Made by a program: the position numbers and the translations under genes
Notes under the pieces: model-generated
What the model was told of the DNA's origin: nothing
The model's database searches: none
The model's input: only the letters and a program-made list of their open reading frames with translations
Shown: piece after piece, positions 1-64,000 of the stretch
Layout: each line of letters starts with the position of its first letter
Position numbering within the stretch: the stretch's first letter is position 1
Assembly (NCBI GenBank): GCA_025465475.1
Contig: JAODMR010000136.1
Coordinates: 1-64,000, forward strand
Source: Micrococcaceae bacterium
GTDB taxonomy: Bacteria; Actinomycetota; Actinomycetes; Actinomycetales; Micrococcaceae
DNA: 64,000 bases
Direction: 5' to 3'

Positions 1-1305
1 GCCGACGCCATTGACGTTACGGAACTCCCCGCCGTACACCACGTACTGCGCGTTGCCGGTCACCGTCCACGGGCCCTGGCTTTGTCCGGTGAAGGTGCCG
101 GTATCCATGTCCGGAAACCAGTCCAGCAGGGAGGGTGATGGCGTGCCGGCCCAATTGGTGTAGCCGTACGGTTCCTTGGTGATCAGGCCTACGGCCTGCT
201 TGCCGAAGGCAACCGCACGATGCCAGGAACGCGGAGTCGTTTCGGGGAAGCCTCCGATGTTGCCGCAGTAGTGCGGATGACCCGCCGCGTACAGTGCCGA
301 GGCACCGGCGTAGAGGCTGTAGGTGTCACCATGGCAGTCCTCGATCCATCGCACGTTGCCATCCGTCCAGTTGGCGGAAAAGGCTCCTTCCAAGTTCCCT
401 CCGGAGCCGAAGACGTATCCGGCGCCGTAAACGGCGTTCGCGTCCGCGCTCAGGGTCATGATGGATGAGTTGGGGCCCGCGTTGCGGACTTTGGCGTTTG
501 CACCGAAAGGAACCGAGGCACCGGTGGCCACGCTGACGGCGCCCAGCCCATAACCAGGGTTGCCGGAACCGTTCAACGTGGTGAAACTTCCCCCTACCAC
601 CATTTTGGCTCCATCGGGGGAAATCTGCAGCGCGTTCACCTGCCCGTCCCCTGCCTTGGGCGCCCACGGCAGGAGCGCACCGGTGTCCGCGGCGAAGGCG
701 GCAAGCCTGCTCCGGCCGATGGATCCCACGGTGGTGAAGGTGCCGCCCAGGTAGACGTTGTTGTCCTTGACGGCGATCGCGCGCACGGCGGAGGAGGGCT
801 TGGGCAGCCATGAGGTCACCAGCGCGCCGGTCACAGGGTCCAGTGCCGCGACCCGCCAGACACTGGCTCCGTTCACAGAGGTGAAAAGGCCACCCACGTA
901 AAGTCGTCGCCCATCGGGAGACGCTTTGACGGTGTAGGCCTCAGCGTTGAGGACCGGGGCGAAGGTGGTAAGAAGGGCCCCGGTGCTCAGGTTGTACGCC
1001 AGGACGTTCTTTCGCGGCACTGTCGAGGTGCCAGCGGGCGCACCCGCCGGCCGGGCCGTCGAGAAACGCCCCACGGCATACACGACGTTGCCAAGGATGG
1101 CCTGCTGCCAGACCACCCCATCGACCTGAACCGTCGGCAAGGCGTCTGCAGACACCGTGGCTGGCACGGTGGAATCCGGCGGCGCCGTATCTGCTACGGC
1201 AGCAGCGGGCATAGCCAGAATCGACAGTCCCAAGCACAGGGCGACGGCGGTCAACACTGCTGTCAGCCTGGGGAACTTTATCGGGACGCCTGGAACGACA
1301 TTCAT
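1..1305 (-). CDS. Secreted beta-propeller-like repeat protein, 3' end beyond window
   Basis: The minus-strand frame is open from the ATG at 1305 to the window edge, giving 435 residues without a stop. The N-terminus has a lysine/arginine segment, a hydrophobic stretch (residues about 14-33, rich in A, L, V) and an AAAVA-DT cleavage-like site, so it is probably exported. The rest carries repeated blade-like units of the type VYVGGxFTxVxG (for example LYVGGLFTSVNG and VYLGGTFTTVG), as in the delta-60/DUF5122-type propellers of actinobacterial surface proteins. No catalytic motif is visible in the part seen. The ribosome binding site is weak. The C-terminal part, which in such proteins often holds PKD or LamG domains, is outside the window. 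The propeller reading is inference from the repeats. Confidence 0.7.
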   Translation of the reverse strand, partial: MNVVPGVPIKFPRLTAVLTAVALCLGLSILAMPAAAVADTAPPDSTVPATVSADALPTVQVDGVVWQQAILGNVVYAVGRFSTARPAGAPAGTSTVPRKNVLAYNLSTGALLTTFAPVLNAEAYTVKASPDGRRLYVGGLFTSVNGASVWRVAALDPVTGALVTSWLPKPSSAVRAIAVKDNNVYLGGTFTTVGSIGRSRLAAFAADTGALLPWAPKAGDGQVNALQISPDGAKMVVGGSFTTLNGSGNPGYGLGAVSVATGASVPFGANAKVRNAGPNSSIMTLSADANAVYGAGYVFGSGGNLEGAFSANWTDGNVRWIEDCHGDTYSLYAGASALYAAGHPHYCGNIGGFPETTPRSWHRAVAFGKQAVGLITKEPYGYTNWAGTPSPSLLDWFPDMDTGTFTGQSQGPWTVTGNAQYVVYGGEFRNVNGVG

Positions 1306-1540
1306 AGCCACACTCGATCCTGCAGGGCAGATACCACGGCGTTGGCCTCTGCGCCAAGGGTTGTGTTGCGCTGACGAGCAGCACGGGTCGTTTACGAGCC
1401 TAGGAACAACCACATTCCCCCGCACGGGTAGCGGCTACGGGTTTTGCGGCAGACCTCGGTCCGACTCCCGATTTTCTGGCCCTCCAGGCGCTCCTTACGT
1501 CCGTCCCGCGTGCCCGCACCGCGACCACAATCGCTTGCCG

Positions 1541-1559
1541 TATACCCCTAGGGGGTATA
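1541..1559. promoter_or_regulatory. CsoR operator upstream of csoR-copZ-copA
   Basis: TATACCCC and GGGGTATA form perfect 8-base inverted arms around the 3-base centre TAG. This is the G/C-tract palindrome type bound by CsoR repressors, and it lies 32 bases before the csoR start, so autoregulation released by Cu(I) is expected. Confidence 0.85.
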
Positions 1560-1591
1560 GGCTCAATTGGAGAAACGATCAGGAGCACCTC

Positions 1592-1909
1592 ATGACTGAA
1601 ACCAGCACCGCCATCGAGCACGGCTACACGAGTGACAAGGACGCCTACCTGCGCCGCATGAAGCGCATCGAGGGACAGGTCAGGGGAATCGCGCGGATGA
1701 TCGAGGAAGACAAATACTGCATCGACATCCTCACGCAGGTTGCCGCCGTGAACAAAGCCCTGCACGCGGTGAGCCTGGGCTTGGTGGAGGAACACATTGC
1801 CCACTGCGTTGTGGGCGCTGCGTCCGAGTCCGCCGCTTCGGGCAACCCCGACGTCGTCAAGGACAAAGTCAAGGAAGCCACGGACGCCATCGGGCGCCTT
1901 ATCCGGTAA
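1592..1909 (+). CDS. csoR: Copper-sensing transcriptional repressor CsoR
   Basis: A 105-residue all-helical repressor of the CsoR/RcnR family (DUF156) that leaves DNA when it binds Cu(I). The family copper ligands are visible with the right spacing: Cys43, His68 and Cys72, which match the C-x24-H-x3-C pattern of mycobacterial CsoR. The basic segment RRMKRIEGQVRGI (residues 21-33) is the typical DNA-contact helix. The frame is open further upstream, but the ATG at 1592 follows AGGAGCACC and lies after the operator, so it is chosen. It heads an operon with copZ (22 bp downstream) and copA (18 bp after copZ). Confidence 0.93.
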   Translation: MTETSTAIEHGYTSDKDAYLRRMKRIEGQVRGIARMIEEDKYCIDILTQVAAVNKALHAVSLGLVEEHIAHCVVGAASESAASGNPDVVKDKVKEATDAIGRLIR

Positions 1910-1931
1910 AGCCGAACCCCAAGGAGAACCA

Positions 1932-2153
1932 ATGAACACCACCGTCAGCATCACCGGCATGACCTGCGGTCACTGCGTCGCCTCTGTCACCGAGGAACTG
2001 GAAGCTCTTGACGGCGTCCAAAGCGTCGCCATCGACCTCACGAAGGGCGGCACCTCCACGGCGACCATCACCTCAGCCGCCGGCATCGATCCGGACCGAA
2101 TTCGCGAAGCAGTCGCGGAAGCGGGCTACACCATGGCCGACGTGGACGCGTAA
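1932..2153 (+). CDS. copZ: Copper chaperone CopZ (heavy-metal-associated domain)
   Basis: A 73-residue single HMA domain. The Cu(I)-binding motif GMTCGHC is at residues 9-15 and the rest has the beta-alpha-beta-beta-alpha-beta pattern of metallochaperones. It would carry Cu(I) in the cytoplasm and hand it to the N-terminal HMA domain of CopA, encoded 18 bp downstream. The start ATG follows AAGGAGAACC. Size and context fit CopZ closely. Confidence 0.92.
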   Translation: MNTTVSITGMTCGHCVASVTEELEALDGVQSVAIDLTKGGTSTATITSAAGIDPDRIREAVAEAGYTMADVDA

Positions 2154-2171
2154 GCGCCGAAAGGAAGCACC

Positions 2172-4475
2172 TTGAGCACCAACACCGTTTCCAGTACTAC
2201 TCCGATGCGGATCATCGACCTCGACATCGAGGGCATGACCTGTGCCTCCTGCGTGGCCCGGGTGGAACGGAAACTGGGCAAGCTTGAAGGGGTTCAGGCC
2301 CTGGTGAATCTCCCCCTCGAGACGGCGAAAATCACCGCACCGACCGCCATAACGGACGAACAAGTCATCGAGACCGTGAACGCGGCCGGCTATCGTGCGC
2401 GGCTGAGGGAGGCAAGCACGGCCGGATCCACTCCTACGACAGCCGGCGCAGCGCGCGATGATGCAGCAGGCATCGGGGCGGTCCCGCCAGGAGCTGACAG
2501 CGAACGACGCGAATCAGTTGGATCGGCTGCCGCCCGAGGTCTTCTTCCCCGGCTCATCCTCGCGGCGGTGCTGACGCTGCCCGTTTTCGTTCTCTCCATG
2601 GTGCCGGCGGCCGAATTTCCCAACTGGGGCTGGGTGTCCTTTGCGCTAACCCTGCCAGTGGTTACGTGGTCAGCGTGGGGATTCCACCGGGCGGCAGCGG
2701 TAAACGCCAGGCACCTGGCCTCCACGATGGACACGCTGGTTTCCCTGGGAGTAACTGCCGCCTTCCTGTTTTCCTCGTGGCAGCTTGTCAGCAATCCCCT
2801 GCTGACGGCGGAGCCACGTTCGGGCATGGTCGTCGACGAGTTGTACTTTGAGGTGGCGGCCGTGGTCGTGACCTTCCTGCTGCTCGGCCGCTACCTTGAG
2901 GCGCGGGCCAAGTACCAGGCCGGGGATGCGTTGAAGAGCCTGCTGAGCCTCGGGGCGAAAGACGCGGCGGTGCTGCGGAACGGGATGGAAATCCGGGTCC
3001 CCATTCAGGCCCTGGTCGCGGGCGATGTCTTCGTCGTCCGGCCAGGAGAAAAAATTGCGACTGACGGCGTCGTCGTCGAAGGCACCAGCGCTGTGGACGC
3101 CTCGCTGATCACCGGCGAGTCCGTGGCTGTCGACGTTGCCCCGAATGACACCGTCATCGGGGCAACGATCAATGCCTCCGGCCGGCTCCTGGTTCGGGCG
3201 ACCCGGACAGGCGCCGACACCACGCTGGCCCAAATGGGGCGGCTGGTCAGCGAGGCCCAGAGTGGCAAGGCGCCCATAGCCCGGCTCGCCGACCGGATCA
3301 GCGCCGTTTTCGTACCGGTGGTCCTGGCCATCGCCGTCGTCACCTTCGTCGCCTGGATCATCGCCACCGGCGACCCGCAATCGGCATTGACGGCGGCGGT
3401 TGCCGTCCTGGTCATTGCTTGCCCGTGCGCCCTGGGACTGGCCACGCCGGTGGGACTTCTCACCGGAACCGGTCGCGGCGCCCAGCTTGGCATCCTGATT
3501 CGCGGCCCTCAGGTGCTGGAAGACACCCGGAAGGTCGACACCATGGTGCTGGACAAAACGGGCACGGTCACCACCGGCAAATTATCAGTCAGCCGCGTTC
3601 TGCCCCTCGGGCAGTTGGATGAGCAGACGCTGTTGTCCCTGGCCGGAGCCGTTGAAGCAGCCAGCGAGCATCCCATCGCCCGCGCCATCGCCGCCAAGGC
3701 CGCCGAAAGCGCGCCGTTGCTCCCCGTCAGCATGTTCTCAAGTGCACCAGGTGGTGGCGTCAAGGGAACCGTCGCCGACAGGAGCATACTTGCCGGCCGG
3801 ACCGGCTGGATGAAGGAAAACGGTGTCCACCTGTCGCCGACGCATCTGGAAGCGCTCAAGACCGCTCAGAACAGCGGAGCGACGGCCGTCTGGGTCGCGG
3901 TGGATGGGGAAGCTGCAGGAATTCTTTCATTGACTGACACCCTCCGCGATGGGTCGGCGGCGGCGATCGGTCGCTTCCGCGCCATGGGGTTGCGCCCGAT
4001 CCTGCTCACCGGCGATAACGAAGCAGTGGCCCGTGAGGTGGCTCGGCAGGTGGGCATTGCCCAGGATGACGTCATCGCCGACGTCCTGCCGGCAGGAAAA
4101 CTGCAAACCATCGTCAAACTGCAGGCTGGCGGGGCGACGGTGGCCATGGCCGGTGACGGGGTCAATGACGCGGCCGCCCTGGCTCAGGCAGACCTCGGCA
4201 TCGCCATGGGGTCTGGCACCGACGTCGCCATCCAGGCCGCTGACTTGACCGTCATGGGCAACAGCCTGGGACAGGCGGTGCAGGCAATAGACCTGTCCCG
4301 GCGGACGTTGGCCATCATCAAGTCGAATTTGTTCTGGGCCTTTTTCTACAACGCCGTGGGGATACCCATCGCCGCGCTGGGCCTGCTGAACCCCATGATC
4401 GCCGGCGGAGCGATGGCAGCAAGTTCGGTCCTGGTGGTTGCAAATTCCCTCCGGCTTCGGCGCTTTGGCGCGTAA
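2172..4475 (+). CDS. copA: Copper-exporting P1B-type ATPase CopA
   Basis: A 767-residue copper efflux pump. An N-terminal HMA domain carries GMTCASC (about residues 19-25), followed by a variable linker and the transmembrane helices. Later come the TGES actuator motif (ITGESVAVDV), the intramembrane CPC metal site (IACPCALGLATP), the phosphorylation motif DKTGT, the HP motif (SEHPIARAI) and the hinge GDGVNDAAAL. All key residues of P1B-1 ATPases are present. The start is TTG with AAGGAAG seven bases before it. It is the last gene of the CsoR-controlled operon and pumps Cu(I) out across the membrane. Confidence 0.95.
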   Translation: MSTNTVSSTTPMRIIDLDIEGMTCASCVARVERKLGKLEGVQALVNLPLETAKITAPTAITDEQVIETVNAAGYRARLREASTAGSTPTTAGAARDDAAGIGAVPPGADSERRESVGSAAARGLLPRLILAAVLTLPVFVLSMVPAAEFPNWGWVSFALTLPVVTWSAWGFHRAAAVNARHLASTMDTLVSLGVTAAFLFSSWQLVSNPLLTAEPRSGMVVDELYFEVAAVVVTFLLLGRYLEARAKYQAGDALKSLLSLGAKDAAVLRNGMEIRVPIQALVAGDVFVVRPGEKIATDGVVVEGTSAVDASLITGESVAVDVAPNDTVIGATINASGRLLVRATRTGADTTLAQMGRLVSEAQSGKAPIARLADRISAVFVPVVLAIAVVTFVAWIIATGDPQSALTAAVAVLVIACPCALGLATPVGLLTGTGRGAQLGILIRGPQVLEDTRKVDTMVLDKTGTVTTGKLSVSRVLPLGQLDEQTLLSLAGAVEAASEHPIARAIAAKAAESAPLLPVSMFSSAPGGGVKGTVADRSILAGRTGWMKENGVHLSPTHLEALKTAQNSGATAVWVAVDGEAAGILSLTDTLRDGSAAAIGRFRAMGLRPILLTGDNEAVAREVARQVGIAQDDVIADVLPAGKLQTIVKLQAGGATVAMAGDGVNDAAALAQADLGIAMGSGTDVAIQAADLTVMGNSLGQAVQAIDLSRRTLAIIKSNLFWAFFYNAVGIPIAALGLLNPMIAGGAMAASSVLVVANSLRLRRFGA

Positions 4476-4484
4476 GGACAGCCG

Positions 4485-4688
4485 CTAAGAGTCGCGCCCA
4501 CCCGACTGGGCGGGACGGACGCTTCCCTCGGCCTGGGTGGCGTGCGGGACAGTGCCGTTCTCGGGGTGTTCGTCGTTGTTTGGGACAGCGTCCGGTTCCA
4601 TTGGATCGGGCGATGACGCCTTGGAGGGTGTGTGCCCATTGTGGCGTTGCGGGCCGACGTGGTCAGGCCAGATGTCTTGGTTGATCAT
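4485..4688 (-). CDS. Small hydrophilic protein, unknown
   Basis: A 67-residue protein rich in Pro, Asp, Glu, Asn and His with no hydrophobic core, so probably disordered. The ATG at 4688 is preceded by AAAGG at good spacing, which is the main support for it being real. It is convergent with copA (stop codons 9 bp apart) and lies downstream of the GNAT gene on the same strand. It resembles in composition, not clearly in sequence, the other small acidic proteins in this window. No function can be given; it could be a spurious frame. Confidence 0.45.
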   Translation of the reverse strand: MINQDIWPDHVGPQRHNGHTPSKASSPDPMEPDAVPNNDEHPENGTVPHATQAEGSVRPAQSGGRDS

Positions 4689-4795
4689 GTTTACCTTTCG
4701 CAGACACCTGATGATTCGGAGTCGTCGGCTCAGCGTATGGGTGGACGCCGACAGTTGTTCGCTCGAACCATGCGGGGACCCGGTAGCGGAAGGCC

Positions 4796-5278
4796 CTACC
4801 GGACCATGTGCAGGATGGGCAGGTCTTCCCATTCCTCCAGCAGCTTTCGCTCGCCGTCCAAGGTGAAGCCGTTTCTTCGATAGAACGCGTGCGCCCGCGG
4901 GTTGTCCTCTGCAACCCAAAGCACCGCGCCACCGTTCCCGATGGCCGCCTGCAGCAACTGCTGGCCCAGGCCGGATCCGTGATGTGCCTTCAGGAGGTAC
5001 AGCCCCCACAGCTCCTGCTTATCCGGCCATTCCGTTGATGGCGGCTTGGTCCCCGCGAAACCAACGATGACGCCGCCAGCCTCAGCGACGAACTGGCGGG
5101 CAGCGCCGGGCCCGTTCAACGCCCGCTCCCACATGGCCTGTCGGTCTTCGACGTTCTGGCCGGCAAGAAAAGCGGGAGAGAGAATGTGCTGGTACGTCTC
5201 GCGCCAGCAGTCAAGGTGGACCCGGGCAAGGGCAGCCTCATCACCGACGACGGCGTTGCGGACCAAGGTGGGCTCCAT
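4796..5278 (-). CDS. GNAT-family N-acetyltransferase
   Basis: A 160-residue acetyl-CoA-dependent acyltransferase. The central QELWGLYLLKAHHGSGLGQQ region gives the beta4/beta5 strands and a pyrophosphate-binding loop of the type H-x-G-x-G-x-G, followed by NPRAHAFYRRNGF, the usual C-terminal GNAT helix and strand. The frame extends upstream to 5392, but homology begins at MEPTLVRNAV, so the ATG at 5278 is chosen. The substrate is unknown. It is divergent from the NAD-binding gene at 5420. Confidence 0.85.
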   Translation of the reverse strand: MEPTLVRNAVVGDEAALARVHLDCWRETYQHILSPAFLAGQNVEDRQAMWERALNGPGAARQFVAEAGGVIVGFAGTKPPSTEWPDKQELWGLYLLKAHHGSGLGQQLLQAAIGNGGAVLWVAEDNPRAHAFYRRNGFTLDGERKLLEEWEDLPILHMVR

Positions 5279-5419
5279 GAGCCCGAGCCTACTCCCGGCA
5301 CACATTGCTTGTTCCTCGCCGATGATCGCATTCCCCGTTCGAGAACGCATTGCTGCCAGCGCCCGGCGTGCGATAGATTCGCTCGACGCCACGAGGCCCC
5401 ATCACCAGGAGAAAACTGA

Positions 5420-6178
5420 ATGAAGAAGGTTGCCGTAGCCGGCGGTACCGGTACCGTGGGACGGCTGGTAGTGCAGGCCCTCCAACGGCAAGGCGTTGAT
5501 ACCCTTGTCCTTTCCCGCGCCACCGGCGTCGACCTGACCAGTGGTACCGGGCTGGACCAGGCGCTCCGGGGCGTGGACGCCGTCGTCGATGTGACCAATG
5601 TGCAGACCACCGCCACCCGGAAGTCCATCAGCTTTTTCGAGGCGACCACGAGCGCCCTGCTGCGAGCCGAACGGGCGGCAGGAGTGCAACACCATGTAGC
5701 GTTATCCATCCTCGGCATTGATCCCCTGGACAGCGGGTACTACGCGGGCAAACGCGCCCAGGAGCGGCGAATCAGCCAGTCGGACGTGCCGTGGACCATC
5801 CTGCGCGTCACCCAGTTCCACGAATTCGCCGGCCAGATTTTGCGGCAGACCGCCCTGGGGCCGATTGCCGCAGTTCCGGTCCTGCCGTCCCAGCCAATCG
5901 CGGCGGTGGAGGTGGCCGAGGCGCTTGCCCGAATCGCCGTCGGGCCTTCCCTGTGCCGGCATCGCGACCTGGCCGGCCCGCAACAGGAGCAGTTGGTGGA
6001 CATGGTGCGCCGTTACGCTTCAGCGACAGGTTCCCGGCGCCGGGCGGTCCCACTATTCCTGCCAGGACGGAACTGGAAGGCCATTCGCAGGGGTGCCTTG
6101 TTGCCGGGTCCTGAGGCTGAGCGCGGCGTACAGACTTTCCAAACGTGGCTGGAGGCGCTGCCCGGCACGCGACAATGA
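5420..6178 (+). CDS. NAD(P)-binding NmrA-like atypical short-chain reductase
   Basis: A 252-residue Rossmann protein with the N-terminal nucleotide motif VAGGTGTVGRLVV (residues 6-18), as in atypical SDRs of the NmrA/complex-I-subunit type. YYAGKRAQE (about residues 108-116) aligns with the YxxxK region, and the downstream PWTILRVTQF is typical of this group. It would be a redox-sensing or reductase protein acting in the cytoplasm; the substrate is unknown. The start has CAGGAGAAAACTGA before it. It appears to be monocistronic. Confidence 0.85.
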   Translation: MKKVAVAGGTGTVGRLVVQALQRQGVDTLVLSRATGVDLTSGTGLDQALRGVDAVVDVTNVQTTATRKSISFFEATTSALLRAERAAGVQHHVALSILGIDPLDSGYYAGKRAQERRISQSDVPWTILRVTQFHEFAGQILRQTALGPIAAVPVLPSQPIAAVEVAEALARIAVGPSLCRHRDLAGPQQEQLVDMVRRYASATGSRRRAVPLFLPGRNWKAIRRGALLPGPEAERGVQTFQTWLEALPGTRQ

Positions 6179-6269
6179 CCCAGCCCTTATGCCTCTCCCC
6201 CACTCATTGCTAGCCTGAGATCCGGAACGCTTGCACGGCTCAATCCGCACGGCACGAGGGAGAACCACC

Positions 6270-6638
6270 ATGAGCAATGACCCCAGTTCCAACGCAGGCA
6301 CTGTCCGCGACGGGATCAGCGGCACCAGCCAGCCCCTGCCGCGGGACGCCGGACAGGACGAGGACCTGGACACGGCCACGGACGCCCCGGAAACCGGTTC
6401 CGATGGAGCCGGAGGCGGGCAGGACAGCCCGGATGGCGGAAACGTCGACGCCGAAGAGGGGCAGGCCAACAGTGCCGGCGGTGTGCTCTACGCGGAGGGT
6501 GATAAGCCAGCTGCGCACCGGGAAGGCGGCGAAGGCACTGTGGAGGGGTACAACAAGGCAGCCGGACCCGCCGAAGAACTGGACGAAGCTTCCGACGACG
6601 AGCGGGACCTGACCACGGACATCTCGCCCTCTGATTGA
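6270..6638 (+). CDS. Acidic, probably disordered protein
   Basis: A 122-residue protein dominated by Gly, Asp, Glu, Ala and Ser, with no hydrophobic segment, Cys or recognisable domain. The ATG at 6270 has GAGGGAGA upstream and is preferred over the in-frame ATG at 6231, which has no site. Such acidic proteins are common in Arthrobacter-type genomes and often stress-linked, but nothing here shows a function. It converges on the PHP gene. Confidence 0.65.
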   Translation: MSNDPSSNAGTVRDGISGTSQPLPRDAGQDEDLDTATDAPETGSDGAGGGQDSPDGGNVDAEEGQANSAGGVLYAEGDKPAAHREGGEGTVEGYNKAAGPAEELDEASDDERDLTTDISPSD

Positions 6639-6656
6639 GCTATCGGAAGTCGCCGC

Positions 6657-6696
6657 CGACCACCGCCTGGCGGCCGCGACTACCGCTTGGCGGCCG
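6657..6696. repeat. 20-bp tandem duplication across the PHP stop codon
   Basis: Two adjacent 20-base units (6657-6676 and 6677-6696) are identical at all but two positions. The second unit holds the TAG stop codon of the minus-strand PHP gene; in the first unit the same triplet reads as a sense codon. Confidence 0.7.
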
Positions 6697-7726
6697 TCCA
6701 ATCCAGGAGACGGTCAACAGGCCAGGTATTGATGATCCGCTCGGCCGGGACCTTGTTGGCCGTAGCCCGGGATGCGCCATACTGCAGGAAATCCAGCTGC
6801 CCTGGCGCGTGCGCGTCGGTGTCAATGCTGAACAGGCAGCCGACGTCCAGGGCCAGCTGGATCAGGTCGTCCGGCGGGTCCTGCCGCTCCGGCCTGGAGT
6901 TGATTTCCACGGCAACATTGTGCTCGGCGCAGGCTTGGAAAACCTTGGCCGCGTCAAACTCCGACTGCGGGCGGGTTCCCCGGGAACCCTGGACCAGCCG
7001 CCCCGTGCAGTGTCCCAAAACGTTGGTGTATGGATTGCGGATGGCGCCGAGCATCCGCGTGGTCATGGTCCTGCTGTCCGACCTGAGCTTCGAGTGGACA
7101 CTGGCCACGATAACGTCCAGCCGGTCGAGCATTTCGTCGCTCTGGTCCAGGGTGCCGTCCTCCAGGATGTCCACTTCAATGCCGGTCAGCACGCGCAGGC
7201 CGGGGTCGTCGTCGTCCAGTTGCGCGATGATCGCCAGCTGCTGCTCCAGCCGCTCGGCGCTCAGGCCGTTGGCGACCTTCAAATTCGGTGAATGGTCGGT
7301 GATGACCTGGTACTCCCTGCCCAGCAGCCGGGCCGCCCGCACCATGACCTCGATCGGTGACCCGCCGTCGGACCAGTTCGTGTGGCTGTGCAGGTCCCCG
7401 CGCAAGGCAGCCTGCAGGTCCTCCCCGCCGCTGGCCAGGGGCGCGGCGCCCCGCTGGCGCAGGGCTTCCAAATATTCCGGAACTCCGCCCTCAAGAGCCT
7501 GGGTGATGACCTCGAAGGTTCGCCCGCCAATGCCCTTGGTCCGCTTGAGCCTGCCATCGCCCGCCCTGGCCGCCAAATCATCCGAATCCAGGTTCCGAAT
7601 GGCCGATGCGGCGTTGCGGAAGGCCTGCACCTTGAACGACGGGGCGAGTTCGCGCTCCAGCCAGAAGGCAATTTCATCAAGGGCTTCAACGGCATTCATG
7701 GACCCATCTTCCCCCACGGGCGACAC
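6680..7726 (-). CDS. PHP-domain phosphoesterase with N-terminal helix-hairpin-helix region
   Basis: A 348-residue protein. The first third has helix-hairpin-helix-like signals (KRTKGIGGRTFEVITQAL), like the DNA-binding part of PolX polymerases. The PHP domain follows, with metal-binding motifs GDLHSHTNWSDG, ITDHSPN, GIEVDILEDG, ASVHSKL, LGHCTGR and DTDAHAPGQ. The polymerase core of PolX is absent, so it resembles a PolX C-terminal exonuclease module on its own. The GTG/ATG-type start at 7726 has AGGAAGG just before; an in-frame ATG at 7699 is the alternative. Likely a metal-dependent nuclease or phosphatase. Confidence 0.85.
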   Translation of the reverse strand: MSPVGEDGSMNAVEALDEIAFWLERELAPSFKVQAFRNAASAIRNLDSDDLAARAGDGRLKRTKGIGGRTFEVITQALEGGVPEYLEALRQRGAAPLASGGEDLQAALRGDLHSHTNWSDGGSPIEVMVRAARLLGREYQVITDHSPNLKVANGLSAERLEQQLAIIAQLDDDDPGLRVLTGIEVDILEDGTLDQSDEMLDRLDVIVASVHSKLRSDSRTMTTRMLGAIRNPYTNVLGHCTGRLVQGSRGTRPQSEFDAAKVFQACAEHNVAVEINSRPERQDPPDDLIQLALDVGCLFSIDTDAHAPGQLDFLQYGASRATANKVPAERIINTWPVDRLLDWTAAKR

Positions 7727-7741
7727 ATCGCCTTCCTGCGG

Positions 7742-8146
7742 CTACGGAGCCTGCAGGATACGGACCATGTTCCCCGAAGGATCACGAAAGGCACAGTCGC
7801 GGGGACCCCACGGCTGGGCAATCGGTTCCTGCAGGACTTCGGCCCCGGAGCCAAGCACCTTGCCGAAGAGTCCGTCCAGGTCGTTCGTGCCAAAGACGAT
7901 GTTTGGAAGAACTCCCTTGGTCAGCAACTGCTGGAGGGCGTCGCCATCGGCCTGTGACCTGCCGGCGTGCGGTTCGGAAAGCACGATCTCCAGGTCAGGC
8001 TGGGCAGCACCCGCCAGGGTGACCCAGCGCTGGCTGCCGGAACCGACGTCGCTGCGCACGTTCAGGCCGAGGGCGTCCCGATAGAAGGCCAGGGACTCGT
8101 CGATGTTGTTGACGGTGATGTGGCAGTACCTCAATGAGATGTTCAT
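7742..8146 (-). CDS. Glyoxalase/bleomycin-resistance (VOC) superfamily protein
   Basis: A 134-residue protein with two beta-alpha-beta-beta-beta modules. RYCHITVNNIDESLAFYRD at the start and GPRDCAFRDPSGNMVRILQ at the end are the classic VOC signatures; the His and the acidic residues could bind a metal. Substrate unknown. It starts 9 bp after the stop of the AraC-type regulator on the same strand, so the two are probably co-transcribed, a pairing often seen in actinobacteria. Confidence 0.88.
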   Translation of the reverse strand: MNISLRYCHITVNNIDESLAFYRDALGLNVRSDVGSGSQRWVTLAGAAQPDLEIVLSEPHAGRSQADGDALQQLLTKGVLPNIVFGTNDLDGLFGKVLGSGAEVLQEPIAQPWGPRDCAFRDPSGNMVRILQAP

Positions 8147-8155
8147 GCGCCCACG

Positions 8156-8659
8156 CTAGCGTCCGGCGGTTGCGCCCGCTTCTTCATTCCTGCTCGAAAC
8201 GGCTTCGGTTGGTGCGGCGGCCGCCGGATTTCCATTGCGGCCCGATCTGCCGGTGGCCGGTCCCGTGCGGACCGGGCGGGTGAGCAGTTGGGCCATGCAA
8301 GCGGGCATGGCGGTGACGGCATCATGGACTTGGGAGCGGTAGGCGCTGGGCGTCTGCCCAACCAGCAGTGTGAATCGGGAACTGAAGGATCCCAGGGACG
8401 TACAACCAACGGCCATACAGGCGTCGGTGACGCTCATTCCCGCACGCAACAGCGCCATGGACCGTTCAACGCGCCGGGTCATCAGGTAGCCGTACGGGGT
8501 TTCGCCGTAGGCTGCCCGGAACTGCCGCGAGAAGTGCGACGGCGACATCAGCGCCTGGCGGGCCATGGCCGGCACGTCCAAGGGTTGGGCGTATTCCCTG
8601 TCGATCCAGTCACGCGCCCGGCGCAGGCACGCCAGGGTGGTTTGCTCCTCAGCGGTCAC
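8156..8659 (-). CDS. AraC-family transcriptional regulator
   Basis: A 167-residue regulator consisting almost wholly of the two helix-turn-helix motifs of the AraC domain (residues about 8-108), including MARQALMSPSHFSRQFRAAY and ACMAVGCTSLGSFSSRFTLL. There is no N-terminal sensing domain; the C-terminal 55 residues are Ala/Gly/Pro-rich with no known fold. It probably regulates the VOC gene directly downstream. Confidence 0.9.
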   Translation of the reverse strand: MTAEEQTTLACLRRARDWIDREYAQPLDVPAMARQALMSPSHFSRQFRAAYGETPYGYLMTRRVERSMALLRAGMSVTDACMAVGCTSLGSFSSRFTLLVGQTPSAYRSQVHDAVTAMPACMAQLLTRPVRTGPATGRSGRNGNPAAAAPTEAVSSRNEEAGATAGR

Positions 8660-8739
8660 GGCACTGAGGCTACCAGCACCGTGACCCCTGCGGCAGTGTC
8701 GCCGTGGATTGGCACGTATTCACGGCTGGCGCGTCATTC

Positions 8740-9768
8740 TCACCAATACATCAGGGCTGTCTGCCCGGAGGCGCCGGCCCAGTAGAGCCGCAACCTGGCC
8801 ACATAGTGCCTGCCGGCGAACAGTTTTGTGCTCAGGGTAGCGTTGCGGTCCGTACCGCTGTCGTCGTCACCTGCGACAAAACGCAATTCGTCGCCGACCT
8901 TCTCGAAGAGGACCAGCACGGTGTCAGCCGTTCCGAACGTTGACAGCTGGTACGTCCGGGACTCCGTCGGCTCCAGGCTGTAATCGGCCTGCTGTCCAGG
9001 GGTGAGGGACAGGGACACGGATTCGAACGGCGTCAGGATTGGCAGCGTCGAATCCTGGGCGGGGTAGAACTTCCTGGCCCAGGTCTTGTCCTCAGTGGAC
9101 AGCCCCCCTGCCGGCTGCAGGCCGCCCTGATACTGCGCAGGCTGTTGGATCAGGCCTGCCGGGAACCAGTACTCCATGACGGAGTCGGGATCCCAGGTGG
9201 AGCCCTCAACGTCCGCGGCGGCGATCTTGTCCAGCACGTTGTGCTTGGTTTGGTCCCTGGACCAAAAGTTCGGCGATCCGGTGAAGTACGTGTACACCTG
9301 CTCCTCATTCCAGACGATGCCGGCGAACGGGTTCTGGTGCTCGTGCGGCAGGCCCAGAGTGTGCCCAATCTCGTGCAGCGCTGTCGAGTGGCCGTAGTCG
9401 TCGGTCAGGTCCCAACCAAAGTTCATCGTCTGATCCGTGGCGGGAATACCCAGCACATCCCTGCCGATGTAGGACCAGGAGCCGTCCGCCTGGTCGAACC
9501 CGATCCGGACCTCGGACTCGCTCCGGTCAGTGACCTCAACGAACTGCAGGCCAAGGGGCAGCGCCTTCCACTCCTTGAAGGCGTCCCGCACCGCCTGGCG
9601 CTGGGCTTCTGGACCGTCCAGGAACCAGTAGTGCAGAACGGTGCCGTTGACCCACTTGTTGGCGAGTAGCCGTATGAGCCGGGCCCGGCCGGGTGTCAGA
9701 TCCGGCCGCAACAGCGGAACGCTTTGGGGTTTTAGATCACAGTGGGGACGAACAGCTGGCTGGGACAT
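8740..9768 (-). CDS. Astacin-like (metzincin) zinc protease with C-terminal pre-peptidase-like domain
   Basis: A 342-residue protein. The zinc motif HEIGHTLGLPHEH (residues 132-144) fits HExxHxxGxxH, with His132, His136 and His142 as ligands and Glu133 as base; the Met-turn SVMEY at 196-200 supplies Met198 and Tyr200. Residues about 240-342 look like a PPC beta domain (VAGDDDSGTDRNATL). No signal peptide is visible from the ATG at 9768, which has AGGAGATGCC before it, so the protein either stays inside or leaves by another route. It is divergent from the papain-hydrolase fusion at 9983, and the two flank a large inverted repeat. Confidence 0.85.
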   Translation of the reverse strand: MSQPAVRPHCDLKPQSVPLLRPDLTPGRARLIRLLANKWVNGTVLHYWFLDGPEAQRQAVRDAFKEWKALPLGLQFVEVTDRSESEVRIGFDQADGSWSYIGRDVLGIPATDQTMNFGWDLTDDYGHSTALHEIGHTLGLPHEHQNPFAGIVWNEEQVYTYFTGSPNFWSRDQTKHNVLDKIAAADVEGSTWDPDSVMEYWFPAGLIQQPAQYQGGLQPAGGLSTEDKTWARKFYPAQDSTLPILTPFESVSLSLTPGQQADYSLEPTESRTYQLSTFGTADTVLVLFEKVGDELRFVAGDDDSGTDRNATLSTKLFAGRHYVARLRLYWAGASGQTALMYW

Positions 9769-9835
9769 GGCATCTCCTGGATTGATCGCTTGCGAAGCAG
9801 GACAGGACGAGTTCACAGCCAGGGGCGTTGCTGCG

Positions 9836-9873
9836 GCGTTACCACCAACCGGCGGGGCGGTTGGTGGTAACGC
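9836..9873. promoter_or_regulatory. 16-bp perfect inverted repeat between divergent protease genes
   Basis: The arm GCGTTACCACCAACCG (9836-9851) is followed by six bases and then its exact complement (9858-9873). It lies 67 bp upstream of the metalloprotease start and 109 bp upstream of the papain-hydrolase start. It could be an operator shared by both genes or a strong RNA hairpin; no T-tract follows, so a simple terminator is less likely. Confidence 0.6.
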
Positions 9874-9982
9874 GCCGGGAACGGTGGCAGGGACAGGCTT
9901 CCTCTCACCGGGCCTGCCCGGACGCCGCCCGCGGGGCGGAGCGGGCACCCGGGACCGAACGTCCAACCCGAAGGAACCCGCC

Positions 9983-12166
9983 ATGCCAACTGCCCAGCCC
10001 GCCGGAACCGTCGAGGTTTCCGGGCAGACCTTTTCGACCACAGTGCTTCCCGACGTTTTCGACGCCCGCGACCTTGAATACCGCCCTGTGCTCAGCCCGT
10101 TGCCCCCCGTGCTGGACGCCCGCCCGGCTGACCATCCGGTCCTCACCCAGGAAGGAAGTTCATGCACTGGTCACGCCGTGGCGGCAATGATCAATACGGT
10201 CCTGGCGTCCCAGCCGAATCCCATCCGGGTCAGCCCTTACATGCTGTACCGGATGGCGCGACGGTACGACGAGTACGACGGCGAGGACGACGCCGGCTCC
10301 TCACTGCGGGGGGCATTGAAGGGCTGGTACTACCATGGCGTGCTGCCGGAGCAGGACTGGCCATCGCTACATGCCGACGTCGACCTGGATCTGGATCCGG
10401 TCCTGGCGCGACGAGCGCTACGCCACCCTTTGGGTGCCTTCTACCGGGTCAACGCCTTCCGGCTCGATGATCTGCAATCGGCCATCAACGAACTCCACGC
10501 CGTCGCGGCGTCAGCCCAGGTCCACAGCGGTTGGTTGGAACCGGTCCGGGTCCCCGGGGAGGACGGTTCCACACTGCACGTGATTACAAGGACCGCCGAC
10601 GCCCGGCCGCTCGGCGGCCATGCCTTCGCGCTGGTGGGCTACAACGATGTGGGGTTCCTGGTGCAAAACAGTTGGGGAACGGGCTGGGGGGCCTCCGGTT
10701 TTGCCACCCTGCCCTACGAGGACTGGCTCGGCTCCGCGTTCGATGCGTGGGTGGCCCGGCCCGGCGTCCCGTCTGCCGTCGACCCGCACCGGAGCACGCG
10801 GGTGGTGTCCACCACCTCGGGCGGCGTTGGGGCCGGACCGGGCCCGGACCTGGAACGCTTGAAGGACCATGTGGTCAACCTGGGCAACGAGGGCAAGTTG
10901 TCCACCAATGGCCGTTTTGTTAGTACTCCGGCGCAGCTGGACCGGATCTTCACCACGATGGCCGGGACACACCAGGCCTGGCGTGCGGCGGCGGCAGGTA
11001 CTCAAGCACCGGTGCGCCGGGTGGTGTTCTACGCCCACGGCGGCTTGACCAGCGAGGGGGCCGGACTGACGGTGGCCCAGGCCCAGCTCAACTGGTGGCT
11101 CAATAACGGTGTCTACCCTGTGACGTTCGCCTGGCAAAGCGGGCCGGTGGAAACGCTACTGGACCAGCTCAGCGATCTCACGTCGGGCCGACTGCCTTTC
11201 GGCGGGCTGGGCTTTGACTTGGTGGAGCAGGCTGACCGGCTGGTGGAAAGCCTGGCACGCGGCCGACTCGGTTGGATGTGGTCGCAAATGAAGGAGAACG
11301 CTGCCGCAGCCTCGCGGCCACTCCCCGGCCCGATCGCCTGGCCCACGGACGGCACGCAGCCGGACCCAGGATTGGCAGGACTTCCGGGGGCTTCGTTGGT
11401 GGCTACCCGTCTTCAGGCCTACCTGGCAACGGCAGGAGAACCGGTGGAAGTGCACCTGGCCGGCCACAGCGCCGGAGCCATTTTCACCGCCAACCTCCTT
11501 GACCGGCTGGCCGCACTGAATATTCCGGTGGCCTCGGTGACCTGGCTGGCCCCGGCCCTGCGCGTGGATGCGTTCGAGAATCTGGTACTGCCACGCCTGC
11601 GCAGCGGCCAGCTTGGCCGCGTCACCGTATTCGGATTGAGCGACGCGCGGGAACTCGACGACGTCGTCGGCAACGGAAACCTGACCATCTACCAAAAGTC
11701 GCTGCTCTTCCTTGTCTCGCGTGGACTGGAGGACGTTCGGGAGACGCGGCTGCTGGGCCTGCAGCGGCACGTGTTGGAAAATCCCCACCTTGCCCTCTGG
11801 CGGGCGTCAAACGCGGCCTTCTCCTGGTCTCCCACAGACTCCCCGGCGTTCCTGCGGTGTGGCGCCACGTCACACAGCGGCATGGATGAGGACGTGCCAG
11901 CCATGACCGCCATGCTGCTGGGCATCCTCGGCGCGCAACAGGGTAATGCCGCCACCACCTTCCGCCCGTTCAGTGCGCTGGAGGTACCGACGTCGGCGGT
12001 TCCAGCCGCCTCAGGTACCCCTCCCACCGTCGGCTCTCCGAACGGACAGGCGGCCCGTGGAGCCGACGGCACCGCAACGACCGTCGCCGTCGAAGAGGCC
12101 GGCAGCGTGCCGGTGACCCGTTCCGGGGAGCCCCAGAAGCCTTCGCTCAAAACGGTAACGGATTGA
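9983..12166 (+). CDS. Papain-like cysteine peptidase fused to an alpha/beta-hydrolase
   Basis: A 727-residue two-domain protein. Residues about 45-260 are a C1-type peptidase: Gln56 and Cys61 in TQEGSSCTGHA, His213 in GGHAFALVGYND, and Asn229 in VQNSWGTGWG, so the whole catalytic set is present. Residues about 340-660 look like an alpha/beta-hydrolase, with an oxyanion-type FYAHGG (349-354) and the nucleophile elbow GHSAG (Ser496). The C-terminal 70 residues are low in complexity. No signal peptide is seen from the ATG at 9983 (AAGGAAC upstream). A papain-lipase-like fusion of this kind is not one I recognise as characterised. It is followed 101 bp later by the coiled-coil protein. Confidence 0.8.
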   Translation: MPTAQPAGTVEVSGQTFSTTVLPDVFDARDLEYRPVLSPLPPVLDARPADHPVLTQEGSSCTGHAVAAMINTVLASQPNPIRVSPYMLYRMARRYDEYDGEDDAGSSLRGALKGWYYHGVLPEQDWPSLHADVDLDLDPVLARRALRHPLGAFYRVNAFRLDDLQSAINELHAVAASAQVHSGWLEPVRVPGEDGSTLHVITRTADARPLGGHAFALVGYNDVGFLVQNSWGTGWGASGFATLPYEDWLGSAFDAWVARPGVPSAVDPHRSTRVVSTTSGGVGAGPGPDLERLKDHVVNLGNEGKLSTNGRFVSTPAQLDRIFTTMAGTHQAWRAAAAGTQAPVRRVVFYAHGGLTSEGAGLTVAQAQLNWWLNNGVYPVTFAWQSGPVETLLDQLSDLTSGRLPFGGLGFDLVEQADRLVESLARGRLGWMWSQMKENAAAASRPLPGPIAWPTDGTQPDPGLAGLPGASLVATRLQAYLATAGEPVEVHLAGHSAGAIFTANLLDRLAALNIPVASVTWLAPALRVDAFENLVLPRLRSGQLGRVTVFGLSDARELDDVVGNGNLTIYQKSLLFLVSRGLEDVRETRLLGLQRHVLENPHLALWRASNAAFSWSPTDSPAFLRCGATSHSGMDEDVPAMTAMLLGILGAQQGNAATTFRPFSALEVPTSAVPAASGTPPTVGSPNGQAARGADGTATTVAVEEAGSVPVTRSGEPQKPSLKTVTD

Positions 12167-12267
12167 TAATCCGGCACTTCCTATCGTGGAATCACCGCCT
12201 CCCCTTCAGGCCCACAAGCCACTTCCAGCGGTACTTCACCTTCCAGCAGAAAAAGGAAAGCCTGACC

Positions 12268-13161
12268 ATGAAAAAGATCAAGACCGAAACGGACAAAGTC
12301 CTCGAACAGCTCGTGGCCGAACGCCGCGAGGAGGTCATCCGTTTGCAGACCACGCAGGCCAGCCGCCTGCGTGAGCTCGAGAGCAAGGGACAGAGCCGGC
12401 TGTCGCAGCTGCAGGACAGCCTGCCAGGCGAGCTGGGCGAAGCGTTCAAGTCGCAAGAACGCTCCCATGAGGAGCAGGCGGAGGAGACCCGTTCGCTGGT
12501 TGCCTCGCTGGGCAAGGAATTGTCATCCATCTCTTCTTCCTTGGAACAGACCTCAGTCCATCCAGGTGTTGGGGCCGCCCTGACCGCGAGCGCAGCAGCG
12601 GTCGGTTGGCTCACTCCCTACTACGGCACGCTGCACGGCTCCGACGGCACGGTCTACTGGCAGGGCTACAACCCCGGCAACATTGACGCCTCGGTCGTCG
12701 CCAACGGTTCCGGGTCGGGCCTGTTCGGTACCGGCGCCGGATCGTTCACCGTCTACATGGACTGGTGGTTCACCTACCGGGCCCCGGAGAACCGCAACTA
12801 CTCCCACTCCGTCTCGGTACCCTTCAACGGCTTCTACATCGTCAAGGCCGATGACGGGTTCTGGGATTCCAAGGAAGCGCATGCGCGGATTGACCTGTCG
12901 GCCGTGGGCTACCAGTACAACTACAAGGCCACCGGCACTGCCAACGTCTTTGATGTCAGCGATGACAACATCAACGTCAATGACCGCTTCGATGGCTGGC
13001 GCAACATCTACTACTCTGACCTGCTCGGAGCGGACCAGGCGTACCTGCGGGTCACGGCCTCCCTGTACGTCTACGCCCGCGGCGGCGGCTCCACCGCCCA
13101 GCTGAACTTCAGTGATGGCTCCGCCAACTACCTCGGCGTTCCGTGGGTGTACGTGAACTAG
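12268..13161 (+). CDS. Unrecognised protein: N-terminal coiled coil, C-terminal beta-rich domain
   Basis: A 297-residue protein. Residues 1-100 are highly charged and helical with heptad-like spacing (KVLEQLVAERREEVIRLQ), a likely coiled coil for oligomerisation. Residues about 110-297 are rich in Tyr, Trp, Gly, Asn and Ser with alternating hydrophobic residues, suggesting a beta-sandwich; there is only sparse charge and no Cys. No signal peptide, membrane segment or catalytic motif is visible. AAAAGGAAAG precedes the ATG. It follows the papain-hydrolase fusion in the same direction and is closed by a strong hairpin, so it may be a substrate, scaffold or partner of those enzymes. I do not recognise the family. 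Confidence 0.75.
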   Translation: MKKIKTETDKVLEQLVAERREEVIRLQTTQASRLRELESKGQSRLSQLQDSLPGELGEAFKSQERSHEEQAEETRSLVASLGKELSSISSSLEQTSVHPGVGAALTASAAAVGWLTPYYGTLHGSDGTVYWQGYNPGNIDASVVANGSGSGLFGTGAGSFTVYMDWWFTYRAPENRNYSHSVSVPFNGFYIVKADDGFWDSKEAHARIDLSAVGYQYNYKATGTANVFDVSDDNINVNDRFDGWRNIYYSDLLGADQAYLRVTASLYVYARGGGSTAQLNFSDGSANYLGVPWVYVN

Positions 13162-13198
13162 GCACGACGGCGACGCGTCGACAGGCGCGCATTCAACG

Positions 13199-13229
13199 AC
13201 GGCGGAGGAACCCCAGGTTCCTCCGCCGT
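13199..13229 (+). terminator. GC-rich hairpin terminator after the coiled-coil gene
   Basis: A perfect 14-bp stem, ACGGCGGAGGAACC with its complement, closes on a 3-base loop 38 bp after the stop. There is no run of T, as usual in actinobacterial terminators. The rest of 13230-13548 shows no gene that I can support. Confidence 0.75.
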
Positions 13230-13548
13230 TCGTGTGTGCCTGCGTCGATGTGCCACAGGCGTGCAATCTCCGGGGCGGAGGACAGCTTCAATCAACAACT
13301 TCCGGCTGCTCAGTGGCAGCACGGAAGCGCCCGTTCGGGGCTGCTTCCACACTGGAAGGACACATCATCCAGGTTTCCGTACCGGCCGATTGGCAGGCGG
13401 AAACCGGCGACAACAGGCTCCTGCCGCTGCCGCCGCCCCGACGGTCCGTCGTCGACCACGCAACCATAACGCTCGACGACACCGCCCCACTGCCGGCGCT
13501 ACATCAGTCCCGGCACACCAACACGCTAGATATAAAGGATCCGGCAAA

Positions 13549-14259
13549 ATGCCCGAAACTTCTTGGTCTCTGAATCTTCTGGGCTGCTGGCAGCTGCGAC
13601 ACTTCGGGCAACCGGTGCGCGTGGCCAGCCGTCAACGTCGGCTGATCACCGCACTGGCTCTCTTTGGCCCCCGGCCACGGACTGCTGTCGCCGGTTTGCT
13701 GTGGCCCGACAGCAGCGACAGCCAGGCTGCCGCCAGCCTACGCGTGGCATTGTGGCACGTGGCCCACGAACTCCCCGGCCTGCTGCGAAGCGTGGAGGAC
13801 CCCCTGGCCCTTGACCCCTCGGTGTCGGTGGACCTACACCGACTCCAGCACTCCCTGGTGCACAGCCACGGGGGGCCGCTGCCACTGGAGCAGTTGCGGA
13901 CCGCTGAACTGTTGCCCGGCTGGTACGAGGACTGGGTACTCGGTGAGCAGGAGCGTTTCCGGCACCTGCGGGTCACTGCCCTGGACGAAGCGGCCGAGCG
14001 AGCCCTCGCCGGGGGCGACACGGGAACCGCCGAGGTTGCCGCGCTTGCGGCAGCCAACCTGGAACCGCTGCGGGAGCGCTCAGTGGTCCTGCTGGTCCGC
14101 GCTGAACTGGCCGCCGGCAATTTCAACGGGGCCCAACGGTCCTACCGTCGCTACCGCAACCTCTGCCAGGACACGTTTGGCATGGAACCGGGTTTTCAGC
14201 TGAGTCAGCTGCTTCGCTCCGAGTTGCAGTCCCGGGTGCCGGCGGGCATGGCGTCCTGA
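13549..14259 (+). CDS. SARP/BTAD-type transcriptional regulator
   Basis: A 236-residue protein. The first 90 residues resemble an OmpR-like winged helix (LLGCWQLRHFGQPVRV followed by SRQRRLITALALFG and LWPD), and residues about 95-230 form the helical bacterial transcriptional activator domain seen in AfsR/SARP and in LuxR-type regulators of this shape (FNGAQRSYRRYRNLCQDTF). There is no ATPase part. TAAAGGA precedes the ATG at 13549; the long open frame upstream is not supported by any binding site. Its position next to the protease genes and the two-component pair suggests it controls this neighbourhood, which is inference. Confidence 0.8.
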   Translation: MPETSWSLNLLGCWQLRHFGQPVRVASRQRRLITALALFGPRPRTAVAGLLWPDSSDSQAAASLRVALWHVAHELPGLLRSVEDPLALDPSVSVDLHRLQHSLVHSHGGPLPLEQLRTAELLPGWYEDWVLGEQERFRHLRVTALDEAAERALAGGDTGTAEVAALAAANLEPLRERSVVLLVRAELAAGNFNGAQRSYRRYRNLCQDTFGMEPGFQLSQLLRSELQSRVPAGMAS

Positions 14260-14285
14260 ACATCGACCCCTCCCGCCGCCCGGCC

Positions 14286-14957
14286 TCAGGGCCCGTGGTC
14301 GTGGCCGGCGCGGAGGTAGGTCAGGACAGCGAGCACCCGCCGGTGATCCTCCGGTTCGGGATGCAGCCCGAACTTAAGGAAGATGCTGCGCACGTGCGCC
14401 TCGACGGTCCGCTCCCCCATGAACAGTGCCGAAGCGATGCCCGTGTTGGTGCGGCCCTGGGCCATCAGCGCCAGTACGTCCTTTTCGCGGCTGGACAGTT
14501 CCTGGCTGTAGCGGTCCCCCGCCCGGGGCCGTGACACCATGCGGGTCACCAGGTCCGGGTCGATGGCGGTGCCTCCGGTGGCAACCCGCTGCAGGGCGTC
14601 CAGGAACTCGTCCACATCGGACACGCGTTCCTTCAGCAGGTAGCCCAGGCTGCGGGCCCCGTTGCTCAGCAGGGCCATCGCGTTGTCCGTTTCGACATAT
14701 TGGGAGAGCAGGAGGACCCCGGTTTCCGGATGTTCCCGGCGGATCTGTTCGGCCGCGCGGATACCTTCAACGGTGTAGGACGGTGGCATCCGGATGTCCA
14801 CCACAGCCACGTCGGGCCGGTGTTCGGCGACCAGGCGGAGCAGGCCCTGCGCTTCGGACGCCTCGCCAACGACGTCGAGGCCTTCCGAGGCCAGCAGGGT
14901 CGCAAGGCCCCGCCGCAGCAGGGCAGAATCGTCGGCAATTGCTACGCGCAGCGTCAT
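14286..14957 (-). CDS. NarL/FixJ-family response regulator
   Basis: A 223-residue regulator with a receiver domain (acidic pocket DD at 9-10, phospho-acceptor Asp54 in VVDIRMPP, Lys in LLKERV) and a LuxR-type helix-turn-helix (LSSREKDVLALMAQGRTNTGIA...). It starts inside the stop of the histidine kinase gene (4-bp overlap), so the two are translated together and form a cognate pair. Target genes are not shown by the sequence; the adjacent SARP gene converges on it. Confidence 0.92.
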   Translation of the reverse strand: MTLRVAIADDSALLRRGLATLLASEGLDVVGEASEAQGLLRLVAEHRPDVAVVDIRMPPSYTVEGIRAAEQIRREHPETGVLLLSQYVETDNAMALLSNGARSLGYLLKERVSDVDEFLDALQRVATGGTAIDPDLVTRMVSRPRAGDRYSQELSSREKDVLALMAQGRTNTGIASALFMGERTVEAHVRSIFLKFGLHPEPEDHRRVLAVLTYLRAGHDHGP

Positions 14958-16792
14958 GGCAGACCTTCCTCCGGGTCGCTGACGAAGGGCAGGACGGCGG
15001 TGATCCTGGTTCCCTTGCCCGGTGGGCTCGTCACGGTGAGCACTCCGCCGAGAGCTGCTGCCCGGTCAGTGAGACCGAGCAGGCCACCGTCAGGACCGAA
15101 CGCGGCGCCGCCCCGTCCGTCGTCGGTGATGGTCATGGCGAGTTCCTCCGCACTACTGGTCAGCGAAATGGTCATGGACGTGGCCTCGGCGTGCTTGACG
15201 GCATTCGTGACGGCTTCCGCGCAGATGAAGTAGGCCGCCAGCTCCACCGTCGGTGGTGGTCGCGTCGGAAGGTTGGCGTTGACCTTGATGGGCACTGCCG
15301 AGCGTTCGGCCAGCGCCGTGACGGAGCCGAGCAGGCCGCGTTCGCGCATTGATGGCGGGTACACGCCGCGTGCCAACTCCCGCAGCTCGGCCAGGGCCTC
15401 GTTAAGTTCCTGGCCCGCCTGCTCCACCAGGAAGCGCATGTCCTCCGGATCCTGCAGCCGCCGTGCCCTGGCCAACGCCATGGTCACAGCGACAAGGCGC
15501 TGCTGGGCGCCGTCGTGCAGATCCCGCTCCAGCTGCCTTCGCCGGTCGTCCCCTGCCGTCACGATGCGTTCCCGCGAGCGTCGAACCTCGATCAGCTGTT
15601 CACGCAACTGCTGCTCCATGTGCTGGTTTTCCAGGGTGAGGGCAGTGGCGCTGCTGAGTGCGGCGAGCAGTTCCGGCTGGTCCTGCAGGGTTTCGTCAAA
15701 AACCAGGGCGCCGAAAGGTGTGCCGCTGCGTTCCAGGACCATGGCGGCCCTGCCCGAGGTGCCGTTGGGAAGGACCTGCGGACGCCCGTCACCATCAAGG
15801 AACTGCTCCTTCTCGGCGGACCAGCGCCACAGGGCCAGGGTGGGGTCATGCACGGAACGGCGCAGGACCTGGATCAACCGGTCGCTGACCGGGGCAGCTC
15901 CAATTTCCACCATGACCTCGCTAAGGGTGCCCCTGGCAAAGCGGTAACGCCATAACCCGAACAACACCGCAAACGGAACCACCGCCGTCGCCGGATATTG
16001 CCACAGCAGGGCTTGGGACGAGAGCGTTCCGGACAGCTGGACCACTGCCAGGGAAACCCAGATGGTCGCGGCGGTCTTCAGAATGACCGCCAGCCACAGG
16101 GGCAGGAATGACGCCCGGTAGGCGGGCGTTCCGGAACGCCACCGTGCCACCAGGACGGCCACCACTGCCAGCCCCACACAAATCTGGAATACCCGGGCCG
16201 CGTTGCCGATCCGGTCGGTGATTTCCGCACTGTTCCAGAGCAGGAACAGGTTCTGGGAGCTTGAAACTTTCCCGGGAATCTGTTCACGCGGGTCGAAAAA
16301 GGCCCAGCCGGCGACAGCGATGAACAGCCAGGACGCGAAGAAAAACGCCACGAACCGTTTCTCCCACCTGCTGCGCAGTACGCCGCCGGGAAAGCTCAGG
16401 GCCAGTTGCAGCAGCGGCGGCTGGTACATCAGGGTCAGGGTCACACCGACGGTGAAGGCGAGCGGATTGCTGGACAGACGCAAGCCCGCCGCAAGCCACA
16501 TCCACCCCGAGATCACCAACAGCAGCCCGGGGTTGCGGTTGGGTCTGCTGTGCCACGCCACGACGCCGGCGGCAACGAAGGCGAGCCCTACGGCGAGGAA
16601 CATCAGGAGCTCAGGAACGGAAAACGGCACCCGGTCGGAGCTTTGGCTCCAGCGCAGGACTCCCTGGGCGTTAAGGAACAGGGTACGCGCCGGATCACCC
16701 ACGGCTGATGGCGACCAGTCGACATTGACCAGCACCAATGCCACCAGTGCCGCCGTAGTGGCCAGCACACCGTAGAACTGCCGAAGAGTCAT
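14954..16792 (-). CDS. DesK/NarX-type membrane sensor histidine kinase
   Basis: A 612-residue kinase. The N-terminal half has about eight hydrophobic segments and no large external domain, so it probably senses within or near the membrane. A weakly conserved GAF-like stretch follows, then the HisKA_3 dimerisation helix with phospho-acceptor His in RDLHDGAQQRLV, and a HATPase domain with an N-box (CAEAVTNAVKHAEA) and G-box (DDGRGGA, GGLLGLTDRAAALGG). The start at 16792 is preferred over the GTG at 16825 because GGA lies at usable distance and homology begins here. Partner of the response regulator downstream. Confidence 0.9.
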   Translation of the reverse strand: MTLRQFYGVLATTAALVALVLVNVDWSPSAVGDPARTLFLNAQGVLRWSQSSDRVPFSVPELLMFLAVGLAFVAAGVVAWHSRPNRNPGLLLVISGWMWLAAGLRLSSNPLAFTVGVTLTLMYQPPLLQLALSFPGGVLRSRWEKRFVAFFFASWLFIAVAGWAFFDPREQIPGKVSSSQNLFLLWNSAEITDRIGNAARVFQICVGLAVVAVLVARWRSGTPAYRASFLPLWLAVILKTAATIWVSLAVVQLSGTLSSQALLWQYPATAVVPFAVLFGLWRYRFARGTLSEVMVEIGAAPVSDRLIQVLRRSVHDPTLALWRWSAEKEQFLDGDGRPQVLPNGTSGRAAMVLERSGTPFGALVFDETLQDQPELLAALSSATALTLENQHMEQQLREQLIEVRRSRERIVTAGDDRRRQLERDLHDGAQQRLVAVTMALARARRLQDPEDMRFLVEQAGQELNEALAELRELARGVYPPSMRERGLLGSVTALAERSAVPIKVNANLPTRPPPTVELAAYFICAEAVTNAVKHAEATSMTISLTSSAEELAMTITDDGRGGAAFGPDGGLLGLTDRAAALGGVLTVTSPPGKGTRITAVLPFVSDPEEGLP

Positions 16793-16856
16793 ACAGGATC
16801 CGTTCGCCGGGCTTAAGAGTGCCACGGGACGGCAGCGGAGGCCAGCAGGTTTCAGG

Positions 16857-16892
16857 GAGGCTGGCGCTTCAGGCGAGGCTGGCGCTTCAGGC
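16857..16892. repeat. 18-bp perfect tandem duplication across a stop codon
   Basis: GAGGCTGGCGCTTCAGGC occurs twice in a row. The stop codon of the unknown minus-strand gene at 16887 lies in the second copy, and the first copy forms its 3' flank. Confidence 0.8.
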
Positions 16893-17435
16893 AGCGAGCG
16901 ATTGATCCGGGACCATTTGCCCCGCGATCACCGGCTGCAGGACGATGCCGGCAGCCACGTCGCCGTCTGCCGGTGGTATGGTCGTGCCGCGGTGCAACGT
17001 CCGCACCGACTCCAGCATAGTCGTGGTCTTAAGAAGCCAAGCCTCCAGGTGACCGGCGAGGACCGGGCAGCGATGGTATCGGGCCGTCTGCAGGTCGTCG
17101 CGGATGGCCAAATGGAGCAGGGCCAAACTGACCTCGATCAGCTCGAGGGGAACCGGTTGCAGGCCTCCATCACCCGGGCAGATCCTGCAGTACCGTCGCC
17201 GCAGGACCTCAAGAGTGACCGCCGTCGAGACCTGCTCATACAGCGGCAGGTACACCGTGCGCTCATCAGGGTCCGGCATGGCGGGGACCTGCAAGTGGCT
17301 GAATCCCCGCTTCAACCGCACGGTAGAGGCGTAGGGATCAGCCAGCAGGGTCGGCGATGGGCATCCTGAGCGACCGGTGAGCATCTCCCGGACACCGGCC
17401 AGCGGGTCCGTCGGTGCACTCAATCCGGTCCCCAT
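16887..17435 (-). CDS. Unrecognised 182-residue protein
   Basis: Mostly helical by composition, with LxxL-type hydrophobic spacing and a single CRIC motif (RRYCRICPGDGG, about residues 83-94) that might bind a metal but has only two cysteines. There is no signal peptide or membrane segment. AAAGG lies before the ATG at 17435 at a slightly long distance. It is upstream of the histidine kinase on the same strand with about 95 bp between them, so it may belong to the same regulon. I do not recognise the family. Confidence 0.6.
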   Translation of the reverse strand: MGTGLSAPTDPLAGVREMLTGRSGCPSPTLLADPYASTVRLKRGFSHLQVPAMPDPDERTVYLPLYEQVSTAVTLEVLRRRYCRICPGDGGLQPVPLELIEVSLALLHLAIRDDLQTARYHRCPVLAGHLEAWLLKTTTMLESVRTLHRGTTIPPADGDVAAGIVLQPVIAGQMVPDQSLAA

Positions 17436-17552
17436 GGGACGCCGCCTTTCCTGGGTGAATGGAGCGGCTGCTGATGGCTCAATCCTTCCGGTGACGCCGG
17501 ACTACCGCTTCCGTGCTGTTACGTACTTTGGGCAGTTCTTCCCGTTTTCTCC

Positions 17553-17583
17553 TTGACGGAAGGAAAGCAGCGGGAGCTATAAT
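17553..17583 (+). promoter_or_regulatory. Sigma-70-type promoter of the ArsR-SRPBCC operon
   Basis: TTGACG (17553-17558) and TATAAT (17578-17583) are separated by 19 bases, close to the housekeeping consensus, and lie 70 bp upstream of the ArsR start. Confidence 0.65.
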
Positions 17584-17599
17584 AAACGTATCGGTTTAC

Positions 17600-17613
17600 C
17601 AACTAATCAGTTG
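17600..17613. promoter_or_regulatory. Possible ArsR operator
   Basis: CAACT and AGTTG are inverted around AATC, in an AT-rich stretch just after the predicted transcription start. Its place fits autorepression by the ArsR-type protein encoded 42 bp downstream. Confidence 0.4.
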
Positions 17614-17654
17614 AATAACGTGGCGCGGCGAAGGAACCCCGGAAGGTAGGCGCG

Positions 17655-18026
17655 GTGGATCAGAGTAGTACCGAGGATGCCTTGGACCGTGCCTTCCTGG
17701 CCCTGGCAGATCCGGTGCGCCGTCGAATCGTCGCCCGCCTAAGCCGGGGACCGGCCACCGTGAACGAACTGGCTGAGCCTTTTCCCATCACCAAGCAGGC
17801 CATCTCCCGGCACATTGGGGTGCTGGAGTCGGCGGGTTTGGTCACCCGCACCAGGGACGCGCAGCGTCGCCCCGTGCACCTAGACCCTGCGGCGCTGGAA
17901 CGCATGACCGCGTGGATCGATACCTATCGTCTGGAGGCGGAACGGAGCTTCCGCTCGCTGGACGCCCTGTTGCAAAAAATGGCGGCGACAGATGCCGTCG
18001 CCCTCGAGGAAGAGGAACCACAATGA
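17655..18026 (+). CDS. ArsR-family winged-helix repressor
   Basis: A 123-residue regulator with the pattern ADPVRRRIVARLSRGPATVNELA followed by the recognition helix region TKQAISRHIGVLESAGLV and a wing (RDAQRRPVHLD). There are no cysteine metal ligands, so it belongs to the metal-independent branch that is usually paired with an SRPBCC protein. Its stop overlaps the start of that SRPBCC gene by 4 bp, confirming co-expression. GTG start with GGAAGGTAGG nearby. Confidence 0.93.
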   Translation: MDQSSTEDALDRAFLALADPVRRRIVARLSRGPATVNELAEPFPITKQAISRHIGVLESAGLVTRTRDAQRRPVHLDPAALERMTAWIDTYRLEAERSFRSLDALLQKMAATDAVALEEEEPQ

Positions 18027-18499
18027 GCAACGCAGTCAGTGTCATCGCCCCTGACGCCCTTCCCTACGTGGACATCGAACGGGAGTTCGACTTTCCTGTG
18101 GAGGCGGTCTTTCGGGCGCACCGGGATCCGGAGCTATACCGTCAGTGGCTGGGGCCGAGGGGCTACGAAATGGAGTTGCTGGAGCATGACTTCAGCACCG
18201 GCGGAAGGTATCGCTACATCCACCATGACGGCAAGGGCGGCAGCTTCGCCTTCCGCGGCGTCTTCCACGTGGTCCGGGACAACGACTTCGCCATCCAAAC
18301 GTTCGAGTTCGAAGGGTTCCCTGATGTGGTGAGCATCGAGTCCCTGCAGTTTGAACGCCTGGACGGCGACCGGACCCGCCTGCACATACACGCCGTCTAC
18401 CCGAGCATGGAGGCCAGGGATGGCATGGTCTCCAGCGGCATGGAGAACGGAGTGCGTCAAGGATATGAGCAGTTGGAGGAACTGTTGGTCCGGTCCTGA
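18023..18499 (+). CDS. SRPBCC/AHSA1-domain protein
   Basis: A 158-residue START-like protein of the AHSA1 group: REFDFPVEAVFRAHRDPEL at the N-terminus, WLGPRGYE, GGRYRYIHHDG and a long C-terminal helix (SGMENGVRQGYEQLEELL). These proteins form a cavity for a small hydrophobic ligand. Overlap with the ArsR stop codon and the shared promoter say the two act together, though the ligand is unknown. Confidence 0.9.
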   Translation: MSNAVSVIAPDALPYVDIEREFDFPVEAVFRAHRDPELYRQWLGPRGYEMELLEHDFSTGGRYRYIHHDGKGGSFAFRGVFHVVRDNDFAIQTFEFEGFPDVVSIESLQFERLDGDRTRLHIHAVYPSMEARDGMVSSGMENGVRQGYEQLEELLVRS

Positions 18500-18536
18500 A
18501 AAGCATATTGTCGGTGCCCCCGGGCAGCATGGGGAC

Positions 18537-18746
18537 ATGGAAAGTTTTCAGCTCCTGGGCAATGAGCCAACCCTGTCCGAATTCCACGTCACTTTCTTCA
18601 ACGCGTACTGCGGCAGTCCGCGGGTCGAGGTTTGCTCTGACCTGCGGTCCGCCCGGCGCTTCGCGGCGCGTATGGTGACGGACGACGCCGACTGGGCAAC
18701 GATCGACGAGGTCTCCGTTTCTTACAGGGGCCAGGCCGCAGCCTAG
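18537..18746 (+). CDS. Small hypothetical protein
   Basis: A 69-residue protein with mixed charged and hydrophobic residues (LSEFHVTFFNAYCGSPRVEV, then a helix SARRFAARMVTDDADWATI), so likely folded. The ATG at 18537 has only GGGG upstream. It follows the SRPBCC gene by 37 bp in the same direction. No family recognised. Confidence 0.5.
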   Translation: MESFQLLGNEPTLSEFHVTFFNAYCGSPRVEVCSDLRSARRFAARMVTDDADWATIDEVSVSYRGQAAA

Positions 18747-18764
18747 CCGACGGAACCCGGCGGC

Positions 18765-18809
18765 CTGGTCATTCCAAGCCTGGTCGCTCCAAGCCCGGTT
18801 ACTTCAAGC
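18765..18809. repeat. 15-bp degenerate tandem repeat, three units
   Basis: Three units of the type CTGGTCxxTCCAAGC run from 18765 to 18809 between the convergent hypothetical and thioredoxin genes. Units 1 and 2 differ at two positions; unit 3 is more diverged. Confidence 0.6.
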
Positions 18810-18872
18810 CTCATCGCGCGGGTCCCTAGGCGGTCCCGCGAGAGTTCGCGAGGCGACTGGACGGCGCCGATT

Positions 18873-19301
18873 TTACCTGGCGATGGCGTTTGACAGCCAA
18901 CGACGAAGAACCGGGGCCGGGGCTGCCCCCGCCTGCCGGGCAACGACCTTGCCCCCGGCGATGACCATCAGCGTGGGCACCGCTTGAATGTCGAACCGAG
19001 CCGACAGCCCCGGTGAACGGTCGACGTCGACTTTGACCAGTTTGAGCTCCCCCGGCATCTCGGAGGCCAACTGTTGAAGGACAGGGCTCACCCTGCGGCA
19101 TGGCCCGCACCAGGTCGCCCAGAAATCCACCAGTACCGGTAAACGTGCTTCTTCGACGATCGCCGCGAAGTCCGCATCAGCTGCGTCGACGACCCACGGC
19201 AATGGCTGTCTGCATTTTCCGCACCGTGGTGAACCGGCAGCGGCGGCCGGCACCCGGTTGGCCGTTCCGCAGTTGGCGCACCTGGCGATGGTGTTCTGCA
19301 C
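18873..19301 (-). CDS. Thioredoxin with N-terminal zinc ribbon (thioredoxin-2 type)
   Basis: A 142-residue protein with a zinc-ribbon (CANC at about residues 8-11 and CGKC near 27-30) and a thioredoxin domain with active site WATWCGPC and the cis-proline loop QAVPTLMV. It matches TrxC/thioredoxin 2, a cytoplasmic disulfide reductase active in oxidative stress. The GTG at 19301 has AAGGG upstream and begins right after the stop of the kinase gene; the long N-terminal extension in this frame reads through that gene's low-complexity tail and is not real. Confidence 0.9.
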   Translation of the reverse strand: MQNTIARCANCGTANRVPAAAAGSPRCGKCRQPLPWVVDAADADFAAIVEEARLPVLVDFWATWCGPCRRVSPVLQQLASEMPGELKLVKVDVDRSPGLSARFDIQAVPTLMVIAGGKVVARQAGAAPAPVLRRWLSNAIAR

Positions 19302-19305
19302 GTCG

Positions 19306-20826
19306 TTAGCCCTTCGACTTTCCGTTGCCGTTGCCGTTTCCGTTGCCGGCGCCTTTGCCGTTGCCCGCACCGGGGCCCTTGCCATTATCCTTGCCGGCGC
19401 CATTACCGTTTCCATCACCGGCGCCGTTACCGTTTCCATTTCCGGTCGCCGGGCCTGGTGGGACCGGAACCGCTTCCCCACCGGCAGCAGGACCAGTAAC
19501 CGCTGGATCCACCGCCGGCTGCTCCGCCGGCAGGTTCGCCCCGATAACTGCCTGATCCTGTAGGGATGTCATCGTTGTATCAGCCGCACTATCAACAGGT
19601 GCCGGAGTGGCGCTTTCGTCCAACGCAGGAGTGGATTCTTCGGTCAATGCAGGAGTGGCAGAACCGGACGACGTCCCAAGGGTGGGGGTCTGTTCCACGG
19701 AAGTAGTCGGCTGGTTGGCGGAACGGTCCACTGGCTCCGCACCCAGGATCGGCACCAACAGCGCGAGTCCGGCCACGGCGGCCACGGCCGCTGCCGGCAG
19801 GACGATCCGGGTACGCCACCGGCGACGCGATGGCGTTCCGGGCGGCGGCGTTCCGAGTGACGGCCTTCCGGGTGACGGCGTTCTGGCGGCTGCGGCTGCT
19901 GATCGGGCTGGCGGCTGGACTGACGTCGCCGGGGGCACGGCCGGAACGGGCGGCACCCGCGCCATGGCCGGCGTCACCGGCAGAACCGCCGTCCGGGTGA
20001 GGTGGTGCGCGGGGAAAGTGCCAAGCCGGATGGCGACGTCCTGCGGCGTGGGTCGGTCCTCCGGGCTCCGGGCAGTCATCGCAGTCAACAGCGTGGTCCA
20101 CGTGGTTCCGAGCGCTTCCGGCACAAGCGGCGATCGGTGCAGCCTCGCCACGGTTGACTCCACGGGGCTGCCGGGATACTCCGTTTTCCCGGTGAGGGCT
20201 TCCAGCAGCACCAGGCCCAGCGAGTAGACGTCGCTGGCCGGCCCGACGGCCGCGCCGGTCACCTGCTCGGGACTGAGGTAGGCCGCGGTGCCCATCATGG
20301 CGCCGGTCGCAGTCAGTCTGGTGCCGGCCGTGCTGCGGGCGATGCCGAAGTCGGTGAGCTTTGGATGCACCGGTTGCCCCACGGGCTGCGGCAGCAGCAG
20401 GATGTTGGCCGGCTTCACGTCCCGGTGCAGGATGCCCCGGCCGTGGATGTAGGCCAGTGCCGAGGCGACACCTGCGCCCACTGCTGCGACGTCGTCGGCG
20501 GCCAGCGGTCCGGACTGCAATCGGGTCCGCAGGTCCGGGCCGTCGATGAGTTCCATAACCAGGTAGGAGCGTGCCTTCCCTGCGACGTCATCTGTTCCGG
20601 CGTCGAGCAGGGTCACCAGGTGGGGGTGGCCGACCGTTGCCAACAGGGCAACTTCCGCCTCATACCGGCGCAGGGCATCGGTATCCCCGTCCGGGACCGG
20701 AAAAAGTTTCACTGCCACGTCGCGGCCCAGGACGTCGTCCCATGCACGGTGCACAACGGCCATGCCGCCATGAGCCAGCACGGCCCCTACCCGGTAGCGG
20801 CCGCCGAGCAGCAAATCCTCAGGCAC
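19306..20826 (-). CDS. PASTA-less Ser/Thr protein kinase with one membrane segment
   Basis: A 506-residue kinase. The catalytic domain (residues about 1-270) has the Gly-rich loop VLAHGGMAVVHRA, catalytic Lys in VAVKLF, HRDVKPANI and DFGIARS, all intact. A Pro/Ala-rich linker, a single membrane helix (AAAVAAVAGLALLVPIL) and an external acidic/threonine-rich region follow; the last 45 residues are Gly-Asn-Lys low complexity. No PASTA repeats. The start GTG (20826) overlaps the malQ stop and has no binding site of its own, so translation is probably coupled. The long open frame upstream belongs to malQ sequence. Confidence 0.88.
   Translation of the reverse strand: MPEDLLLGGRYRVGAVLAHGGMAVVHRAWDDVLGRDVAVKLFPVPDGDTDALRRYEAEVALLATVGHPHLVTLLDAGTDDVAGKARSYLVMELIDGPDLRTRLQSGPLAADDVAAVGAGVASALAYIHGRGILHRDVKPANILLLPQPVGQPVHPKLTDFGIARSTAGTRLTATGAMMGTAAYLSPEQVTGAAVGPASDVYSLGLVLLEALTGKTEYPGSPVESTVARLHRSPLVPEALGTTWTTLLTAMTARSPEDRPTPQDVAIRLGTFPAHHLTRTAVLPVTPAMARVPPVPAVPPATSVQPPARSAAAAARTPSPGRPSLGTPPPGTPSRRRWRTRIVLPAAAVAAVAGLALLVPILGAEPVDRSANQPTTSVEQTPTLGTSSGSATPALTEESTPALDESATPAPVDSAADTTMTSLQDQAVIGANLPAEQPAVDPAVTGPAAGGEAVPVPPGPATGNGNGNGAGDGNGNGAGKDNGKGPGAGNGKGAGNGNGNGNGKSKG
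19318..19450. repeat. Low-complexity (GN)n-coding tract
   Basis: Imperfect repeats of CCGTTGC/CCGTTTC encode the Gly-Asn-Gly-Lys tail of the kinase. The tract is likely to be length-variable between strains. Confidence 0.6.
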
Positions 20827-23095
20827 GGGAGGCGGGGGCAGGGGATTCCGGAGCGTTGGGCGCGGGGGCCAGGACCGCGCTGGCCAGTGCTGCCACCCGG
20901 GGGTTGCCGGGCAGGTCTTCCAACCGAACCGCCTTACCGTCCGGTCCTGCCAGGGGAATGCGCCAGTTCGGGTACTCGTCACTGGTGCCGGGCTGGTTCT
21001 GCGTCCGCCGCTCCCCCACCGCATCAACCAACGCCACGCCCAGCAGGGACGAGGGGGTCTGCGCCACGAAGGAGTAGAGCGCCTCGACGGTGTGCTGGAC
21101 CGCATCGGGTCCGGCGGCCGCTTCGTCGGTCAGCAGCCCGCGGCTGCGGACCAGCGAAAGCACCGCCTCCTGGTCCTCGGCGTCGGCTTCGCGTTCCTCC
21201 TCGACCGGCCGGCCCAGGAGTCCCAACTTTTCCCGCAGGGCGACATGTTCGTGCGCCAGGTAACCCGCGGTGGGCGGCAGGTCATGGGTGTTGACGCTGG
21301 TGAGGCACTGCTGGCGGTATTCCTCGGGACTCAGGGGCCGGCCTTCGTTCCGCTCGAACCAGAGAATGGACGTGCCGAAAATGCCTCGCTGTGCCAGATA
21401 GTCGCGGACCCACGGTTCAAAGGTGCCAAGGTCCTCTCCGACGACGACGGCGTTGGCGCGTTGTGCTTCCAGTGCCAGGATGCCGATGAGCGCCTCGTGG
21501 TCGTAATTGAGGTAGGCACCTTCCACGGGATCCCGGCCGGCCGGGATGCACCAGAGACGGAACAGGCCCAGGATGTGATCAATACGGATTCCTCCGGCAT
21601 GCCGCAGGATATTCCGGAGCATGTCCCGGAAGGGCACGTAGCCCGCAGCTGCCAGCCTGTCGGGATGCCAGGGCGGCTGGGCCCAGTTCTGGCCCTGCTG
21701 GTTGAACATATCCGGCGGGGCGCCGACCGTCACGCCGTTCATCAGGACGTGCTGCAGTGTCCAGGCGTCAGCTCCCGCGCCCTGCACACCAACCGCCAGG
21801 TCATGGACCACGCCGATCGGCATGCCTGCAGCCTCAGCGGCTCGTTGTGCGGACTCCAGCTGCCCGTCGCACAGCCACTGCAGCCAGGAATGGAACCGGA
21901 TCCGTTCCGCCAGGCGGCTGCGTTGCTGCATTGCGAACGGCGTTCCGGGGTGTGACGCCTGCTCCCATTCGGGCGCATCCGGGTCCAATTCCTCGGACAA
22001 GGCACACCACAGGGCGAAGTCCTCCAGTCCCTGCCCCTGTTCAGCGCAGTACGCCTCGAACTGCTGCTGCCGCGCGAGGCTGAGGGGTACGCGGAAAAGC
22101 AGGTTCAGCGCCTCAAGCTTCGCCGCGTAGGTGCCATCCCGATCCAGCAGTTCGGCGTTGGAGTTTTCCTCCTGCCGCGCAGCAGCCAGTTCCTCGACTG
22201 TGGCCCGATCCTGGGCGGGCAGGTAACCCATCTCCGGGATGTCCTCGATGCGCAGGTACATGGGGTGGAAAAAGCGCCGCGTGGTGGGCAGGTAGGGCGA
22301 GGGTTCAACCGGGGGCAGTGGCGCGGTGGCGTGCATCGGGTTGACCAGGAGGAACCCTGCGCCCAGCTGATTGCCGGAAAACGCGGCCAGGTCCGCCAAG
22401 TCGGCGTAGTCCCCCAGGCCCCATGATCGGGTCGACCGGACACTGTACAGCTGTGCCATCAGGCCCCAGCTGCGGGCGTCCCCGGGGCCCGGGCCGGTTG
22501 CCAGGCGGCGCGGGGTTACCACAACCGAGCACTCGTGCGCCGCATCACCCACCTGGGCGTGCAGGGTGTGCCAGCCGAGGTCCAGCCCTCCCGGCAGGTC
22601 AAAGGCGGTTCGCGTGACGGCCATTCCGTCAATGGGGCGGGTCTCGGCCGATGTTGCGTCCAGGGCAAGGTCGGTGCCGTCCTCGGCGCGCAGCCTCACC
22701 GTGACGGTGTCCCCCTCGGGGGCATTGACGGGGATCTGGGGCTGCTGCCCTTCCTGCAGCACGACGACCGGCGGCAGGGGTCGCCGCCACGCATCGTCCT
22801 CATGGCGGCTCAATGCCTTCCGCGTTGCCTCGGGGCTGCCGGCCTCGACGCCCAGCGCGGCGAGCAACAGGCGCAGCGTTCCTGCGCTGACCGTGCGTTC
22901 CGACCCGTCCCATCCGGCGAAGGACGTGCCGATGGCATAGGAGCGCGCCAGCTCCTGCAGTTGCGCCAGCTCAGCCGCTTCCGCTTCCGGCAGCTTCAGT
23001 GTGGAGGAATCGGCGGGGTGTGCCGGGGCTTCGGAAGCAACCTCCGTGGCCTCGGATTCGGTCGGGGCGGCGTCGGGCGTCGCGGGGTTTTCCAT
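20819..23095 (-). CDS. malQ: 4-alpha-glucanotransferase MalQ (GH77)
   Basis: A 758-residue amylomaltase that moves alpha-1,4-glucan units in maltose and glycogen metabolism. The GH77 signatures are present: LVNPMHATAPLPPVEPSPY, the nucleophile region RIDHILGLFRLW, the acid/base region VVVGEDLGT and NTHDLPPTAGY. The first 75 residues are an actinobacterial extension with an acidic/Ala-rich start. It lies directly upstream of the kinase gene (overlapping) and downstream of a small membrane protein gene. Confidence 0.93.
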   Translation of the reverse strand: MENPATPDAAPTESEATEVASEAPAHPADSSTLKLPEAEAAELAQLQELARSYAIGTSFAGWDGSERTVSAGTLRLLLAALGVEAGSPEATRKALSRHEDDAWRRPLPPVVVLQEGQQPQIPVNAPEGDTVTVRLRAEDGTDLALDATSAETRPIDGMAVTRTAFDLPGGLDLGWHTLHAQVGDAAHECSVVVTPRRLATGPGPGDARSWGLMAQLYSVRSTRSWGLGDYADLADLAAFSGNQLGAGFLLVNPMHATAPLPPVEPSPYLPTTRRFFHPMYLRIEDIPEMGYLPAQDRATVEELAAARQEENSNAELLDRDGTYAAKLEALNLLFRVPLSLARQQQFEAYCAEQGQGLEDFALWCALSEELDPDAPEWEQASHPGTPFAMQQRSRLAERIRFHSWLQWLCDGQLESAQRAAEAAGMPIGVVHDLAVGVQGAGADAWTLQHVLMNGVTVGAPPDMFNQQGQNWAQPPWHPDRLAAAGYVPFRDMLRNILRHAGGIRIDHILGLFRLWCIPAGRDPVEGAYLNYDHEALIGILALEAQRANAVVVGEDLGTFEPWVRDYLAQRGIFGTSILWFERNEGRPLSPEEYRQQCLTSVNTHDLPPTAGYLAHEHVALREKLGLLGRPVEEEREADAEDQEAVLSLVRSRGLLTDEAAAGPDAVQHTVEALYSFVAQTPSSLLGVALVDAVGERRTQNQPGTSDEYPNWRIPLAGPDGKAVRLEDLPGNPRVAALASAVLAPAPNAPESPAPASRA

Positions 23096-23104
23096 TCCTC
23101 CACT

Positions 23105-23284
23105 CTAAAGGGCTGCGCCCGGCGGGTGGGGGCCGTCTGCACCCCTGGGCTCCCCTTGCCCAGCTCCCGGTCGCCTCAGTGCCACACCCCAAAGGCTCCA
23201 AGTGCTAAAGAACGCCTCAAGGACAAACACGGCGATCAGGGTGAGGGCGACCATCAATGCGGCGGTCTGGCTCACCATGTTCAT
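23105..23284 (-). CDS. Small single-pass membrane protein
   Basis: A 59-residue protein with one hydrophobic helix (residues about 6-35) and a Pro/Gly/Arg-rich tail, presumably cytoplasmic. AGGAGG stands six bases before the ATG at 23284, close to an ideal ribosome binding site, which supports it strongly. It ends 9 bp before malQ on the same strand. Function unknown. Confidence 0.65.
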   Translation of the reverse strand: MNMVSQTAALMVALTLIAVFVLEAFFSTWSLWGVALRRPGAGQGEPRGADGPHPPGAAL

Positions 23285-23611
23285 GTGGTGCCTCCTGCAG
23301 CAAATGGGAGCAGCGCCAATCCGGACCCACTCAGTTCGGGTACCAGGGCGGTTCGACCGGTAAGCAGGAACAGCAGGGCGGCGATGGATCCCCGAACCTC
23401 GCGTCCCTTGCCGCCGTGTCCTGCCTGCCACGCACAGTCAGTGGCACTTAGTTGCACCATCGCCAAACGCCGTCGCGCCTGGAAAGGAAAGGCCTTGCTC
23501 CAGACCCGGTCCGCGGCTACACGCGCCGCCTGCGTGGGCATCGGGTGAACCCGACCCAGCGGAAGGAGGATGTCTTGCGTGTGCAATCCTGACTAATGTC
23601 CAGAGGTTTTT
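23285..23611. other. Divergent intergenic region
   Basis: About 330 bp between the small membrane protein and the MarR gene. I see no gene or RNA structure here; it must hold the two promoters. Confidence 0.5.
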
Positions 23612-24067
23612 ATGCCAGCCGATCCCCCGCACACCGCTGCAGAGGTCAACACCGGTCTCCTGCTCTACATCCCGTACCGAGCACTGGAGGCCCGTGTTTT
23701 CGATGCCCTGGCCAGTGCCGGTTTTGGTGACATTACGCCAGCACAGGCGCGGGTTTTTCAACGCATCGACCCGGAAGGAACCCGAGTCACGGAACTGGCG
23801 GAGCGGGCGCAAATAACCAAGCAAACGGCGAGCACTTTGGTGCAGATGCTTGAGGAAGCGGGCTACGTGCGGAGGGTTTCTGACCCGGCTGACGCACGCG
23901 CCCGGAGGGTGGAAGTCGCCGAACGGGGATTGGCGGCCCTGCCCATTGCCGCCCAAGCGGTGTCAGCCGTTGAGGCGGAGTGGGCGGCGGCCCTGGGCAA
24001 GCGTCAGTACGCCCAGTTGCGCAGGGCCCTATTGGCCCTGCGCACTATTACGGACCCGTACCTGTGA
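23612..24067 (+). CDS. MarR-family transcriptional regulator
   Basis: A 151-residue winged-helix regulator. ITPAQARVFQRIDPEGTRVTELAERAQITKQT (helices 2-4) and the wing RRVSDPADARARRVEV are typical of MarR proteins. Ligand unknown. It is convergent with the amino-acid transporter operon (15 bp between stops). AGAGG precedes the ATG. Confidence 0.9.
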   Translation: MPADPPHTAAEVNTGLLLYIPYRALEARVFDALASAGFGDITPAQARVFQRIDPEGTRVTELAERAQITKQTASTLVQMLEEAGYVRRVSDPADARARRVEVAERGLAALPIAAQAVSAVEAEWAAALGKRQYAQLRRALLALRTITDPYL

Positions 24068-24081
24068 AGGCAGGCCGTTCC

Positions 24082-24870
24082 TTAGAAGGGGTTCAGCAGG
24101 CGGTCGACGAACTGTTTGGTGCGCTCCTGCCTGGGGGCCCGCAGCACGGTGTCCGGATGGCCGCGCTCGACCACTACCCCTCCGTCCATGAAGATCACTT
24201 CGTTGGCCACTTGCCTGGCGAAGGCCAGCTCGTGCGTCACGATCAGCATGGTCCAGCCTTCGTCCGCCAGTTCCTTGATGACGGTGAGCACGTCGCCCAC
24301 CAGTTCAGGGTCGAGGGCGGAAGTCGGCTCGTCGAAGAGGAGCAGTTGCGGACGCAGGGCCAGGGCCCGGACGATGCCTACCCGCTGCTGTTGCCCCCCG
24401 GAGAGTTCAAACGGGTAACTGTCCCGTTTATCGGCCAATCCCACCCGTCCTAGCAGCGATAGTGCCTCTGCCTCGGCCTCCGCCCGGCGCCGGCGCTGTA
24501 CTTGGACGGGGCCTTCGATGATGTTTTCCAACACTGTCCGGTGCGGGAAGAGATTGTAATGCTGGAAGACCATGGCGGAGCGGTCCCGCAGCGCTGCCAG
24601 TTGGCCTCGGGAGGGTGCTGCGGCGAAGTCGACCCGGACTTCTCCGGCAACTTCCACCGTGCCGGCGTCGGGAACTTCCAATCCGTTCAGGCAACGCAGG
24701 ACTGTAGTCTTGCCGGAACCGGATGGACCGATCAGGGCGACCACCTGGCCACGGCGGACAGTGAGATCGATGGATTTGAGCACCGTGTGGTCACCGAAGG
24801 ACTTCCGCAGTCCCCGCACTTCGAGCACCGGGGCGTCCGTCGCTCCGGCGGCAGGTTCAGTGTGCGACAT
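24082..24870 (-). CDS. Polar amino-acid ABC importer, ATP-binding protein
   Basis: A 262-residue ATPase of the HisP/GlnQ type: Walker [11 protein letters not shown]-loop [13 protein letters not shown], signature [11 protein letters not shown], Walker [13 protein letters not shown] and H-loop TMLIVTHEL. It overlaps the permease gene by 14 bp and forms with it and the binding protein a complete importer. Confidence 0.94.
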
Positions 24871-25522
24871 AACGGCCCAGCCTCTTCTCCAACAGTGACT
24901 GGCCGCTTGAGAGCACCAGGCAGATGATCCAGTAGATAACTGCCGCTTCCAGGTACAGGAGCATGAACTCCTGGCTGAAGGCGGCGACCTGCTGTGCCTG
25001 CCGGAACAGCTCGGTCACCAAAATCAACGAGGCCAGGGACGTGTCCTTGACCAGGCTGATAAAGGTGTTGGAAAGCGGCGGCACTGACACCCGGGCTGCC
25101 TGAGGCAGGATGACACGTACCAGGGTCTGACGCCGTGACATGCCGATGGTGTGCCCTGCTTCCCATTGGCCTTTGGGCACCGACAGGATGGCGGCCCGGA
25201 TCACTTCCGCTGCGTAACCACCAACGTTCAGGGAGAACGCGATGATGGCGCTGGGCCACGGGCTGATGGTCACCCCGATCGAGGGAAGCCCGTAAAAGAT
25301 GACAAACAGCTGAACCAGCAGGGGTGTCCCGCGGATGATGGACACGTAGGCACGCGCGATGGCCGCGACCACCCGGTACCTGCTCAACCGCATCAACGCG
25401 ACGGCCAATGCCAGCACCAGTCCCAGCACAAAGGAGGCCAGGGCCAACGGTATGGTTCCCTGAATGGCCCCGATCAGCATCGGTCCCAGGGAACTCCACA
25501 CCAGGTCCCAATTAACGCTCAC
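24857..25522 (-). CDS. Polar amino-acid ABC importer, permease
   Basis: A 221-residue membrane protein with five hydrophobic segments and the EAA loop of the HisM/GlnP family ([22 protein letters not shown]). As the only permease in the operon it would work as a homodimer. It starts 30 bp after the stop of the binding-protein gene. Confidence 0.93.
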
Positions 25523-25552
25523 GCCGTTGCTCCCCCGGCCGGCGTGGCAGGG

Positions 25553-26374
25553 TTATTTGCTGACATCGGCACCGAAGTACTTGGTGGAGAGGGTCGTGAG
25601 CGTGCCGTCGGCGGCAAGTTCTGACAGGGCCTTATCCACGGCGTCAGTCAACGTGGTGGATCCCTTGCGGAAGGCGAAGGCGCTCAGCGACTTGTCGGTC
25701 GTTTCGGCAGCGATCTTGATGCTCGTGTCGTTGTCCGTCTTCTGGTAATCCAGGAAGGTCAGTTTGTCGTTGATGGTGGCGTTGACCCGGCCCTGCTTGA
25801 GCAATGTGATGGACTGTGCCCAGCCCTCGACCGGTTCGACGTTCGCCCCGCTGGACTGGGCCAGCTTGTACCAGTTGCTGGTCAGGGACTGTGCTGTTGT
25901 CTTACCCTTCAGGCTGTCAAAGGAGGTGATTGAGGTGTCATCGGCCTTGGTGACAATGACACCGGTGCTGACGGTGTACGGCTCGGAGAACTCGTATTTG
26001 GCCTTGCGCTCATCGGTGATGGACACCTGGTTGGCCACCACATCGAAACGCTTGGCTTCCAGTCCGGCGAAGATGGCATCGAACTGGGTTTCCTGGAAGG
26101 AGGTCTTGACGCCCAGCTTCTTGGCCACCGCGTTGATGATGTCGACGTCGTAGCCGGTCAGGTCTCCGCTGCCACCCTCGTGGAAGGTGAAAGGCCGGTA
26201 CGTTCCCTCAGTGCCCACCTTGAGGACTCCGGCGGACTGCACATCGCTGAGCGAGGTGTCGGTTCCGCCGGCCGGGGCGCTGCTGCCGGCTGAGGATGAG
26301 GTTGAGCCGCAGCCCGACAGGCCAACGACGGTGGCGGCAAAGAGGGCCAACAGGGAAAGTCGTGCGCGCTTCAT
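25553..26374 (-). CDS. Polar amino-acid ABC importer, substrate-binding lipoprotein
   Basis: A 273-residue SBP_bac_3 protein. A lipoprotein signal is clear: MKRARLS, a hydrophobic core and the lipobox LSGC (Cys about 22). The mature part has the family motifs GTEGTYRPFTF, GYDVDIINAVAKKLG and FDAIFAGLEAKRFDVV. The sequence resembles cystine/polar amino-acid binders, but the exact ligand cannot be read. The ATG at 26374 has AAAGGA at good distance; the in-frame TTG at 26440 is not needed. Confidence 0.92.
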   Translation of the reverse strand: MKRARLSLLALFAATVVGLSGCGSTSSSAGSSAPAGGTDTSLSDVQSAGVLKVGTEGTYRPFTFHEGGSGDLTGYDVDIINAVAKKLGVKTSFQETQFDAIFAGLEAKRFDVVANQVSITDERKAKYEFSEPYTVSTGVIVTKADDTSITSFDSLKGKTTAQSLTSNWYKLAQSSGANVEPVEGWAQSITLLKQGRVNATINDKLTFLDYQKTDNDTSIKIAAETTDKSLSAFAFRKGSTTLTDAVDKALSELAADGTLTTLSTKYFGADVSK

Positions 26375-26654
26375 GGGAATCCTTTGGGTTGCGGTTCGGC
26401 TCCCGCCGACCTGCGTTTGGTTCTGCTTTGACGATAGCAACTTCCGGCCGTTCCGACGGGTCCGGAGCGGCGGCCATTGCGGAAGGCGTCACCCGTCGGA
26501 CATGGCAAAATAGGAGGTGTTGGCATATTAATTCCAAAAACCTGCCCGCTGCGCTTACCGTCGGGATGATCCGTCCGATGGTGGTAACTATGCAGCGGGC
26601 CCGGTGATTCCCAACGTCGTCTGCAGGAATTCACCCCTCAAGGAGCAAGCCGCA

Positions 26655-26825
26655 GTGGAAATCGTACTCATCATCGCCGCAGTTGTGGTGGCGTGGGCCG
26701 TTGCTGTGCTGCTCATCATCCGTTTTTTCATGGGCGCCAAGCGGATCCGCGAAATGGAAGAAGCCGCCATGGAACGCGCCCGCAAGGACAACCCCGGCGA
26801 ATGGATGGGCAAGGAAATCGCCTGA
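26655..26825 (+). CDS. Small single-pass membrane protein
   Basis: A 56-residue protein: a hydrophobic helix at the very N-terminus (residues about 2-25) followed by a charged amphipathic helix (KRIREMEEAAMERARKDNPG) on the inside. The GTG at 26655 is chosen because AAGGAG lies upstream; an ATG at 26604 is in frame but lacks a site. Function unknown; the layout resembles small membrane-anchored adaptor proteins. Confidence 0.65.
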   Translation: MEIVLIIAAVVVAWAVAVLLIIRFFMGAKRIREMEEAAMERARKDNPGEWMGKEIA

Positions 26826-26827
26826 GC

Positions 26828-26858
26828 CGGCGAGTGCCTAGGGCGGCGAGTGCCTAGG
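26828..26858. repeat. 16-bp tandem duplication across the epimerase stop codon
   Basis: CGGCGAGTGCCTAGG occurs twice with a 16-bp period. The TAG stop of the minus-strand epimerase gene (26854-26856) lies in the second copy. Confidence 0.75.
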
Positions 26859-27846
26859 CTGACGGATAGAGGTCAGCGGAAATAGGCGGAACCGTCGGTG
26901 CGAGCCGGCCGTTTGCCTGCAGCCAGGCAACCGCCTCCGCCGCAGCCTGCAGCGAGGTGTAGCGCGGCTCGTAGCCGAGCACCTGGCGGGCCTTGGCGAT
27001 GCTCATGGATGGGCTGCGGGCGATGTGTTCCTTCGTGGCCTCCGAGGCTTTAGCGCCGACAGTGGAGGCGAAGTCGGCAAAAGGCAGGAAGCGCAGGTTG
27101 GCGGTTTGGCCGAACCAGCCGGCCACGGCTTCGGCGAAACCGCGCAGTGTGATGGCCCGGTCCGAGACGACGTGGAAGCTTTCCCCAAGGGCCGGCTCCG
27201 GGGCCGTTACGGCGCGTTCAAAAGCCTGGGCGACGTCGTCGGCGTGCACGTGGTGGACCGTTTCCAGCCCGAAGTTGGGCAGCGGGAGTTCCGCGCCGGT
27301 CGCCAGCGCGTTCCAGACGCCCAGGTCAAGGTTGCCGGCAGGATTAATGATCGGCCAGCCAGGGCCACTGATGTGTCCCGGGTGCAGCACGATGGAGGGG
27401 AAGCCGTTCTGCTGCCACTCGTGCCGGAGCAACTGCTCGATGGCGGCCTTTCCCGTGCCGTACGCGCCGAACGGGCGGCGTGGGGCGTCTTCCCGGACGG
27501 GGACTTCAGTGGCCGGTCCATGCACCCAGATGGTTCCGCAGTGCACCAGGAGTTGAATGCGTCCACGCAGTCCGTCCACCAGGTGCTGTGCGGATGCGGG
27601 GGTGAAGCAAAGCATGTCGATGACGACGTCGGGCGCCAGGCTGGCGATTCGTCCGGCGAAGGTTCCGTCGGCGTCCTCGGCTGTGCGGTCCGCTTGGATC
27701 CGCGTGACGTGCGCCCAGGCGGGGTCGGGGTGATAGGGCTCGCGGGTGCCCCGGCTGACGGCGAGGACGTCGTGCCCGGCGCGGACCAGCCGTGGAACCA
27801 GGTAGCCGCCAACGTGACCCGTCGCTCCGATAACCACAATCCGCAT
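26854..27846 (-). CDS. NAD-dependent epimerase/dehydratase-family protein
   Basis: A 330-residue extended SDR with VIGATGHVGGYLVPRL at the N-terminus (GxxGxxG) and YGTGKAAIE as the YxxxK catalytic part (Tyr about 153). It resembles the sugar-nucleotide epimerase group and the isoflavone-reductase-like proteins; the substrate is unknown. It lies 117 bp downstream of the erythrulose-phosphate isomerase gene on the same strand; whether it belongs to that operon is unclear, because a repeat region separates them. Confidence 0.85.
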   Translation of the reverse strand: MRIVVIGATGHVGGYLVPRLVRAGHDVLAVSRGTREPYHPDPAWAHVTRIQADRTAEDADGTFAGRIASLAPDVVIDMLCFTPASAQHLVDGLRGRIQLLVHCGTIWVHGPATEVPVREDAPRRPFGAYGTGKAAIEQLLRHEWQQNGFPSIVLHPGHISGPGWPIINPAGNLDLGVWNALATGAELPLPNFGLETVHHVHADDVAQAFERAVTAPEPALGESFHVVSDRAITLRGFAEAVAGWFGQTANLRFLPFADFASTVGAKASEATKEHIARSPSMSIAKARQVLGYEPRYTSLQAAAEAVAWLQANGRLAPTVPPISADLYPSA

Positions 27847-27925
27847 GGTGCACTCCAGTCCTGTCGGGGCCCTGTGCCGGGCCGATCTCGCTGGCGGGTT
27901 GTCCCGCTTGCTGTTCGTTAGAGGT

Positions 27926-27966
27926 GGTCCGTTGTTAGTCGGTCCGTTGTTACGGCCGGACCGTTA
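27926..27966. repeat. 15-bp tandem repeat ending in a stop codon
   Basis: GGTCCGTTGTTA occurs at 27926 and 27941 (15-bp period), followed by a degraded third copy whose TTA is the complement of the TAA stop of the gene at 27964. Confidence 0.55.
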
Positions 27967-28725
27967 GCGCGGACGGGTTAGGGCCTCGTCCAGCACCTTG
28001 CCCAGGTTCGCCGGGTCGTGGGCAAAGCGACCAAGGAACAGGCCGTCCGCGGCGTCGAGCTGGTTCAGCAGGCCGGGGCCGGCGCTGCCTCCGTACACCA
28101 CCTGCACCTTCTCGGCGGGGGTGGCTTTAAGTTCGCCGCGCAGCGCAGTGATGGTGGCATTGACATAGTCGGCCGGCGCGGGAGCCGGCGCCCCGATGGC
28201 CCACACCGGTTCGTAGGCGAGAATGACCGACGCCGGGTCCACCTGCGCGGACAGCACCTGGCGGGCGCAGAAGGCAGCGGCCTCCTCAGGGGTGCTGCGC
28301 TCGGGTTCGCCCACACACAGCAGCGGGGTCAGGCCGGCTGCCAACGCGGCGGCGGCCTTGCGGGCCACCACCGCGTCGTCTTCGGCAAACTGCATGCGGC
28401 GTTCGGCGTGGCCGATTTCGACCAGGCGAACGCCCAGTTCGGCCAACATGGCTGGGCTGACCTCCCCGGTCAGCGGCCCGTCCCCCCAGGCACAGTTCTG
28501 CGCTCCAAGGTGTACGGGCACGTCCGCCAGGAGCGCCCTTGCGGCGTCCAGCACGGGAAAGGAAGGAATGAGGAACAGCTGGACCGGTCCCCCGGACACC
28601 AGTTCCGGTCGGTGTGCAACAATGTCGCGCACCTGCCGAAGCCACGCGAGGCTGGCGTCATAGCCCAGGTACATCTTGGTGCTGACGCCAATCCAGGTGA
28701 CGCCGGGTTGCCCGGTCTCGACCAT
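27964..28725 (-). CDS. Triosephosphate-isomerase-like enzyme, probable L-erythrulose-1-phosphate isomerase
   Basis: A 253-residue TIM barrel of the TPI family. It keeps Lys in STKMY, the His electrophile and Glu region EIGHAERR, catalytic Glu in AYEPVWAIG and the phosphate loop VYGGSAGPG. The glycolytic GNWKMN motif is changed to GVSTKMY, and the gene sits with an erythrulose-type kinase and an RpiB-like isomerase. These are marks of the LerI/EryH branch, which turns L-erythrulose 1-phosphate into D-erythrulose 4-phosphate. AGGA stands eight bases before the ATG at 28725; an ATG at 28752 is also in frame. Function is inferred from context. Confidence 0.75.
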   Translation of the reverse strand: MVETGQPGVTWIGVSTKMYLGYDASLAWLRQVRDIVAHRPELVSGGPVQLFLIPSFPVLDAARALLADVPVHLGAQNCAWGDGPLTGEVSPAMLAELGVRLVEIGHAERRMQFAEDDAVVARKAAAALAAGLTPLLCVGEPERSTPEEAAAFCARQVLSAQVDPASVILAYEPVWAIGAPAPAPADYVNATITALRGELKATPAEKVQVVYGGSAGPGLLNQLDAADGLFLGRFAHDPANLGKVLDEALTRPR

Positions 28726-28757
28726 GACGATTTTCCTCACTCCTTCCTCCATGCCTG

Positions 28758-30098
28758 CTAGAGCAGTTCGTCAGCCTTGTTGCGCTTGAAGTTTCGCGTC
28801 AGGAACATCATCAGCGCCGCCAGGAACGGCAGCACACCCAGGGCATACACACCGGCCGAGCCGGTATCCGAGGCGGTCATGTCATTGACTGTCGTGCGCA
28901 GGATTGGGGCCACGAAACCACCCAGGTTACCCAGGGAGTTGATCAGGCCGATGCCCGCAGCGGCGGCCGCGCCGGTCAGGAACGCCGTCGGGTAGGACCA
29001 GGTGATCGGACCCACGGCGAGGAAGCTGCACACAGCGAGCGTGATGAAGATCAGGCCAAGCAGCGGAAGGTGGTTGGTGCCTGCCCAGGCGGAGCCGAAG
29101 ATGCACAGGCCCGTGGAGAGAAACAGGACGGTGCCCATGGTGCGCCGCCGGCGGATCGTCGTGGCGGCGCGTCCGAGGAAGTAGCAGGCAAAAATGCCGA
29201 AGAACCACGGGATACCCACCAGCAGGCCCACCTGGATGCCGACCTTTTGGCCGGTCAGTTCAGCAACCTGCTGGGGCAGGTAGAACGTGACGCCGTAGAC
29301 GGCAATCTGCAGGCAGAAATAGATGATGGTGAAGTACCAGACCTTGCCGTTGCGCATCGCAGCCCACACGCCGCTGGGACCGGTTTCGGTGCGGACATTG
29401 TCCTCGAGATCCATGATCTCGACCAGCGCCGCCTTTTCGTCCTTGTCCAGGAAGTTGGCGTTGTGGGGTCCGTTGATCAGGAAGAACAGGCAGGCAATTC
29501 CTGCCAGGACGGCAAGCAGTCCTTCAACGGCGAACATGACCTGCCAGCCGGCAAGTCCGGGGATCTGGTCGCCGATGCTGATCAACCAGCCCGACAGCGG
29601 GCCGCCGATCATCTGGGAGAAGGGCTGCGCCAGGTAGAACAAGGCGAACATCTGCACGCGGACCTTGTTGGGGAACCACTCGGACAGGTACATGATGACG
29701 CCCGGGAACAGACCCGCTTCGGTCACGCCGAGCAGGAAACGCAGGACGATGAAGGACGTTTCGCCCTGCACGAAGGCGAAACAGGCTGCCACGATGCCCC
29801 AGGTGATGGCGATGCGGGCCAACCAGATCTTGGCGCCCACCTTCTGCAGTGCCAGGTTGCTGGGGATTTCGAAGATGGCGTACCCGATGAAGAAGATGCC
29901 GGCGCCCAGGGCGAAGGCCCCGGCCGAGACGCCGCGGTCAGCTGACAGGGCCGCCTGGGCGAAACCGACGTTGGTGCGGTCCAGGAAGGACACAACGTAC
30001 AGGATGACGATCATCGGCATCAGCCGACGGGCCGCCTTGCTGATCGCCGATTTCAGGACCGGCTTTGCCAGCAACTCCTGACTGGTGGGAATGGACAT
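28758..30098 (-). CDS. MFS transporter, anion:cation symporter (ACS) type
   Basis: A 446-residue carrier with 12 hydrophobic segments. SFLDRTNVGFAQAALSAD near the N-terminus and GVTEAGLFPGVIMYLSEWFP after helix 4 are signatures of the ACS family, whose members import organic and sugar acids such as galactonate, tartrate or phthalate. In this operon it is expected to bring in the sugar acid or a related substrate. The next gene (TPI-like) begins 32 bp after its stop. Confidence 0.9.
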   Translation of the reverse strand: MSIPTSQELLAKPVLKSAISKAARRLMPMIVILYVVSFLDRTNVGFAQAALSADRGVSAGAFALGAGIFFIGYAIFEIPSNLALQKVGAKIWLARIAITWGIVAACFAFVQGETSFIVLRFLLGVTEAGLFPGVIMYLSEWFPNKVRVQMFALFYLAQPFSQMIGGPLSGWLISIGDQIPGLAGWQVMFAVEGLLAVLAGIACLFFLINGPHNANFLDKDEKAALVEIMDLEDNVRTETGPSGVWAAMRNGKVWYFTIIYFCLQIAVYGVTFYLPQQVAELTGQKVGIQVGLLVGIPWFFGIFACYFLGRAATTIRRRRTMGTVLFLSTGLCIFGSAWAGTNHLPLLGLIFITLAVCSFLAVGPITWSYPTAFLTGAAAAAGIGLINSLGNLGGFVAPILRTTVNDMTASDTGSAGVYALGVLPFLAALMMFLTRNFKRNKADELL

Positions 30099-30168
30099 TT
30101 AAAACTCCTCTTTGAGTTTCGGCTGCTGATGGGCTTCCGCCGAAGGTCTAGATACTTCAGGTCGTACT

Positions 30169-30204
30169 GGGGTCGTGCACAGTGAAGGGGTCGTGCACAG
30201 TGAA
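30169..30204. repeat. 18-bp perfect tandem duplication with degenerate flanking copies
   Basis: GGGGTCGTGCACAGTGAA occurs twice in a row and two more diverged copies follow to about 30245. It is in the 227-bp gap between the MFS gene and the small membrane protein gene, inside the operon. The rest of the gap shows no gene. Confidence 0.75.
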
Positions 30205-30325
30205 CGGGTCGTGCAGGTAAAGCTGGTCGTGCGGGTAGAACTGGTCTGCGGGCTCTGCGGATGGTCGTACTGATGCCGCCCGAAGGCCGGGGCGCTGACA
30301 GCGCCCCGGCCTAGCGAACAGATGC

Positions 30326-30430
30326 CTAGCGGGAGGTGGCAATCAGGACAACACCGACGATGCAGATCACCACGCCGAGGGCGAGGTACAGCAACCGTCC
30401 CCGATTCCATTTTGCTGGCTGCTGGGCCAT
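30326..30430 (-). CDS. 34-residue membrane microprotein
   Basis: The frame reads MAQQPAKWNRGRLLYLALG and continues with a helix of V, I, C, G, L ending in ATSR. It has a short basic N-terminus and one membrane helix (residues about 13-31). AGGAGG stands six bases before the ATG, the best binding site in this operon, and the gene lies only 10 bp after the SDR stop. It may be a partner of the MFS carrier encoded next. No family recognised. Confidence 0.65.
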   Translation of the reverse strand: MAQQPAKWNRGRLLYLALGVVICIVGVVLIATSR

Positions 30431-30440
30431 GGTGGTCCTC

Positions 30441-31208
30441 CTAGTGCATGTAAAGTCCACCGTCGACATTCAGGGTCTGCCCTGAGATGTAGCCGGTGTC
30501 CTCGCTGATGAGGAAGCTGATGGCCGCAGCGATGTCGCGCGGCGTGCCCACCCGGTTCACTACGAGGTCCTCGGCCATGGCGGCCTTGCGCTCCTCGGTG
30601 AGGGTGCCGCCCATGATGTCCGTGTCGATGGGGCCGGGTGAGATGGCGTTGACGGTGATGTTGAACGGGCCGAGTTCGCGGGCCACGGACCGGGTCAGGC
30701 CGATGACACCGGCCTTGGCCACGGAGTACGGCGTCTTGCTGTAGGTGCCGCCGCCGCGCTGGGCGGAGACGGAGGAGATGTTCACGATACGGCCGATGCC
30801 GTTCTTCACGAGCGACTCGGCGACCCGCCGGGTCGCGTAGTGCACACCGTTGAGGTTGATGTTCAGCACGCGGTCCCATTCCGCAGCCTCGAGTTCAAGG
30901 TACGGGACAGGCGAGCTGACACCGGCCACGTTGGCCAGGGCCACGAGCTGGGGCAGGGCTGCTTCGAGTTCGTCGACGGCGGACCGGACGGAGGCTTCGT
31001 CGGCGACGTTGGCTCCGGCGCCGGCGGCCTGGACGCCGTAAGTGTCGGCGACTTCCTTGGCCACGGCCTTGCAGGCGGCGTCATCCAGGTCGATGATGCC
31101 GATGTTCCAGCCTTGCTCGGCCAGGTAGTTCACGGTGGCCCGGCCGATGCCCCGGGGGGACACGGCGCCGGTCACAATGACTGTTCTTTCGGTGGGAAAT
31201 TCAGACAC
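30441..31208 (-). CDS. Short-chain dehydrogenase/reductase
   Basis: A 255-residue classical SDR: cofactor motif TGAVSPRGIGRA, NVAG, catalytic Ser in NISSVSA, and YSVAKAG as YxxxK, with the usual C-terminal SGQTLNVDGG. It would oxidise a polyol or sugar alcohol, or reduce a ketose; in tetritol pathways such an enzyme makes erythrulose from threitol. The exact substrate is not shown. It lies 31 bp downstream of the 3-hydroxyacyl-CoA-dehydrogenase-like gene. Confidence 0.9.
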   Translation of the reverse strand: MSEFPTERTVIVTGAVSPRGIGRATVNYLAEQGWNIGIIDLDDAACKAVAKEVADTYGVQAAGAGANVADEASVRSAVDELEAALPQLVALANVAGVSSPVPYLELEAAEWDRVLNINLNGVHYATRRVAESLVKNGIGRIVNISSVSAQRGGGTYSKTPYSVAKAGVIGLTRSVARELGPFNITVNAISPGPIDTDIMGGTLTEERKAAMAEDLVVNRVGTPRDIAAAISFLISEDTGYISGQTLNVDGGLYMH

Positions 31209-31239
31209 GTGGGGTCCTTTGGAAAGTGGAAGGCTGGAA

Positions 31240-32190
31240 TTATTGGATCGGCGCAGGGCCGAGGTCTTCGATGAGCTTCTGCATCAGGACGTAGGCCTTG
31301 TTGCGGTAGGCGATCAGTTCAGGAATCCGCTCGGCCGGAACGTTCAGGAAGCCGGCGCCGGTCTTGGTGCCCAGTTTGCCCTGCGAGACCAGGTCGCTGA
31401 GGATTTTTGGCGTCGCGAAGCGTTCGGGGAAGCCGGTCTGCAAGGACTTGTAGCAGAAGTCGTACACGTCAAGGCCTGCCATGTCGGCGATGGCGAACGG
31501 GCCGAAGAACGGCAACCGGAAGCCGAAGGTGGTGCGGACCAGGGTGTCGATGTCCTCGGCGGTGGCTGTCCCGTCTTCGACCAGCTGGGTGGCCTCGTGG
31601 AACAGGGCGTACTGCAGCCGGTTGAGCACGAAGCCGGTGACGTCCTTTACGACGGCGGTGGACTTGCCCGATTCGTGGACCAGTTCGCGGGCGGCGGTGA
31701 CGGTGGCTTCGGCGGTGCCGGCGTGGGGGATGATCTCGACCCCCGGGATGAACGGCGACGGGTTGCTGAAGTGGACGCCGAGGAACCGCTCCGGGTTGGT
31801 CACGGCTGAGGCCATGTCACCGATGGAGATGGTGGAGGTGTTGGAGCCGATGATCGCGTCAGGGCGGGCGGCGGCGCTGATCTGGGCAAGCGTGTCGTGC
31901 TTGATGGCCAGCACTTCGGGGACGGCTTCCTCGATGAACTCAGCTTCCCGCACGGCTTCGGCCAGGCTCGGAGCAGCCCACAGATTCTGCTGCAGCGTTT
32001 CGGTGGCGCCGGCCGGGAACAGTCCGTCGCGGACAAAGTCGCGGGACTCCTCGATCAGGCGGTTGAGGTTCTTTTCTGCTACCTCGGCGCTCACGTCGGC
32101 CAAAGCCACGCGGGCGCCGGCGAGGGCCAGCACCTGAGCGATGCCGCCTCCCATGTAGCCTGAGCCGATAACGGCGATGTTCCTGGTCAT
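31240..32190 (-). CDS. 3-hydroxyacyl-CoA-dehydrogenase-family protein, probable sugar-acid 3-dehydrogenase
   Basis: A 316-residue protein with NAD motif VIGSGYMGGGIAQ, substrate-side SNTSTISIGDMA, the catalytic His region GVHFSNPSPFIPGVEII and the C-terminal domain start VKDVTGFVLNRLQYAL. The family also includes enzymes that act on free acids, such as L-gulonate 3-dehydrogenase (CRYL1 type). No fatty-acid genes are near, while a TIM-barrel enzyme and erythrulose-phosphate genes are in the same operon, so oxidation of an aldonate at C3 is the better guess. This is inference. Confidence 0.85.
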   Translation of the reverse strand: MTRNIAVIGSGYMGGGIAQVLALAGARVALADVSAEVAEKNLNRLIEESRDFVRDGLFPAGATETLQQNLWAAPSLAEAVREAEFIEEAVPEVLAIKHDTLAQISAAARPDAIIGSNTSTISIGDMASAVTNPERFLGVHFSNPSPFIPGVEIIPHAGTAEATVTAARELVHESGKSTAVVKDVTGFVLNRLQYALFHEATQLVEDGTATAEDIDTLVRTTFGFRLPFFGPFAIADMAGLDVYDFCYKSLQTGFPERFATPKILSDLVSQGKLGTKTGAGFLNVPAERIPELIAYRNKAYVLMQKLIEDLGPAPIQ

Positions 32191-32194
32191 GGCC

Positions 32195-32713
32195 TTAGCC
32201 CTCTTTCAGTTCGGGTGTCTCGGTGTCGTCGGCGACGTCCTGCAGCGTTTCGTAGGAGCCGATCGCGTCAACCTTTGCCGCCGAGGCGGAGGTGGTGTCG
32301 AAGCGGTAGCCCAGCCATTCCTTGACCAGCCGCTTGGCCAGTTCCAGCCCGATGACACGCTGGCCCATAGTCAGGACCTGGGCGTCGTTGCTGAGTACGG
32401 AGCGTTCCACGGAGTAGCTGTCGTGTGCGGTGACGGCACGAATGCCGGGCACCTTGTTTGCGGAGATGGCAACGCCCAGTCCCGTGCCGCAGATCAGCAG
32501 GGCACGGTCGGCCTCACCGGCCGCGACCTTGCGGGCGGCGGTGACGGCCAGGTGCGGGTAGGCGGTCGAGTCGTCGGGTCCCACTCCGACGTCGACAACC
32601 GAAGCGACGCGGTCGTCCGCTTCCAGCAGTGCCTTGAGGGCGTTTTTGTATTCGACGCCGGCTTCGTCGTTTCCGACGACAATGCGCCAGCCGTTGCTTG
32701 TGGCTTCAGCCAT
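32195..32713 (-). CDS. RpiB/LacAB-family isomerase, probable erythrulose-4-phosphate isomerase
   Basis: A 172-residue RpiB-type isomerase. Conserved residues are visible in [10 protein letters not shown] at the start, [21 protein letters not shown] (active-site Cys) and [19 protein letters not shown]. With the kinase and TPI-like genes it corresponds to EryI/DerI, converting D-erythrulose 4-phosphate to D-erythrose 4-phosphate, which enters the pentose phosphate pathway. Four base pairs separate it from the dehydrogenase gene and 11 bp from the kinase gene. Confidence 0.85.
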
Positions 32714-32724
32714 GGTGTTGCTCC

Positions 32725-34452
32725 TTAGTGGTCAGCAGATTTGGTGTTCGGCAGGGATTCGAAGGTCGCCGCGAGGCCTTCGGTGATGAGGCCGAAGGAC
32801 ACGGCACCGGGATCCGGGTGTCCCAGGCTCTTTTCCGCCAACGGCCGCGCCCTGCCCTTCTTCGGGCTCAGGGAGGCTGTCTCCTCGGCGGCCAGGGTGG
32901 CTGCGGCTGCGGCAGCCTTGAAGGCCTGCACCGGCGGAGTTCCTGCACCGTGTTCTGTGCTGAAGGCCGCTGCGAAGGGCAGCAACGCGTCAACCATGGT
33001 CTTGTCTCCGAGCTCAGCCTTGCCCAGGGTGGTGATGGCCGAAACGAACGCCTCGACTGCGGCGGCGGCGTCCTGGGCGGTGTAGCTCTCCCGGTTGCCC
33101 AGCGCATCGCCGACCGCGATCAGTGCCGTGCCCCAGAGCGCTCCGGAGGTGCCTCCAGCCTTTTCACTCCACGCCTCACCGGCGCGGACGAGGACGTTCC
33201 GCACCCCGGTCCCGCGGGCGGCGCGGGCCGCGGCTGCTGCCGCTTCGCCGCCGCGGCGCATCCCGATGCCGTGGTCGCCGTCACCGGCGATGGCGTCCAG
33301 CTGTCCGAGTGCTTCCTCGTGTTCTTCAATCACTGAGCGTACGGTTTCCAGCGCCGCCACGGCCTGGTTGCCCAAGGCGATGGCAGCCGGGGTGCCCTGC
33401 TCCGTTTCCTGAATGGCCTCCGTGAGCTGGGTCGTGTCGCGGGCCGCGCGCCGGGCCATGCTCCCCTTGCGGTACGCCGGAGTGTCGGCCGGGGCAGCCC
33501 AGTACTGTTCGAGTTCATCGTCGAGCCACAGCAGGGTCAGTGACAGGCCCGACATATCCAGGCTCGTGACCAGCTCGCCGCATTCGGGCTCCACGATCTC
33601 CAGCCCGGCAGCAGTGAGCAGCTTTTCGATCTTGCCGAACAGGAGGAACAGCTCGTCGTACTTCACCGTCCCGAGCCCGTTCACGATCGGCACCACCCGG
33701 GTCCCGGCGTCGTCAGGCTTGTCCTGCAGCAGCCGCTCCACCAGCAGCTGCGCCAGTTCGGAGGCGGTGGGCATGTCGTGCTCGGAAATGCCGGGTTCGC
33801 CGTGGATGCCCAGTCCGAGGGACATCTGGCCTTCGGGAACGGTGAACAGCGGCTCGCTGGCGCCCGGCAGGGTGCAACCGTCGAAGGCCACGCCCAGGGA
33901 GCGGGTGCGGTAATTGGTCTTGATGGCTAACCGCTCCACCTCGTCCAAGTTCAGGCCGGCTTCCGCGGCGGCGCCGGCAACCTTGAATACAGTCAGGTCA
34001 CCGGCGATTCCGCGCCGCTTTTCCAGCTGGTCAACCGGCGCGCTGGCGATGTCGTCGGTGACCAGGACGGTCCGGGTCTCGATGCCTTCGGCGTTGAGTC
34101 TCTGCTGGGCCTGGCCAAAGTGCAGCACGTCGCCGGCGTAGTTGCCGTAGCTCAGCAGCACGCCTCCGCCCATGCTGGCCGCCTTGGCCACCCGGTAGAC
34201 CTGGCCCGCGGCCGGGGACGCGAACAGGTTTCCGCAGGCCGCCGCGGCAGCCAATCCGGCGCCAACCAGGCCGGCAAAGGCCGGATAATGTCCGGACCCG
34301 CCGCCAATGACGAGGGCGACGGAACCTTCCGCCATTTCGGTGGACCGGATCACCCCGCCGTCGACGAGGGCGACGTATTGCCTGTTAGCAGCCGCGAAGC
34401 CTTCCAAAGCCTCATCGGCGAAGGCTGCGGGATCATCGTAAAGAGTTGTCAT
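32725..34452 (-). CDS. DhaK-DhaL fusion kinase, probable erythrulose kinase
   Basis: A 575-residue ATP-dependent kinase. The N-terminal DhaK domain (about 1-330) has [12 protein letters not shown] and the His that binds the ketose covalently in GLGIHGEPG. The C-terminal DhaL domain (about 360-575) has the Asp cluster [17 protein letters not shown]. The fused layout is that of dihydroxyacetone kinases and of the LerK/DerK erythrulose kinases. The flanking isomerases argue for L-erythrulose as substrate. Start ATG with GAGGAACC before it. Confidence 0.85.
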
Positions 34453-34485
34453 GGTTCCTCGTTGACTCCAGGGACGGGCAGGGCT

Positions 34486-35499
34486 TTAGGCTGACGCAGC
34501 GGAGGTGACAGGTGCCAGGCGCCCCTGGGCCACCTTGCTGGTGCCGAGCGTGTAGTTTTCCGTTTTGGGCAGCACCTGCGAGCGGAGGTAACGCTGGTTG
34601 CTGGCGGAGACGCTGAGGCCGTCGCCACCGTAGTGCTCCGTGCAGATGATGCCCTGGAAGCCGACGGAAATGGCTGTGCGGAATGCTTCGCGGTAGTTGA
34701 TCAGGCCGCTTTCCATCGGGGCGGGAATGGCCACGTAGGAATCGCGGGCCACGTCCTCGTCGCGGGAGTAGTTCTTCACGTGCCAGTAGTTGGAGTACGG
34801 CAGCGTCTTGGCCACCAGTTCCTGCCACGATTCAATGGGCCGGTGCAGGCGGATCAGGTTCCCGATGTCGGGGTTCAGTCCGACGTTGGTCAGGCCGATG
34901 TCCTGCACCAGCTGGACGGCCGAGTCAGCCGTGCCCAGGTAGGTGTCTTCGTACATTTCCAGGGAAACGAGCAACCCCACCTCAGCGGCGTGATGTCCCA
35001 GTTCCTGCAGCCGGGACACTGCCTTGCCCCAGACTTCCTTGTCCCCGATCGGGTCCTTGTGCCCCTCAACGGTCCAGAACCACAGCTGCTTCTGCTGTTC
35101 CGCGGTGAGCGCCTGGTGCAGGCCGAAGGAGACAACCTCGCAGCCCAGCCGTGCGGCGGCGTCGAGGGTGCGGTGACTGTAGGCCAGGTTGTCTTCCCAG
35201 TTCCTGGCGTCGATGACACTGCGTCGGATGGCCGAGATGACGGGCAGTCCCGTTCCGGCGGCATCAGCGGCGGCCTTCAGGTCGTCCAGCCGGCTGTCCG
35301 ACAGGTCGCCGGGGCGGACCCAGCTGTCGGTCAGGTCGGCGTTGGTGAAACCGGCGTCGCGGACTTCCTGGAACGCTGCCTGCCAGACGGCGGGATCGGC
35401 GTCGTTGATGGCGCCGCCCTGCGGGTCAGTGGCGGAGAACTGCAGCAGGGCCGCAGAGATGGGCCAGGTCTCTGCCGTGTATTTTGTCGGGTTCGACAT
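34486..35499 (-). CDS. Xylose-isomerase-like TIM-barrel enzyme, possible 3-oxo-acid decarboxylase
   Basis: A 337-residue protein of the sugar phosphate isomerase/epimerase fold. The four usual metal ligands can be placed in LEMYEDTY, LNPDIGNL, WHVKNYS and ICTEHYGG. This family includes isomerases and also 3-oxo-isoapionate decarboxylase (OiaC), which releases CO2 and L-erythrulose. Because the next genes are exactly those that use L-erythrulose, an OiaC-like role is attractive but unproven; an isomerase role is possible. GGAG precedes the ATG, and a repressor site lies 36 bp upstream. First gene of the operon. Confidence 0.75.
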   Translation of the reverse strand: MSNPTKYTAETWPISAALLQFSATDPQGGAINDADPAVWQAAFQEVRDAGFTNADLTDSWVRPGDLSDSRLDDLKAAADAAGTGLPVISAIRRSVIDARNWEDNLAYSHRTLDAAARLGCEVVSFGLHQALTAEQQKQLWFWTVEGHKDPIGDKEVWGKAVSRLQELGHHAAEVGLLVSLEMYEDTYLGTADSAVQLVQDIGLTNVGLNPDIGNLIRLHRPIESWQELVAKTLPYSNYWHVKNYSRDEDVARDSYVAIPAPMESGLINYREAFRTAISVGFQGIICTEHYGGDGLSVSASNQRYLRSQVLPKTENYTLGTSKVAQGRLAPVTSAASA

Positions 35500-35534
35500 G
35501 AGTCACTCCATTGTGGTTAGAACTGGATCGTGTT

Positions 35535-35544
35535 TCCTATAGGA
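35535..35544. promoter_or_regulatory. GntR operator, site A
   Basis: TCCTATAGGA, a perfect 10-bp palindrome, lies 36 bp upstream of the first gene of the kinase/isomerase operon. The same core occurs at 36304 and 38803, each time before a gene of this cluster. Confidence 0.7.
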
Positions 35545-35606
35545 TTCACCACTCCGACGGGCCTGTCAAGACCCACCCGCCGGGACGCGGCATCCCCGGC
35601 CCCGAC

Positions 35607-36296
35607 TTAACCGTGCTCGACCACGTCGGAAATGGCGCGTTTGCGCACCCCTGCCAGATGGGTCGCCATCGCCGCAGCGGCCTGTTCCGGGTCCTGGTCC
35701 ACGAAGGCCTGCAGGACGGCCGTATGCTCCCTGATGGCATGGTCCGCGTCCGTGACACCCAGGCCGCCAAAGAAGCGGAACCGTTGGATCTGTCCACCGA
35801 GTGCATTGAAGGCGGACAGGATGAACTGGTTGCCGGCGTTCTCTGCGATCAGGCGGTGGAACCGCTCGTCAGCCTCCCAGTAGTCGCGGAATTCCGCGAA
35901 GGAGCCGCCCCGGGGCGCGTTTTGAAGGTCCACAATGGATTGCTCCAGCGCCTGGTTGAGTTCGGGAGTGGTCCGTTCGCACGCGCGGCGGGCGTTGACC
36001 GGTTCAATCACCAACCGGGCGTCCATGAGCTCGGCCAGGTCATCGATGCTGAACAGCGGCGCCACGCGGTAGCCGCGCATGGCAACCCGCCGCACCATGC
36101 CGGTTGCCTCCAGGCGTGCCAGCGCTTCCCGGACTGGTGTGGGTGAGACGTCCAGGTCACGGGCGATGCCGTCGATGCTGATGCCGGCCCCCGCGGCGAG
36201 GCGTCCGTCGATGAGGGATGCGAGGAGTTCTTCGTAGACATGGTCGGCCAGTACCTGCCGCGCAATGGTCCTGGGCTTATCGGTTTGTACGGCCAT
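35607..36296 (-). CDS. GntR/FadR-type repressor with FCD domain
   Basis: A 229-residue regulator with an N-terminal winged helix (DGIARDLDVSPTPVREALARLE, residues about 42-63) and a C-terminal helical FCD domain. Metal-binding His residues are in EADERFHRLIA, AIREHTAVLQA and MATHLAGVR, so it likely binds a carboxylated sugar or acid through a metal. It lies in the middle of the cluster and is expected to bind the CCTATAGG palindromes, including one that overlaps its own ribosome binding site. Confidence 0.9.
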   Translation of the reverse strand: MAVQTDKPRTIARQVLADHVYEELLASLIDGRLAAGAGISIDGIARDLDVSPTPVREALARLEATGMVRRVAMRGYRVAPLFSIDDLAELMDARLVIEPVNARRACERTTPELNQALEQSIVDLQNAPRGGSFAEFRDYWEADERFHRLIAENAGNQFILSAFNALGGQIQRFRFFGGLGVTDADHAIREHTAVLQAFVDQDPEQAAAAMATHLAGVRKRAISDVVEHG

Positions 36297-36303
36297 GGCT
36301 GCA

Positions 36304-36313
36304 TCCTATAGGA
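36304..36313. promoter_or_regulatory. GntR operator, site B, overlapping the repressor's ribosome binding site
   Basis: TCCTATAGGA begins 7 bases upstream of the repressor ATG. Read on the minus strand its right arm supplies the AGGA Shine-Dalgarno sequence seven bases before the start. Confidence 0.7.
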
Positions 36314-36332
36314 GTGCTGTTCCCAGCCATAG

Positions 36333-36370
36333 GGCCTTGTCCCTTCACGATCAGGCCTTGTCCCTTCACG
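36333..36370. repeat. 21-bp tandem repeat across a stop codon
   Basis: GGCCTTGTCCCTTCACG occurs at 36333 and 36354 with a 21-bp period, and a partial third copy begins at 36375. The TGA stop of the gene at 36366 lies in the second copy. Confidence 0.8.
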
Positions 36371-37400
36371 TTCGGGCCTTGGCCGCCCAGGCGGCGGTAT
36401 CGAAGACTTCCGGATTCAGCACGTGCTCGGGCCGCCGTCCGGCAGCGACGTCGGTGATGGCCTGCAGCGCGCTGGCCGACACGTCGCGGGTGAAGTCGGC
36501 GGTCCAGCACAGGGAGTGCGGAGTGAGCACCACATTGTCCATGCCAAACAGCTCATCCTCCGGATGCAACGGCTCGGGGTCGAAGACGTCCAGTCCGGCT
36601 CCGGCGATGCGTCCGGTCCGCAGGGCGGTGCGCAGGGCCTCGGTGTCGACCAGGCGGCCCCGGCCGATGTTGATCACGTAGGCATGGGGCTTCAGGGCAG
36701 CCAAGCGTTCGGCGTTGATCAGCCGGTCGGTTTCGGGGGTCAGCGCGGCACAAAGAATCAGGTAGTCGGACTCAGCCAGGAGTTCCTCCAGGCTGACGAG
36801 CTGGACGCCCAGCTCCTTGGCCTCCGGGTGCCTGCCGCTGCGGTTGGTCCCCACCAGCCGGACCCCGAGCGGCGTGAGCAGCCGCGCCAGCTCCGCCCCC
36901 ACGCTCCCGAAGCCGACGATTCCCACGGTTTGGCCGTCAAGGGCCGCGCCGCGGTACTTTCCGCGGTCGGTCCAGTTGGACGCACGGGTCAGCCGGTCCT
37001 TGGGCAGCAGGTTGGACGCCAATGCCAGCAGCAGGGTCAGTCCCGCCACGGCGAGCGGCCTGCGGACCGCTGTGGGGGTGTTCGTGACCACCACCCCTGC
37101 CCGGGTACAGGCGGCGAGGTCGATGGTGTCGTAGCCCGCCCCGAACCGGGCCACGTGGCGCAGGTTCGGGGCGTTGTCCACGGTTCCCGCCCCGAAGCCG
37201 ATGTGGCCCAAGGACAGGACGGACTGCACGCCCTGAAGCTGATCGGTCGGAATGGGATCGTGGTAGCCGGGTAACACCTGCCAAAAGATACCGGCATCGG
37301 TCAGGCGGTCCAGGCCCAGGTCGCCGTGAATGGAACTGCCGTCGGGTTGAACGGCGTCAGCGGTGACGGCCACCCGGTACTGTTGCGGGCCGGCAGTCAT
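36366..37400 (-). CDS. D-isomer-specific 2-hydroxyacid dehydrogenase
   Basis: A 344-residue NAD(P)-dependent oxidoreductase of the phosphoglycerate/glyoxylate reductase family. GIVGFGSVGAELARLL is the nucleotide site; the catalytic Arg is in NIGRGRLVDT, the Glu in VFDPEPLHPEDEL and the His in LTPHSLCW. It probably acts on a hydroxy acid made or used in this pathway. Its start overlaps the MFS stop by 4 bp (ATGA), so the two are one transcription unit. Confidence 0.9.
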   Translation of the reverse strand: MTAGPQQYRVAVTADAVQPDGSSIHGDLGLDRLTDAGIFWQVLPGYHDPIPTDQLQGVQSVLSLGHIGFGAGTVDNAPNLRHVARFGAGYDTIDLAACTRAGVVVTNTPTAVRRPLAVAGLTLLLALASNLLPKDRLTRASNWTDRGKYRGAALDGQTVGIVGFGSVGAELARLLTPLGVRLVGTNRSGRHPEAKELGVQLVSLEELLAESDYLILCAALTPETDRLINAERLAALKPHAYVINIGRGRLVDTEALRTALRTGRIAGAGLDVFDPEPLHPEDELFGMDNVVLTPHSLCWTADFTRDVSASALQAITDVAAGRRPEHVLNPEVFDTAAWAAKART

Positions 37401-38740
37401 CGCTCACCACCGGCGTTGAGGGCACCAGCCGGAGCGTTCGTTCCGGGAATGGGGCGCCGTACCAGGACGGTGTAGGCCACCGCTGCGAGCGCGGCAATAA
37501 TGCCGCCGATGACGAAGGAGAGGGTGTAGGACCCGGTCGCGTCGGCGATCACTCCGGTCAGCAGCGGGGCGAATGCGCCACCGAAGTAGCCTCCGAAGTT
37601 TTGGATTGCCCCGACTGAGGCGACCTGGGCGTTCTGGACGACGTCCCCGGGCATGGCCCAGGCTGCTGCCTGCATGGTTGCGACGAAGCCCAGGGCCACG
37701 GTCATCACCGCAATGGTGAGCGGCAGGGAATCCACGAACGGAATGAGGCAGATGAGGACACCGGCAACGACGGCGGCAATCGACATCACGTGGCGCTTGG
37801 CCGTGAGGGGGCTTTTGCCGGACCGGCGGGAGTAGCGGGTCATGACCCAGCCACCGGTGATCCCGAGAATGGCGGCACCCAGGTAGGGAATGGCTGCCAA
37901 CCAACCCGAACCAGCAATGCTCGCGCCCCTGGCTTCCTGCAGGTAAAGCGGCAGGAACACGATAAAGATGTTCCAGATCCAGATGACACAGAAGAAGCCG
38001 GCCATCATTCCCCAGATCTGCCGGTGCCGGAAGAGCCCGAACCACGAGGTTCGGCCGGCCTGGAGTTTCTGGCTGGCACGTTCCCGCTCGATGTAGTCCA
38101 GTTCCTCGGAGCTGATCCGCTGGTGCGCCTCGGGGCTTCGGTAGAACAGGAAGAACGCGACGGCCAGGACCAGTCCTGCCAGCCCGAGCACCACGAAGAT
38201 TGCCTGCCAGCCGAAGGCGATCATGATGGCTGTAAGGATTGGCGGGGCGATGGCGGGGCCCCACTTGGAACCGCTGTCCCAGATGGCCGTGGCCTGTCCG
38301 CGTTCCGCGCGGGGGAACCAGTCTGCCGTCAGCTTGGCCGATGCGGGCCCGTTGGGCGCTTCGGCAATGCCCAGCAGGACCCGGAAGGAGAGGAACTGCC
38401 AGAGGCGGCTTCCCACCGCCATGAGCGCGGTGGCGATGCTCCAGCAGGCGATGGCCAGAAAGTACATGCGCCGGGCGCCGAGCTTATCGACCAGCCATCC
38501 GGCCGGCAGTTGGGCGAAGGCGTAGGTCCAGGAAAATACCGTGCCCAGCAGGCCAATGTCAGTCCTGGTCATGCCGAAGGTCTTGATCAGTTCCGGGGCT
38601 GCGATGGAAACAGCGCTACGGTCCATGTAGTTGATGATGCCTGCGGCCAGGGCCCAGCCGAGGATCCACCAGCGGAGGTTCCTGATGGTCCGGCGGCCCG
38701 CCGAGGCCCGGGTCTTCGTTGCTACGGTGCTTGTGTCCAC
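37397..38740 (-). CDS. MFS transporter, ACS type (second carrier)
   Basis: A 447-residue carrier with 12 membrane segments. GIINYMDRSAVSIAAP and GIAEAPNGPASAKLTADWFPR are ACS-family signatures. The GTG at 38740 has AAAGGAG upstream; the longer frame up to 38920 would translate through the operator. It differs in sequence from the carrier at 28758, so the cluster has two distinct importers, perhaps for different acids. Head of the operon with the 2-hydroxyacid dehydrogenase. Confidence 0.9.
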   Translation of the reverse strand: MDTSTVATKTRASAGRRTIRNLRWWILGWALAAGIINYMDRSAVSIAAPELIKTFGMTRTDIGLLGTVFSWTYAFAQLPAGWLVDKLGARRMYFLAIACWSIATALMAVGSRLWQFLSFRVLLGIAEAPNGPASAKLTADWFPRAERGQATAIWDSGSKWGPAIAPPILTAIMIAFGWQAIFVVLGLAGLVLAVAFFLFYRSPEAHQRISSEELDYIERERASQKLQAGRTSWFGLFRHRQIWGMMAGFFCVIWIWNIFIVFLPLYLQEARGASIAGSGWLAAIPYLGAAILGITGGWVMTRYSRRSGKSPLTAKRHVMSIAAVVAGVLICLIPFVDSLPLTIAVMTVALGFVATMQAAAWAMPGDVVQNAQVASVGAIQNFGGYFGGAFAPLLTGVIADATGSYTLSFVIGGIIAALAAVAYTVLVRRPIPGTNAPAGALNAGGER

Positions 38741-38802
38741 GACGCACTCCTTTGTGGTCAGATCGGGGAAGCGGCCCCCCAATGAAGCGGCTTCACCTCG
38801 AA

Positions 38803-38812
38803 CCCTATAGGA
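38803..38812. promoter_or_regulatory. GntR operator, site C
   Basis: CCCTATAGGA differs by one base from sites A and B and keeps the CCTATAGG core. It lies 63 bp upstream of the MFS start. The rest of the 350-bp gap (38741-39091) holds a terminator, a 14-bp repeat array and no gene that I can support. Confidence 0.65.
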
Positions 38813-38940
38813 TATTTTATCTGCTGCACAGAACTTTCCGAACGTTACGTTGGGGTAGGCATTCGAAAAACCGCAGACGGTGCTCCCCTGGTTCCACGAA
38901 AGGCCCTCCGACCTGGGCAACGACTGGAAGCCCTGGGCAG

Positions 38941-38973
38941 CAGAAGGGGCCTGCCCCTGGCAGGCCCCTTCTG
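38941..38973 (-). terminator. Strong hairpin terminator
   Basis: A perfect 15-bp stem (CAGAAGGGGCCTGCC and complement) with a 3-base loop, 118 bp downstream of the small acidic gene at 39092, which is the only gene reading toward it. Confidence 0.7.
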
Positions 38974-39013
38974 TGCGTCGACTGATGTGCGTCGACTGGT
39001 GTGCGTCGGCTGC
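38972..39013. repeat. 14-bp tandem repeat, three units
   Basis: TGTGCGTCGACTGA, TGTGCGTCGACTGG and TGTGCGTCGGCTGC follow each other directly next to the terminator stem. Confidence 0.8.
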
Positions 39014-39091
39014 TTTACGCTCGCGACGTGTCAGGCGTTGACGCGTCCCAGCCTTACCCGGATGTGCCTTGGCCGGGTATCCGGAACGGCG

Positions 39092-39253
39092 TCAGCCTTT
39101 GTCCGCCCCACTGCCGCCGGTGTGGGCGTCGTCGTCTTCGCCTTCGGCGGGCTCCTGGGTATGAACCCGAAGGCCGGTCGAATCCGCGTCGGGGTCGCCC
39201 TCGGCCGGAGCCTCATTGTGCTCGCGGGGCGTCTCGTTCTGGTTGCTCGTCAT
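39092..39253 (-). CDS. Small acidic protein
   Basis: A 53-residue, strongly acidic, Gly/Glu/Asp-rich protein without hydrophobic core (MTSNQNETPREHNEAPAEGD at the N-terminus). AGAGGAG precedes the ATG at good spacing. It lies downstream of ligD on the same strand with 90 bp between. Probably disordered; function unknown. Confidence 0.6.
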   Translation of the reverse strand: MTSNQNETPREHNEAPAEGDPDADSTGLRVHTQEPAEGEDDDAHTGGSGADKG

Positions 39254-39343
39254 GCTGGCTCCTCTGCTGGGGGACTTCCGACAATGTGGCTGTAAGCGGG
39301 TCCACGAACGGCCGCGGCGGCGCGTCCTGTTCCTTCTACCGTT

Positions 39344-42058
39344 TTACACCGGATCCTCGGGAATGACCTGGTCCGGTTGCTTATCCGGACGCCACCCCCG
39401 CCACACCGGATGGCGCAGCCTGCCGTCGCCGGTTTTCTCCGCGTAGCTCACCTCACCCACCAATGACGGCGTGATCCAGTGGGCGTCGGCCGCGTCGGCC
39501 CGTGGCACGCCGGCCAGCGGACTGGTGGTACGCGCCATGCGCCTGAACCTGGCAGCCATGCCGGTCAGGTCGGCGTCGCTGAATCCGGTCCCGACCCTGC
39601 CGACGTAGCGCAATTCCCCCTCGACGGGTACGCCCAGCAGCAGGGAACCGATTGTTGCCGCCCGGTTGCCGTTGCCTGTCCGCCACCCGGCCACCACCAC
39701 GTCCTGGGTGCGGCTGTTTTTGATTTTCAGCCAGGACCGGCTGCGCCGGCCGGGCAGGTAGGTGCTGCTGCTTTCCTTCGCCATAATGCCCTCAAGCTCC
39801 AGCGCCTGGCTGGTGGCCACGGCATCCTCGATGCTGCCCTCCAGCAGGGGTGACAGTTGGACGTTCGCATCGGGATGGGCGCTCGTGGCGGCCGCCAGCA
39901 GCATGTCCAGCACCTGGCGGCGGGAACGGAAGGGCTCGTCCACCAAGGACATGCCGTTGAGCTGCAGCAGGTCAAAGATCATGTATGCCACCGGAACGTT
40001 GCGCACCGCCCGTTCAATGTCGGCCGGCCTGGTGAGTTTCATGCGGGATTGCAGCAGGCGGAAGTCGGGCCGGCCCGACTTGTTCAGGGCGACGATTTCG
40101 CCGTCAAACACGGCTGAATCCGCTCCCGCGCTCCGGGCCAACGGCGGCAGGGTCCGCAGGTCCGGGTAACCGGCAGTGATGTCGTTCCCGTTCCGGCTGA
40201 GCAGGCGCAGTGTATCGCCGCTGAGCACGGCAACGGCCCGCATGCCGTCCCACTTCATCTCGAAGTCCCAGTTTCCGTCACCGACGTCCCCTGCCGTGCC
40301 GATGGACGCCAGCATCGGTTCGATGTAGTCGGCTGCGACCAGGCCGGGGGCCGGGGCCGCGGCGTTTACCGGGGCCGCGGCCGGCGCCAGAGCCAGCGCC
40401 GGTCCGGATTCCTCCGGCATGTCGGAGGCGGACGCAGTTTCCGGGGCCGGTCCGGATACCTCCGGGTCTTCGGCGGCCGCCCTCGCCGGCTGCGGCGCGC
40501 TCCCGGCCTCGTCCCAGCTGTGCGGCTGCTGGTCCTTCATCAGGTGCATCAGCCAGTTCTTTTCAGCTTTCGGATCCGCTCCGCCCGTGTGGATCAACGC
40601 CACCCGCCGGGGACCCCCGAGACCCCCGTCGCGGGTGCCGTGCAGGGTGACGATGACCTCCTTGCCGTCCCGCCATTTCTCCAGGTCGTAGGTGCCGCTG
40701 TCCCAGATGGTGACCTCACCACCGCCGTATTCGCCCTTGGGAATGCTGCCGGAAAAGCTGGCGTATTCCAGCGGGTGGTCTTCGGTCTGCACGGCAAGGT
40801 GGTTTTGCCGTGGTGTTTCCGGCACTCCCTTGGGGACAGCCCAGGAGACCAGCACGCCGTCGCGCTCCAGCCGGAAGTCGTAGTGTAGCCGGCGGGCGTG
40901 GTGTTCCTGGATCACGAAGCTGCGGCCTTCCGAGACAGGGGCAACACCGGCGGGAACGGGTTCGGGCGTCCTGTCCGGGTCGCGCATGCTGCGGTACGTG
41001 CGCAGCCGGTCGGCTGGTTCTGCGTCCCCGGCTTCCGCGCGAGGCTGGGGGCTGCCGTGTGATTTCCGGTTCCCGCCCGGCGTTTCTCCGGATGTACCGC
41101 CGGATGCACCGCCGGATGCACCGCCCGGCGGTACAAGGTCCGCGGCGGGGGTCAGGCCCGCTGCGACCCGGTCAAGCACCTGCAGGTAGTCCAGTTGGGC
41201 CAAGCCGGGGTCCTCCAGTTCCTCCCAGGTGCGGGGCGCCGCGACCCACGGGCGCAGCTTGCCGCGCAGCGAATAAGGGCAGATGGTCGTCTTTGCCGCG
41301 TTGTTTTGGCTCCAGTCGAGCAGGACCTTGCCCGCGCGAAGGACCTTTTTCATGTCACTGACGATCAGGTCCGGATAGTCGCTTTCCAGCGCCCGCGCGA
41401 GCTCATGGGCCACAGCACTGACCTGGTCCGAGGTTTGGGAGCCGTCCAGGTGTGCGTACAGGTGGATGCCCTTGCTGCCGCTCGTGACGGGATGGGGGGT
41501 CAAACCCATGTCCGTCAGGATTGCCCGCGCCAGCCGTGCCACCTCCGCGCACTCGGGTAACCCGGCGCCCTCCCCCGGGTCAAGGTCCAACACGAGCCGG
41601 TCCGGGTTCAGCTGCAAGCCCTCGGCGCTGAAGCGCCACTGCGGTACGTGCAGTTCCAAGGCTGCGTTCTGTCCCAGCCACGCCAGTGAGGCGGCATCGT
41701 TGATCACCGGGTACGTGTTCACGTGGTCCTTGTGCTGCAGGACGTAACTGTGGACCCAGGAGGGGGCATGTTTTTCCAGGTTTTTCTGGAAAAACACCTG
41801 CCCCGGCTCCTGGCCGGTGCCCACCCCATGCACCCACCGTTTACGGGTGGCCGGCCGGTCCCGGGCGAAGGGCAGGAGCACCGGTGCCACCGTCGCCAGG
41901 TACGCCAGCACCTCCCCCTTGGTGGTGCCCGTCGCCGGATACAGGACCTTGTCCAGGTTGGTCAGCGTCAGACGGTGCCCGTCGATGCTGACCACCTGTT
42001 TCCTGTCCTGCACCCCGGTTCCGGCCATGGGGTCAGTCTGCTGGAATTTTCCCGGCAT
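39344..42058 (-). CDS. ligD: Multifunctional ATP-dependent DNA ligase LigD
   Basis: A 904-residue non-homologous end-joining enzyme with domains in mycobacterial order. The polymerase/primase domain is at about residues 25-305 (LVLDLDPGEG metal site, SGSKGIHLYAHLDG). The 3'-phosphoesterase domain follows at about 385-520 (FVIQEHHARRLHYDFRLE, KGEYGGGEVTIWD). The ATP-dependent ligase domain is at about 590-900, with KWDGMRAVAV holding the adenylated Lys and FDGEIVAL. Flexible Gly/Ser and Pro/Ala linkers separate the domains. It is divergent from ku, 40 bp away, so both share a promoter region. Confidence 0.95.
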   Translation of the reverse strand: MPGKFQQTDPMAGTGVQDRKQVVSIDGHRLTLTNLDKVLYPATGTTKGEVLAYLATVAPVLLPFARDRPATRKRWVHGVGTGQEPGQVFFQKNLEKHAPSWVHSYVLQHKDHVNTYPVINDAASLAWLGQNAALELHVPQWRFSAEGLQLNPDRLVLDLDPGEGAGLPECAEVARLARAILTDMGLTPHPVTSGSKGIHLYAHLDGSQTSDQVSAVAHELARALESDYPDLIVSDMKKVLRAGKVLLDWSQNNAAKTTICPYSLRGKLRPWVAAPRTWEELEDPGLAQLDYLQVLDRVAAGLTPAADLVPPGGASGGASGGTSGETPGGNRKSHGSPQPRAEAGDAEPADRLRTYRSMRDPDRTPEPVPAGVAPVSEGRSFVIQEHHARRLHYDFRLERDGVLVSWAVPKGVPETPRQNHLAVQTEDHPLEYASFSGSIPKGEYGGGEVTIWDSGTYDLEKWRDGKEVIVTLHGTRDGGLGGPRRVALIHTGGADPKAEKNWLMHLMKDQQPHSWDEAGSAPQPARAAAEDPEVSGPAPETASASDMPEESGPALALAPAAAPVNAAAPAPGLVAADYIEPMLASIGTAGDVGDGNWDFEMKWDGMRAVAVLSGDTLRLLSRNGNDITAGYPDLRTLPPLARSAGADSAVFDGEIVALNKSGRPDFRLLQSRMKLTRPADIERAVRNVPVAYMIFDLLQLNGMSLVDEPFRSRRQVLDMLLAAATSAHPDANVQLSPLLEGSIEDAVATSQALELEGIMAKESSSTYLPGRRSRSWLKIKNSRTQDVVVAGWRTGNGNRAATIGSLLLGVPVEGELRYVGRVGTGFSDADLTGMAARFRRMARTTSPLAGVPRADAADAHWITPSLVGEVSYAEKTGDGRLRHPVWRGWRPDKQPDQVIPEDPV

Positions 42059-42098
42059 CGCCAGAGCTTGTAAGCAGGCTTAGTGTTAGCGTGGTTTC

Positions 42099-42953
42099 AT
42101 GCGTTCAATCTGGAAGGGCGTCATCGCTTTTGGCCTGGTCAACGTGCCCGTCAAACTCTATAGCGCCACCGAGGATCACGACGTCTCGCTGCACCAGGTC
42201 CACGATAAGGACGGCGGCCGGATCCGGTACGAACGCCACTGTGAAATCTGCGGCGAAAAGGTCGAATACGCGCACATCAACAAGGCGTACGACGACGGCG
42301 ACCAGACAGTCGTCCTGACCGACGAGGACATGTCCTCCCTCCCGGTGGAAAAGTCCCGCGAAATAGAGGTCGTGGAATTCGTGCCCAGCGACCAGATCGA
42401 TCCGATCACGCTGGAACGCAGCTACTACCTGGAGCCTGACTCGAAGTCGACCAAGGCCTATGTACTGCTGCGCCGGACGCTGGAGGAAACCGACCGCACC
42501 GCCGTCGTGCAGTTCTCGCTCCGGCAGAAATCCCGCCTCGGTGCGCTGCGGGTGCGTGGAGACGTGCTGGTGCTGCAATCGATGTTGTGGGGCGACGAGG
42601 TCCGCGAGGCTACATTCCCGTCGCTGGAGGAGTCCGTTCGCATTTCCTCCAAGGAGCGGGAAATGTCCGCTGCCCTTGTCGATTCCTTCTCCGACGACTT
42701 CCACCCCGACCGGTTCACCGATGAATACCAGGAGCAGCTGCGCCAGCTGATCGAGGCCAAGCTGGCCAAGGGGGACGCGCTCAGCACCGAAGACACCTTC
42801 GGCGGGGCCGAAGAGGAGGACGAGGGCGGGGGCAAGGTCCTGGACCTGATGGAGGCCCTGCGACGCAGCGTGGAAAAGAACCGCGGCGGCGGCAAGGAAG
42901 AACCGGCGGAGGACAAGCCGGCGAAAAAGACCAGCAAGAAAAAGGGTGCCTGA
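42099..42953 (+). CDS. ku: Non-homologous end-joining protein Ku
   Basis: A 284-residue Ku homologue, the homodimeric ring that binds DNA ends and recruits LigD. The start MRSIWKGVIAFGLVNVPVKL and the core RYERHCEICGEKVEY with EIEVVEFVPSDQIDPI are typical. The C-terminal 35 residues are a basic Lys-rich tail (KPAKKTSKKKG) that can bind DNA, as in mycobacterial Ku. Followed by a small acidic gene 16 bp later. Confidence 0.95.
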   Translation: MRSIWKGVIAFGLVNVPVKLYSATEDHDVSLHQVHDKDGGRIRYERHCEICGEKVEYAHINKAYDDGDQTVVLTDEDMSSLPVEKSREIEVVEFVPSDQIDPITLERSYYLEPDSKSTKAYVLLRRTLEETDRTAVVQFSLRQKSRLGALRVRGDVLVLQSMLWGDEVREATFPSLEESVRISSKEREMSAALVDSFSDDFHPDRFTDEYQEQLRQLIEAKLAKGDALSTEDTFGGAEEEDEGGGKVLDLMEALRRSVEKNRGGGKEEPAEDKPAKKTSKKKGA

Positions 42954-42969
42954 CAAGGGAGGAATCATC

Positions 42970-43179
42970 ATGGTTGAACGAGGCAGCACTAAGCACAGCG
43001 CAGAACTCGATGATGAAATGAAGCACGAGACCCAAGGCATGGTGCTCGGCAATCAGCCCGCCCACGTGGAGGGCTTCCGCGAAACTGAACCCACTCCCGA
43101 TGACACTGACAGCGAGGAGGTCAGAGCTGCCTTTGGCATGGCCGAAGTTGAAGGCGACGACGACGAGGAGGACCGGTAA
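42970..43179 (+). CDS. Small acidic protein downstream of ku
   Basis: A 69-residue protein with a strongly acidic C-terminus (EVEGDDDEEDR) and a central GMVLGNQPAHVEGFRETEPT. GGAGGA precedes the ATG. It lies 16 bp after ku, and its TAA stop shares one base with the ATG of the next gene, so translation is coupled to the Rv2629-like gene. No known domain. Confidence 0.75.
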   Translation: MVERGSTKHSAELDDEMKHETQGMVLGNQPAHVEGFRETEPTPDDTDSEEVRAAFGMAEVEGDDDEEDR

Positions 43180-44309
43180 TGCAGCACATCAACGAGTACG
43201 CCGACCTGTACCGCAAGCCTGGCCCGTGGTGCACCATCTACGCGGACGTAAGCACCGGAACCGTCGATACTCTGGAAGCCGGGGACGTCCGGCCCGAGAA
43301 CATCAGCCGGGATTTGTTGGCTGCCGGGGCCACCGAGGCGGACGCGCAGGCGGCGGCGCAGCTGGAATGGACCGCCAAGGGCGTGCCGGGGCAGGTGTCC
43401 CGGTTCGTGCTCATCCGCAATGGTGCTGTCGAGCTGAACGAGGTGCTGCCGGGAGAACCGGCGCAGGAACTCACCTGCGTGGCAAGTATTCCTGACCTGT
43501 TGCCGCTGGTGCAGCACCGGGGACGGGAATTCGCCTACATCGTGGCCGAAGTGGACCGCTCAGGCGGAGAGATCCGGTTGCATCGGGCCGGCCGGGTGCA
43601 GCCGGACAACGTCAGCGGCGTGGAAGGGTCAAGCCAGCACATCCGTAAGGTTCCGGTTGGTGGCTGGTCGCAGGCCCGGTACCAGCACCACGTGGAGGAA
43701 GTATGGAAGCGTAACGCGGACTCTGTGGCCGGAGAGATCGATGTGCTGGCAGCCGCGAACAACGCCCGCCTGATCCTGGTGGGCGGAGACATCCGGGCGC
43801 GGGAACTGGTGGTCAAGCAACTCTCCGAGGCGAGCCGGGCGAAGGCGTCCACGATCGACATGCACAGCAAGAACGCCGGCGCCGACCGGACCGTCTTTGA
43901 CGAGGAGGTCCGCAAGCGGGTGGCGGAATACTTTGCCGAACGGTACCAGGAAATCCTGGAACGGCTGGCGGTCCAGGACGGGCAGGCAAATCCCCTGGCC
44001 GCTGACGGCGTCGGCCAGGTGGTGCACGCCCTGCAGCAGGCGCAGGTGGGAACACTGCTGCTGAATCCGGCGGCGTTGTCCGGACGCACGCTGCTGGTGC
44101 TCGACGCTGAACCATGGGTGGCGACCGCACCGGAGGAAGCCCTGGAGGCCAATGTGCTGGGCAAGGAGTCCGCCCCGGCGGTTCTGCTCCGGGCCGCAGC
44201 CCTGACCGACGCGCAGGTCCAGCTAATGCCTCCTGGTTCCCTTCCGGAGGGCATGGACCTGGCTGGGTTGCTCCGCTGGCCGGTGGGGCCCGGCGCACCC
44301 TCCGCCTGA
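43179..44309 (+). CDS. Rv2629/Balon-like ribosome hibernation factor (eRF1-like fold)
   Basis: A 376-residue protein close in length to mycobacterial Rv2629 (374). The sequence has the layout of the archaeal eRF1/Vms1-like family: a variable N-terminal domain, a middle domain with the long helix around RYQHHVEEVWKRNADSVAGE, and a C-terminal domain with TLLLNPAALSG. Proteins of this family (Rv2629, Msmeg1130, Balon) occupy the ribosomal A site in resting cells. There is no GGQ motif, as expected for hibernation rather than release factors. Coupled to the acidic gene before it and upstream of a stress sigma factor. Confidence 0.75.
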   Translation: MQHINEYADLYRKPGPWCTIYADVSTGTVDTLEAGDVRPENISRDLLAAGATEADAQAAAQLEWTAKGVPGQVSRFVLIRNGAVELNEVLPGEPAQELTCVASIPDLLPLVQHRGREFAYIVAEVDRSGGEIRLHRAGRVQPDNVSGVEGSSQHIRKVPVGGWSQARYQHHVEEVWKRNADSVAGEIDVLAAANNARLILVGGDIRARELVVKQLSEASRAKASTIDMHSKNAGADRTVFDEEVRKRVAEYFAERYQEILERLAVQDGQANPLAADGVGQVVHALQQAQVGTLLLNPAALSGRTLLVLDAEPWVATAPEEALEANVLGKESAPAVLLRAAALTDAQVQLMPPGSLPEGMDLAGLLRWPVGPGAPSA

Positions 44310-44339
44310 TTCTCCCCGAAGCGAGGAAAGGAGCCCGAG

Positions 44340-44591
44340 ATGGCCAACGACCCTACGCCCGGCGTGCCCGCCGACGTGCCGGAAGCCGACTACCTGGAAC
44401 AGCTGGAACCAGCTATTCCGGACGACGGTGACAGGAACACGCCCCGACCTCACGGAGATCCCCTCACCCCTGCCGTTCGTGCGGGCCAGGTGGAGGCCAA
44501 CGAGGCCGACCTGCTGGAACAGCAGCAGGAGCTGCCTCCGGAGGATGAGTATCCGGAAACGGCGTCAACAGGTCCGGAAGCGGACTACTGA
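44340..44591 (+). CDS. Small acidic protein with internal EADxLEQ repeats
   Basis: An 83-residue acidic protein. The motif EADYLEQ (about residues 16-22) recurs as EADLLEQ (about 55-61) and the C-terminus ends in PEADY, so it is built from a short repeat. GAGGAAAGGAG stands before the ATG. It is 30 bp after the Rv2629-like gene and is followed by a terminator, so it ends that operon. Function unknown; probably disordered. Confidence 0.75.
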   Translation: MANDPTPGVPADVPEADYLEQLEPAIPDDGDRNTPRPHGDPLTPAVRAGQVEANEADLLEQQQELPPEDEYPETASTGPEADY

Positions 44592-44598
44592 CCCCTGG

Positions 44599-44628
44599 TG
44601 GTGGGCGCCGACATTCAGGCGCCCACCA
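44599..44628 (+). terminator. Hairpin terminator after the hibernation operon
   Basis: An 11-bp stem (TGGTGGGCGCC and complement) with an 8-base loop, 7 bp after the acidic gene's stop. Confidence 0.7.
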
Positions 44629-44727
44629 TCAAGCACGTCCAAAAACCATTGCGCACTGCTGGTGCTTCTGCTTCTGTAGAACCAGTGTCCAGACACGGGC
44701 ACCCACTTTTGTGTGAAGCAGGTGCCT

Positions 44728-45498
44728 ATGCCGTTGACTTCTCCAAGCACCGCCCGCCAGGCGGTGGGGACCGCCGACTCCCCGCTCCGGCATGCTGCCA
44801 CGGCGGACTACCCCGAACTGCCGACCGAGGTGCACGCCCTGGTGATGGGCCACCTTTCAGTGGCGGACGCCGTCGCCCGCCGCTACCGGCGGACGCGGCA
44901 GGAATTCTGTGACCTGCAGCAGGTGGCCCGCATGGGGCTGGTCAAGGCAGCCCTGCGGTTCCGCGCCGGGGACGGCACCACCTTTGTGTCCTTCGCCGTT
45001 CCGACCATCAGCGGTGAAATCAAGCGTTACCTGCGGGACCATTCCTGGATGATCCGCCCGCCGCGACCCGTCCAGGAACTCCGGGCCCAGGTCAATGCGC
45101 TGGTCCCTGAATTGGGGCAGGAACTCGGCCGGGAGCCCACGCCGGCCGAACTGGCCGCCCGGTTGGACGTGGACCTGCCGGCGATCCGCGAAGCGCTGCA
45201 GTCGGTGGGAAGCATGCGGCCGGACTCACTGGACTCCCAGCAGGGCGGCGAGGACGGTTCCGGGCTGTATGAGTACCTGCGCACCGGCGATGATGCCTAT
45301 GACCGGATCGACGAAATGGTCAGCCTGGCCGCTGCCATGCAGGACATCACTCCCTGGGAACGCCAGTTGCTGCACCTGCGCTTTCACGAGGACCTGAAGC
45401 AGCGGGAGATCGCCGCGGAACTGGGTATCACCCAGATGCAGGTCTCGCGCATCCTGGCCAACCTGCTCGACAGGCTCCGCCTGCACCTGTCCGGGTAG
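44728..45498 (+). CDS. SigF/SigB-type RNA polymerase sigma factor
   Basis: A 256-residue group 3 sigma factor with regions 2, 3 and 4. Region 2 shows DLQQVARMGLVKAALRF and FVSFAVPTISGEIKRYLRDHSW; region 4 shows LLHLRFHEDLKQREIAAELGITQMQVSRI. This is the SigB/SigF stress type. No anti-sigma factor gene adjoins it here. The GTG at 44713 is in frame, but the ATG at 44728 has a better-placed AGG. It is convergent with the glycosyltransferase gene, 2 bp away. Confidence 0.88.
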   Translation: MPLTSPSTARQAVGTADSPLRHAATADYPELPTEVHALVMGHLSVADAVARRYRRTRQEFCDLQQVARMGLVKAALRFRAGDGTTFVSFAVPTISGEIKRYLRDHSWMIRPPRPVQELRAQVNALVPELGQELGREPTPAELAARLDVDLPAIREALQSVGSMRPDSLDSQQGGEDGSGLYEYLRTGDDAYDRIDEMVSLAAAMQDITPWERQLLHLRFHEDLKQREIAAELGITQMQVSRILANLLDRLRLHLSG

Positions 45499-45500
45499 CG

Positions 45501-46439
45501 CTAGATCACGCCAAGCCTTTCGAGGGCGGCCAGCACGTCGGCCGGTGTCACGGCCAGCAATGCCGGATCAGGTTCTTCCGCGAAGGTTTCGCCCCGGCGC
45601 AGGGACGCGTCGGTGAGGGCTATGTGCGGCCCATCCTCCGGCGGCCCCCACTCCTCCACCGGCGCCGGACCAAAGAGCACCACAGAGGGAACCCGGTATG
45701 CCGAGGCCAGGTGCGCTGCGCCGGTGTCGGCCGTGACCACCAGCTTCGCCGCCGCCACCGTCGCCGCGAACTCGTCCAGCTCCTGCCGCCCGGCCAGGAC
45801 GGCGGCCTCCGCCACCCCGGCCAGGGTCGCCACCAGTTCTGCCCGGTCCCGGTCGGCGCGGCCACCGGTCAGCGCCACCTCCAGCCCCCGCTCCCGCAAC
45901 GCCACCACCACGGCGGCGAAGCGCTCCACCGGCCATTGCCTGCTGCCGTAGAAAGCACCAACATGAACCACCGCTGCTCCCGGGAACTGCGCGGGCACTG
46001 TGGGCAGGTTCAGGTACAGGTCCGCGGGGTCCGCAGCAATTCCGTGCCATTGCAGCAGCCGGGTCCAGCGCACCCGCTCATGGATGCCGTCCAGCCAGGC
46101 CGGTCCCTCCCAGCCGCTGGAGGCATGCCCGATCCGGCGCACCGGATCCAGGGCCTCCAACGCGCCCCTGCTTTCCGGTCCGCTGCCGTGCAGGTTTACC
46201 GCCACCTCCACCTGCCGCAGCGCTTCCGGCAGGGGATGCTGCAGTCCGGGGGTGGGAAGCAGTTCGTCCACCACTCCGACCAGGGGCATCATCGGGGCCA
46301 GCCAGCCGGGCGCAGCAAAGACCAGCCGGTGCCCGGGAAACGCCGCCTTCAACGCCTTCAGTGCGGGCACGGCAACCAGCAGGTCACCGAGTTTCAGGGT
46401 CCGCAGGGCAAGGACGGTTGGTTGTGGCGCTGCACCCAC
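45501..46439 (-). CDS. Glycosyltransferase family 9 (heptosyltransferase-like)
   Basis: A 312-residue GT-B enzyme. ALRTLKLGDLLVAVPALKALKAAFP is the N-terminal GT9 signature, VHVGAFYGSRQWPVERF contains the usual binding-site region, and TADTGAAHLASAYRVPSVVLFGP is the C-terminal donor-binding motif with D and H. GT9 members transfer heptose from ADP-heptose. AGGAGG stands five bases before the GTG start. It is divergent from the GmhB gene, 69 bp away. Confidence 0.9.
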   Translation of the reverse strand: MGAAPQPTVLALRTLKLGDLLVAVPALKALKAAFPGHRLVFAAPGWLAPMMPLVGVVDELLPTPGLQHPLPEALRQVEVAVNLHGSGPESRGALEALDPVRRIGHASSGWEGPAWLDGIHERVRWTRLLQWHGIAADPADLYLNLPTVPAQFPGAAVVHVGAFYGSRQWPVERFAAVVVALRERGLEVALTGGRADRDRAELVATLAGVAEAAVLAGRQELDEFAATVAAAKLVVTADTGAAHLASAYRVPSVVLFGPAPVEEWGPPEDGPHIALTDASLRRGETFAEEPDPALLAVTPADVLAALERLGVI

Positions 46440-46508
46440 GGGGGCCTCCTGCGAGAAGAAGTCTGCTAACGATGTTTATGGTACGCATTCGCTGGGAACT
46501 GTTCCTTC

Positions 46509-47063
46509 ATGGAAGCCACCGGAGGCAATGGCCTGCTCGCAGTGCTCTTTGACCGCGACGGCACGCTCGTGGAGGATGTGCCGTACAACGGCGACCCGGC
46601 CGCCGTCGTCGCCATGCCGGGTGCCCAACAGGCCCTGGCCGCGGTGCGCGGGCGAGGGCTGCTGGTGGGCGTGGTCAGCAACCAGTCAGGAATCGGGCGT
46701 GGGTTGATCAGTACCGAGCAGGTCCTGGCAGTCAACGCCAGGGTGGAGGAACTGCTGGGCCCGTTCGACGTCTGGTGTTTCTGTCCGCACGTGGAGCAGG
46801 ACGGGTGCGGCTGCCGTAAACCGGCTCCCGGCCTCGTGCTGGAGGCCGCGGCCCTGCTCGGCGTACCGGCCTCCCGGACCGCCGTGGTGGGAGACATTGG
46901 AGCGGACATGGACGCGGCGGCGGCGGCCGGCGCCCGGGGCGTGCTTGTTCCCACCCCCGTCACCCTTGCGGAAGAGGTGCGGAGGGCACCGGCCACCGCT
47001 GCCGACCTCGCCGGGGCAGTCGGGTTACTCCTCGACGGTCCGCTTCCTGTGGCGGTTGCGTGA
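46509..47063 (+). CDS. gmhB: D-glycero-D-manno-heptose bisphosphate phosphatase (GmhB-like HAD)
   Basis: A 184-residue HAD-IIIA phosphatase. FDRDGTLVEDVPYNGDP carries the two catalytic Asp residues; VSNQSGIGRG and KPAPGLV are motifs II and III, and VVGDIGADMDAA is motif IV. The structural zinc site CPH...CGCRKP is typical of GmhB and HisB-N. The same family includes histidinol phosphatase, but the neighbouring GmhA and HldE genes argue for heptose 1,7-bisphosphate. Stop and next start overlap (GTGA). Confidence 0.85.
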   Translation: MEATGGNGLLAVLFDRDGTLVEDVPYNGDPAAVVAMPGAQQALAAVRGRGLLVGVVSNQSGIGRGLISTEQVLAVNARVEELLGPFDVWCFCPHVEQDGCGCRKPAPGLVLEAAALLGVPASRTAVVGDIGADMDAAAAAGARGVLVPTPVTLAEEVRRAPATAADLAGAVGLLLDGPLPVAVA

Positions 47064-48097
47064 GCCGGCGCGTGCTGGTTGCCCGGCTGGACAGCATGGG
47101 CGACGTGCTGCTTACCGGCCCGGCCGTGCGCGCCGTGGCTGCGACAGCTGATCGGGTGATTTTCCTGGCCGGTCCACGCGGCGCCGCAGCCGCGCGCCTG
47201 CTGCCCGGCGTGGATGAGGTGCTCGAATGGTCCTGCCCCTGGATAGGGGATCCGCCGGTGGCCGCAACAGCGGCGCACCTGGCCGAACTGTCCGCCCTCC
47301 TCACCACCGCCCGCGCTGACCAGGCGGTCATCCTCACCTCGTTCCACCAGTCCCCGCTGCCGTTGGCCCTGCTGTTGAAGGTGGCGGGGGTCGGTCCGAT
47401 AACCGCCGCGTCGGTGGACTATCCGGGCTCCCTGCTCGACGTTCGGCTCCGGCCCGGGGAAGACCTCGCGGAGGACATCCCGGAACCCGTGCGCGCCCTC
47501 GCGATCGCCAGTGCCGCCGGTTTCGACCTGCCCGACGACGACGATGGCCGGCTCGCCATCCTGCCGGTGCCGGCCTATCCCGGGCTCGCCGACGCCGGAC
47601 CCTACCTGGCGGTGCATCCGGGGGCGGACGCCCCGTCCCGGACCTGGCCTGCAGAACTGCACGCGGAGACGGTTCGGCTGCTGGCCGGGCAGGGGTATTC
47701 CGTGGTGGTGACCGGTACGCCGGCAGAAACAGGGCTGACCGGACGCGTCGCCGGCAGCGTCGCCAGGGACCTCGGTGGGGTCACCGACCTGGCCGGAATG
47801 GCGGCGGTGTTGGCAGGTGCATCAGCAGTCATCGTGGGCAACACCGGGCCCGCCCATCTGGCGGCCGCCGTCGGCACGCCCGTTGTGAGCCTCTTCTCAC
47901 CCGTCGTTCCCGCCGCGAAGTGGGCGCCGTTTGGCGTACCCGTGGAACTACTCGGCGACCAGGACGCCCCCTGCCGTGCCAGCAGGGCGCGGACGTGCCC
48001 CGTTGCGGGCCATCCCTGCCTCAGCGGCGTGCGTCCCGCTGACGTGGTGCACGCCGTGCACCGCCTCACCCGCCCCTACCTGGAGGTCGTCCGATGA
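47060..48097 (+). CDS. Glycosyltransferase family 9 (heptosyltransferase-like)
   Basis: A 345-residue GT-B enzyme with VARLDSMGDVLLTGPAVRAV at the start and VGNTGPAHLAAAVGTPVVSLF at the C-terminal donor site, both GT9 hallmarks. Probably a heptosyltransferase working with the ADP-heptose made by this cluster. Starts at GTG inside the GmhB stop, ends overlapping the next gene by 4 bp: part of one long operon from 46509 to 52524. Confidence 0.9.
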   Translation: MSRRVLVARLDSMGDVLLTGPAVRAVAATADRVIFLAGPRGAAAARLLPGVDEVLEWSCPWIGDPPVAATAAHLAELSALLTTARADQAVILTSFHQSPLPLALLLKVAGVGPITAASVDYPGSLLDVRLRPGEDLAEDIPEPVRALAIASAAGFDLPDDDDGRLAILPVPAYPGLADAGPYLAVHPGADAPSRTWPAELHAETVRLLAGQGYSVVVTGTPAETGLTGRVAGSVARDLGGVTDLAGMAAVLAGASAVIVGNTGPAHLAAAVGTPVVSLFSPVVPAAKWAPFGVPVELLGDQDAPCRASRARTCPVAGHPCLSGVRPADVVHAVHRLTRPYLEVVR

Positions 48098-49107
48098 GGA
48101 TCCTGCTCTGGCACGTCCACGGCGGCTGGACGGACGCCTTTGTCCGCGGTGGCCACGAATACCTGCTGCCCACGCTGCCTGACGGCGGCGGCTGGGGGCT
48201 GGGCCGGGCCGGCCGGCACTGGCCCGCCAACGTCCTTGAGGTGCACCCGGACAACCTCGCAGACGAATCCATCGACGTCGTCGTGCTGCAGCGGACCGAA
48301 GAACTGGCCGAGGTGGAACGCCTGACCGGACGGCGCCCCGGCCGTGACCTGCCCGCCGTGTTTCTGGAGCACAACACTCCCAAAGCCCACGTCACCGACA
48401 CCGTTCACCCGCTTGCCGGGCAGTCAGCGATTCCGCTGGTCCACGTCACCTACTTCAACAGCGTCTTCTGGGACAACGGGAAAGCCCCGGTCACCGTCAT
48501 CGAACACGGCATCGTGGATCCCGGGCCGCTGTACACCGGGGACCGGGCGGAAATGGCAGCAGTCATCAACGAACCCATCCGGCGCCATCGCGTCACCGGC
48601 ACCGACCTGCTGCCCCACTTCGCCGCGGCCGGACCGGTGGTGGTTTACGGCATGAAGGGCCAAGGGCTCGCCCAGCACCTGGGCCTTACCGACCGGGACC
48701 TGCGCTGGGGTGGAGACCTTCCGACGCGGACATTGCACCGCGAATTGGCCCGCAGCCGGGTCTACGTGCACCCGCTGCGGTGGACCTCGCTGGGGCTGTC
48801 CCTGCTGGAAGCCATGCATCTGGGCATGCCGGTGCTGGTCCTGGCCAGCACCGAAGCCGTGCGAGCGGTACCACCAGAAGCCGGCGCGCTATCCGCGAGT
48901 CCGGCCGAACTGGCTGAGACCGCAGGGCAGCTGCTCCGGGATCCACAGGAGGCGGCCGCCCGTGGCGCGGTGGCGAGATCGGCAGCGCTGCGCCGCTACG
49001 GTCTGCAGCGTTTCCTTTCGGACTGGGATGAGGTTCTCAACGCCGTGCTGCAGGACCGGAGCCCCCTCCGATCCCGCCTGGTTTCCAACGAAAGGAGCCT
49101 TCTATGA
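48094..49107 (+). CDS. Glycosyltransferase, GT-B fold (GT4-like)
   Basis: A 337-residue protein. Two Rossmann-like halves are suggested, and the C-terminal SLGLSLLEAMHLGMPVLVLASTEA has the E-x7-E type motif region of GT4 enzymes (only the first part well kept). HVTYFNSVFWDNGKAPVTVIEHGI lies at the domain junction. The donor is unknown; it could add a further sugar to the heptose-containing glycan. 4-bp overlaps with both neighbours. Confidence 0.8.
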   Translation: MRILLWHVHGGWTDAFVRGGHEYLLPTLPDGGGWGLGRAGRHWPANVLEVHPDNLADESIDVVVLQRTEELAEVERLTGRRPGRDLPAVFLEHNTPKAHVTDTVHPLAGQSAIPLVHVTYFNSVFWDNGKAPVTVIEHGIVDPGPLYTGDRAEMAAVINEPIRRHRVTGTDLLPHFAAAGPVVVYGMKGQGLAQHLGLTDRDLRWGGDLPTRTLHRELARSRVYVHPLRWTSLGLSLLEAMHLGMPVLVLASTEAVRAVPPEAGALSASPAELAETAGQLLRDPQEAAARGAVARSAALRRYGLQRFLSDWDEVLNAVLQDRSPLRSRLVSNERSLL

Positions 49108-50399
49108 GGATCTCTATGGTGTCGGAGCACGCCAGCCCGCTTGCGGCGCTGGGAGGCGTGGACGCCGGCGGGCAAAACGTGCACGTGGCGGAGCTTTCCG
49201 CCGCGCTGGCCCGACGCGGCCACACGGTCAGCGTCTATACCCGGCGGGATGATGTGCTGCTCCCCCGCCGGGTGGAGATCGGTCCGGGGCTGGAACTGAT
49301 CCACATCGACGCCGGCCCTCCGGAGCATCTGCCCAAGGATGAGCTGCTGCCGTTCATGTCTGCCATGGCTGACGGCATCGCAGACCATTGGGGAGACGCT
49401 CCCCCGGACGTGGTGCACGGGCATTTCTGGATGTCAGGAGTCGCAAGCATCAAGGCTGCCGGCCAGGCAATGGCGCACACCGGCCGGACCCCGCGCATTG
49501 CGCAGACCTTCCACGCACTCGGTGCCGTCAAGCGCCGGCACCAGGGCGCTGGCGACACCAGCCCGGCGGAACGGACCGAGTTGGAGCCCTGGGTGGGCAG
49601 GTCGGCGGACCGCGTGGTGGCGACCTGCACCGACGAGGTGTTCGAACTAAAGAGCCTGGGCGTGCCGCAGTCACGGATCTCGATTGCTCCCTGCGGCGTC
49701 GACACCAACCTGTTCACCCCGGACGGACCTGCCGTTTTGCGCGGCACCCGGTTGCGCATCGCCACGGTAGGTCGACTGGTGCCGCGCAAGGGCGTCGGGA
49801 CGGCAGTGTCGGCCCTGGCGCGGCTGGCCGAACTGGGCCTGGACAATGTCGAACTGCTGATCGTCGGCGGGGCCACTGCGGCAGCCGAATTGGACAGCGA
49901 CCCGGAGGCCCGCCGGATCCGGGCGCTGGCCCAGGAATTGGGAGTGGCTGACCGGGTGATCATGTGCGGCCAGGTTCCCCGCGAGGACATGCCGGCGCTG
50001 CTGCGCAGCGTTGATGTGGTGATTTGCACGCCCTGGTACGAGCCGTTCGGCATCGTGCCCCTTGAAGCCATGGCCTGCGGAAAACCAGTCGTGGCCGCCG
50101 CCGTCGGCGGCCTGATCGACACGGTGGTCCACGGCAGCACCGGGCTGCATGTGCCGCCGCGGAATCCCTACGCCGTTGCGGACGCCCTGGCGCGGATCCT
50201 GGGCGACCCGGCACTGGCCCGCGAGCTGGGCAGCACCGGAGCCCGCCGGGTGCGGTCCCGCTATTCCTGGGACCGGGTGGCTGCCGATACCGAAAAGATC
50301 TACCTGGCCATGCTGCGGCGTACCTCCCGAGGCGCCGTTGACCTGCATGAACTGCTGCAGGAACCGGACGGGCTGAGCCTGGGAGGTCAGGCGCTATGA
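49104..50399 (+). CDS. Glycosyltransferase family 4
   Basis: A 431-residue retaining GT-B transferase close to the MshA/sucrose-phosphate synthase group: GGVDAGGQNVHVAELSAAL near the N-terminus, VHGHFWMSGV, and the C-terminal E-x7-E motif in YEPFGIVPLEAMACGKPVV. The APCGVDTNLFTP motif is also conserved. Donor and acceptor unknown. AAAGGAG precedes the ATG, and it overlaps gmhA by 4 bp. Confidence 0.9.
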   Translation: MRISMVSEHASPLAALGGVDAGGQNVHVAELSAALARRGHTVSVYTRRDDVLLPRRVEIGPGLELIHIDAGPPEHLPKDELLPFMSAMADGIADHWGDAPPDVVHGHFWMSGVASIKAAGQAMAHTGRTPRIAQTFHALGAVKRRHQGAGDTSPAERTELEPWVGRSADRVVATCTDEVFELKSLGVPQSRISIAPCGVDTNLFTPDGPAVLRGTRLRIATVGRLVPRKGVGTAVSALARLAELGLDNVELLIVGGATAAAELDSDPEARRIRALAQELGVADRVIMCGQVPREDMPALLRSVDVVICTPWYEPFGIVPLEAMACGKPVVAAAVGGLIDTVVHGSTGLHVPPRNPYAVADALARILGDPALARELGSTGARRVRSRYSWDRVAADTEKIYLAMLRRTSRGAVDLHELLQEPDGLSLGGQAL

Positions 50400-51031
50400 A
50401 GCTGTCACTGATCCAGCCGTCTCGGACCGGCGGCGCCGCGGCCCCGGCGGATCCGGCCGCCGTCGTACGAACCCACCTGGCCCACCTCGCCCCCGCGTTG
50501 GCGTGCCTGGAACAGGAGGCGGGCCACCTGGCCGAGTGGGGCCAGGAACTCGCCCGGCGCCTGATGGCAGGCCAACGGCTGCTCGCCGCCGGAAATGGCG
50601 GCTCCGCGGCTGAAGCCCAGCATCTGACCGCCGAGCTCGTGGGCCGGTTCAAGGCCGACAGGCGCCCGTTCTCCGCGATCGCCCTGCACGCGGATACCTC
50701 GGCCGTGACCGCCATCGGCAACGACTACGGATACGAACAGGTCTTTGCCCGCCAGGTCGCCGGACACATTCGGCCAGGCGACGTCCTGCTGCTGCTTTCC
50801 ACCAGCGGCAAGAGCGAAAACCTGCTGCAGGCCGCGGCGGAAGCCCGACGGGCCGGTGCCCTGAGTTGGGCGCTGACGGGCGCCGGACCTAATCCGCTGG
50901 CCGGCGCGGTCGATGACGTGATTGCCATCGACGCGCTCTCGGCCAACGTCCAGGAGGCGCACCTGGTGGCCCTGCACGCCATCTGCCATTGCTTCGATGC
51001 TGAAGTGGCCCGACTGGAGGGAACATCATGA
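50396..51031 (+). CDS. gmhA: Phosphoheptose isomerase GmhA
   Basis: A 211-residue SIS-domain isomerase converting sedoheptulose 7-phosphate to D-glycero-D-manno-heptose 7-phosphate. The GmhA core is clear: AAGNGGSAAEAQHLTAELVG, IALHADTSAVTAIGNDYGYE, QVAGHIRPGDVLLLLSTSG and the C-terminal QEAHLVALHAICH with the catalytic Glu and His. First step of ADP-heptose synthesis; overlaps the HldE gene by 4 bp. Confidence 0.93.
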   Translation: MKLSLIQPSRTGGAAAPADPAAVVRTHLAHLAPALACLEQEAGHLAEWGQELARRLMAGQRLLAAGNGGSAAEAQHLTAELVGRFKADRRPFSAIALHADTSAVTAIGNDYGYEQVFARQVAGHIRPGDVLLLLSTSGKSENLLQAAAEARRAGALSWALTGAGPNPLAGAVDDVIAIDALSANVQEAHLVALHAICHCFDAEVARLEGTS

Positions 51032-52524
51032 AGATTGCCGTCATCGGAGATCTGCTGCTGGACGTAGACCTCTCCGGGACCGCCACCCGCCTGTGCCCCG
51101 ACGCGCCGGTGCCGGTGGTGGACATACAGCACACCGAACGCCGGGCTGGCGGGGCCGGCCTGGTCGCCACCCTGCTCGCGGCCGAAGGGCATGAGGTCCG
51201 GCTGCTGGCCGCCCTGTCCCAGGACCGGTCAGCGGAGGAACTGCGCGGCGTGCTGCCGGGGGTCCAGCTCACCGCCGTCCCCCTGCCCGGTCCCACACCG
51301 GTGAAGACGCGCCTGCGCGCCAACGGGCAGGCGCTGGCCAGGATGGACTCCGGCTGTGAACCGGTGGACCCACCGACCGTACCCACCGAGGCGCTCGCCG
51401 CAATGGACGGCGCCGACGCGGTGGTGGTGGCCGATTACGGTCGCGGCCTGACCAGCAATCCCGGTCTGCGCGACTGGCTGGAACGGACCGCTGCGGCCAT
51501 TCCGGTGGTCTGGGACCCGCACCCCGCGGGTTCTGCCCCCGTTCCAGGGGTCGCAGCAGTCACCCCCAACCTGGCAGAAGCGTTGAAGGCGACCGGGTTG
51601 CAGGGGACCGGGCTGCATACCGTCCAGGAAGCGGGGACGCAGTTGCGCCGTCGCTGGAACAGCCGCACCGTGGTGGTCACGCTGGCCGAACGCGGAGCCC
51701 TGCTGGTGCAGGACGACACAGCACTTCCCGCCGCGCCGCATCTGGTGCCGGCGCCATCGGTTACGGCTACCGACTCCTGCGGCGCCGGTGACCGCTTCGC
51801 TGCCGGGCTGGCTGTTGCCCTGGCCTCAGGGCTTGCCATCTCCGACGCCGTCCTGTCCGCCGTCGAGGGCGCTGCGGCGTTCCTCGCCGCCGGCGGGGTG
51901 GGTGCCCTGCACGGTGGTGGTGCCGTTCCACCTACCGGCGCCGCACGCCCCGACGCCGAGGCGGGTAGCGCCGAGGGCGCATCGGGCGGAGGCAACCCAG
52001 CGTCCGGGTCCGACGGTGCTGCCGCCGGAACCGTCCCGTCCGCAACCACGCGGACTGACATGTCCGGACGGGCCCGTGCCCGGAAGCTGATTGCCGAGGT
52101 CAGGCAGCGCGGGGGCACCGTGGTCGCCACCGGCGGCTGCTTTGACCTGCTGCACGCCGGGCACGTGCGGATGCTCACAGCCGCGCGGCAGCTGGGCGAC
52201 TGCCTGGTGGTGTGCCTGAACGCTGACACCTCGGTACGCCGCCTCAAAGGACCCGAACGGCCGATTATTACCGAAGCCGACCGGGTGGAGCTGCTCGCAG
52301 CGCTGGCCTGTGTCGACGCCGTCGTCCTCTTCGAGGAAGACACACCGGAAGCCGTTTTGGCCGACCTGCGGCCAGACCTCTGGGTCAAGGGCGGCGACTA
52401 TTCGCTGGCGCAACTGCCGGAAGCTGCCTTGATGGCCAGCTGGGGCGGCCGGTCGGCCACCGTCCCCTACCACCCGGCCAAATCAACCACCCGGCTTGCC
52501 GGTGCGCTGGCGCGCATCGGCTGA
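51028..52524 (+). CDS. hldE: HldE-like heptose kinase/adenylyltransferase fusion (copy 1)
   Basis: A 498-residue fusion. The PfkB-type kinase domain (about 1-295) has GDLLLDVDLSG, RRAGGAGLVA and the catalytic DSCGAGDRFAAGL. A low-complexity linker (about 296-350) follows. The nucleotidyltransferase domain (about 358-498) has GGCFDLLHAGHVRML (HxGH) and WVKGGDY. HldE makes heptose 1,7-bisphosphate and, after GmhB, ADP-heptose. Last gene of the overlapping operon. Confidence 0.9.
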   Translation: MKIAVIGDLLLDVDLSGTATRLCPDAPVPVVDIQHTERRAGGAGLVATLLAAEGHEVRLLAALSQDRSAEELRGVLPGVQLTAVPLPGPTPVKTRLRANGQALARMDSGCEPVDPPTVPTEALAAMDGADAVVVADYGRGLTSNPGLRDWLERTAAAIPVVWDPHPAGSAPVPGVAAVTPNLAEALKATGLQGTGLHTVQEAGTQLRRRWNSRTVVVTLAERGALLVQDDTALPAAPHLVPAPSVTATDSCGAGDRFAAGLAVALASGLAISDAVLSAVEGAAAFLAAGGVGALHGGGAVPPTGAARPDAEAGSAEGASGGGNPASGSDGAAAGTVPSATTRTDMSGRARARKLIAEVRQRGGTVVATGGCFDLLHAGHVRMLTAARQLGDCLVVCLNADTSVRRLKGPERPIITEADRVELLAALACVDAVVLFEEDTPEAVLADLRPDLWVKGGDYSLAQLPEAALMASWGGRSATVPYHPAKSTTRLAGALARIG

Positions 52525-52569
52525 CCCTGCCTCCTCGTCAACCGCATCATCCACCGAAAGGACAGCTTC

Positions 52570-53280
52570 ATGGCGTTTACACTTACCAACCAGCTGCAGA
52601 ACTCAGTCGTTTTGATCACCGGAGGCGCGTCCGGCCTGGGTGCCGCCGTCGTGCAGGCCGTCACCGCCGCAGGCGGTTTCCCGATCGTCCTGGACCGGGA
52701 CATCAGCCAGGTCAGCGGGGCCAAGGCTTACCAGGTGGACGTCTCAGACACCGCTGCCGTGACGGCGGCCGTGGCGGAAGCCGCTGCCGAGGCGGGCGGC
52801 CTCGACGCGGTGGTGACGGCTGCCGGCATCGATCGATGCGGCCGCCTGGAGGACGTGGACGCCACCGAATGGGAACGTGTCATCGGCGTGAACCTGCTGG
52901 GCACCGTTTCCGTGGTCCGGGCCGCCATGCCCTGGCTGAAGGAACGGCACGGCCGGGTGGTCACCGTGGCGTCGTCGCTGGGCATCAAGGCCGTCGGCGA
53001 GGCCACCGCCTACTGTGCGTCCAAGTTCGCCGTCGTCGGTTTCAGCCGATCGCTGGCGGCGGAGAACCGCGGCATCATCGGCGTCACCACGCTGATCCCG
53101 TCCGGCATGAAGACCCGTTTCTTCGATGACCGGGACGAAAAGTACAAGCCGCAGGACGACTCCCGGCTCAACGACCCCGCCCGGGTGGCCGATGCCGTGG
53201 TGTTTGCCCTCGCCCAGCCGAAGGGGTGCGAGGTACGCGAACTGGTGATCTGCCACGAGGAGGAGGACTCCTGGCCCTAA
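52570..53280 (+). CDS. Short-chain dehydrogenase/reductase
   Basis: A 236-residue classical SDR: TGGASGLGAAVV cofactor motif, TAAGIDRCG, catalytic Ser in VASSLG and YCASKFAVV as YxxxK. It is 45 bp downstream of hldE with CGAAAGGAC before the ATG. It is too short and of the wrong subfamily to be the HldD epimerase. It may modify a sugar or lipid in this cluster; substrate unknown. Confidence 0.88.
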   Translation: MAFTLTNQLQNSVVLITGGASGLGAAVVQAVTAAGGFPIVLDRDISQVSGAKAYQVDVSDTAAVTAAVAEAAAEAGGLDAVVTAAGIDRCGRLEDVDATEWERVIGVNLLGTVSVVRAAMPWLKERHGRVVTVASSLGIKAVGEATAYCASKFAVVGFSRSLAAENRGIIGVTTLIPSGMKTRFFDDRDEKYKPQDDSRLNDPARVADAVVFALAQPKGCEVRELVICHEEEDSWP

Positions 53281-53327
53281 ACCGCTTCCGGGCGCCGGGC
53301 GGTTCCGATCACGCGGCTGCCCGGCGC

Positions 53328-54545
53328 CTATCCGGCCAGCAGGGCCGAAACGTCCCGGTACATCCCCTCCACGGGAACGTCTGCCACAAACGAGCAGTCG
53401 TGGCTGCACCGTATGGCGTCCTCTCCGGTGACGCTGATGCCGCATTCGGGACAGTTCAGGATCCAGCCAATCTGGATCCGGTGCAGGGACCGGCCCAGCG
53501 CGCCGGCGTTGATGACGTTGGCGCACCAGTAGATCGACGCCGTTCGGGTGCCCACCGCTTGGGCCAGGTGCCGGGGGCCGCTGTCGTTGCCCACCAGCAC
53601 GCGGCTGATCGACAGGACGCCGGTAAGGGTTGGCAGGTCCAACTGCCCGGCCGCGGTGGACAGCAGGGCCGCTCCCCCCGGAGTTTCGGTCAGCTCGCGG
53701 CCCAGCCGGACCAGTTCTTCCGCCAGGGCCGCTTCGGAGTCGTCCCCCACCACCAGCACCTGATAGCCGTCATCAACCAGCCTGGCGGCGACGGCGGCGA
53801 ATTTCTGCTCCGGCCAGCGGCGGCGCGGGTCGGTGGCGCCGGGATGCAGTGAGACCAGCCCTTTGGTCCCGGGCACCAGCCAGTCCCGGGCGGCCTGCTG
53901 CTCGGCCGCTGTCACGGGCAGGTCCGGTTCAAGGCGGACCGGGGGCGCTCCGGCCAGGTCGGCGACTTCCAACCAGCGCATCATTTCGTGCTGGTAGTAG
54001 GCGTACGGAACGTTCCGCTCCAGCGGCTGCGCGTCGGGGGTGGTGCAGCCAACGGTGTGCCGGGCTCCGAGGGCCAACAGGAACGGGTTGGAGTACCTTC
54101 CGCCGCCGTGAAGCTGCACGGCCAGGTCAAAATGCTGCTCCCGCATGCGGGCCAGGAACTCCGGTGCCTCCTCTGCCGGAGGCGCCGTGCTTCCCGAGGC
54201 TGCACCGGCGTTTCCGGCTCCCGCGACCAGCACCTGCCGGCGCGGCCGGTCCCGGACTCCTTGGGCGTACGGCAGGATCTCCACGGAGTCCACGACGGTG
54301 CCCCTTCCATCGAGCAGGGTGCGGTGCATCGGGGTACCGAGCAGCGTCAGGCTCACCTCAGGATAGGCGGCCGCCAAGGCATCCAGGGCGGGAACAGCAA
54401 ACAACAAGTCGCCCAGCCCTCCACCGCGCAACACGGCGATGGACCGCACGTCCTCGAACGGCTCACCGGATGTGCCCTGCCCGGCGAACGCCCGCGGTGG
54501 GCGCACGGAGTCCTGCTGCGGGAGCGGTGGTACCTGAAGGGACAT
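53328..54545 (-). CDS. Glycosyltransferase family 9 with C-terminal cysteine cluster
   Basis: A 405-residue GT9 protein: AVLRGGGLGDLLFAVPALDAL, SLHPGATDPRRRWPEQKFA and VGNDSGPRHLAQAVGTRTASI are the three family motifs. It differs from the other two GT9 proteins by an N-terminal extension and a C-terminal tail with CPECG and CSHDC, a possible zinc site. The ATG at 54545 has AAAGAGG upstream; the frame extends to 54623. It converges on the SDR gene and is divergent from hldE copy 2. Confidence 0.87.
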   Translation of the reverse strand: MSLQVPPLPQQDSVRPPRAFAGQGTSGEPFEDVRSIAVLRGGGLGDLLFAVPALDALAAAYPEVSLTLLGTPMHRTLLDGRGTVVDSVEILPYAQGVRDRPRRQVLVAGAGNAGAASGSTAPPAEEAPEFLARMREQHFDLAVQLHGGGRYSNPFLLALGARHTVGCTTPDAQPLERNVPYAYYQHEMMRWLEVADLAGAPPVRLEPDLPVTAAEQQAARDWLVPGTKGLVSLHPGATDPRRRWPEQKFAAVAARLVDDGYQVLVVGDDSEAALAEELVRLGRELTETPGGAALLSTAAGQLDLPTLTGVLSISRVLVGNDSGPRHLAQAVGTRTASIYWCANVINAGALGRSLHRIQIGWILNCPECGISVTGEDAIRCSHDCSFVADVPVEGMYRDVSALLAG

Positions 54546-54754
54546 GGGTCGCCTCTTTCGCAAACGGCTGGAACGGCGTGGCTGCTGACCCCACCATAGA
54601 AGCACCGGCGACTTCCCCGTCAAGCCGGTCAGCCGGAACCGGAGGAATGTGTAAACCGCGGCGGAAGTGGGTACCGGTCCTGTAGAGAGGATGCCGCCGG
54701 AGCCTTCCGGGGACGCGCCCGACTACGGGCTATCCTCCGGAAAGGGGTGCTTTC

Positions 54755-56296
54755 ATGACGCCAGCTGGACGCGAAACAGCCGGGCTGCGGGCCCTGACTC
54801 CTGCCGTGCCGGCGCTGCTGGCCGGAGAACGTCCCCGCGTGAGCGTGCTGGGGGACCTGATGCTTGACGGTTGGTGGACCGGCGAGGTGCACCGGCTCTG
54901 CCGGGAAGCTCCAGCCCCCGTGGTTGAGCTTGCCGGCCGTTCGTATGCGCCGGGCGGGGCCGGCAACACGGCCATGAACCTGGCAGCGATGGGAGCCGAG
55001 GTAGAGCTCATCGGTTGCGTGGGCGAGGACGAGAATGGCCGGCTGCTGCGCCGGCTGCTCGAGGACGGGGGCATCGACGTCCGGAATGTGACGATGGTGG
55101 CAGGCCACACGACCCAGACCAAGTGCCGGGTGGTCAGCAGTGGGCAGGTGCTGCTGCGGATCGACGATGGCGGCGGCCCGGTTCCGGTCGAGGTGCGGGA
55201 CCGGATGGCAGCGGCAGCGTTGCAGGCCGCCACCGGCGCTGACGCGTTCCTGGTGTGCGATTACGGTTCCGGTGCATTGCCGGCACAGTTGGCCGGCCGG
55301 TTGCGCTCGGCTGCAGGGCCAGGGAAGAGCCCCGGCCCCGTTTTCGTGGTGGATGCGCACGACGCCCGCCTGTGGTCGGAGCTGCGGCCCGACGTCGTCA
55401 CACCCAATGCCAGCGAGGCCGCCGCCATCCTCAACACTGTCATGCCGGCCCGGCAGCGGGCCCAGTGGGTGCTCGACCACGGGGCCGACCTGTTGGCGGC
55501 GTCAGGCGCAACGGCCGCCGTCGTGACGCTTGATACGGAGGGCACCCAGCTCATCGGCGGCACTCCGGCCGGCCCCAGCGGCAGGCTGCACCGCACCTGG
55601 ACCCGGCCTGCCGAGGACAAACAGGCGTCCGGGGCCGGTGACACCTTCGTCGCGGCGTTGACCCTCTGCCTGGCCTGCGCCGTTCCCATGTCCACTGCCA
55701 TGGACTTTGCCCAGACCGCTGCCGACATTGTCGTCAAGCGTTTCGGCACGTCCGTCTGCTCCACGGAGGACCTGGCCGCCAGCCTTGGCCAGTCGGTGGA
55801 ACGGGTCCTTTCGGCCGGGGAGCTGGCACGGCGGCTGGCACGGGCACGTCAGGAGGGGCAGCGGGTGGTCCTCACCAACGGCTGCTTTGACGTGCTGCAC
55901 CGGGGCCACACCACCTACCTGAACCAGGCGCGGCAGCTGGGCGACCTGCTGGTGGTGGCGCTGAACGGAGATGAATCCACCCGACGGCTCAAGGGCGAGG
56001 GCCGGCCCATCAATCCGGCGCTGGACCGGGCCGGCGTGTTGGCGGCACTGAGCTGCGTCGACTTCGTGACGGTCTTCGAAACCGACACCCCGATTCCCCT
56101 GCTGGAACAGCTCCAACCCGAGATATACGCCAAGGGTGGAGACTATACGGCGCAGATGCTGGCCGAAACGGCCGCCGTCGAGGCGTACGGCGGGCGGGTG
56201 GAAATCCTTGACTACGTCGCGAACCATTCGACCACTGCCATGGTGGAGCGCATCACCGGCCGGGTCACGAGCGTGCCGGGCGAGGCCCAGGGATGA
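54755..56296 (+). CDS. hldE: HldE-like heptose kinase/adenylyltransferase fusion (copy 2)
   Basis: A 513-residue fusion with the same order as copy 1. The kinase domain (about 1-340) has LGDLMLDGWWTGEV, YAPGGAGNTAMNLAAMG and KQASGAGDTFVAAL; the nucleotidyltransferase domain (about 360-500) has TNGCFDVLHRGHTTYLNQA and YAKGGDYTAQ. It is closer to canonical HldE than copy 1 in the kinase substrate region. The ATG has AAAGGGG upstream. The GT2 gene overlaps its stop by 4 bp. Confidence 0.9.
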   Translation: MTPAGRETAGLRALTPAVPALLAGERPRVSVLGDLMLDGWWTGEVHRLCREAPAPVVELAGRSYAPGGAGNTAMNLAAMGAEVELIGCVGEDENGRLLRRLLEDGGIDVRNVTMVAGHTTQTKCRVVSSGQVLLRIDDGGGPVPVEVRDRMAAAALQAATGADAFLVCDYGSGALPAQLAGRLRSAAGPGKSPGPVFVVDAHDARLWSELRPDVVTPNASEAAAILNTVMPARQRAQWVLDHGADLLAASGATAAVVTLDTEGTQLIGGTPAGPSGRLHRTWTRPAEDKQASGAGDTFVAALTLCLACAVPMSTAMDFAQTAADIVVKRFGTSVCSTEDLAASLGQSVERVLSAGELARRLARARQEGQRVVLTNGCFDVLHRGHTTYLNQARQLGDLLVVALNGDESTRRLKGEGRPINPALDRAGVLAALSCVDFVTVFETDTPIPLLEQLQPEIYAKGGDYTAQMLAETAAVEAYGGRVEILDYVANHSTTAMVERITGRVTSVPGEAQG

Positions 56297-57168
56297 GCCG
56301 GATCCGCTCGGCGCGCTGGGGTACGGCAGCGGATCCACAGCCGCCGCGGCTGGACGTCCTGATTCCCACCCGGGACAGGGCCGCTGAGCTGGCTGTGACA
56401 CTGGCCGGTTTGGCCGGGCAGGACGACCCGGACTTCGCCGTGGTGGTGAGCGATCAAAGTGACGGCGCCCCTGACTGGGAGCACCCAGCGGTTGCAGCCA
56501 TGGTGCGCGTGCTTCGAACGCAGGGCCGGTCCGTCCAGCTCACCCGGCACCTGCCCCGGCAGGGGATGTCCGAACACCGCCAGTACCTGCTGGACTGTGC
56601 GCGCAGCGGCCAGGTGCTGTTCCTCGACAACGACGTCTGGCTGGAACCGGGCTCCCTGGAGCGGATGAGCCAGGCGCTGGACACCCTGGGGTGCGGGTTC
56701 GTCGGCATGGCGGTGACGGGACTGTCATACCTCGCCGACGACCGGCCCGCCGAACGTGCCGCCTTCGAACTGTGGCAGGACGGCGTCCGGCCGGAACTGA
56801 TCCGGCGCTCGGAGCCCGGGTTTTCCCGCTGGCCGCTGCACAATGCGGCCAATCCCACTCATCTGGGCGCCGCCCTGAACGTGGGGCCGGACCAGTGGCG
56901 TGCCTACCGCATCGCCTGGTTGGGCGGCTGTGTGCTCTACGACCGGGCACGCCTGGTGGAGTGCGGTGGCTTTGACTTTTGGGACGCCCTGCCCCGGGAC
57001 CATTCCGGCGAGGACGTGGCCGCACAGTGGCGTGTGATGGAGAAGTACGGCGGCGCGGGCATCCTGCCCTCCGGAGCAGTGCACCTGGAATCGCCCACCA
57101 CCCTTCCACACCGTCCCGTGGATGCTTTCGACGTCGTGTTTCCCTCCGAGCCGGCGACGACCGGCTGA
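56293..57168 (+). CDS. Glycosyltransferase family 2
   Basis: A 291-residue GT-A enzyme: LDVLIPTRDRAAELAVTLAGL at the start, the metal-binding LFLDNDVWLEPGSLERM (DxD) and a C-terminal GGFDFWDALPRDHSGEDVAAQW with the catalytic ED. Probably transfers a sugar to the heptose glycan. No membrane segment. Follows hldE copy 2 with an ATGA overlap. Confidence 0.88.
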   Translation: MSRIRSARWGTAADPQPPRLDVLIPTRDRAAELAVTLAGLAGQDDPDFAVVVSDQSDGAPDWEHPAVAAMVRVLRTQGRSVQLTRHLPRQGMSEHRQYLLDCARSGQVLFLDNDVWLEPGSLERMSQALDTLGCGFVGMAVTGLSYLADDRPAERAAFELWQDGVRPELIRRSEPGFSRWPLHNAANPTHLGAALNVGPDQWRAYRIAWLGGCVLYDRARLVECGGFDFWDALPRDHSGEDVAAQWRVMEKYGGAGILPSGAVHLESPTTLPHRPVDAFDVVFPSEPATTG

Positions 57169-57216
57169 CGGAGGCGGAAAGAGGAAATCGGCAACACAAC
57201 ATGAAAGGCACGAATC

Positions 57217-57414
57217 ATGGCAGAAACACCTAATCCCATCCAGGTCCAGAAGTTCCTGGGCGGCATCGACTACCCGGCCAGCAAGGAGGACATCGTCAAC
57301 AAGGCCAAGGAAAAGGGCGCCGACGGGAACGTGTTGGAGGCGCTGCAGAACCTGCCGGACCAGCAGTATGACGCCCCCACAGCAGTCAGCGAGGCCATTT
57401 CCAAGGGTTCCTGA
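57217..57414 (+). CDS. DUF2795-family small protein
   Basis: A 65-residue protein matching the DUF2795 pattern: IQVQKFLGGIDYPASKEDIVNKAKEKGA followed by VLEALQNLPDQQYDAP. Such proteins are widespread in actinobacteria, cytoplasmic and of unknown function. GAAAGGCACGAATC precedes the ATG. It is followed by a hairpin and convergent with the aminopeptidase gene. Confidence 0.9.
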   Translation: MAETPNPIQVQKFLGGIDYPASKEDIVNKAKEKGADGNVLEALQNLPDQQYDAPTAVSEAISKGS

Positions 57415-57427
57415 CATCCGCGGCCGG

Positions 57428-57456
57428 ACCCCTCACCCGGAGCCCGGATGAGGGGT
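57428..57456. terminator. Hairpin between convergent genes
   Basis: ACCCCTCA (57428-57435) and TGAGGGGT (57449-57456) can pair, with a smaller CCGG stem inside the loop. It lies between the DUF2795 and map stops. Confidence 0.5.
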
Positions 57457-57492
57457 GCCCGCAGGTGCGGGGTGTCCGCGGCTGCGGCTGGG

Positions 57493-58260
57493 TCAGGGCA
57501 GGGTCAGAATTTCCGGCCCGTCTGCCGTGATCGCGATGGTGTGCTCAAAGTGGGCGGCGCGGCGGCCGTTGGCTGAGCGCAGGGTCCAGCCGTCGTCGTC
57601 GGGGACGTAGCCATCCTTCCCACCGAGGATCAGCATGGGCTCAATGGCGATCACCAGGCCCGGCAGCAGCTTGATTCCCCGCCCCGGCCTGCCGTCATTG
57701 GGCACATGCGGATCCTCGTGCATGGCCCTGCCCACGCCGTGGCCGCCGTGGTCTGCCAGCAGGCCATAGCCGGCCCGGCGGGCGGCACCCCCGATGGCAT
57801 AGGCGATGTCGCCCATCTTGTTCCCCACCCGGGCCGCTTCAATTCCGCGGAGCATGGCCTGCTCGGTGGCCTCAATCAACTGCTGGTCCTCCGGGGATGC
57901 GGCGCCCACAGTGAAGCTGATCGCCGAGTCCCCGCACCAGCCGTCCAGGAACGCGCCAAAGTCGATACTGACCAGGTCCCCGTCCTGCAACCGGTAACCG
58001 GTGGGGATGCCGTGCACCACCGCGTCATTGACGCTGGCGCAAATCACGCCCGGAAACGGAGTGGGCGCCCAGCGGGGGTGGTAGCCCAGGAACGCCGAGG
58101 TGGCACCGGCATCAGCCAGCACGTCGGCCGCCGCGCGATCCAGCTCCCGCAGTGACACGCCCACATCGGCCATCTGGCGCATGCGCTGCAACGCGGTGGC
58201 GACCACACGGCCCGCTTCCCGCATGGCCGCGATTTCCCCTGCTGTCTTGATTTGTCCCAT
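57493..58260 (-). CDS. map: Methionine aminopeptidase, type I
   Basis: A 255-residue enzyme removing the initiator methionine. The five metal ligands are visible: Asp in SIDFGAFLDG, Asp in GWCGDSAISF, His in GHGVGRAMHEDP, Glu in VIAIEPMLIL and Glu in FEHTIAIT. The N-terminal GEIAAMREAGRVVA and the HPRWAPTPF stretch are typical. Many actinobacteria have more than one map gene, so this may be a second copy. Confidence 0.93.
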   Translation of the reverse strand: MGQIKTAGEIAAMREAGRVVATALQRMRQMADVGVSLRELDRAAADVLADAGATSAFLGYHPRWAPTPFPGVICASVNDAVVHGIPTGYRLQDGDLVSIDFGAFLDGWCGDSAISFTVGAASPEDQQLIEATEQAMLRGIEAARVGNKMGDIAYAIGGAARRAGYGLLADHGGHGVGRAMHEDPHVPNDGRPGRGIKLLPGLVIAIEPMLILGGKDGYVPDDDGWTLRSANGRRAAHFEHTIAITADGPEILTLP

Positions 58261-58279
58261 GGTTCCAGCCTACGCAGCT

Positions 58280-59872
58280 TCAGCGCCGACCCGGGTGCCG
58301 GACCCTGCGGGCGAACTCCGACCATTGTGCCCCACCGGGCAGGTATCCCTCACGGTGGCGGAAAAAGACCTTGGTCTTTTTGTCGAAGAAAATCAGGTAC
58401 AGGGCAAAGGACACACCGACCGCGATGGCAACCGCCCGGACGATTCCGATTGGAATCCACTGAAACACGCTTAGCTGGTCGGTCAGCGAGATCAACGTGA
58501 AAAATGCCGTCAGGTACATTATGGTACGCAGCGGCCACCCGTCAGGTATGCCTGCGATTCCGAACAGCACCAGCAACCAGACCATGTACCACGGCTGAAT
58601 CACCGGAGCCAGGAGCACGACCGCCGCGAACGCCCAGGCTGTCCTGCGCAGCACGGTGATACCGAAAGCGCTCCGAACCGGCCGGAGCACCAGCAACAGC
58701 ACCACGCCCACGGCCACCACCTTGCCGATCAGGCTCACGACGCCGGCAACGGCCGCGCCGGGTCCGCCGAAGAAGTCAGTGGCGGCGGACAGGATGGCGC
58801 CCGTCAGCCCGACGGGCGCGAACCACATCCATACCGCTCCCGGAGTGTCCAGGGCACCAACCCAGCCGAAGCCGAGCCCGTTCACCAGGCCCGCCAGACC
58901 CAGCAGGCCCAAGGCGAGGCTCGCCGTGGCAAGCCAGCAGAGGATCTTCCGGCCCCAGCCGGCCGCCGATCCGGCCCAGAGCAAGGCCACGAAGGGCAAC
59001 GCGATCAAGGTGATGGGTTTCACCGCGATGGACGCGGTGACCAGCAGAATCCCCAGCACCGGCCGCTTGACGGACGCATAATACAACCCTGCGACGGCCA
59101 GCCCGAGCATGAGGGAATCGTTGTGTCCACTGGCGATGAAGTTGAACAACAGCACCGGATTCAGCACGGTCAACCACAGTGTGCGGGTGGGGCTCAACCC
59201 ATGCAGGGATGCCAACCGGGGCACAAAACACGCCAGTAGCGCGACTCCCGCCACCGCCGCCAGCCGGAACGGGATCAGGGCAAGTTCAGGAACTCCAAGG
59301 CTGGCCCACACGGAAAACTGTTCGATCCACAGGAACAACGGACCGTAAGGGGTCGGCGCCTCGGTCCACAGCGTGTCGGGTCCTAGCTGGTAATAGTTGT
59401 TCAGCGCGGAAATGCCGTTGGTATACGGATTCAGCCCCTGCATCATGAGCCTGCCCTGGCCGATGTAGGCGTACATGTCGCGGCTGAAAAGCGGCAGGGC
59501 CAGCACCAACGGCGCGGACCACAGGACCAGGGCCTTGATCAGGACGGGCCGGGCTGCGTCATCCCAGACCTGGATCCGCTGGGCCAGCCGCAACCAGGAC
59601 CGCAGCAGCAGCAACGCCCCGACACAGAGCATCACGGTGCACAGGATCACCCCGACTGGCGAGGTTCTGGCCACGATGAACGGCTGGGTACGAATCAGCG
59701 CCGAGCTTCCGGCCAGCCAGCCGACGCCCACCGATCCGGCGAGCATCAGCAGCGACGCCACGAGGCCCTGCAGCAGGGCCACGTGAGTGCGTGTCTCCAG
59801 GGTCCCTGCCGCCGGCGCTGCCGGCGGCGCCGAGCCCTCCGGTGTGCTGCCGGAAGATCTGGAGGTCAACAT
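58280..59872 (-). CDS. Polytopic GT-C mannosyltransferase, MptB-like
   Basis: A 530-residue membrane protein with about 13 hydrophobic segments. The motif RDMYAYIGQGRLMMQGLNPY with the acidic residue in the first loop, then TPYGPLFLWIEQ, is that of the polyprenol-phosphate-mannose-dependent alpha-1,6-mannosyltransferases (MptB family), which extend cell-wall mannans. It ends 20 bp after the map start. A related protein is at 62799. Substrate not proven. Confidence 0.8.
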   Translation of the reverse strand: MLTSRSSGSTPEGSAPPAAPAAGTLETRTHVALLQGLVASLLMLAGSVGVGWLAGSSALIRTQPFIVARTSPVGVILCTVMLCVGALLLLRSWLRLAQRIQVWDDAARPVLIKALVLWSAPLVLALPLFSRDMYAYIGQGRLMMQGLNPYTNGISALNNYYQLGPDTLWTEAPTPYGPLFLWIEQFSVWASLGVPELALIPFRLAAVAGVALLACFVPRLASLHGLSPTRTLWLTVLNPVLLFNFIASGHNDSLMLGLAVAGLYYASVKRPVLGILLVTASIAVKPITLIALPFVALLWAGSAAGWGRKILCWLATASLALGLLGLAGLVNGLGFGWVGALDTPGAVWMWFAPVGLTGAILSAATDFFGGPGAAVAGVVSLIGKVVAVGVVLLLVLRPVRSAFGITVLRRTAWAFAAVVLLAPVIQPWYMVWLLVLFGIAGIPDGWPLRTIMYLTAFFTLISLTDQLSVFQWIPIGIVRAVAIAVGVSFALYLIFFDKKTKVFFRHREGYLPGGAQWSEFARRVRHPGRR

Positions 59873-60169
59873 GGAGGTGCGGTCCCTTGCATGGTTCAGT
59901 TCGGTTTCCCGGTTCGGTCGGTTGTCAGCGCGTTGTCAGCAAAACTGCTCGACGGCGCCGCGAACGCCGGAGCTTTTCCCGGGCCGGACGGGAACGATTC
60001 TACCACCGGCGCGGGCGCCGATCAGGGCGGCGGAGGGCCGCTGCGGTACTATCGGAGGGCCGGCCGGATCACTTTTCACGGCCGGTTCCGCTGCCCGCGG
60101 AACCCCCTCCCGCTCCCTTGCTGACCCCGCGGCTGCCGCCACCGGTCACCGGCGAACAAAGGACTTCCC
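59873..60169. other. Divergent intergenic region
   Basis: About 300 bp between the MptB-like gene and the ATT-start gene. I see no gene in it; it must hold both promoters. It ends with the AAAGGA ribosome binding site at 60158-60163. Confidence 0.5.
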
Positions 60170-61477
60170 ATTTCCACGGACACATTCTTCGGCGCGCTCA
60201 CCCGGTTCCGGCATCGGATCTTCCCTCCGCGGGTGGAGGGGTGGCTGAACTCCCCCACCGGGCTGCTGTGGGGCTTTGGAATCATCCATCTGTTCTTTGT
60301 GATCTTCATGCTCGGGTTCGTGCTGCACGGTGAGGCTTTCAGCGATACGGCCATCTACCGGGCCTGGGTCCAGGGCGGCTTCCGCGAAGAAAACCTGCCC
60401 GGACTGCCCACGCCCTGGGTGTATCCGATTCTTGCCCTGCTGCCCATCGCTGTCGCTGGGGTGGCCGGTCCGGGACCCTTCCTGCTGATCTGGGTGCTCA
60501 TGATCACCGCCCTGAACGCCCTGGCGGTGGGCAAGCTCACGGACTGGGGCAGGCGCCGGGAGTCCATCCCCGCCGCCTGGTGGTGGCTGAGCTTCGTGTT
60601 CATCATGGGCTGGCTGGGATTCGCCCGGGTGGACGGCATCACCGCGCCGATCGTGCTGATCGCGCTGTCTTACGGCGTCGCCCGGCCCTTCATCGCCGGG
60701 ATCCTGCTCAGCATCGCAACCTGGATCAAGGTCTGGCCGGCCGCCGTCGTCCTGGCGCTGCTCACCGTAGTGCGCGACCGGCTGAAAGTCCTCGCCGCAG
60801 GGGTGCTGGTGACGGCTGTGGTCGGCGTAGCCGCCCTGGCCCTGGGCGTGGCACCGAAACTGTTGAACTTCCTCACCGCCCAGGGGGACCGCGGCATGCA
60901 ACTCGAAGCCACCTTCACCACCCCCTGGCTGTGGCTCTCCGTGCTGCATGCCGGAAATTCCCGTATGTACATGAACACCGACATCAATTCCATGCAGGTG
61001 GACGGCCCCGGAACCGAAGTGATGTCCTTCTTGATGCAGCCGCTGTTCATCCTGGTGGCCCTGGTGGTGGTGGTCCTGATCTTCTGGGCCCTGCACAACG
61101 GCAAGCGCAACGGCGGGGCCAACCGGACCGAGCTGCTGCTGGCCGGTTCCCTTACCATGGCCACGGCCTTCGTCGTGTTCAACAAGGTCGGCTCCCCGCA
61201 GTTCATGGTCTGGCTGGCCCCGGCGGTCGCCGTCGGGCTGGCCCACAGCTGGCGGGAATGGCGGGTGCCGGCCACCATGCTGATCGCCATCGCCGTCGCA
61301 ACCTACTTCGTCTACCCGCTGTTCTACGACGCGCTCAGCCACAATGACCCCGTCATGGCGCTGGTGCTCACCGTCCGTAACCTGCTCCTGGTGGTGCTGT
61401 TCGGCTGGTCGGTGCGCCGGCTCTACCTGCTGGGCCGGCAGCAGCCTGCCCATGCCGGCGCTGTCAAGGAGTCCTGA
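60170..61477 (+). CDS. Polytopic membrane protein, GT-C/GT87-like, probable ATT start
   Basis: A 435-residue protein with about ten membrane segments, resembling the DUF2029/GT87 mannosyltransferase group. EAFSDTAIYRAWVQG in the first external loop carries an acidic residue suited to a GT-C active site. AAAGGA lies six bases before an ATT at 60170; translation from there gives STDTFFGALTRF, which aligns with the start of the paralogue at 61479. The next usual start, GTG at 60233, would remove 21 residues and has no ribosome binding site. The stop is followed by the paralogue. Confidence 0.75.
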   Translation: MSTDTFFGALTRFRHRIFPPRVEGWLNSPTGLLWGFGIIHLFFVIFMLGFVLHGEAFSDTAIYRAWVQGGFREENLPGLPTPWVYPILALLPIAVAGVAGPGPFLLIWVLMITALNALAVGKLTDWGRRRESIPAAWWWLSFVFIMGWLGFARVDGITAPIVLIALSYGVARPFIAGILLSIATWIKVWPAAVVLALLTVVRDRLKVLAAGVLVTAVVGVAALALGVAPKLLNFLTAQGDRGMQLEATFTTPWLWLSVLHAGNSRMYMNTDINSMQVDGPGTEVMSFLMQPLFILVALVVVVLIFWALHNGKRNGGANRTELLLAGSLTMATAFVVFNKVGSPQFMVWLAPAVAVGLAHSWREWRVPATMLIAIAVATYFVYPLFYDALSHNDPVMALVLTVRNLLLVVLFGWSVRRLYLLGRQQPAHAGAVKES

Positions 61478-61478
61478 G

Positions 61479-62765
61479 ATTTTTACCGACATCCTCGCCC
61501 GACTGGTCCGTACCAGGGACGCGCTGTTGCCCGCCCGGGCGGTTGCCTGGTTCCGCAGCAGAACCAGCGTCTGGTGGGGTTTCGCTGCAGTGCACCTGTA
61601 CTTCCTGGGCTGGATGCTGTCCTTCGTGGTCCACGGCGAGACCTTCAGCGACACCGAGCAGTACCGCCAGTGGGCGCTGGCCGGCTACCAGCCCGGGGAC
61701 GTGCACGGCGCGATCAGCCCGTGGGTGTACCCCGTGCTGGCCCAGCTGCCCATCTTCCTGGCCAACATCGCCGGCCCAAACCTGTACCTGCTGGTGTGGA
61801 TGCTGATCATCACGGCCCTGAACGCCGGCGCCCTGGCCTTCCTGACCAGCGGGCCACGGCGCCGGACAGGCATCGCGCCTGCCTGGTGGTGGCTGTTCTT
61901 CACCGTTTTCCTGGGCTACCTGAGCTTCGCGCGGGTTGAGGGCATCACAGCCCCGATCGTGCTGGTCGCGCTGCTCGTGGCGGCCACCCGGCCGCTGCTG
62001 GCCACGGCGCTGCTGAGCATCGCCACCTGGATCAAGGTCTGGCCCGCGGCGGTGGTGCTGCCCATCGTGATCGCCAGCACACGACGCTGGCGGATCCTCG
62101 GCACCGGACTGCTGGTCAGCGCCGCCGTCGTGGCCGGTACCTGGCTCAGCGGAGGCGCGAGCCATCTGCTGGATTTCCTGACCAACCAGGGTGAACGCGG
62201 CATGCAGCTTGAAGCGACCTTTTCCACGCCCTGGGTATGGCTGAGCGTGCTCCATTTGGGCGGTGCGCGGATTGCCGACAACACGGCGATCAACTCCACC
62301 GAGGTCTATGGGCCCGGCGCTCCGGTGGCCGCTTTCCTGATGCAGCCGCTGTTCCTGTTGGCCGTCGCGGTGGGGGCCGCCCTGCTGGCCTGGGCGCTGC
62401 GCCGCGGAGCCGAGCGCGAGGAACTGTTCCTGGAGGGGGCCCTGATGATGACCACGGCCTTTGTGGTGTTCAACAAGGTCGGCTCTCCGCAGTTCATGAT
62501 CTGGCTGGCACCTGTCGTGGTCGCCGGACTGACGCACGACTGGCACCGCTGGAAATTCCCCGCCGCGCTGCTGATGTGTATCGCCATCACGACGTTCGTC
62601 ATCTACCCGTTGTTCTACACACCGCTGATTCACGCGAACCCGATCATGGCTGCTGTGCTGACCATCCGGAACGTGCTGCTGGTGGTGCTGCTGTACTGGT
62701 CCGTGCGCCGCACCGTCGAACTGGCCGGCAAGGCCCGACCGGCCGCTGTCGACGCCGTCGCCTGA
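61479..62765 (+). CDS. Polytopic membrane protein, paralogue of the preceding gene, probable ATT start
   Basis: A 428-residue membrane protein about half identical to its neighbour by eye: VHGETFSDTEQYRQW matches LHGEAFSDTAIYRAW, and GERGMQLEATFSTPWVWLSVLH matches the equivalent segment. AAGGAG (61466-61471) is seven bases before ATT at 61479, one base after the TGA of the first gene. Translation gives FTDILARLVRTR, parallel to the other N-terminus. No ATG or GTG is near; the first TTG lies about 15 codons in. The frame runs upstream but only through the first gene's coding sequence. Confidence 0.75.
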   Translation: MFTDILARLVRTRDALLPARAVAWFRSRTSVWWGFAAVHLYFLGWMLSFVVHGETFSDTEQYRQWALAGYQPGDVHGAISPWVYPVLAQLPIFLANIAGPNLYLLVWMLIITALNAGALAFLTSGPRRRTGIAPAWWWLFFTVFLGYLSFARVEGITAPIVLVALLVAATRPLLATALLSIATWIKVWPAAVVLPIVIASTRRWRILGTGLLVSAAVVAGTWLSGGASHLLDFLTNQGERGMQLEATFSTPWVWLSVLHLGGARIADNTAINSTEVYGPGAPVAAFLMQPLFLLAVAVGAALLAWALRRGAEREELFLEGALMMTTAFVVFNKVGSPQFMIWLAPVVVAGLTHDWHRWKFPAALLMCIAITTFVIYPLFYTPLIHANPIMAAVLTIRNVLLVVLLYWSVRRTVELAGKARPAAVDAVA

Positions 62766-62805
62766 ACGGGTCCCGTACCTGGCCTGAACGGGACCCGTTC
62801 AGGCC
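62761..62805. terminator. Overlapping bidirectional terminator hairpins
   Basis: CCTGAACGGGTCCCG (62761) pairs with its complement at 62789-62803, and GGCCTGAACGGG (62781) pairs with 62794-62805 around a single A. The alternatives share one arm and contain both genes' stop codons. Confidence 0.75.
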
Positions 62806-64000
62806 AGGTCGGGACGGTTTCCGCGCCACTGCCGCCAGCGCTCCCGCAACTCCGCTGTGCTGTGGTGCAGCAACAGCTTCCTGGTGTGCACGTCCAGGAA
62901 CAACAGGTAGACGATGAAGGCCAGCGCCACCACGAAAGCCAGCGTAGAGGCGTGGAAGTCCAGCCGGACAAAGGACCAGACCGACAATTGGTCCTGGGCG
63001 CCGAACACCACGAAGAACGTGATGATCACGTAGAGCGACTTGATCTGCCAGTCGTTGCGGATGCCCGTTACGGCCAGCAGCGGAATGAACCAGAGCACGT
63101 ACCACGGCTGGATGATCGGGGAAAGCATGACGATGGCGGCGAAAGCCAGGGCCATGCGCCGGATCAGCTGTGGATAGGTGCCCCGGAACATCAGCAGCAC
63201 CACCAGCGCCACGCCGGCGTACTTGAACAGCGTGCGCAGCCAGGTGGCGAGCATCCCGCCGTCCAGGTGCAGGATGTTGGCCAGGCCCTCCACCTGCTGG
63301 CCCAGGAACCCCGACGGCGAATAGCCGGTGTAGCCCGGCGTGGGATCCGTCAGGGCACCTATCCAGCCGGTGCCCAGGCCGTATGGCAGGCCGCTGAGCA
63401 ACAGCACTCCAAAGCTGACCGCAACGGTGGCGGCCCAGAAACCGATTTTGCGGGCCAGTGAGGCGCCCGGACCCGCCCACAGCAGCCCGATGAAGGGCAG
63501 CAGCACGACGGTGATGGGTTTGATGCCGATGGACGCGGTGACCAGGAGCAGGCCCGTCACCGGCCGGCCAGTGGCCGCACAGTAGGTTCCTGCCACGGCC
63601 AGGCCCACCATCAGCGCATCGTTGTGCGCGCTCGCGACAAAGCTGATCAGGAACAGCGGATTGGCCACGGCGATCCACAACGCCCGCCCGCCGTTGATGT
63701 TGTGCAGCGCGGCGAGCTTTGGCACATACACCACGCACAACGCCACACCTACGACGGCGAGCAGCCGGAACAGGAAGACGGAAAAGTCCGGCTGCGCCCC
63801 GGTAATCCCGACCACGGCCCGCTCCAGCCAGAGGAAGTACGGGCCGTACGGTGTCTTCGCTTCAGCCCAGGCGGGGTCCGCACCAAGCGAGAACCAGTTG
63901 TTGAGCGAGGAAATGCCGTTGCTGTAAGGGTTGATCCCTTCCAGCACCAGCCGACCCTGACCGGTGTAGGCGTAGACGTCACGCGAGTAGATGGGTACGG
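62799..64000 (-). CDS. Polytopic GT-C mannosyltransferase, MptB-like, 5' end beyond window
   Basis: The frame is open from the stop at 62799 to the window edge, about 400 residues. RDVYAYTGQGRLVLEGINPY and TPYGPYFLWLERAVVGI align with the same motifs in the protein at 58280, and FVASAHNDALMVGLAVAG and IQPWYVLWFIPLL follow in the same order, so the two are paralogues. The N-terminal part is missing here because the window ends. Confidence 0.8.
   Translation of the reverse strand, partial: VPIYSRDVYAYTGQGRLVLEGINPYSNGISSLNNWFSLGADPAWAEAKTPYGPYFLWLERAVVGITGAQPDFSVFLFRLLAVVGVALCVVYVPKLAALHNINGGRALWIAVANPLFLISFVASAHNDALMVGLAVAGTYCAATGRPVTGLLLVTASIGIKPITVVLLPFIGLLWAGPGASLARKIGFWAATVAVSFGVLLLSGLPYGLGTGWIGALTDPTPGYTGYSPSGFLGQQVEGLANILHLDGGMLATWLRTLFKYAGVALVVLLMFRGTYPQLIRRMALAFAAIVMLSPIIQPWYVLWFIPLLAVTGIRNDWQIKSLYVIITFFVVFGAQDQLSVWSFVRLDFHASTLAFVVALAFIVYLLFLDVHTRKLLLHHSTAELRERWRQWRGNRPDLA

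Follow-up and report, generated by a model that had tools for sequence, protein, structure and literature searches.

How the bacterium carrying this locus would obtain L-erythrulose is the question raised by an operon in the 64-kb window (the whole stretch of Micrococcaceae DNA that we analyzed). Genes for a DhaK-DhaL fusion kinase, a triosephosphate isomerase (TPI)-like protein, and an RpiB-like protein occur there together, as in the LerK-LerI-DerI gene set, in the company of a 3HCDH-family dehydrogenase and a xylose-isomerase-like TIM barrel. We propose, with a probability of about 0.6 and on the basis of sequence comparisons, that the operon oxidizes a C5 aldonate at C3, decarboxylates the product to L-erythrulose on the TIM barrel, and converts L-erythrulose to erythrose 4-phosphate, all under repression by a GntR protein. 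We regard it as a familiar kind of catabolic operon whose entry route is plausibly new. Literature searches on apionate-erythrulose, the solved structure 5TNV, aldonate 3-dehydrogenase, and the operon genes returned nothing describing this route, and the conserved gene set is apparently uncharacterized.

Gene content and conservation of the locus

All of the genes named in the original prediction were confirmed on the minus strand in the positions it gave. They include an accessory short-chain dehydrogenase (SDR; 30441..31208, PF13561); the others are described below with the steps assigned to them. An epimerase-like gene at 26854-27846 was left out of the unit because no gene in the related loci listed matched it when it served as a query.

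A core of TIM barrel, DhaK-DhaL, RpiB-like, and 3HCDH genes recurs in the best 80 of at least 549 relatives, mostly Arthrobacter-type, usually accompanied by the TPI-like isomerase, the SDR, an MFS carrier, and GntR. In these relatives plus the window (the near loci, n = 81), the TIM-barrel gene lies beside DhaKL in 80, 3HCDH in 78, RpiB in 77, and the TPI-like gene in 70 loci; the SDR was found in 68 and a D-2-hydroxyacid dehydrogenase in 8. The one locus lacking DhaKL (L037) and the three lacking 3HCDH (L037, L049, and L079) end at a contig end; the same three lack RpiB, as does L080, for which a contig end is no explanation. Given this recurrence, the gene arrangement is not due to chance.

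A larger set of 102 loci included the 81 near loci, 16 diverse actinobacterial loci, and five alphaproteobacterial loci picked from 94 plasmid records. Dropped before counting were L010, L116, and L117, taken as duplicates of L059, L076, and L056; L098, a further S. meliloti; and L133, in which the TIM match is a fragment (29% of the query) next to denD and the displayed stretch has no annotated PdxA. Because our home-made gene-calling script misses some genes, presence counts rest on tblastn with set thresholds, which themselves overlook TPI-like genes in L124, L126, and L128, RpiB in L119, an SDR (48%) in L120, and GntP and LtnD-like genes in L097. By these counts, all five alphaproteobacterial loci are without RpiB and TPI; they are also without the operator described below. 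The neighbors in L125 and L128 are sugar ABC importers and glycosidases rather than acid carriers.

A shared operator and acid-type carriers

The palindromic operator TCCTATAGGA marks a regulon within the window. Exact copies lie in the TIM-barrel promoter (35535..35544) and immediately upstream of gntR (36304..36313), and a copy with one mismatch lies upstream of the carrier gene MFSu (38803..38812). A minus-strand TTGACA (35564..35569), located 19 bp before the first copy, is likely a −35 box, judged by sequence only. The operator before the TIM barrel is missing in 6 of the 80 near loci taken as the best of at least 549 relatives, and gntR is missing in all 6. An exact copy occurs in 8 of the 16 diverse loci, compared with two loci at most for each of 29 other palindromes made from the shuffled half-site; 7 of the 16 lack the operator. 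It is common to loci with 3HCDH and to actinobacterial loci with PdxA (L119 and L122). Three further exact copies in two other genomes (L145 to L147) have unrelated neighbor genes and were taken as chance. We propose that the GntR/FCD regulator (35607..36296, minus strand; PF00392 and PF07729) acts on the operon through this sequence, presumably as a repressor.

The operator also brings an upstream pair into the regulon. The minus-strand gene for a D-2-hydroxyacid dehydrogenase (36366..37400, PF02826) overlaps the end of MFSu (37397..38740, minus strand), whose promoter carries the one-mismatch copy. The dehydrogenase is a candidate 2-keto-acid reductase feeding the route, and together with MFSu it would probably give this organism access to a related 2-keto acid.

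The carrier MFSd (28758..30098, minus strand) and the second carrier, MFSu, are both nearest to TIGR00893, the D-galactonate transporter subfamily, at 259 and 279 bits against a cut-off of 395, and we take them to be of the anion:cation symporter (ACS) type. Across loci, the carriers swap among galactonate-kind MFS, GntP, and tripartite tricarboxylate transporter types; this exchange among sugar-acid carriers supports the predicted class of substrate. The acid that the operon would import is an aldonate, and a linear L-aldonate with five carbons is the most likely one; our guess is L-xylonate or L-lyxonate, which are vitamin C breakdown products.

Two unrelated dehydrogenases at the proposed oxidation step

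The 316-aa 3HCDH-family protein (31240..32190, minus strand; PF02737 and PF00725) is our proposed aldonate 3-dehydrogenase, which would oxidize the aldonate at C3 with NAD to a β-keto acid. It had been likened to CRYL1-type L-gulonate 3-dehydrogenases, an assignment that our comparison does not support: its best solved relative is FHMPC 5-dehydrogenase (4om8; 165 bits, residues 1 to 308), and the lambda-crystallin match (117 bits, residues 4 to 247) falls below both 4om8 and acyl-CoA dehydrogenases. By sequence, the protein is nearer to this pyridine-carboxylate dehydrogenase, whose substrate, judged by name, is a non-CoA acid, than to CRYL1, and it misses the curated cut-off of NF042925 (FHMPC 5-dehydrogenase; 214 against 500 bits). 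S119, H140, E152, and N190, which we take to be the catalytic Ser/His/Glu/Asn, are invariant in 14 rows. These residues are common to the whole 3HCDH superfamily and therefore do not discriminate against acyl-CoA enzymes.

Elsewhere this position is filled by the PdxA family, which is unrelated to 3HCDH and absent from the window locus. PdxA replaces 3HCDH in 8 of 102 loci, and the two never occur together (0/102). On a TIM-barrel tree of 34 rows (13 of the 81 near loci, the 16 diverse loci, and the five alphaproteobacterial loci), the starred branches require the PdxA label to have been gained or lost at least four times. Both families oxidize hydroxyls that lie β to a carboxyl or thioester, and the PdxA family includes the 2-carboxy-L-lyxonate decarboxylase of ascorbate catabolism in Ralstonia. 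The dehydrogenase swaps and the acid-type carriers fit C3 oxidation of an aldonate followed by decarboxylation of a β-keto acid. PdxA and its carrier also occur without the TIM barrel or DhaKL (L165 and L166), and in L121, L127, and L129 the TIM barrel has neither dehydrogenase, with an isocitrate-dehydrogenase-family gene near it in L121.

The TIM barrel as a candidate decarboxylase

The 337-aa TIM barrel (34486..35499, minus strand; PF01261) would be a metal-dependent enzyme decarboxylating the β-keto acid to L-erythrulose. It belongs to the same family as a Mycobacterium smegmatis protein solved with Mg (5TNV; 44% identity, Z 28.5), the title of which states no function. In the genome of L012, the TIM barrel nearly equals 5TNV, and TPI, RpiB, DhaKL, and GntR genes adjoin TIM-barrel, 3HCDH, and GntP genes. 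Residues E181, D211, H240, and E288, presumably the metal ligands, are invariant in 24 aligned rows.

An alternative hypothesis, which we regard as possible but doubtful, has the TIM barrel acting as a ketose 3-epimerase or an isomerase that tunes the erythrulose isomer for the kinase, with decarboxylation occurring spontaneously or on the dehydrogenase. PdxA enzymes can release CO2 unaided. Behind 5TNV, ketose 3-epimerases head the Foldseek list, and the best sequence matches of the L012 TIM barrel are D-tagatose 3-epimerases (E 0.00097). The AlphaFold model is mediocre (pLDDT 69), and with it the Z scores of epimerases, IolE, and others fall together between 19.5 and 21.9, such that fold matches separate no epimerase, dehydratase, or other function; that none of the 50 fold-match rows shown is titled decarboxylase likewise proves nothing. 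Against an epimerase, the LNRFE stretch of those enzymes aligns to the TIM barrel only with a 3-residue gap. LerI would moreover be redundant if the barrel converted L- to D-erythrulose, yet it is kept in 70 of the 81 near loci (the window and the best 80 of at least 549 relatives). The active-site signature LE-x-YE / H[VIM]K[DN][FY] / E[HQ][YW] agrees instead with the TIM barrel coupled to ApnO-like genes: it occurs in 4/4 (A3) and 23/24 (A4) of the window family and in 4/4 of the ApnO-coupled barrels and is absent from one IolE-like protein, the single control for a pattern that was picked post hoc from the alignment and that the H-x-K motif of L085 fails.

Proposed steps from L-erythrulose to erythrose 4-phosphate

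The downstream half of the proposed route is well supported by sequence. The DhaK-DhaL fusion (32725..34452, minus strand; PF02733 and PF02734) exceeds the NF011049 cut-off (754 against 492 bits), retains the motifs GIHGEPG and GDGDHG, and is a candidate LerK-like L-erythrulose 1-kinase. The TPI-like enzyme (27964..28752, minus strand; PF00121) would convert L-erythrulose 1-phosphate to D-erythrulose 4-phosphate. Its best solved relative is 3s6d, a "putative triosephosphate isomerase," followed by 11ef, "L-erythrulose-1-phosphate isomerase"; for the L012 protein, 11ef comes first at 237 bits, with proteins named TPI at 147 or below. The RpiB-like enzyme (32195..32713, minus strand) would then supply D-erythrose 4-phosphate to central metabolism; it exceeds TIGR02133 (202 against 168 bits) and has DerI (NF051858) in second rank, at 154 bits against a cut-off of 240. 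Operon and housekeeping TPIs fall on opposite sides of a 100/100 branch, and the N of the NWKMN motif is replaced in the operon protein. The earlier assignment of the lower half is supported. No LerI-like gene was found in the genome assemblies of four core-bearing loci (L077, L085, L086, and L088), and L-erythrulose is therefore not universal for the core; D-series acids are possible substrates there.

It is improbable that a C4 acid (a tetronate) is oxidized at C3 and decarboxylated to dihydroxyacetone for phosphorylation by DhaKL, with the TPI-like protein a true TPI. The names DhaKL and TPI fit such a route, the tblastn thresholds place genes resembling L-threonate dehydrogenase and OtnK in 6 of 102 loci (gene clusters add L081 and L084), and OtnK and OtnC exceed their cut-offs in Paracoccus L131. 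However, OtnK and OtnC would already serve tetronates, the genome has a TPI of its own besides that of the operon, which has lost the Asn of NWKMN, and the core RpiB (77 of the 81 near loci, the window and the best 80 of at least 549 relatives) would have no role.

Comparison with the apionate and tetritol routes

D-Apionate is reportedly degraded through ApnO and OiaC, the latter with a xylose-isomerase-like TIM-barrel fold. In that route, as in the one we propose, an oxidoreductase and a TIM barrel make L-erythrulose, which then passes to the same kinase and isomerases, and one could suppose that 3HCDH does the job of ApnO here and that the TIM barrel is OiaC. The downstream enzymes, the TIM-barrel superfamily, and the active-site signature are all common to the two. 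The oxidoreductase family differs, however. A profile search of the source genome gave no match to PF16896, which we take to be ApnO. The prediction of a non-ApnO dehydrogenase upstream of the TIM barrel was supported. Five other genomes with a window-type TIM barrel do have a PF16896 gene, in separate loci where the operator was not found. In 4/5 of these loci it is coupled to an OiaC-like barrel of its own (264 to 265 aa), and in 2/5 DhaKL and RpiB accompany it; the design is the same, but the components differ. D-Apionate, one of the substrates first suggested, is therefore unlikely here, and we give it less credence still given that its C3 is tertiary and not simply oxidizable. The window barrel was rejected as an OiaC orthologue: identity to a PF16896-coupled barrel, which we presume to be OiaC, is 25% over 125 residues, and the hhalign probability of 96% indicates remote homology only. 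NF042435, considered as an OiaC profile, is QuiC. In the excerpt of PMC11747546 available to us, an apiose gene cluster of a Rhodobacteraceae strain is described without erythrulose.

The kinase and the two isomerases would correspond to those of the M. smegmatis LerK-LerI-DerI route, which reportedly takes tetritols to erythrose 4-phosphate by way of L-erythrulose. The source of L-erythrulose differs, being a tetritol there and, we propose, a sugar acid here. Also improbable is a tetritol (erythritol or threitol) operon in which the SDR makes L-erythrulose and 3HCDH and the TIM barrel have other roles. In the excerpt available of PMC10733421, EltD, LerK, LerI, and DerI make up a tetritol route. 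By the tblastn thresholds, however, 13 of the 81 near loci (the window and the best 80 of at least 549 relatives) have no SDR, 10 of these 13 with 3HCDH retained, and the same is true of 13 of the 16 diverse loci, 8 of these 13 with 3HCDH or PdxA. Several carriers are also of acid type.

Implications of the proposed aldonate route to L-erythrulose

Beyond C5 aldonate oxidation and decarboxylation in this operon, we speculate, tentatively, that the gene set encodes a pathway, widespread in soil, for using the C5 acids of plant vitamin C breakdown. L-Xylonate, L-lyxonate, and 2-keto-L-xylonate, the last after reduction by the 2-hydroxyacid dehydrogenase that shares the operator, would be oxidized at C3 and decarboxylated to L-erythrulose by a new TIM-barrel family represented by 5TNV, with the oxidation step repeatedly taken over by unrelated dehydrogenases.

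If the proposed route is correct, 5TNV would gain a function, and so would a gene set that many soil actinobacteria and, in altered form, rhizobial plasmids carry. Alongside tetritols and apionate, the L-erythrulose branch would have a further entry, and the route would clearly exemplify a single reaction that enzymes of unrelated families have repeatedly come to fill under the control of one conserved regulator.

Organization and conservation of the operon

The genes named in the original prediction were all recovered on the minus strand at 27964-38740. Transcription likely runs from an MFS carrier and a D-2-hydroxyacid dehydrogenase through a GntR/FCD regulator to the main part of the operon, which encodes a 337-aa xylose-isomerase-like protein (the TIM barrel, a proposed β-keto-acid decarboxylase), a DhaK-DhaL kinase (DhaKL), an RpiB-like isomerase, a 316-aa 3HCDH protein (a proposed aldonate 3-dehydrogenase), an SDR, an MFS carrier, and a TPI-like isomerase. 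The motifs expected in the kinase and the two isomerases were found, except that NWKMN is altered in the TPI-like protein. A divergent LigD and Ku pair adjoins the operon (39344-42953); both proteins score above curated cutoffs and form an unrelated end-joining repair pair.

Named genomes were scanned with the TIM barrel, and the window was compared with the best 80 of 549 relatives, nearly all from Arthrobacter, Pseudarthrobacter, Paenarthrobacter, or Cryobacterium. Among these 81 near loci, tblastn detected DhaKL in 80, 3HCDH in 78, RpiB in 77, GntR in 72, the TPI-like gene in 70, the SDR in 68, and the downstream carrier in 66; the 2-hydroxyacid dehydrogenase (8/81) and upstream carrier (7/81) were rare. 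The core of the operon is therefore TIM barrel, DhaKL, RpiB, and 3HCDH. Beyond the near group members of the TIM-barrel family are uncommon: they occur in 4 of 296 genomes sampled from the phylum and in 19 of 394 sampled from the class, both counts including the window's own genome.

At the related locus L077 (1405-14299), and likewise at L085, L086, and L088, genes for LacI, a sugar ABC importer, two Gfo/Idh proteins, an IolE-like barrel, and ThuA precede TIM-DhaKL-RpiB-3HCDH, and GntR, the operator described below, the SDR, the MFS carrier, and LerI are all absent. In these loci the core is thus joined to a module for sugars or glycosides.

Proposed route from L-erythrulose to erythrose 4-phosphate

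LerK, LerI, and DerI convert L-erythrulose to erythrose 4-phosphate (PMC10733421). Eighteen operon TPIs were split by a 100/100 branch from seven housekeeping TPIs (including one of the source genome), and the operon proteins have an altered Asn in the motif that housekeeping TPIs read as NWKMN. L-Erythrulose-1-phosphate isomerase ranks second among solved relatives of the window TPI-like protein; for the TPI of L012, a locus whose TIM barrel is nearly identical to that of M. smegmatis, it is the best, well above proteins named TPI. The need for a kinase and two isomerases to process a C4 ketose is in keeping with a C5 acid being decarboxylated.

A shared operator

The palindrome TCCTATAGGA (the operator) occurs at three sites in the window with ≤1 mismatch, preceding the TIM-barrel gene, gntR, and the upstream-carrier gene, versus 0.25 expected. 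Of 80 loci, 74 have it no more than 150 bp upstream of the TIM-barrel gene, and all six loci that lack it (L038, L047, L077, L085, L086, and L088) also lack the GntR of the operon. L023 retains the operator with its adjacent regulator gone; the sequences of L062 and L065 start just before the TIM barrel, with the regulator outside view. At L093, ~7 kb separate the 3HCDH gene from the core, and this gene has a one-mismatch operator 86 bp upstream, between it and a divergent gene, which makes it very likely that 3HCDH belongs to the regulon. An operator also precedes the upstream carrier in the window and six other loci, which links this carrier and the 2-hydroxyacid dehydrogenase, in loci that have them, to the regulon.

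Exchange of dehydrogenases and carriers

We also sampled 16 diverse actinobacterial loci and 5 plasmid loci from Alphaproteobacteria, for 102 loci in all. The gene order in Sinorhizobium, Shinella, and Pararhizobium is PdxA family, tripartite tricarboxylate transporter, TIM barrel, and DhaKL; in Paracoccus it is TIM barrel, DhaKL, PdxA, and transporter. 3HCDH was absent from all five of these plasmid loci. In the actinobacterial loci L119, L122, and L124, PdxA and the tripartite tricarboxylate transporter adjoin the TIM barrel, DhaKL, RpiB, and TPI. The two dehydrogenases co-occurred in none of the 102 loci, and on the TIM-barrel tree (34 rows) the PdxA label must have been gained or lost at least four times along starred branches. 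Both are NAD-dependent enzymes of unrelated families that oxidize a hydroxyl beta to a carboxyl or thioester group, and they seem to replace one another beside the TIM barrel. L121, with an isocitrate-dehydrogenase-family gene in their place, is a possible further swap, and L097 has an L-threonate-dehydrogenase-like gene instead. At L121 (1638-9046), the TIM barrel lies near this isocitrate/isopropylmalate-dehydrogenase-family gene (PF00180) and weak tricarboxylate transporter matches.

The operator is exact in L119 and L122 and has one mismatch in L124. It was found exactly in 8 of the 16 diverse loci, versus ≤2 loci for any of 29 other palindromes built from a shuffled half-site; even with one mismatch allowed, it was not found in 7 of the 16 or in any of the 5 alphaproteobacterial loci. 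Since loci of both kinds share it, a single regulator seems to govern the 3HCDH and PdxA versions in Actinobacteria.

Carriers vary among galactonate-type MFS, GntP (L012, L130, L072, and also L097), and tricarboxylate transporter types. Together with the dehydrogenase swap, this change among acid carriers is the strongest evidence for a 3-hydroxy acid, i.e., an aldonate, as the predicted substrate. Counting against the aldonate reading, PdxA and its carrier occur without TIM barrel or DhaKL in L165 and L166. A SAF-domain protein, annotated as SAF, FlgA, or homoserine dehydrogenase, lies beside PdxA-TctCBA in L131 (17045-18442), L165 (12219-13613), and L166 (5758-7137), assigned in the last two from size and place only. 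At L119 (13040-14772), an apparent second, separate DhaL and DhaK pair, judged by eye, directly follows the tricarboxylate transporter.

The presumed catalytic residues of 3HCDH (Ser, His, Glu, and Asn) are invariant in 14 rows. The original prediction drew on CRYL1-type 3HCDH proteins; the protein is nearer FHMPC 5-dehydrogenase (4om8) than lambda-crystallin or acyl-CoA enzymes, and the window protein scores far under the FHMPC family cutoff. The more distant L012 protein scores 220 bits with a 3-hydroxybutyryl-CoA dehydrogenase model versus 196 bits with FHMPC, which leaves action on CoA substrates compatible with the sequence alone. A 54% paralogue of 3HCDH in the source genome is clustered with genes for an SDR and a histidinol-dehydrogenase-like protein (L013:7835-10949, contig C65), an arrangement that may resemble dihydroxypropanesulfonate catabolism. 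Given this other context, the 3HCDH branch may serve more than one substrate.

Comparison with the apionate route

Apionate had been offered as one substrate. PF16896, which we take to be ApnO, had no match in the source genome or in the Mycobacterium-like genomes G074 and G560; it was found in 5 of 21 genomes searched, and 3 of 4 scanned proteins resemble ketol-acid reductoisomerase. In four of the five genomes its gene overlaps one for a 264-265-aa TIM barrel: L160 (6623-8274), L163 (8070-9748), and, in the two with DhaKL and RpiB, L161 (4231-8096) and L164 (3714-8217, also TPI-like). These clusters, which presumably resemble the ApnO-OiaC-LerK route, are probable ApnO-OiaC apionate operons. 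The 337-aa-type TIM barrel of the same five genomes sits elsewhere (L011, L093, L121, L122, and L123), and the operator is absent from all five PF16896 loci.

The window and PF16896-coupled barrels are remote relatives (25% identity over 125 aa; hhalign, 96%). Near the proposed metal ligands both have LE-x-YE, H[VIM]K[DN][FY], and E[HQ][YW], a signature with one failure (L085) that is lacking in one IolE-like barrel, the single control. The separate loci, remote barrels, and lack of an operator suggest that the operon probably uses a substrate other than that of the apionate route, with the same chemical logic.

Candidate acids

If the LerI-like step is required, the acid should have the L configuration at C4. 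Hints fitting such L-acids are that the operator also covers the 2-hydroxyacid dehydrogenase, that 6 of 102 loci hold L-threonate-dehydrogenase-like and DUF1537-kinase-like genes (gene clusters add L081 and L084), and that a Variovorax PdxA relative, 47.5% identical to Shinella PdxA, lies beside L-rhamnonate-dehydratase-like and cytochrome b561 domain genes. The Variovorax plasmid cluster (L168:7013-12588) comprises TctC, PdxA, L-rhamnonate-dehydratase-like, DHDPS-family, and cytochrome b561 domain genes and resembles a cluster for ascorbate catabolism.

Other hints point to other substrates: an arabinofuranosidase (L125), GH39 (L128), a nucleoside-type importer (by eye) with an adenosine deaminase (L127), and the Gfo/Idh-ThuA sugar clusters of the L077 type. 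At L127 (4615-13484), TIM-DhaKL-RpiB, with neither 3HCDH nor PdxA, is flanked by an ABC importer, BMP type as judged by eye, and the adenosine deaminase, which scores above the NCBIfam cutoff. A LerI-like gene was not found in the four genomes with an L077-type locus, whose substrates may therefore be D-acids.

The literature searched, whose coverage stopped short of the two most relevant papers on neighboring routes, did not describe this route. The genes of the original prediction are in place, and its reading holds in part: a sugar-acid substrate is supported, apionate is disfavored, and a CRYL1-type 3HCDH is not supported. With its reactions predicted, the operon would be another acid entry, probably a non-apionate one, into the L-erythrulose branch.
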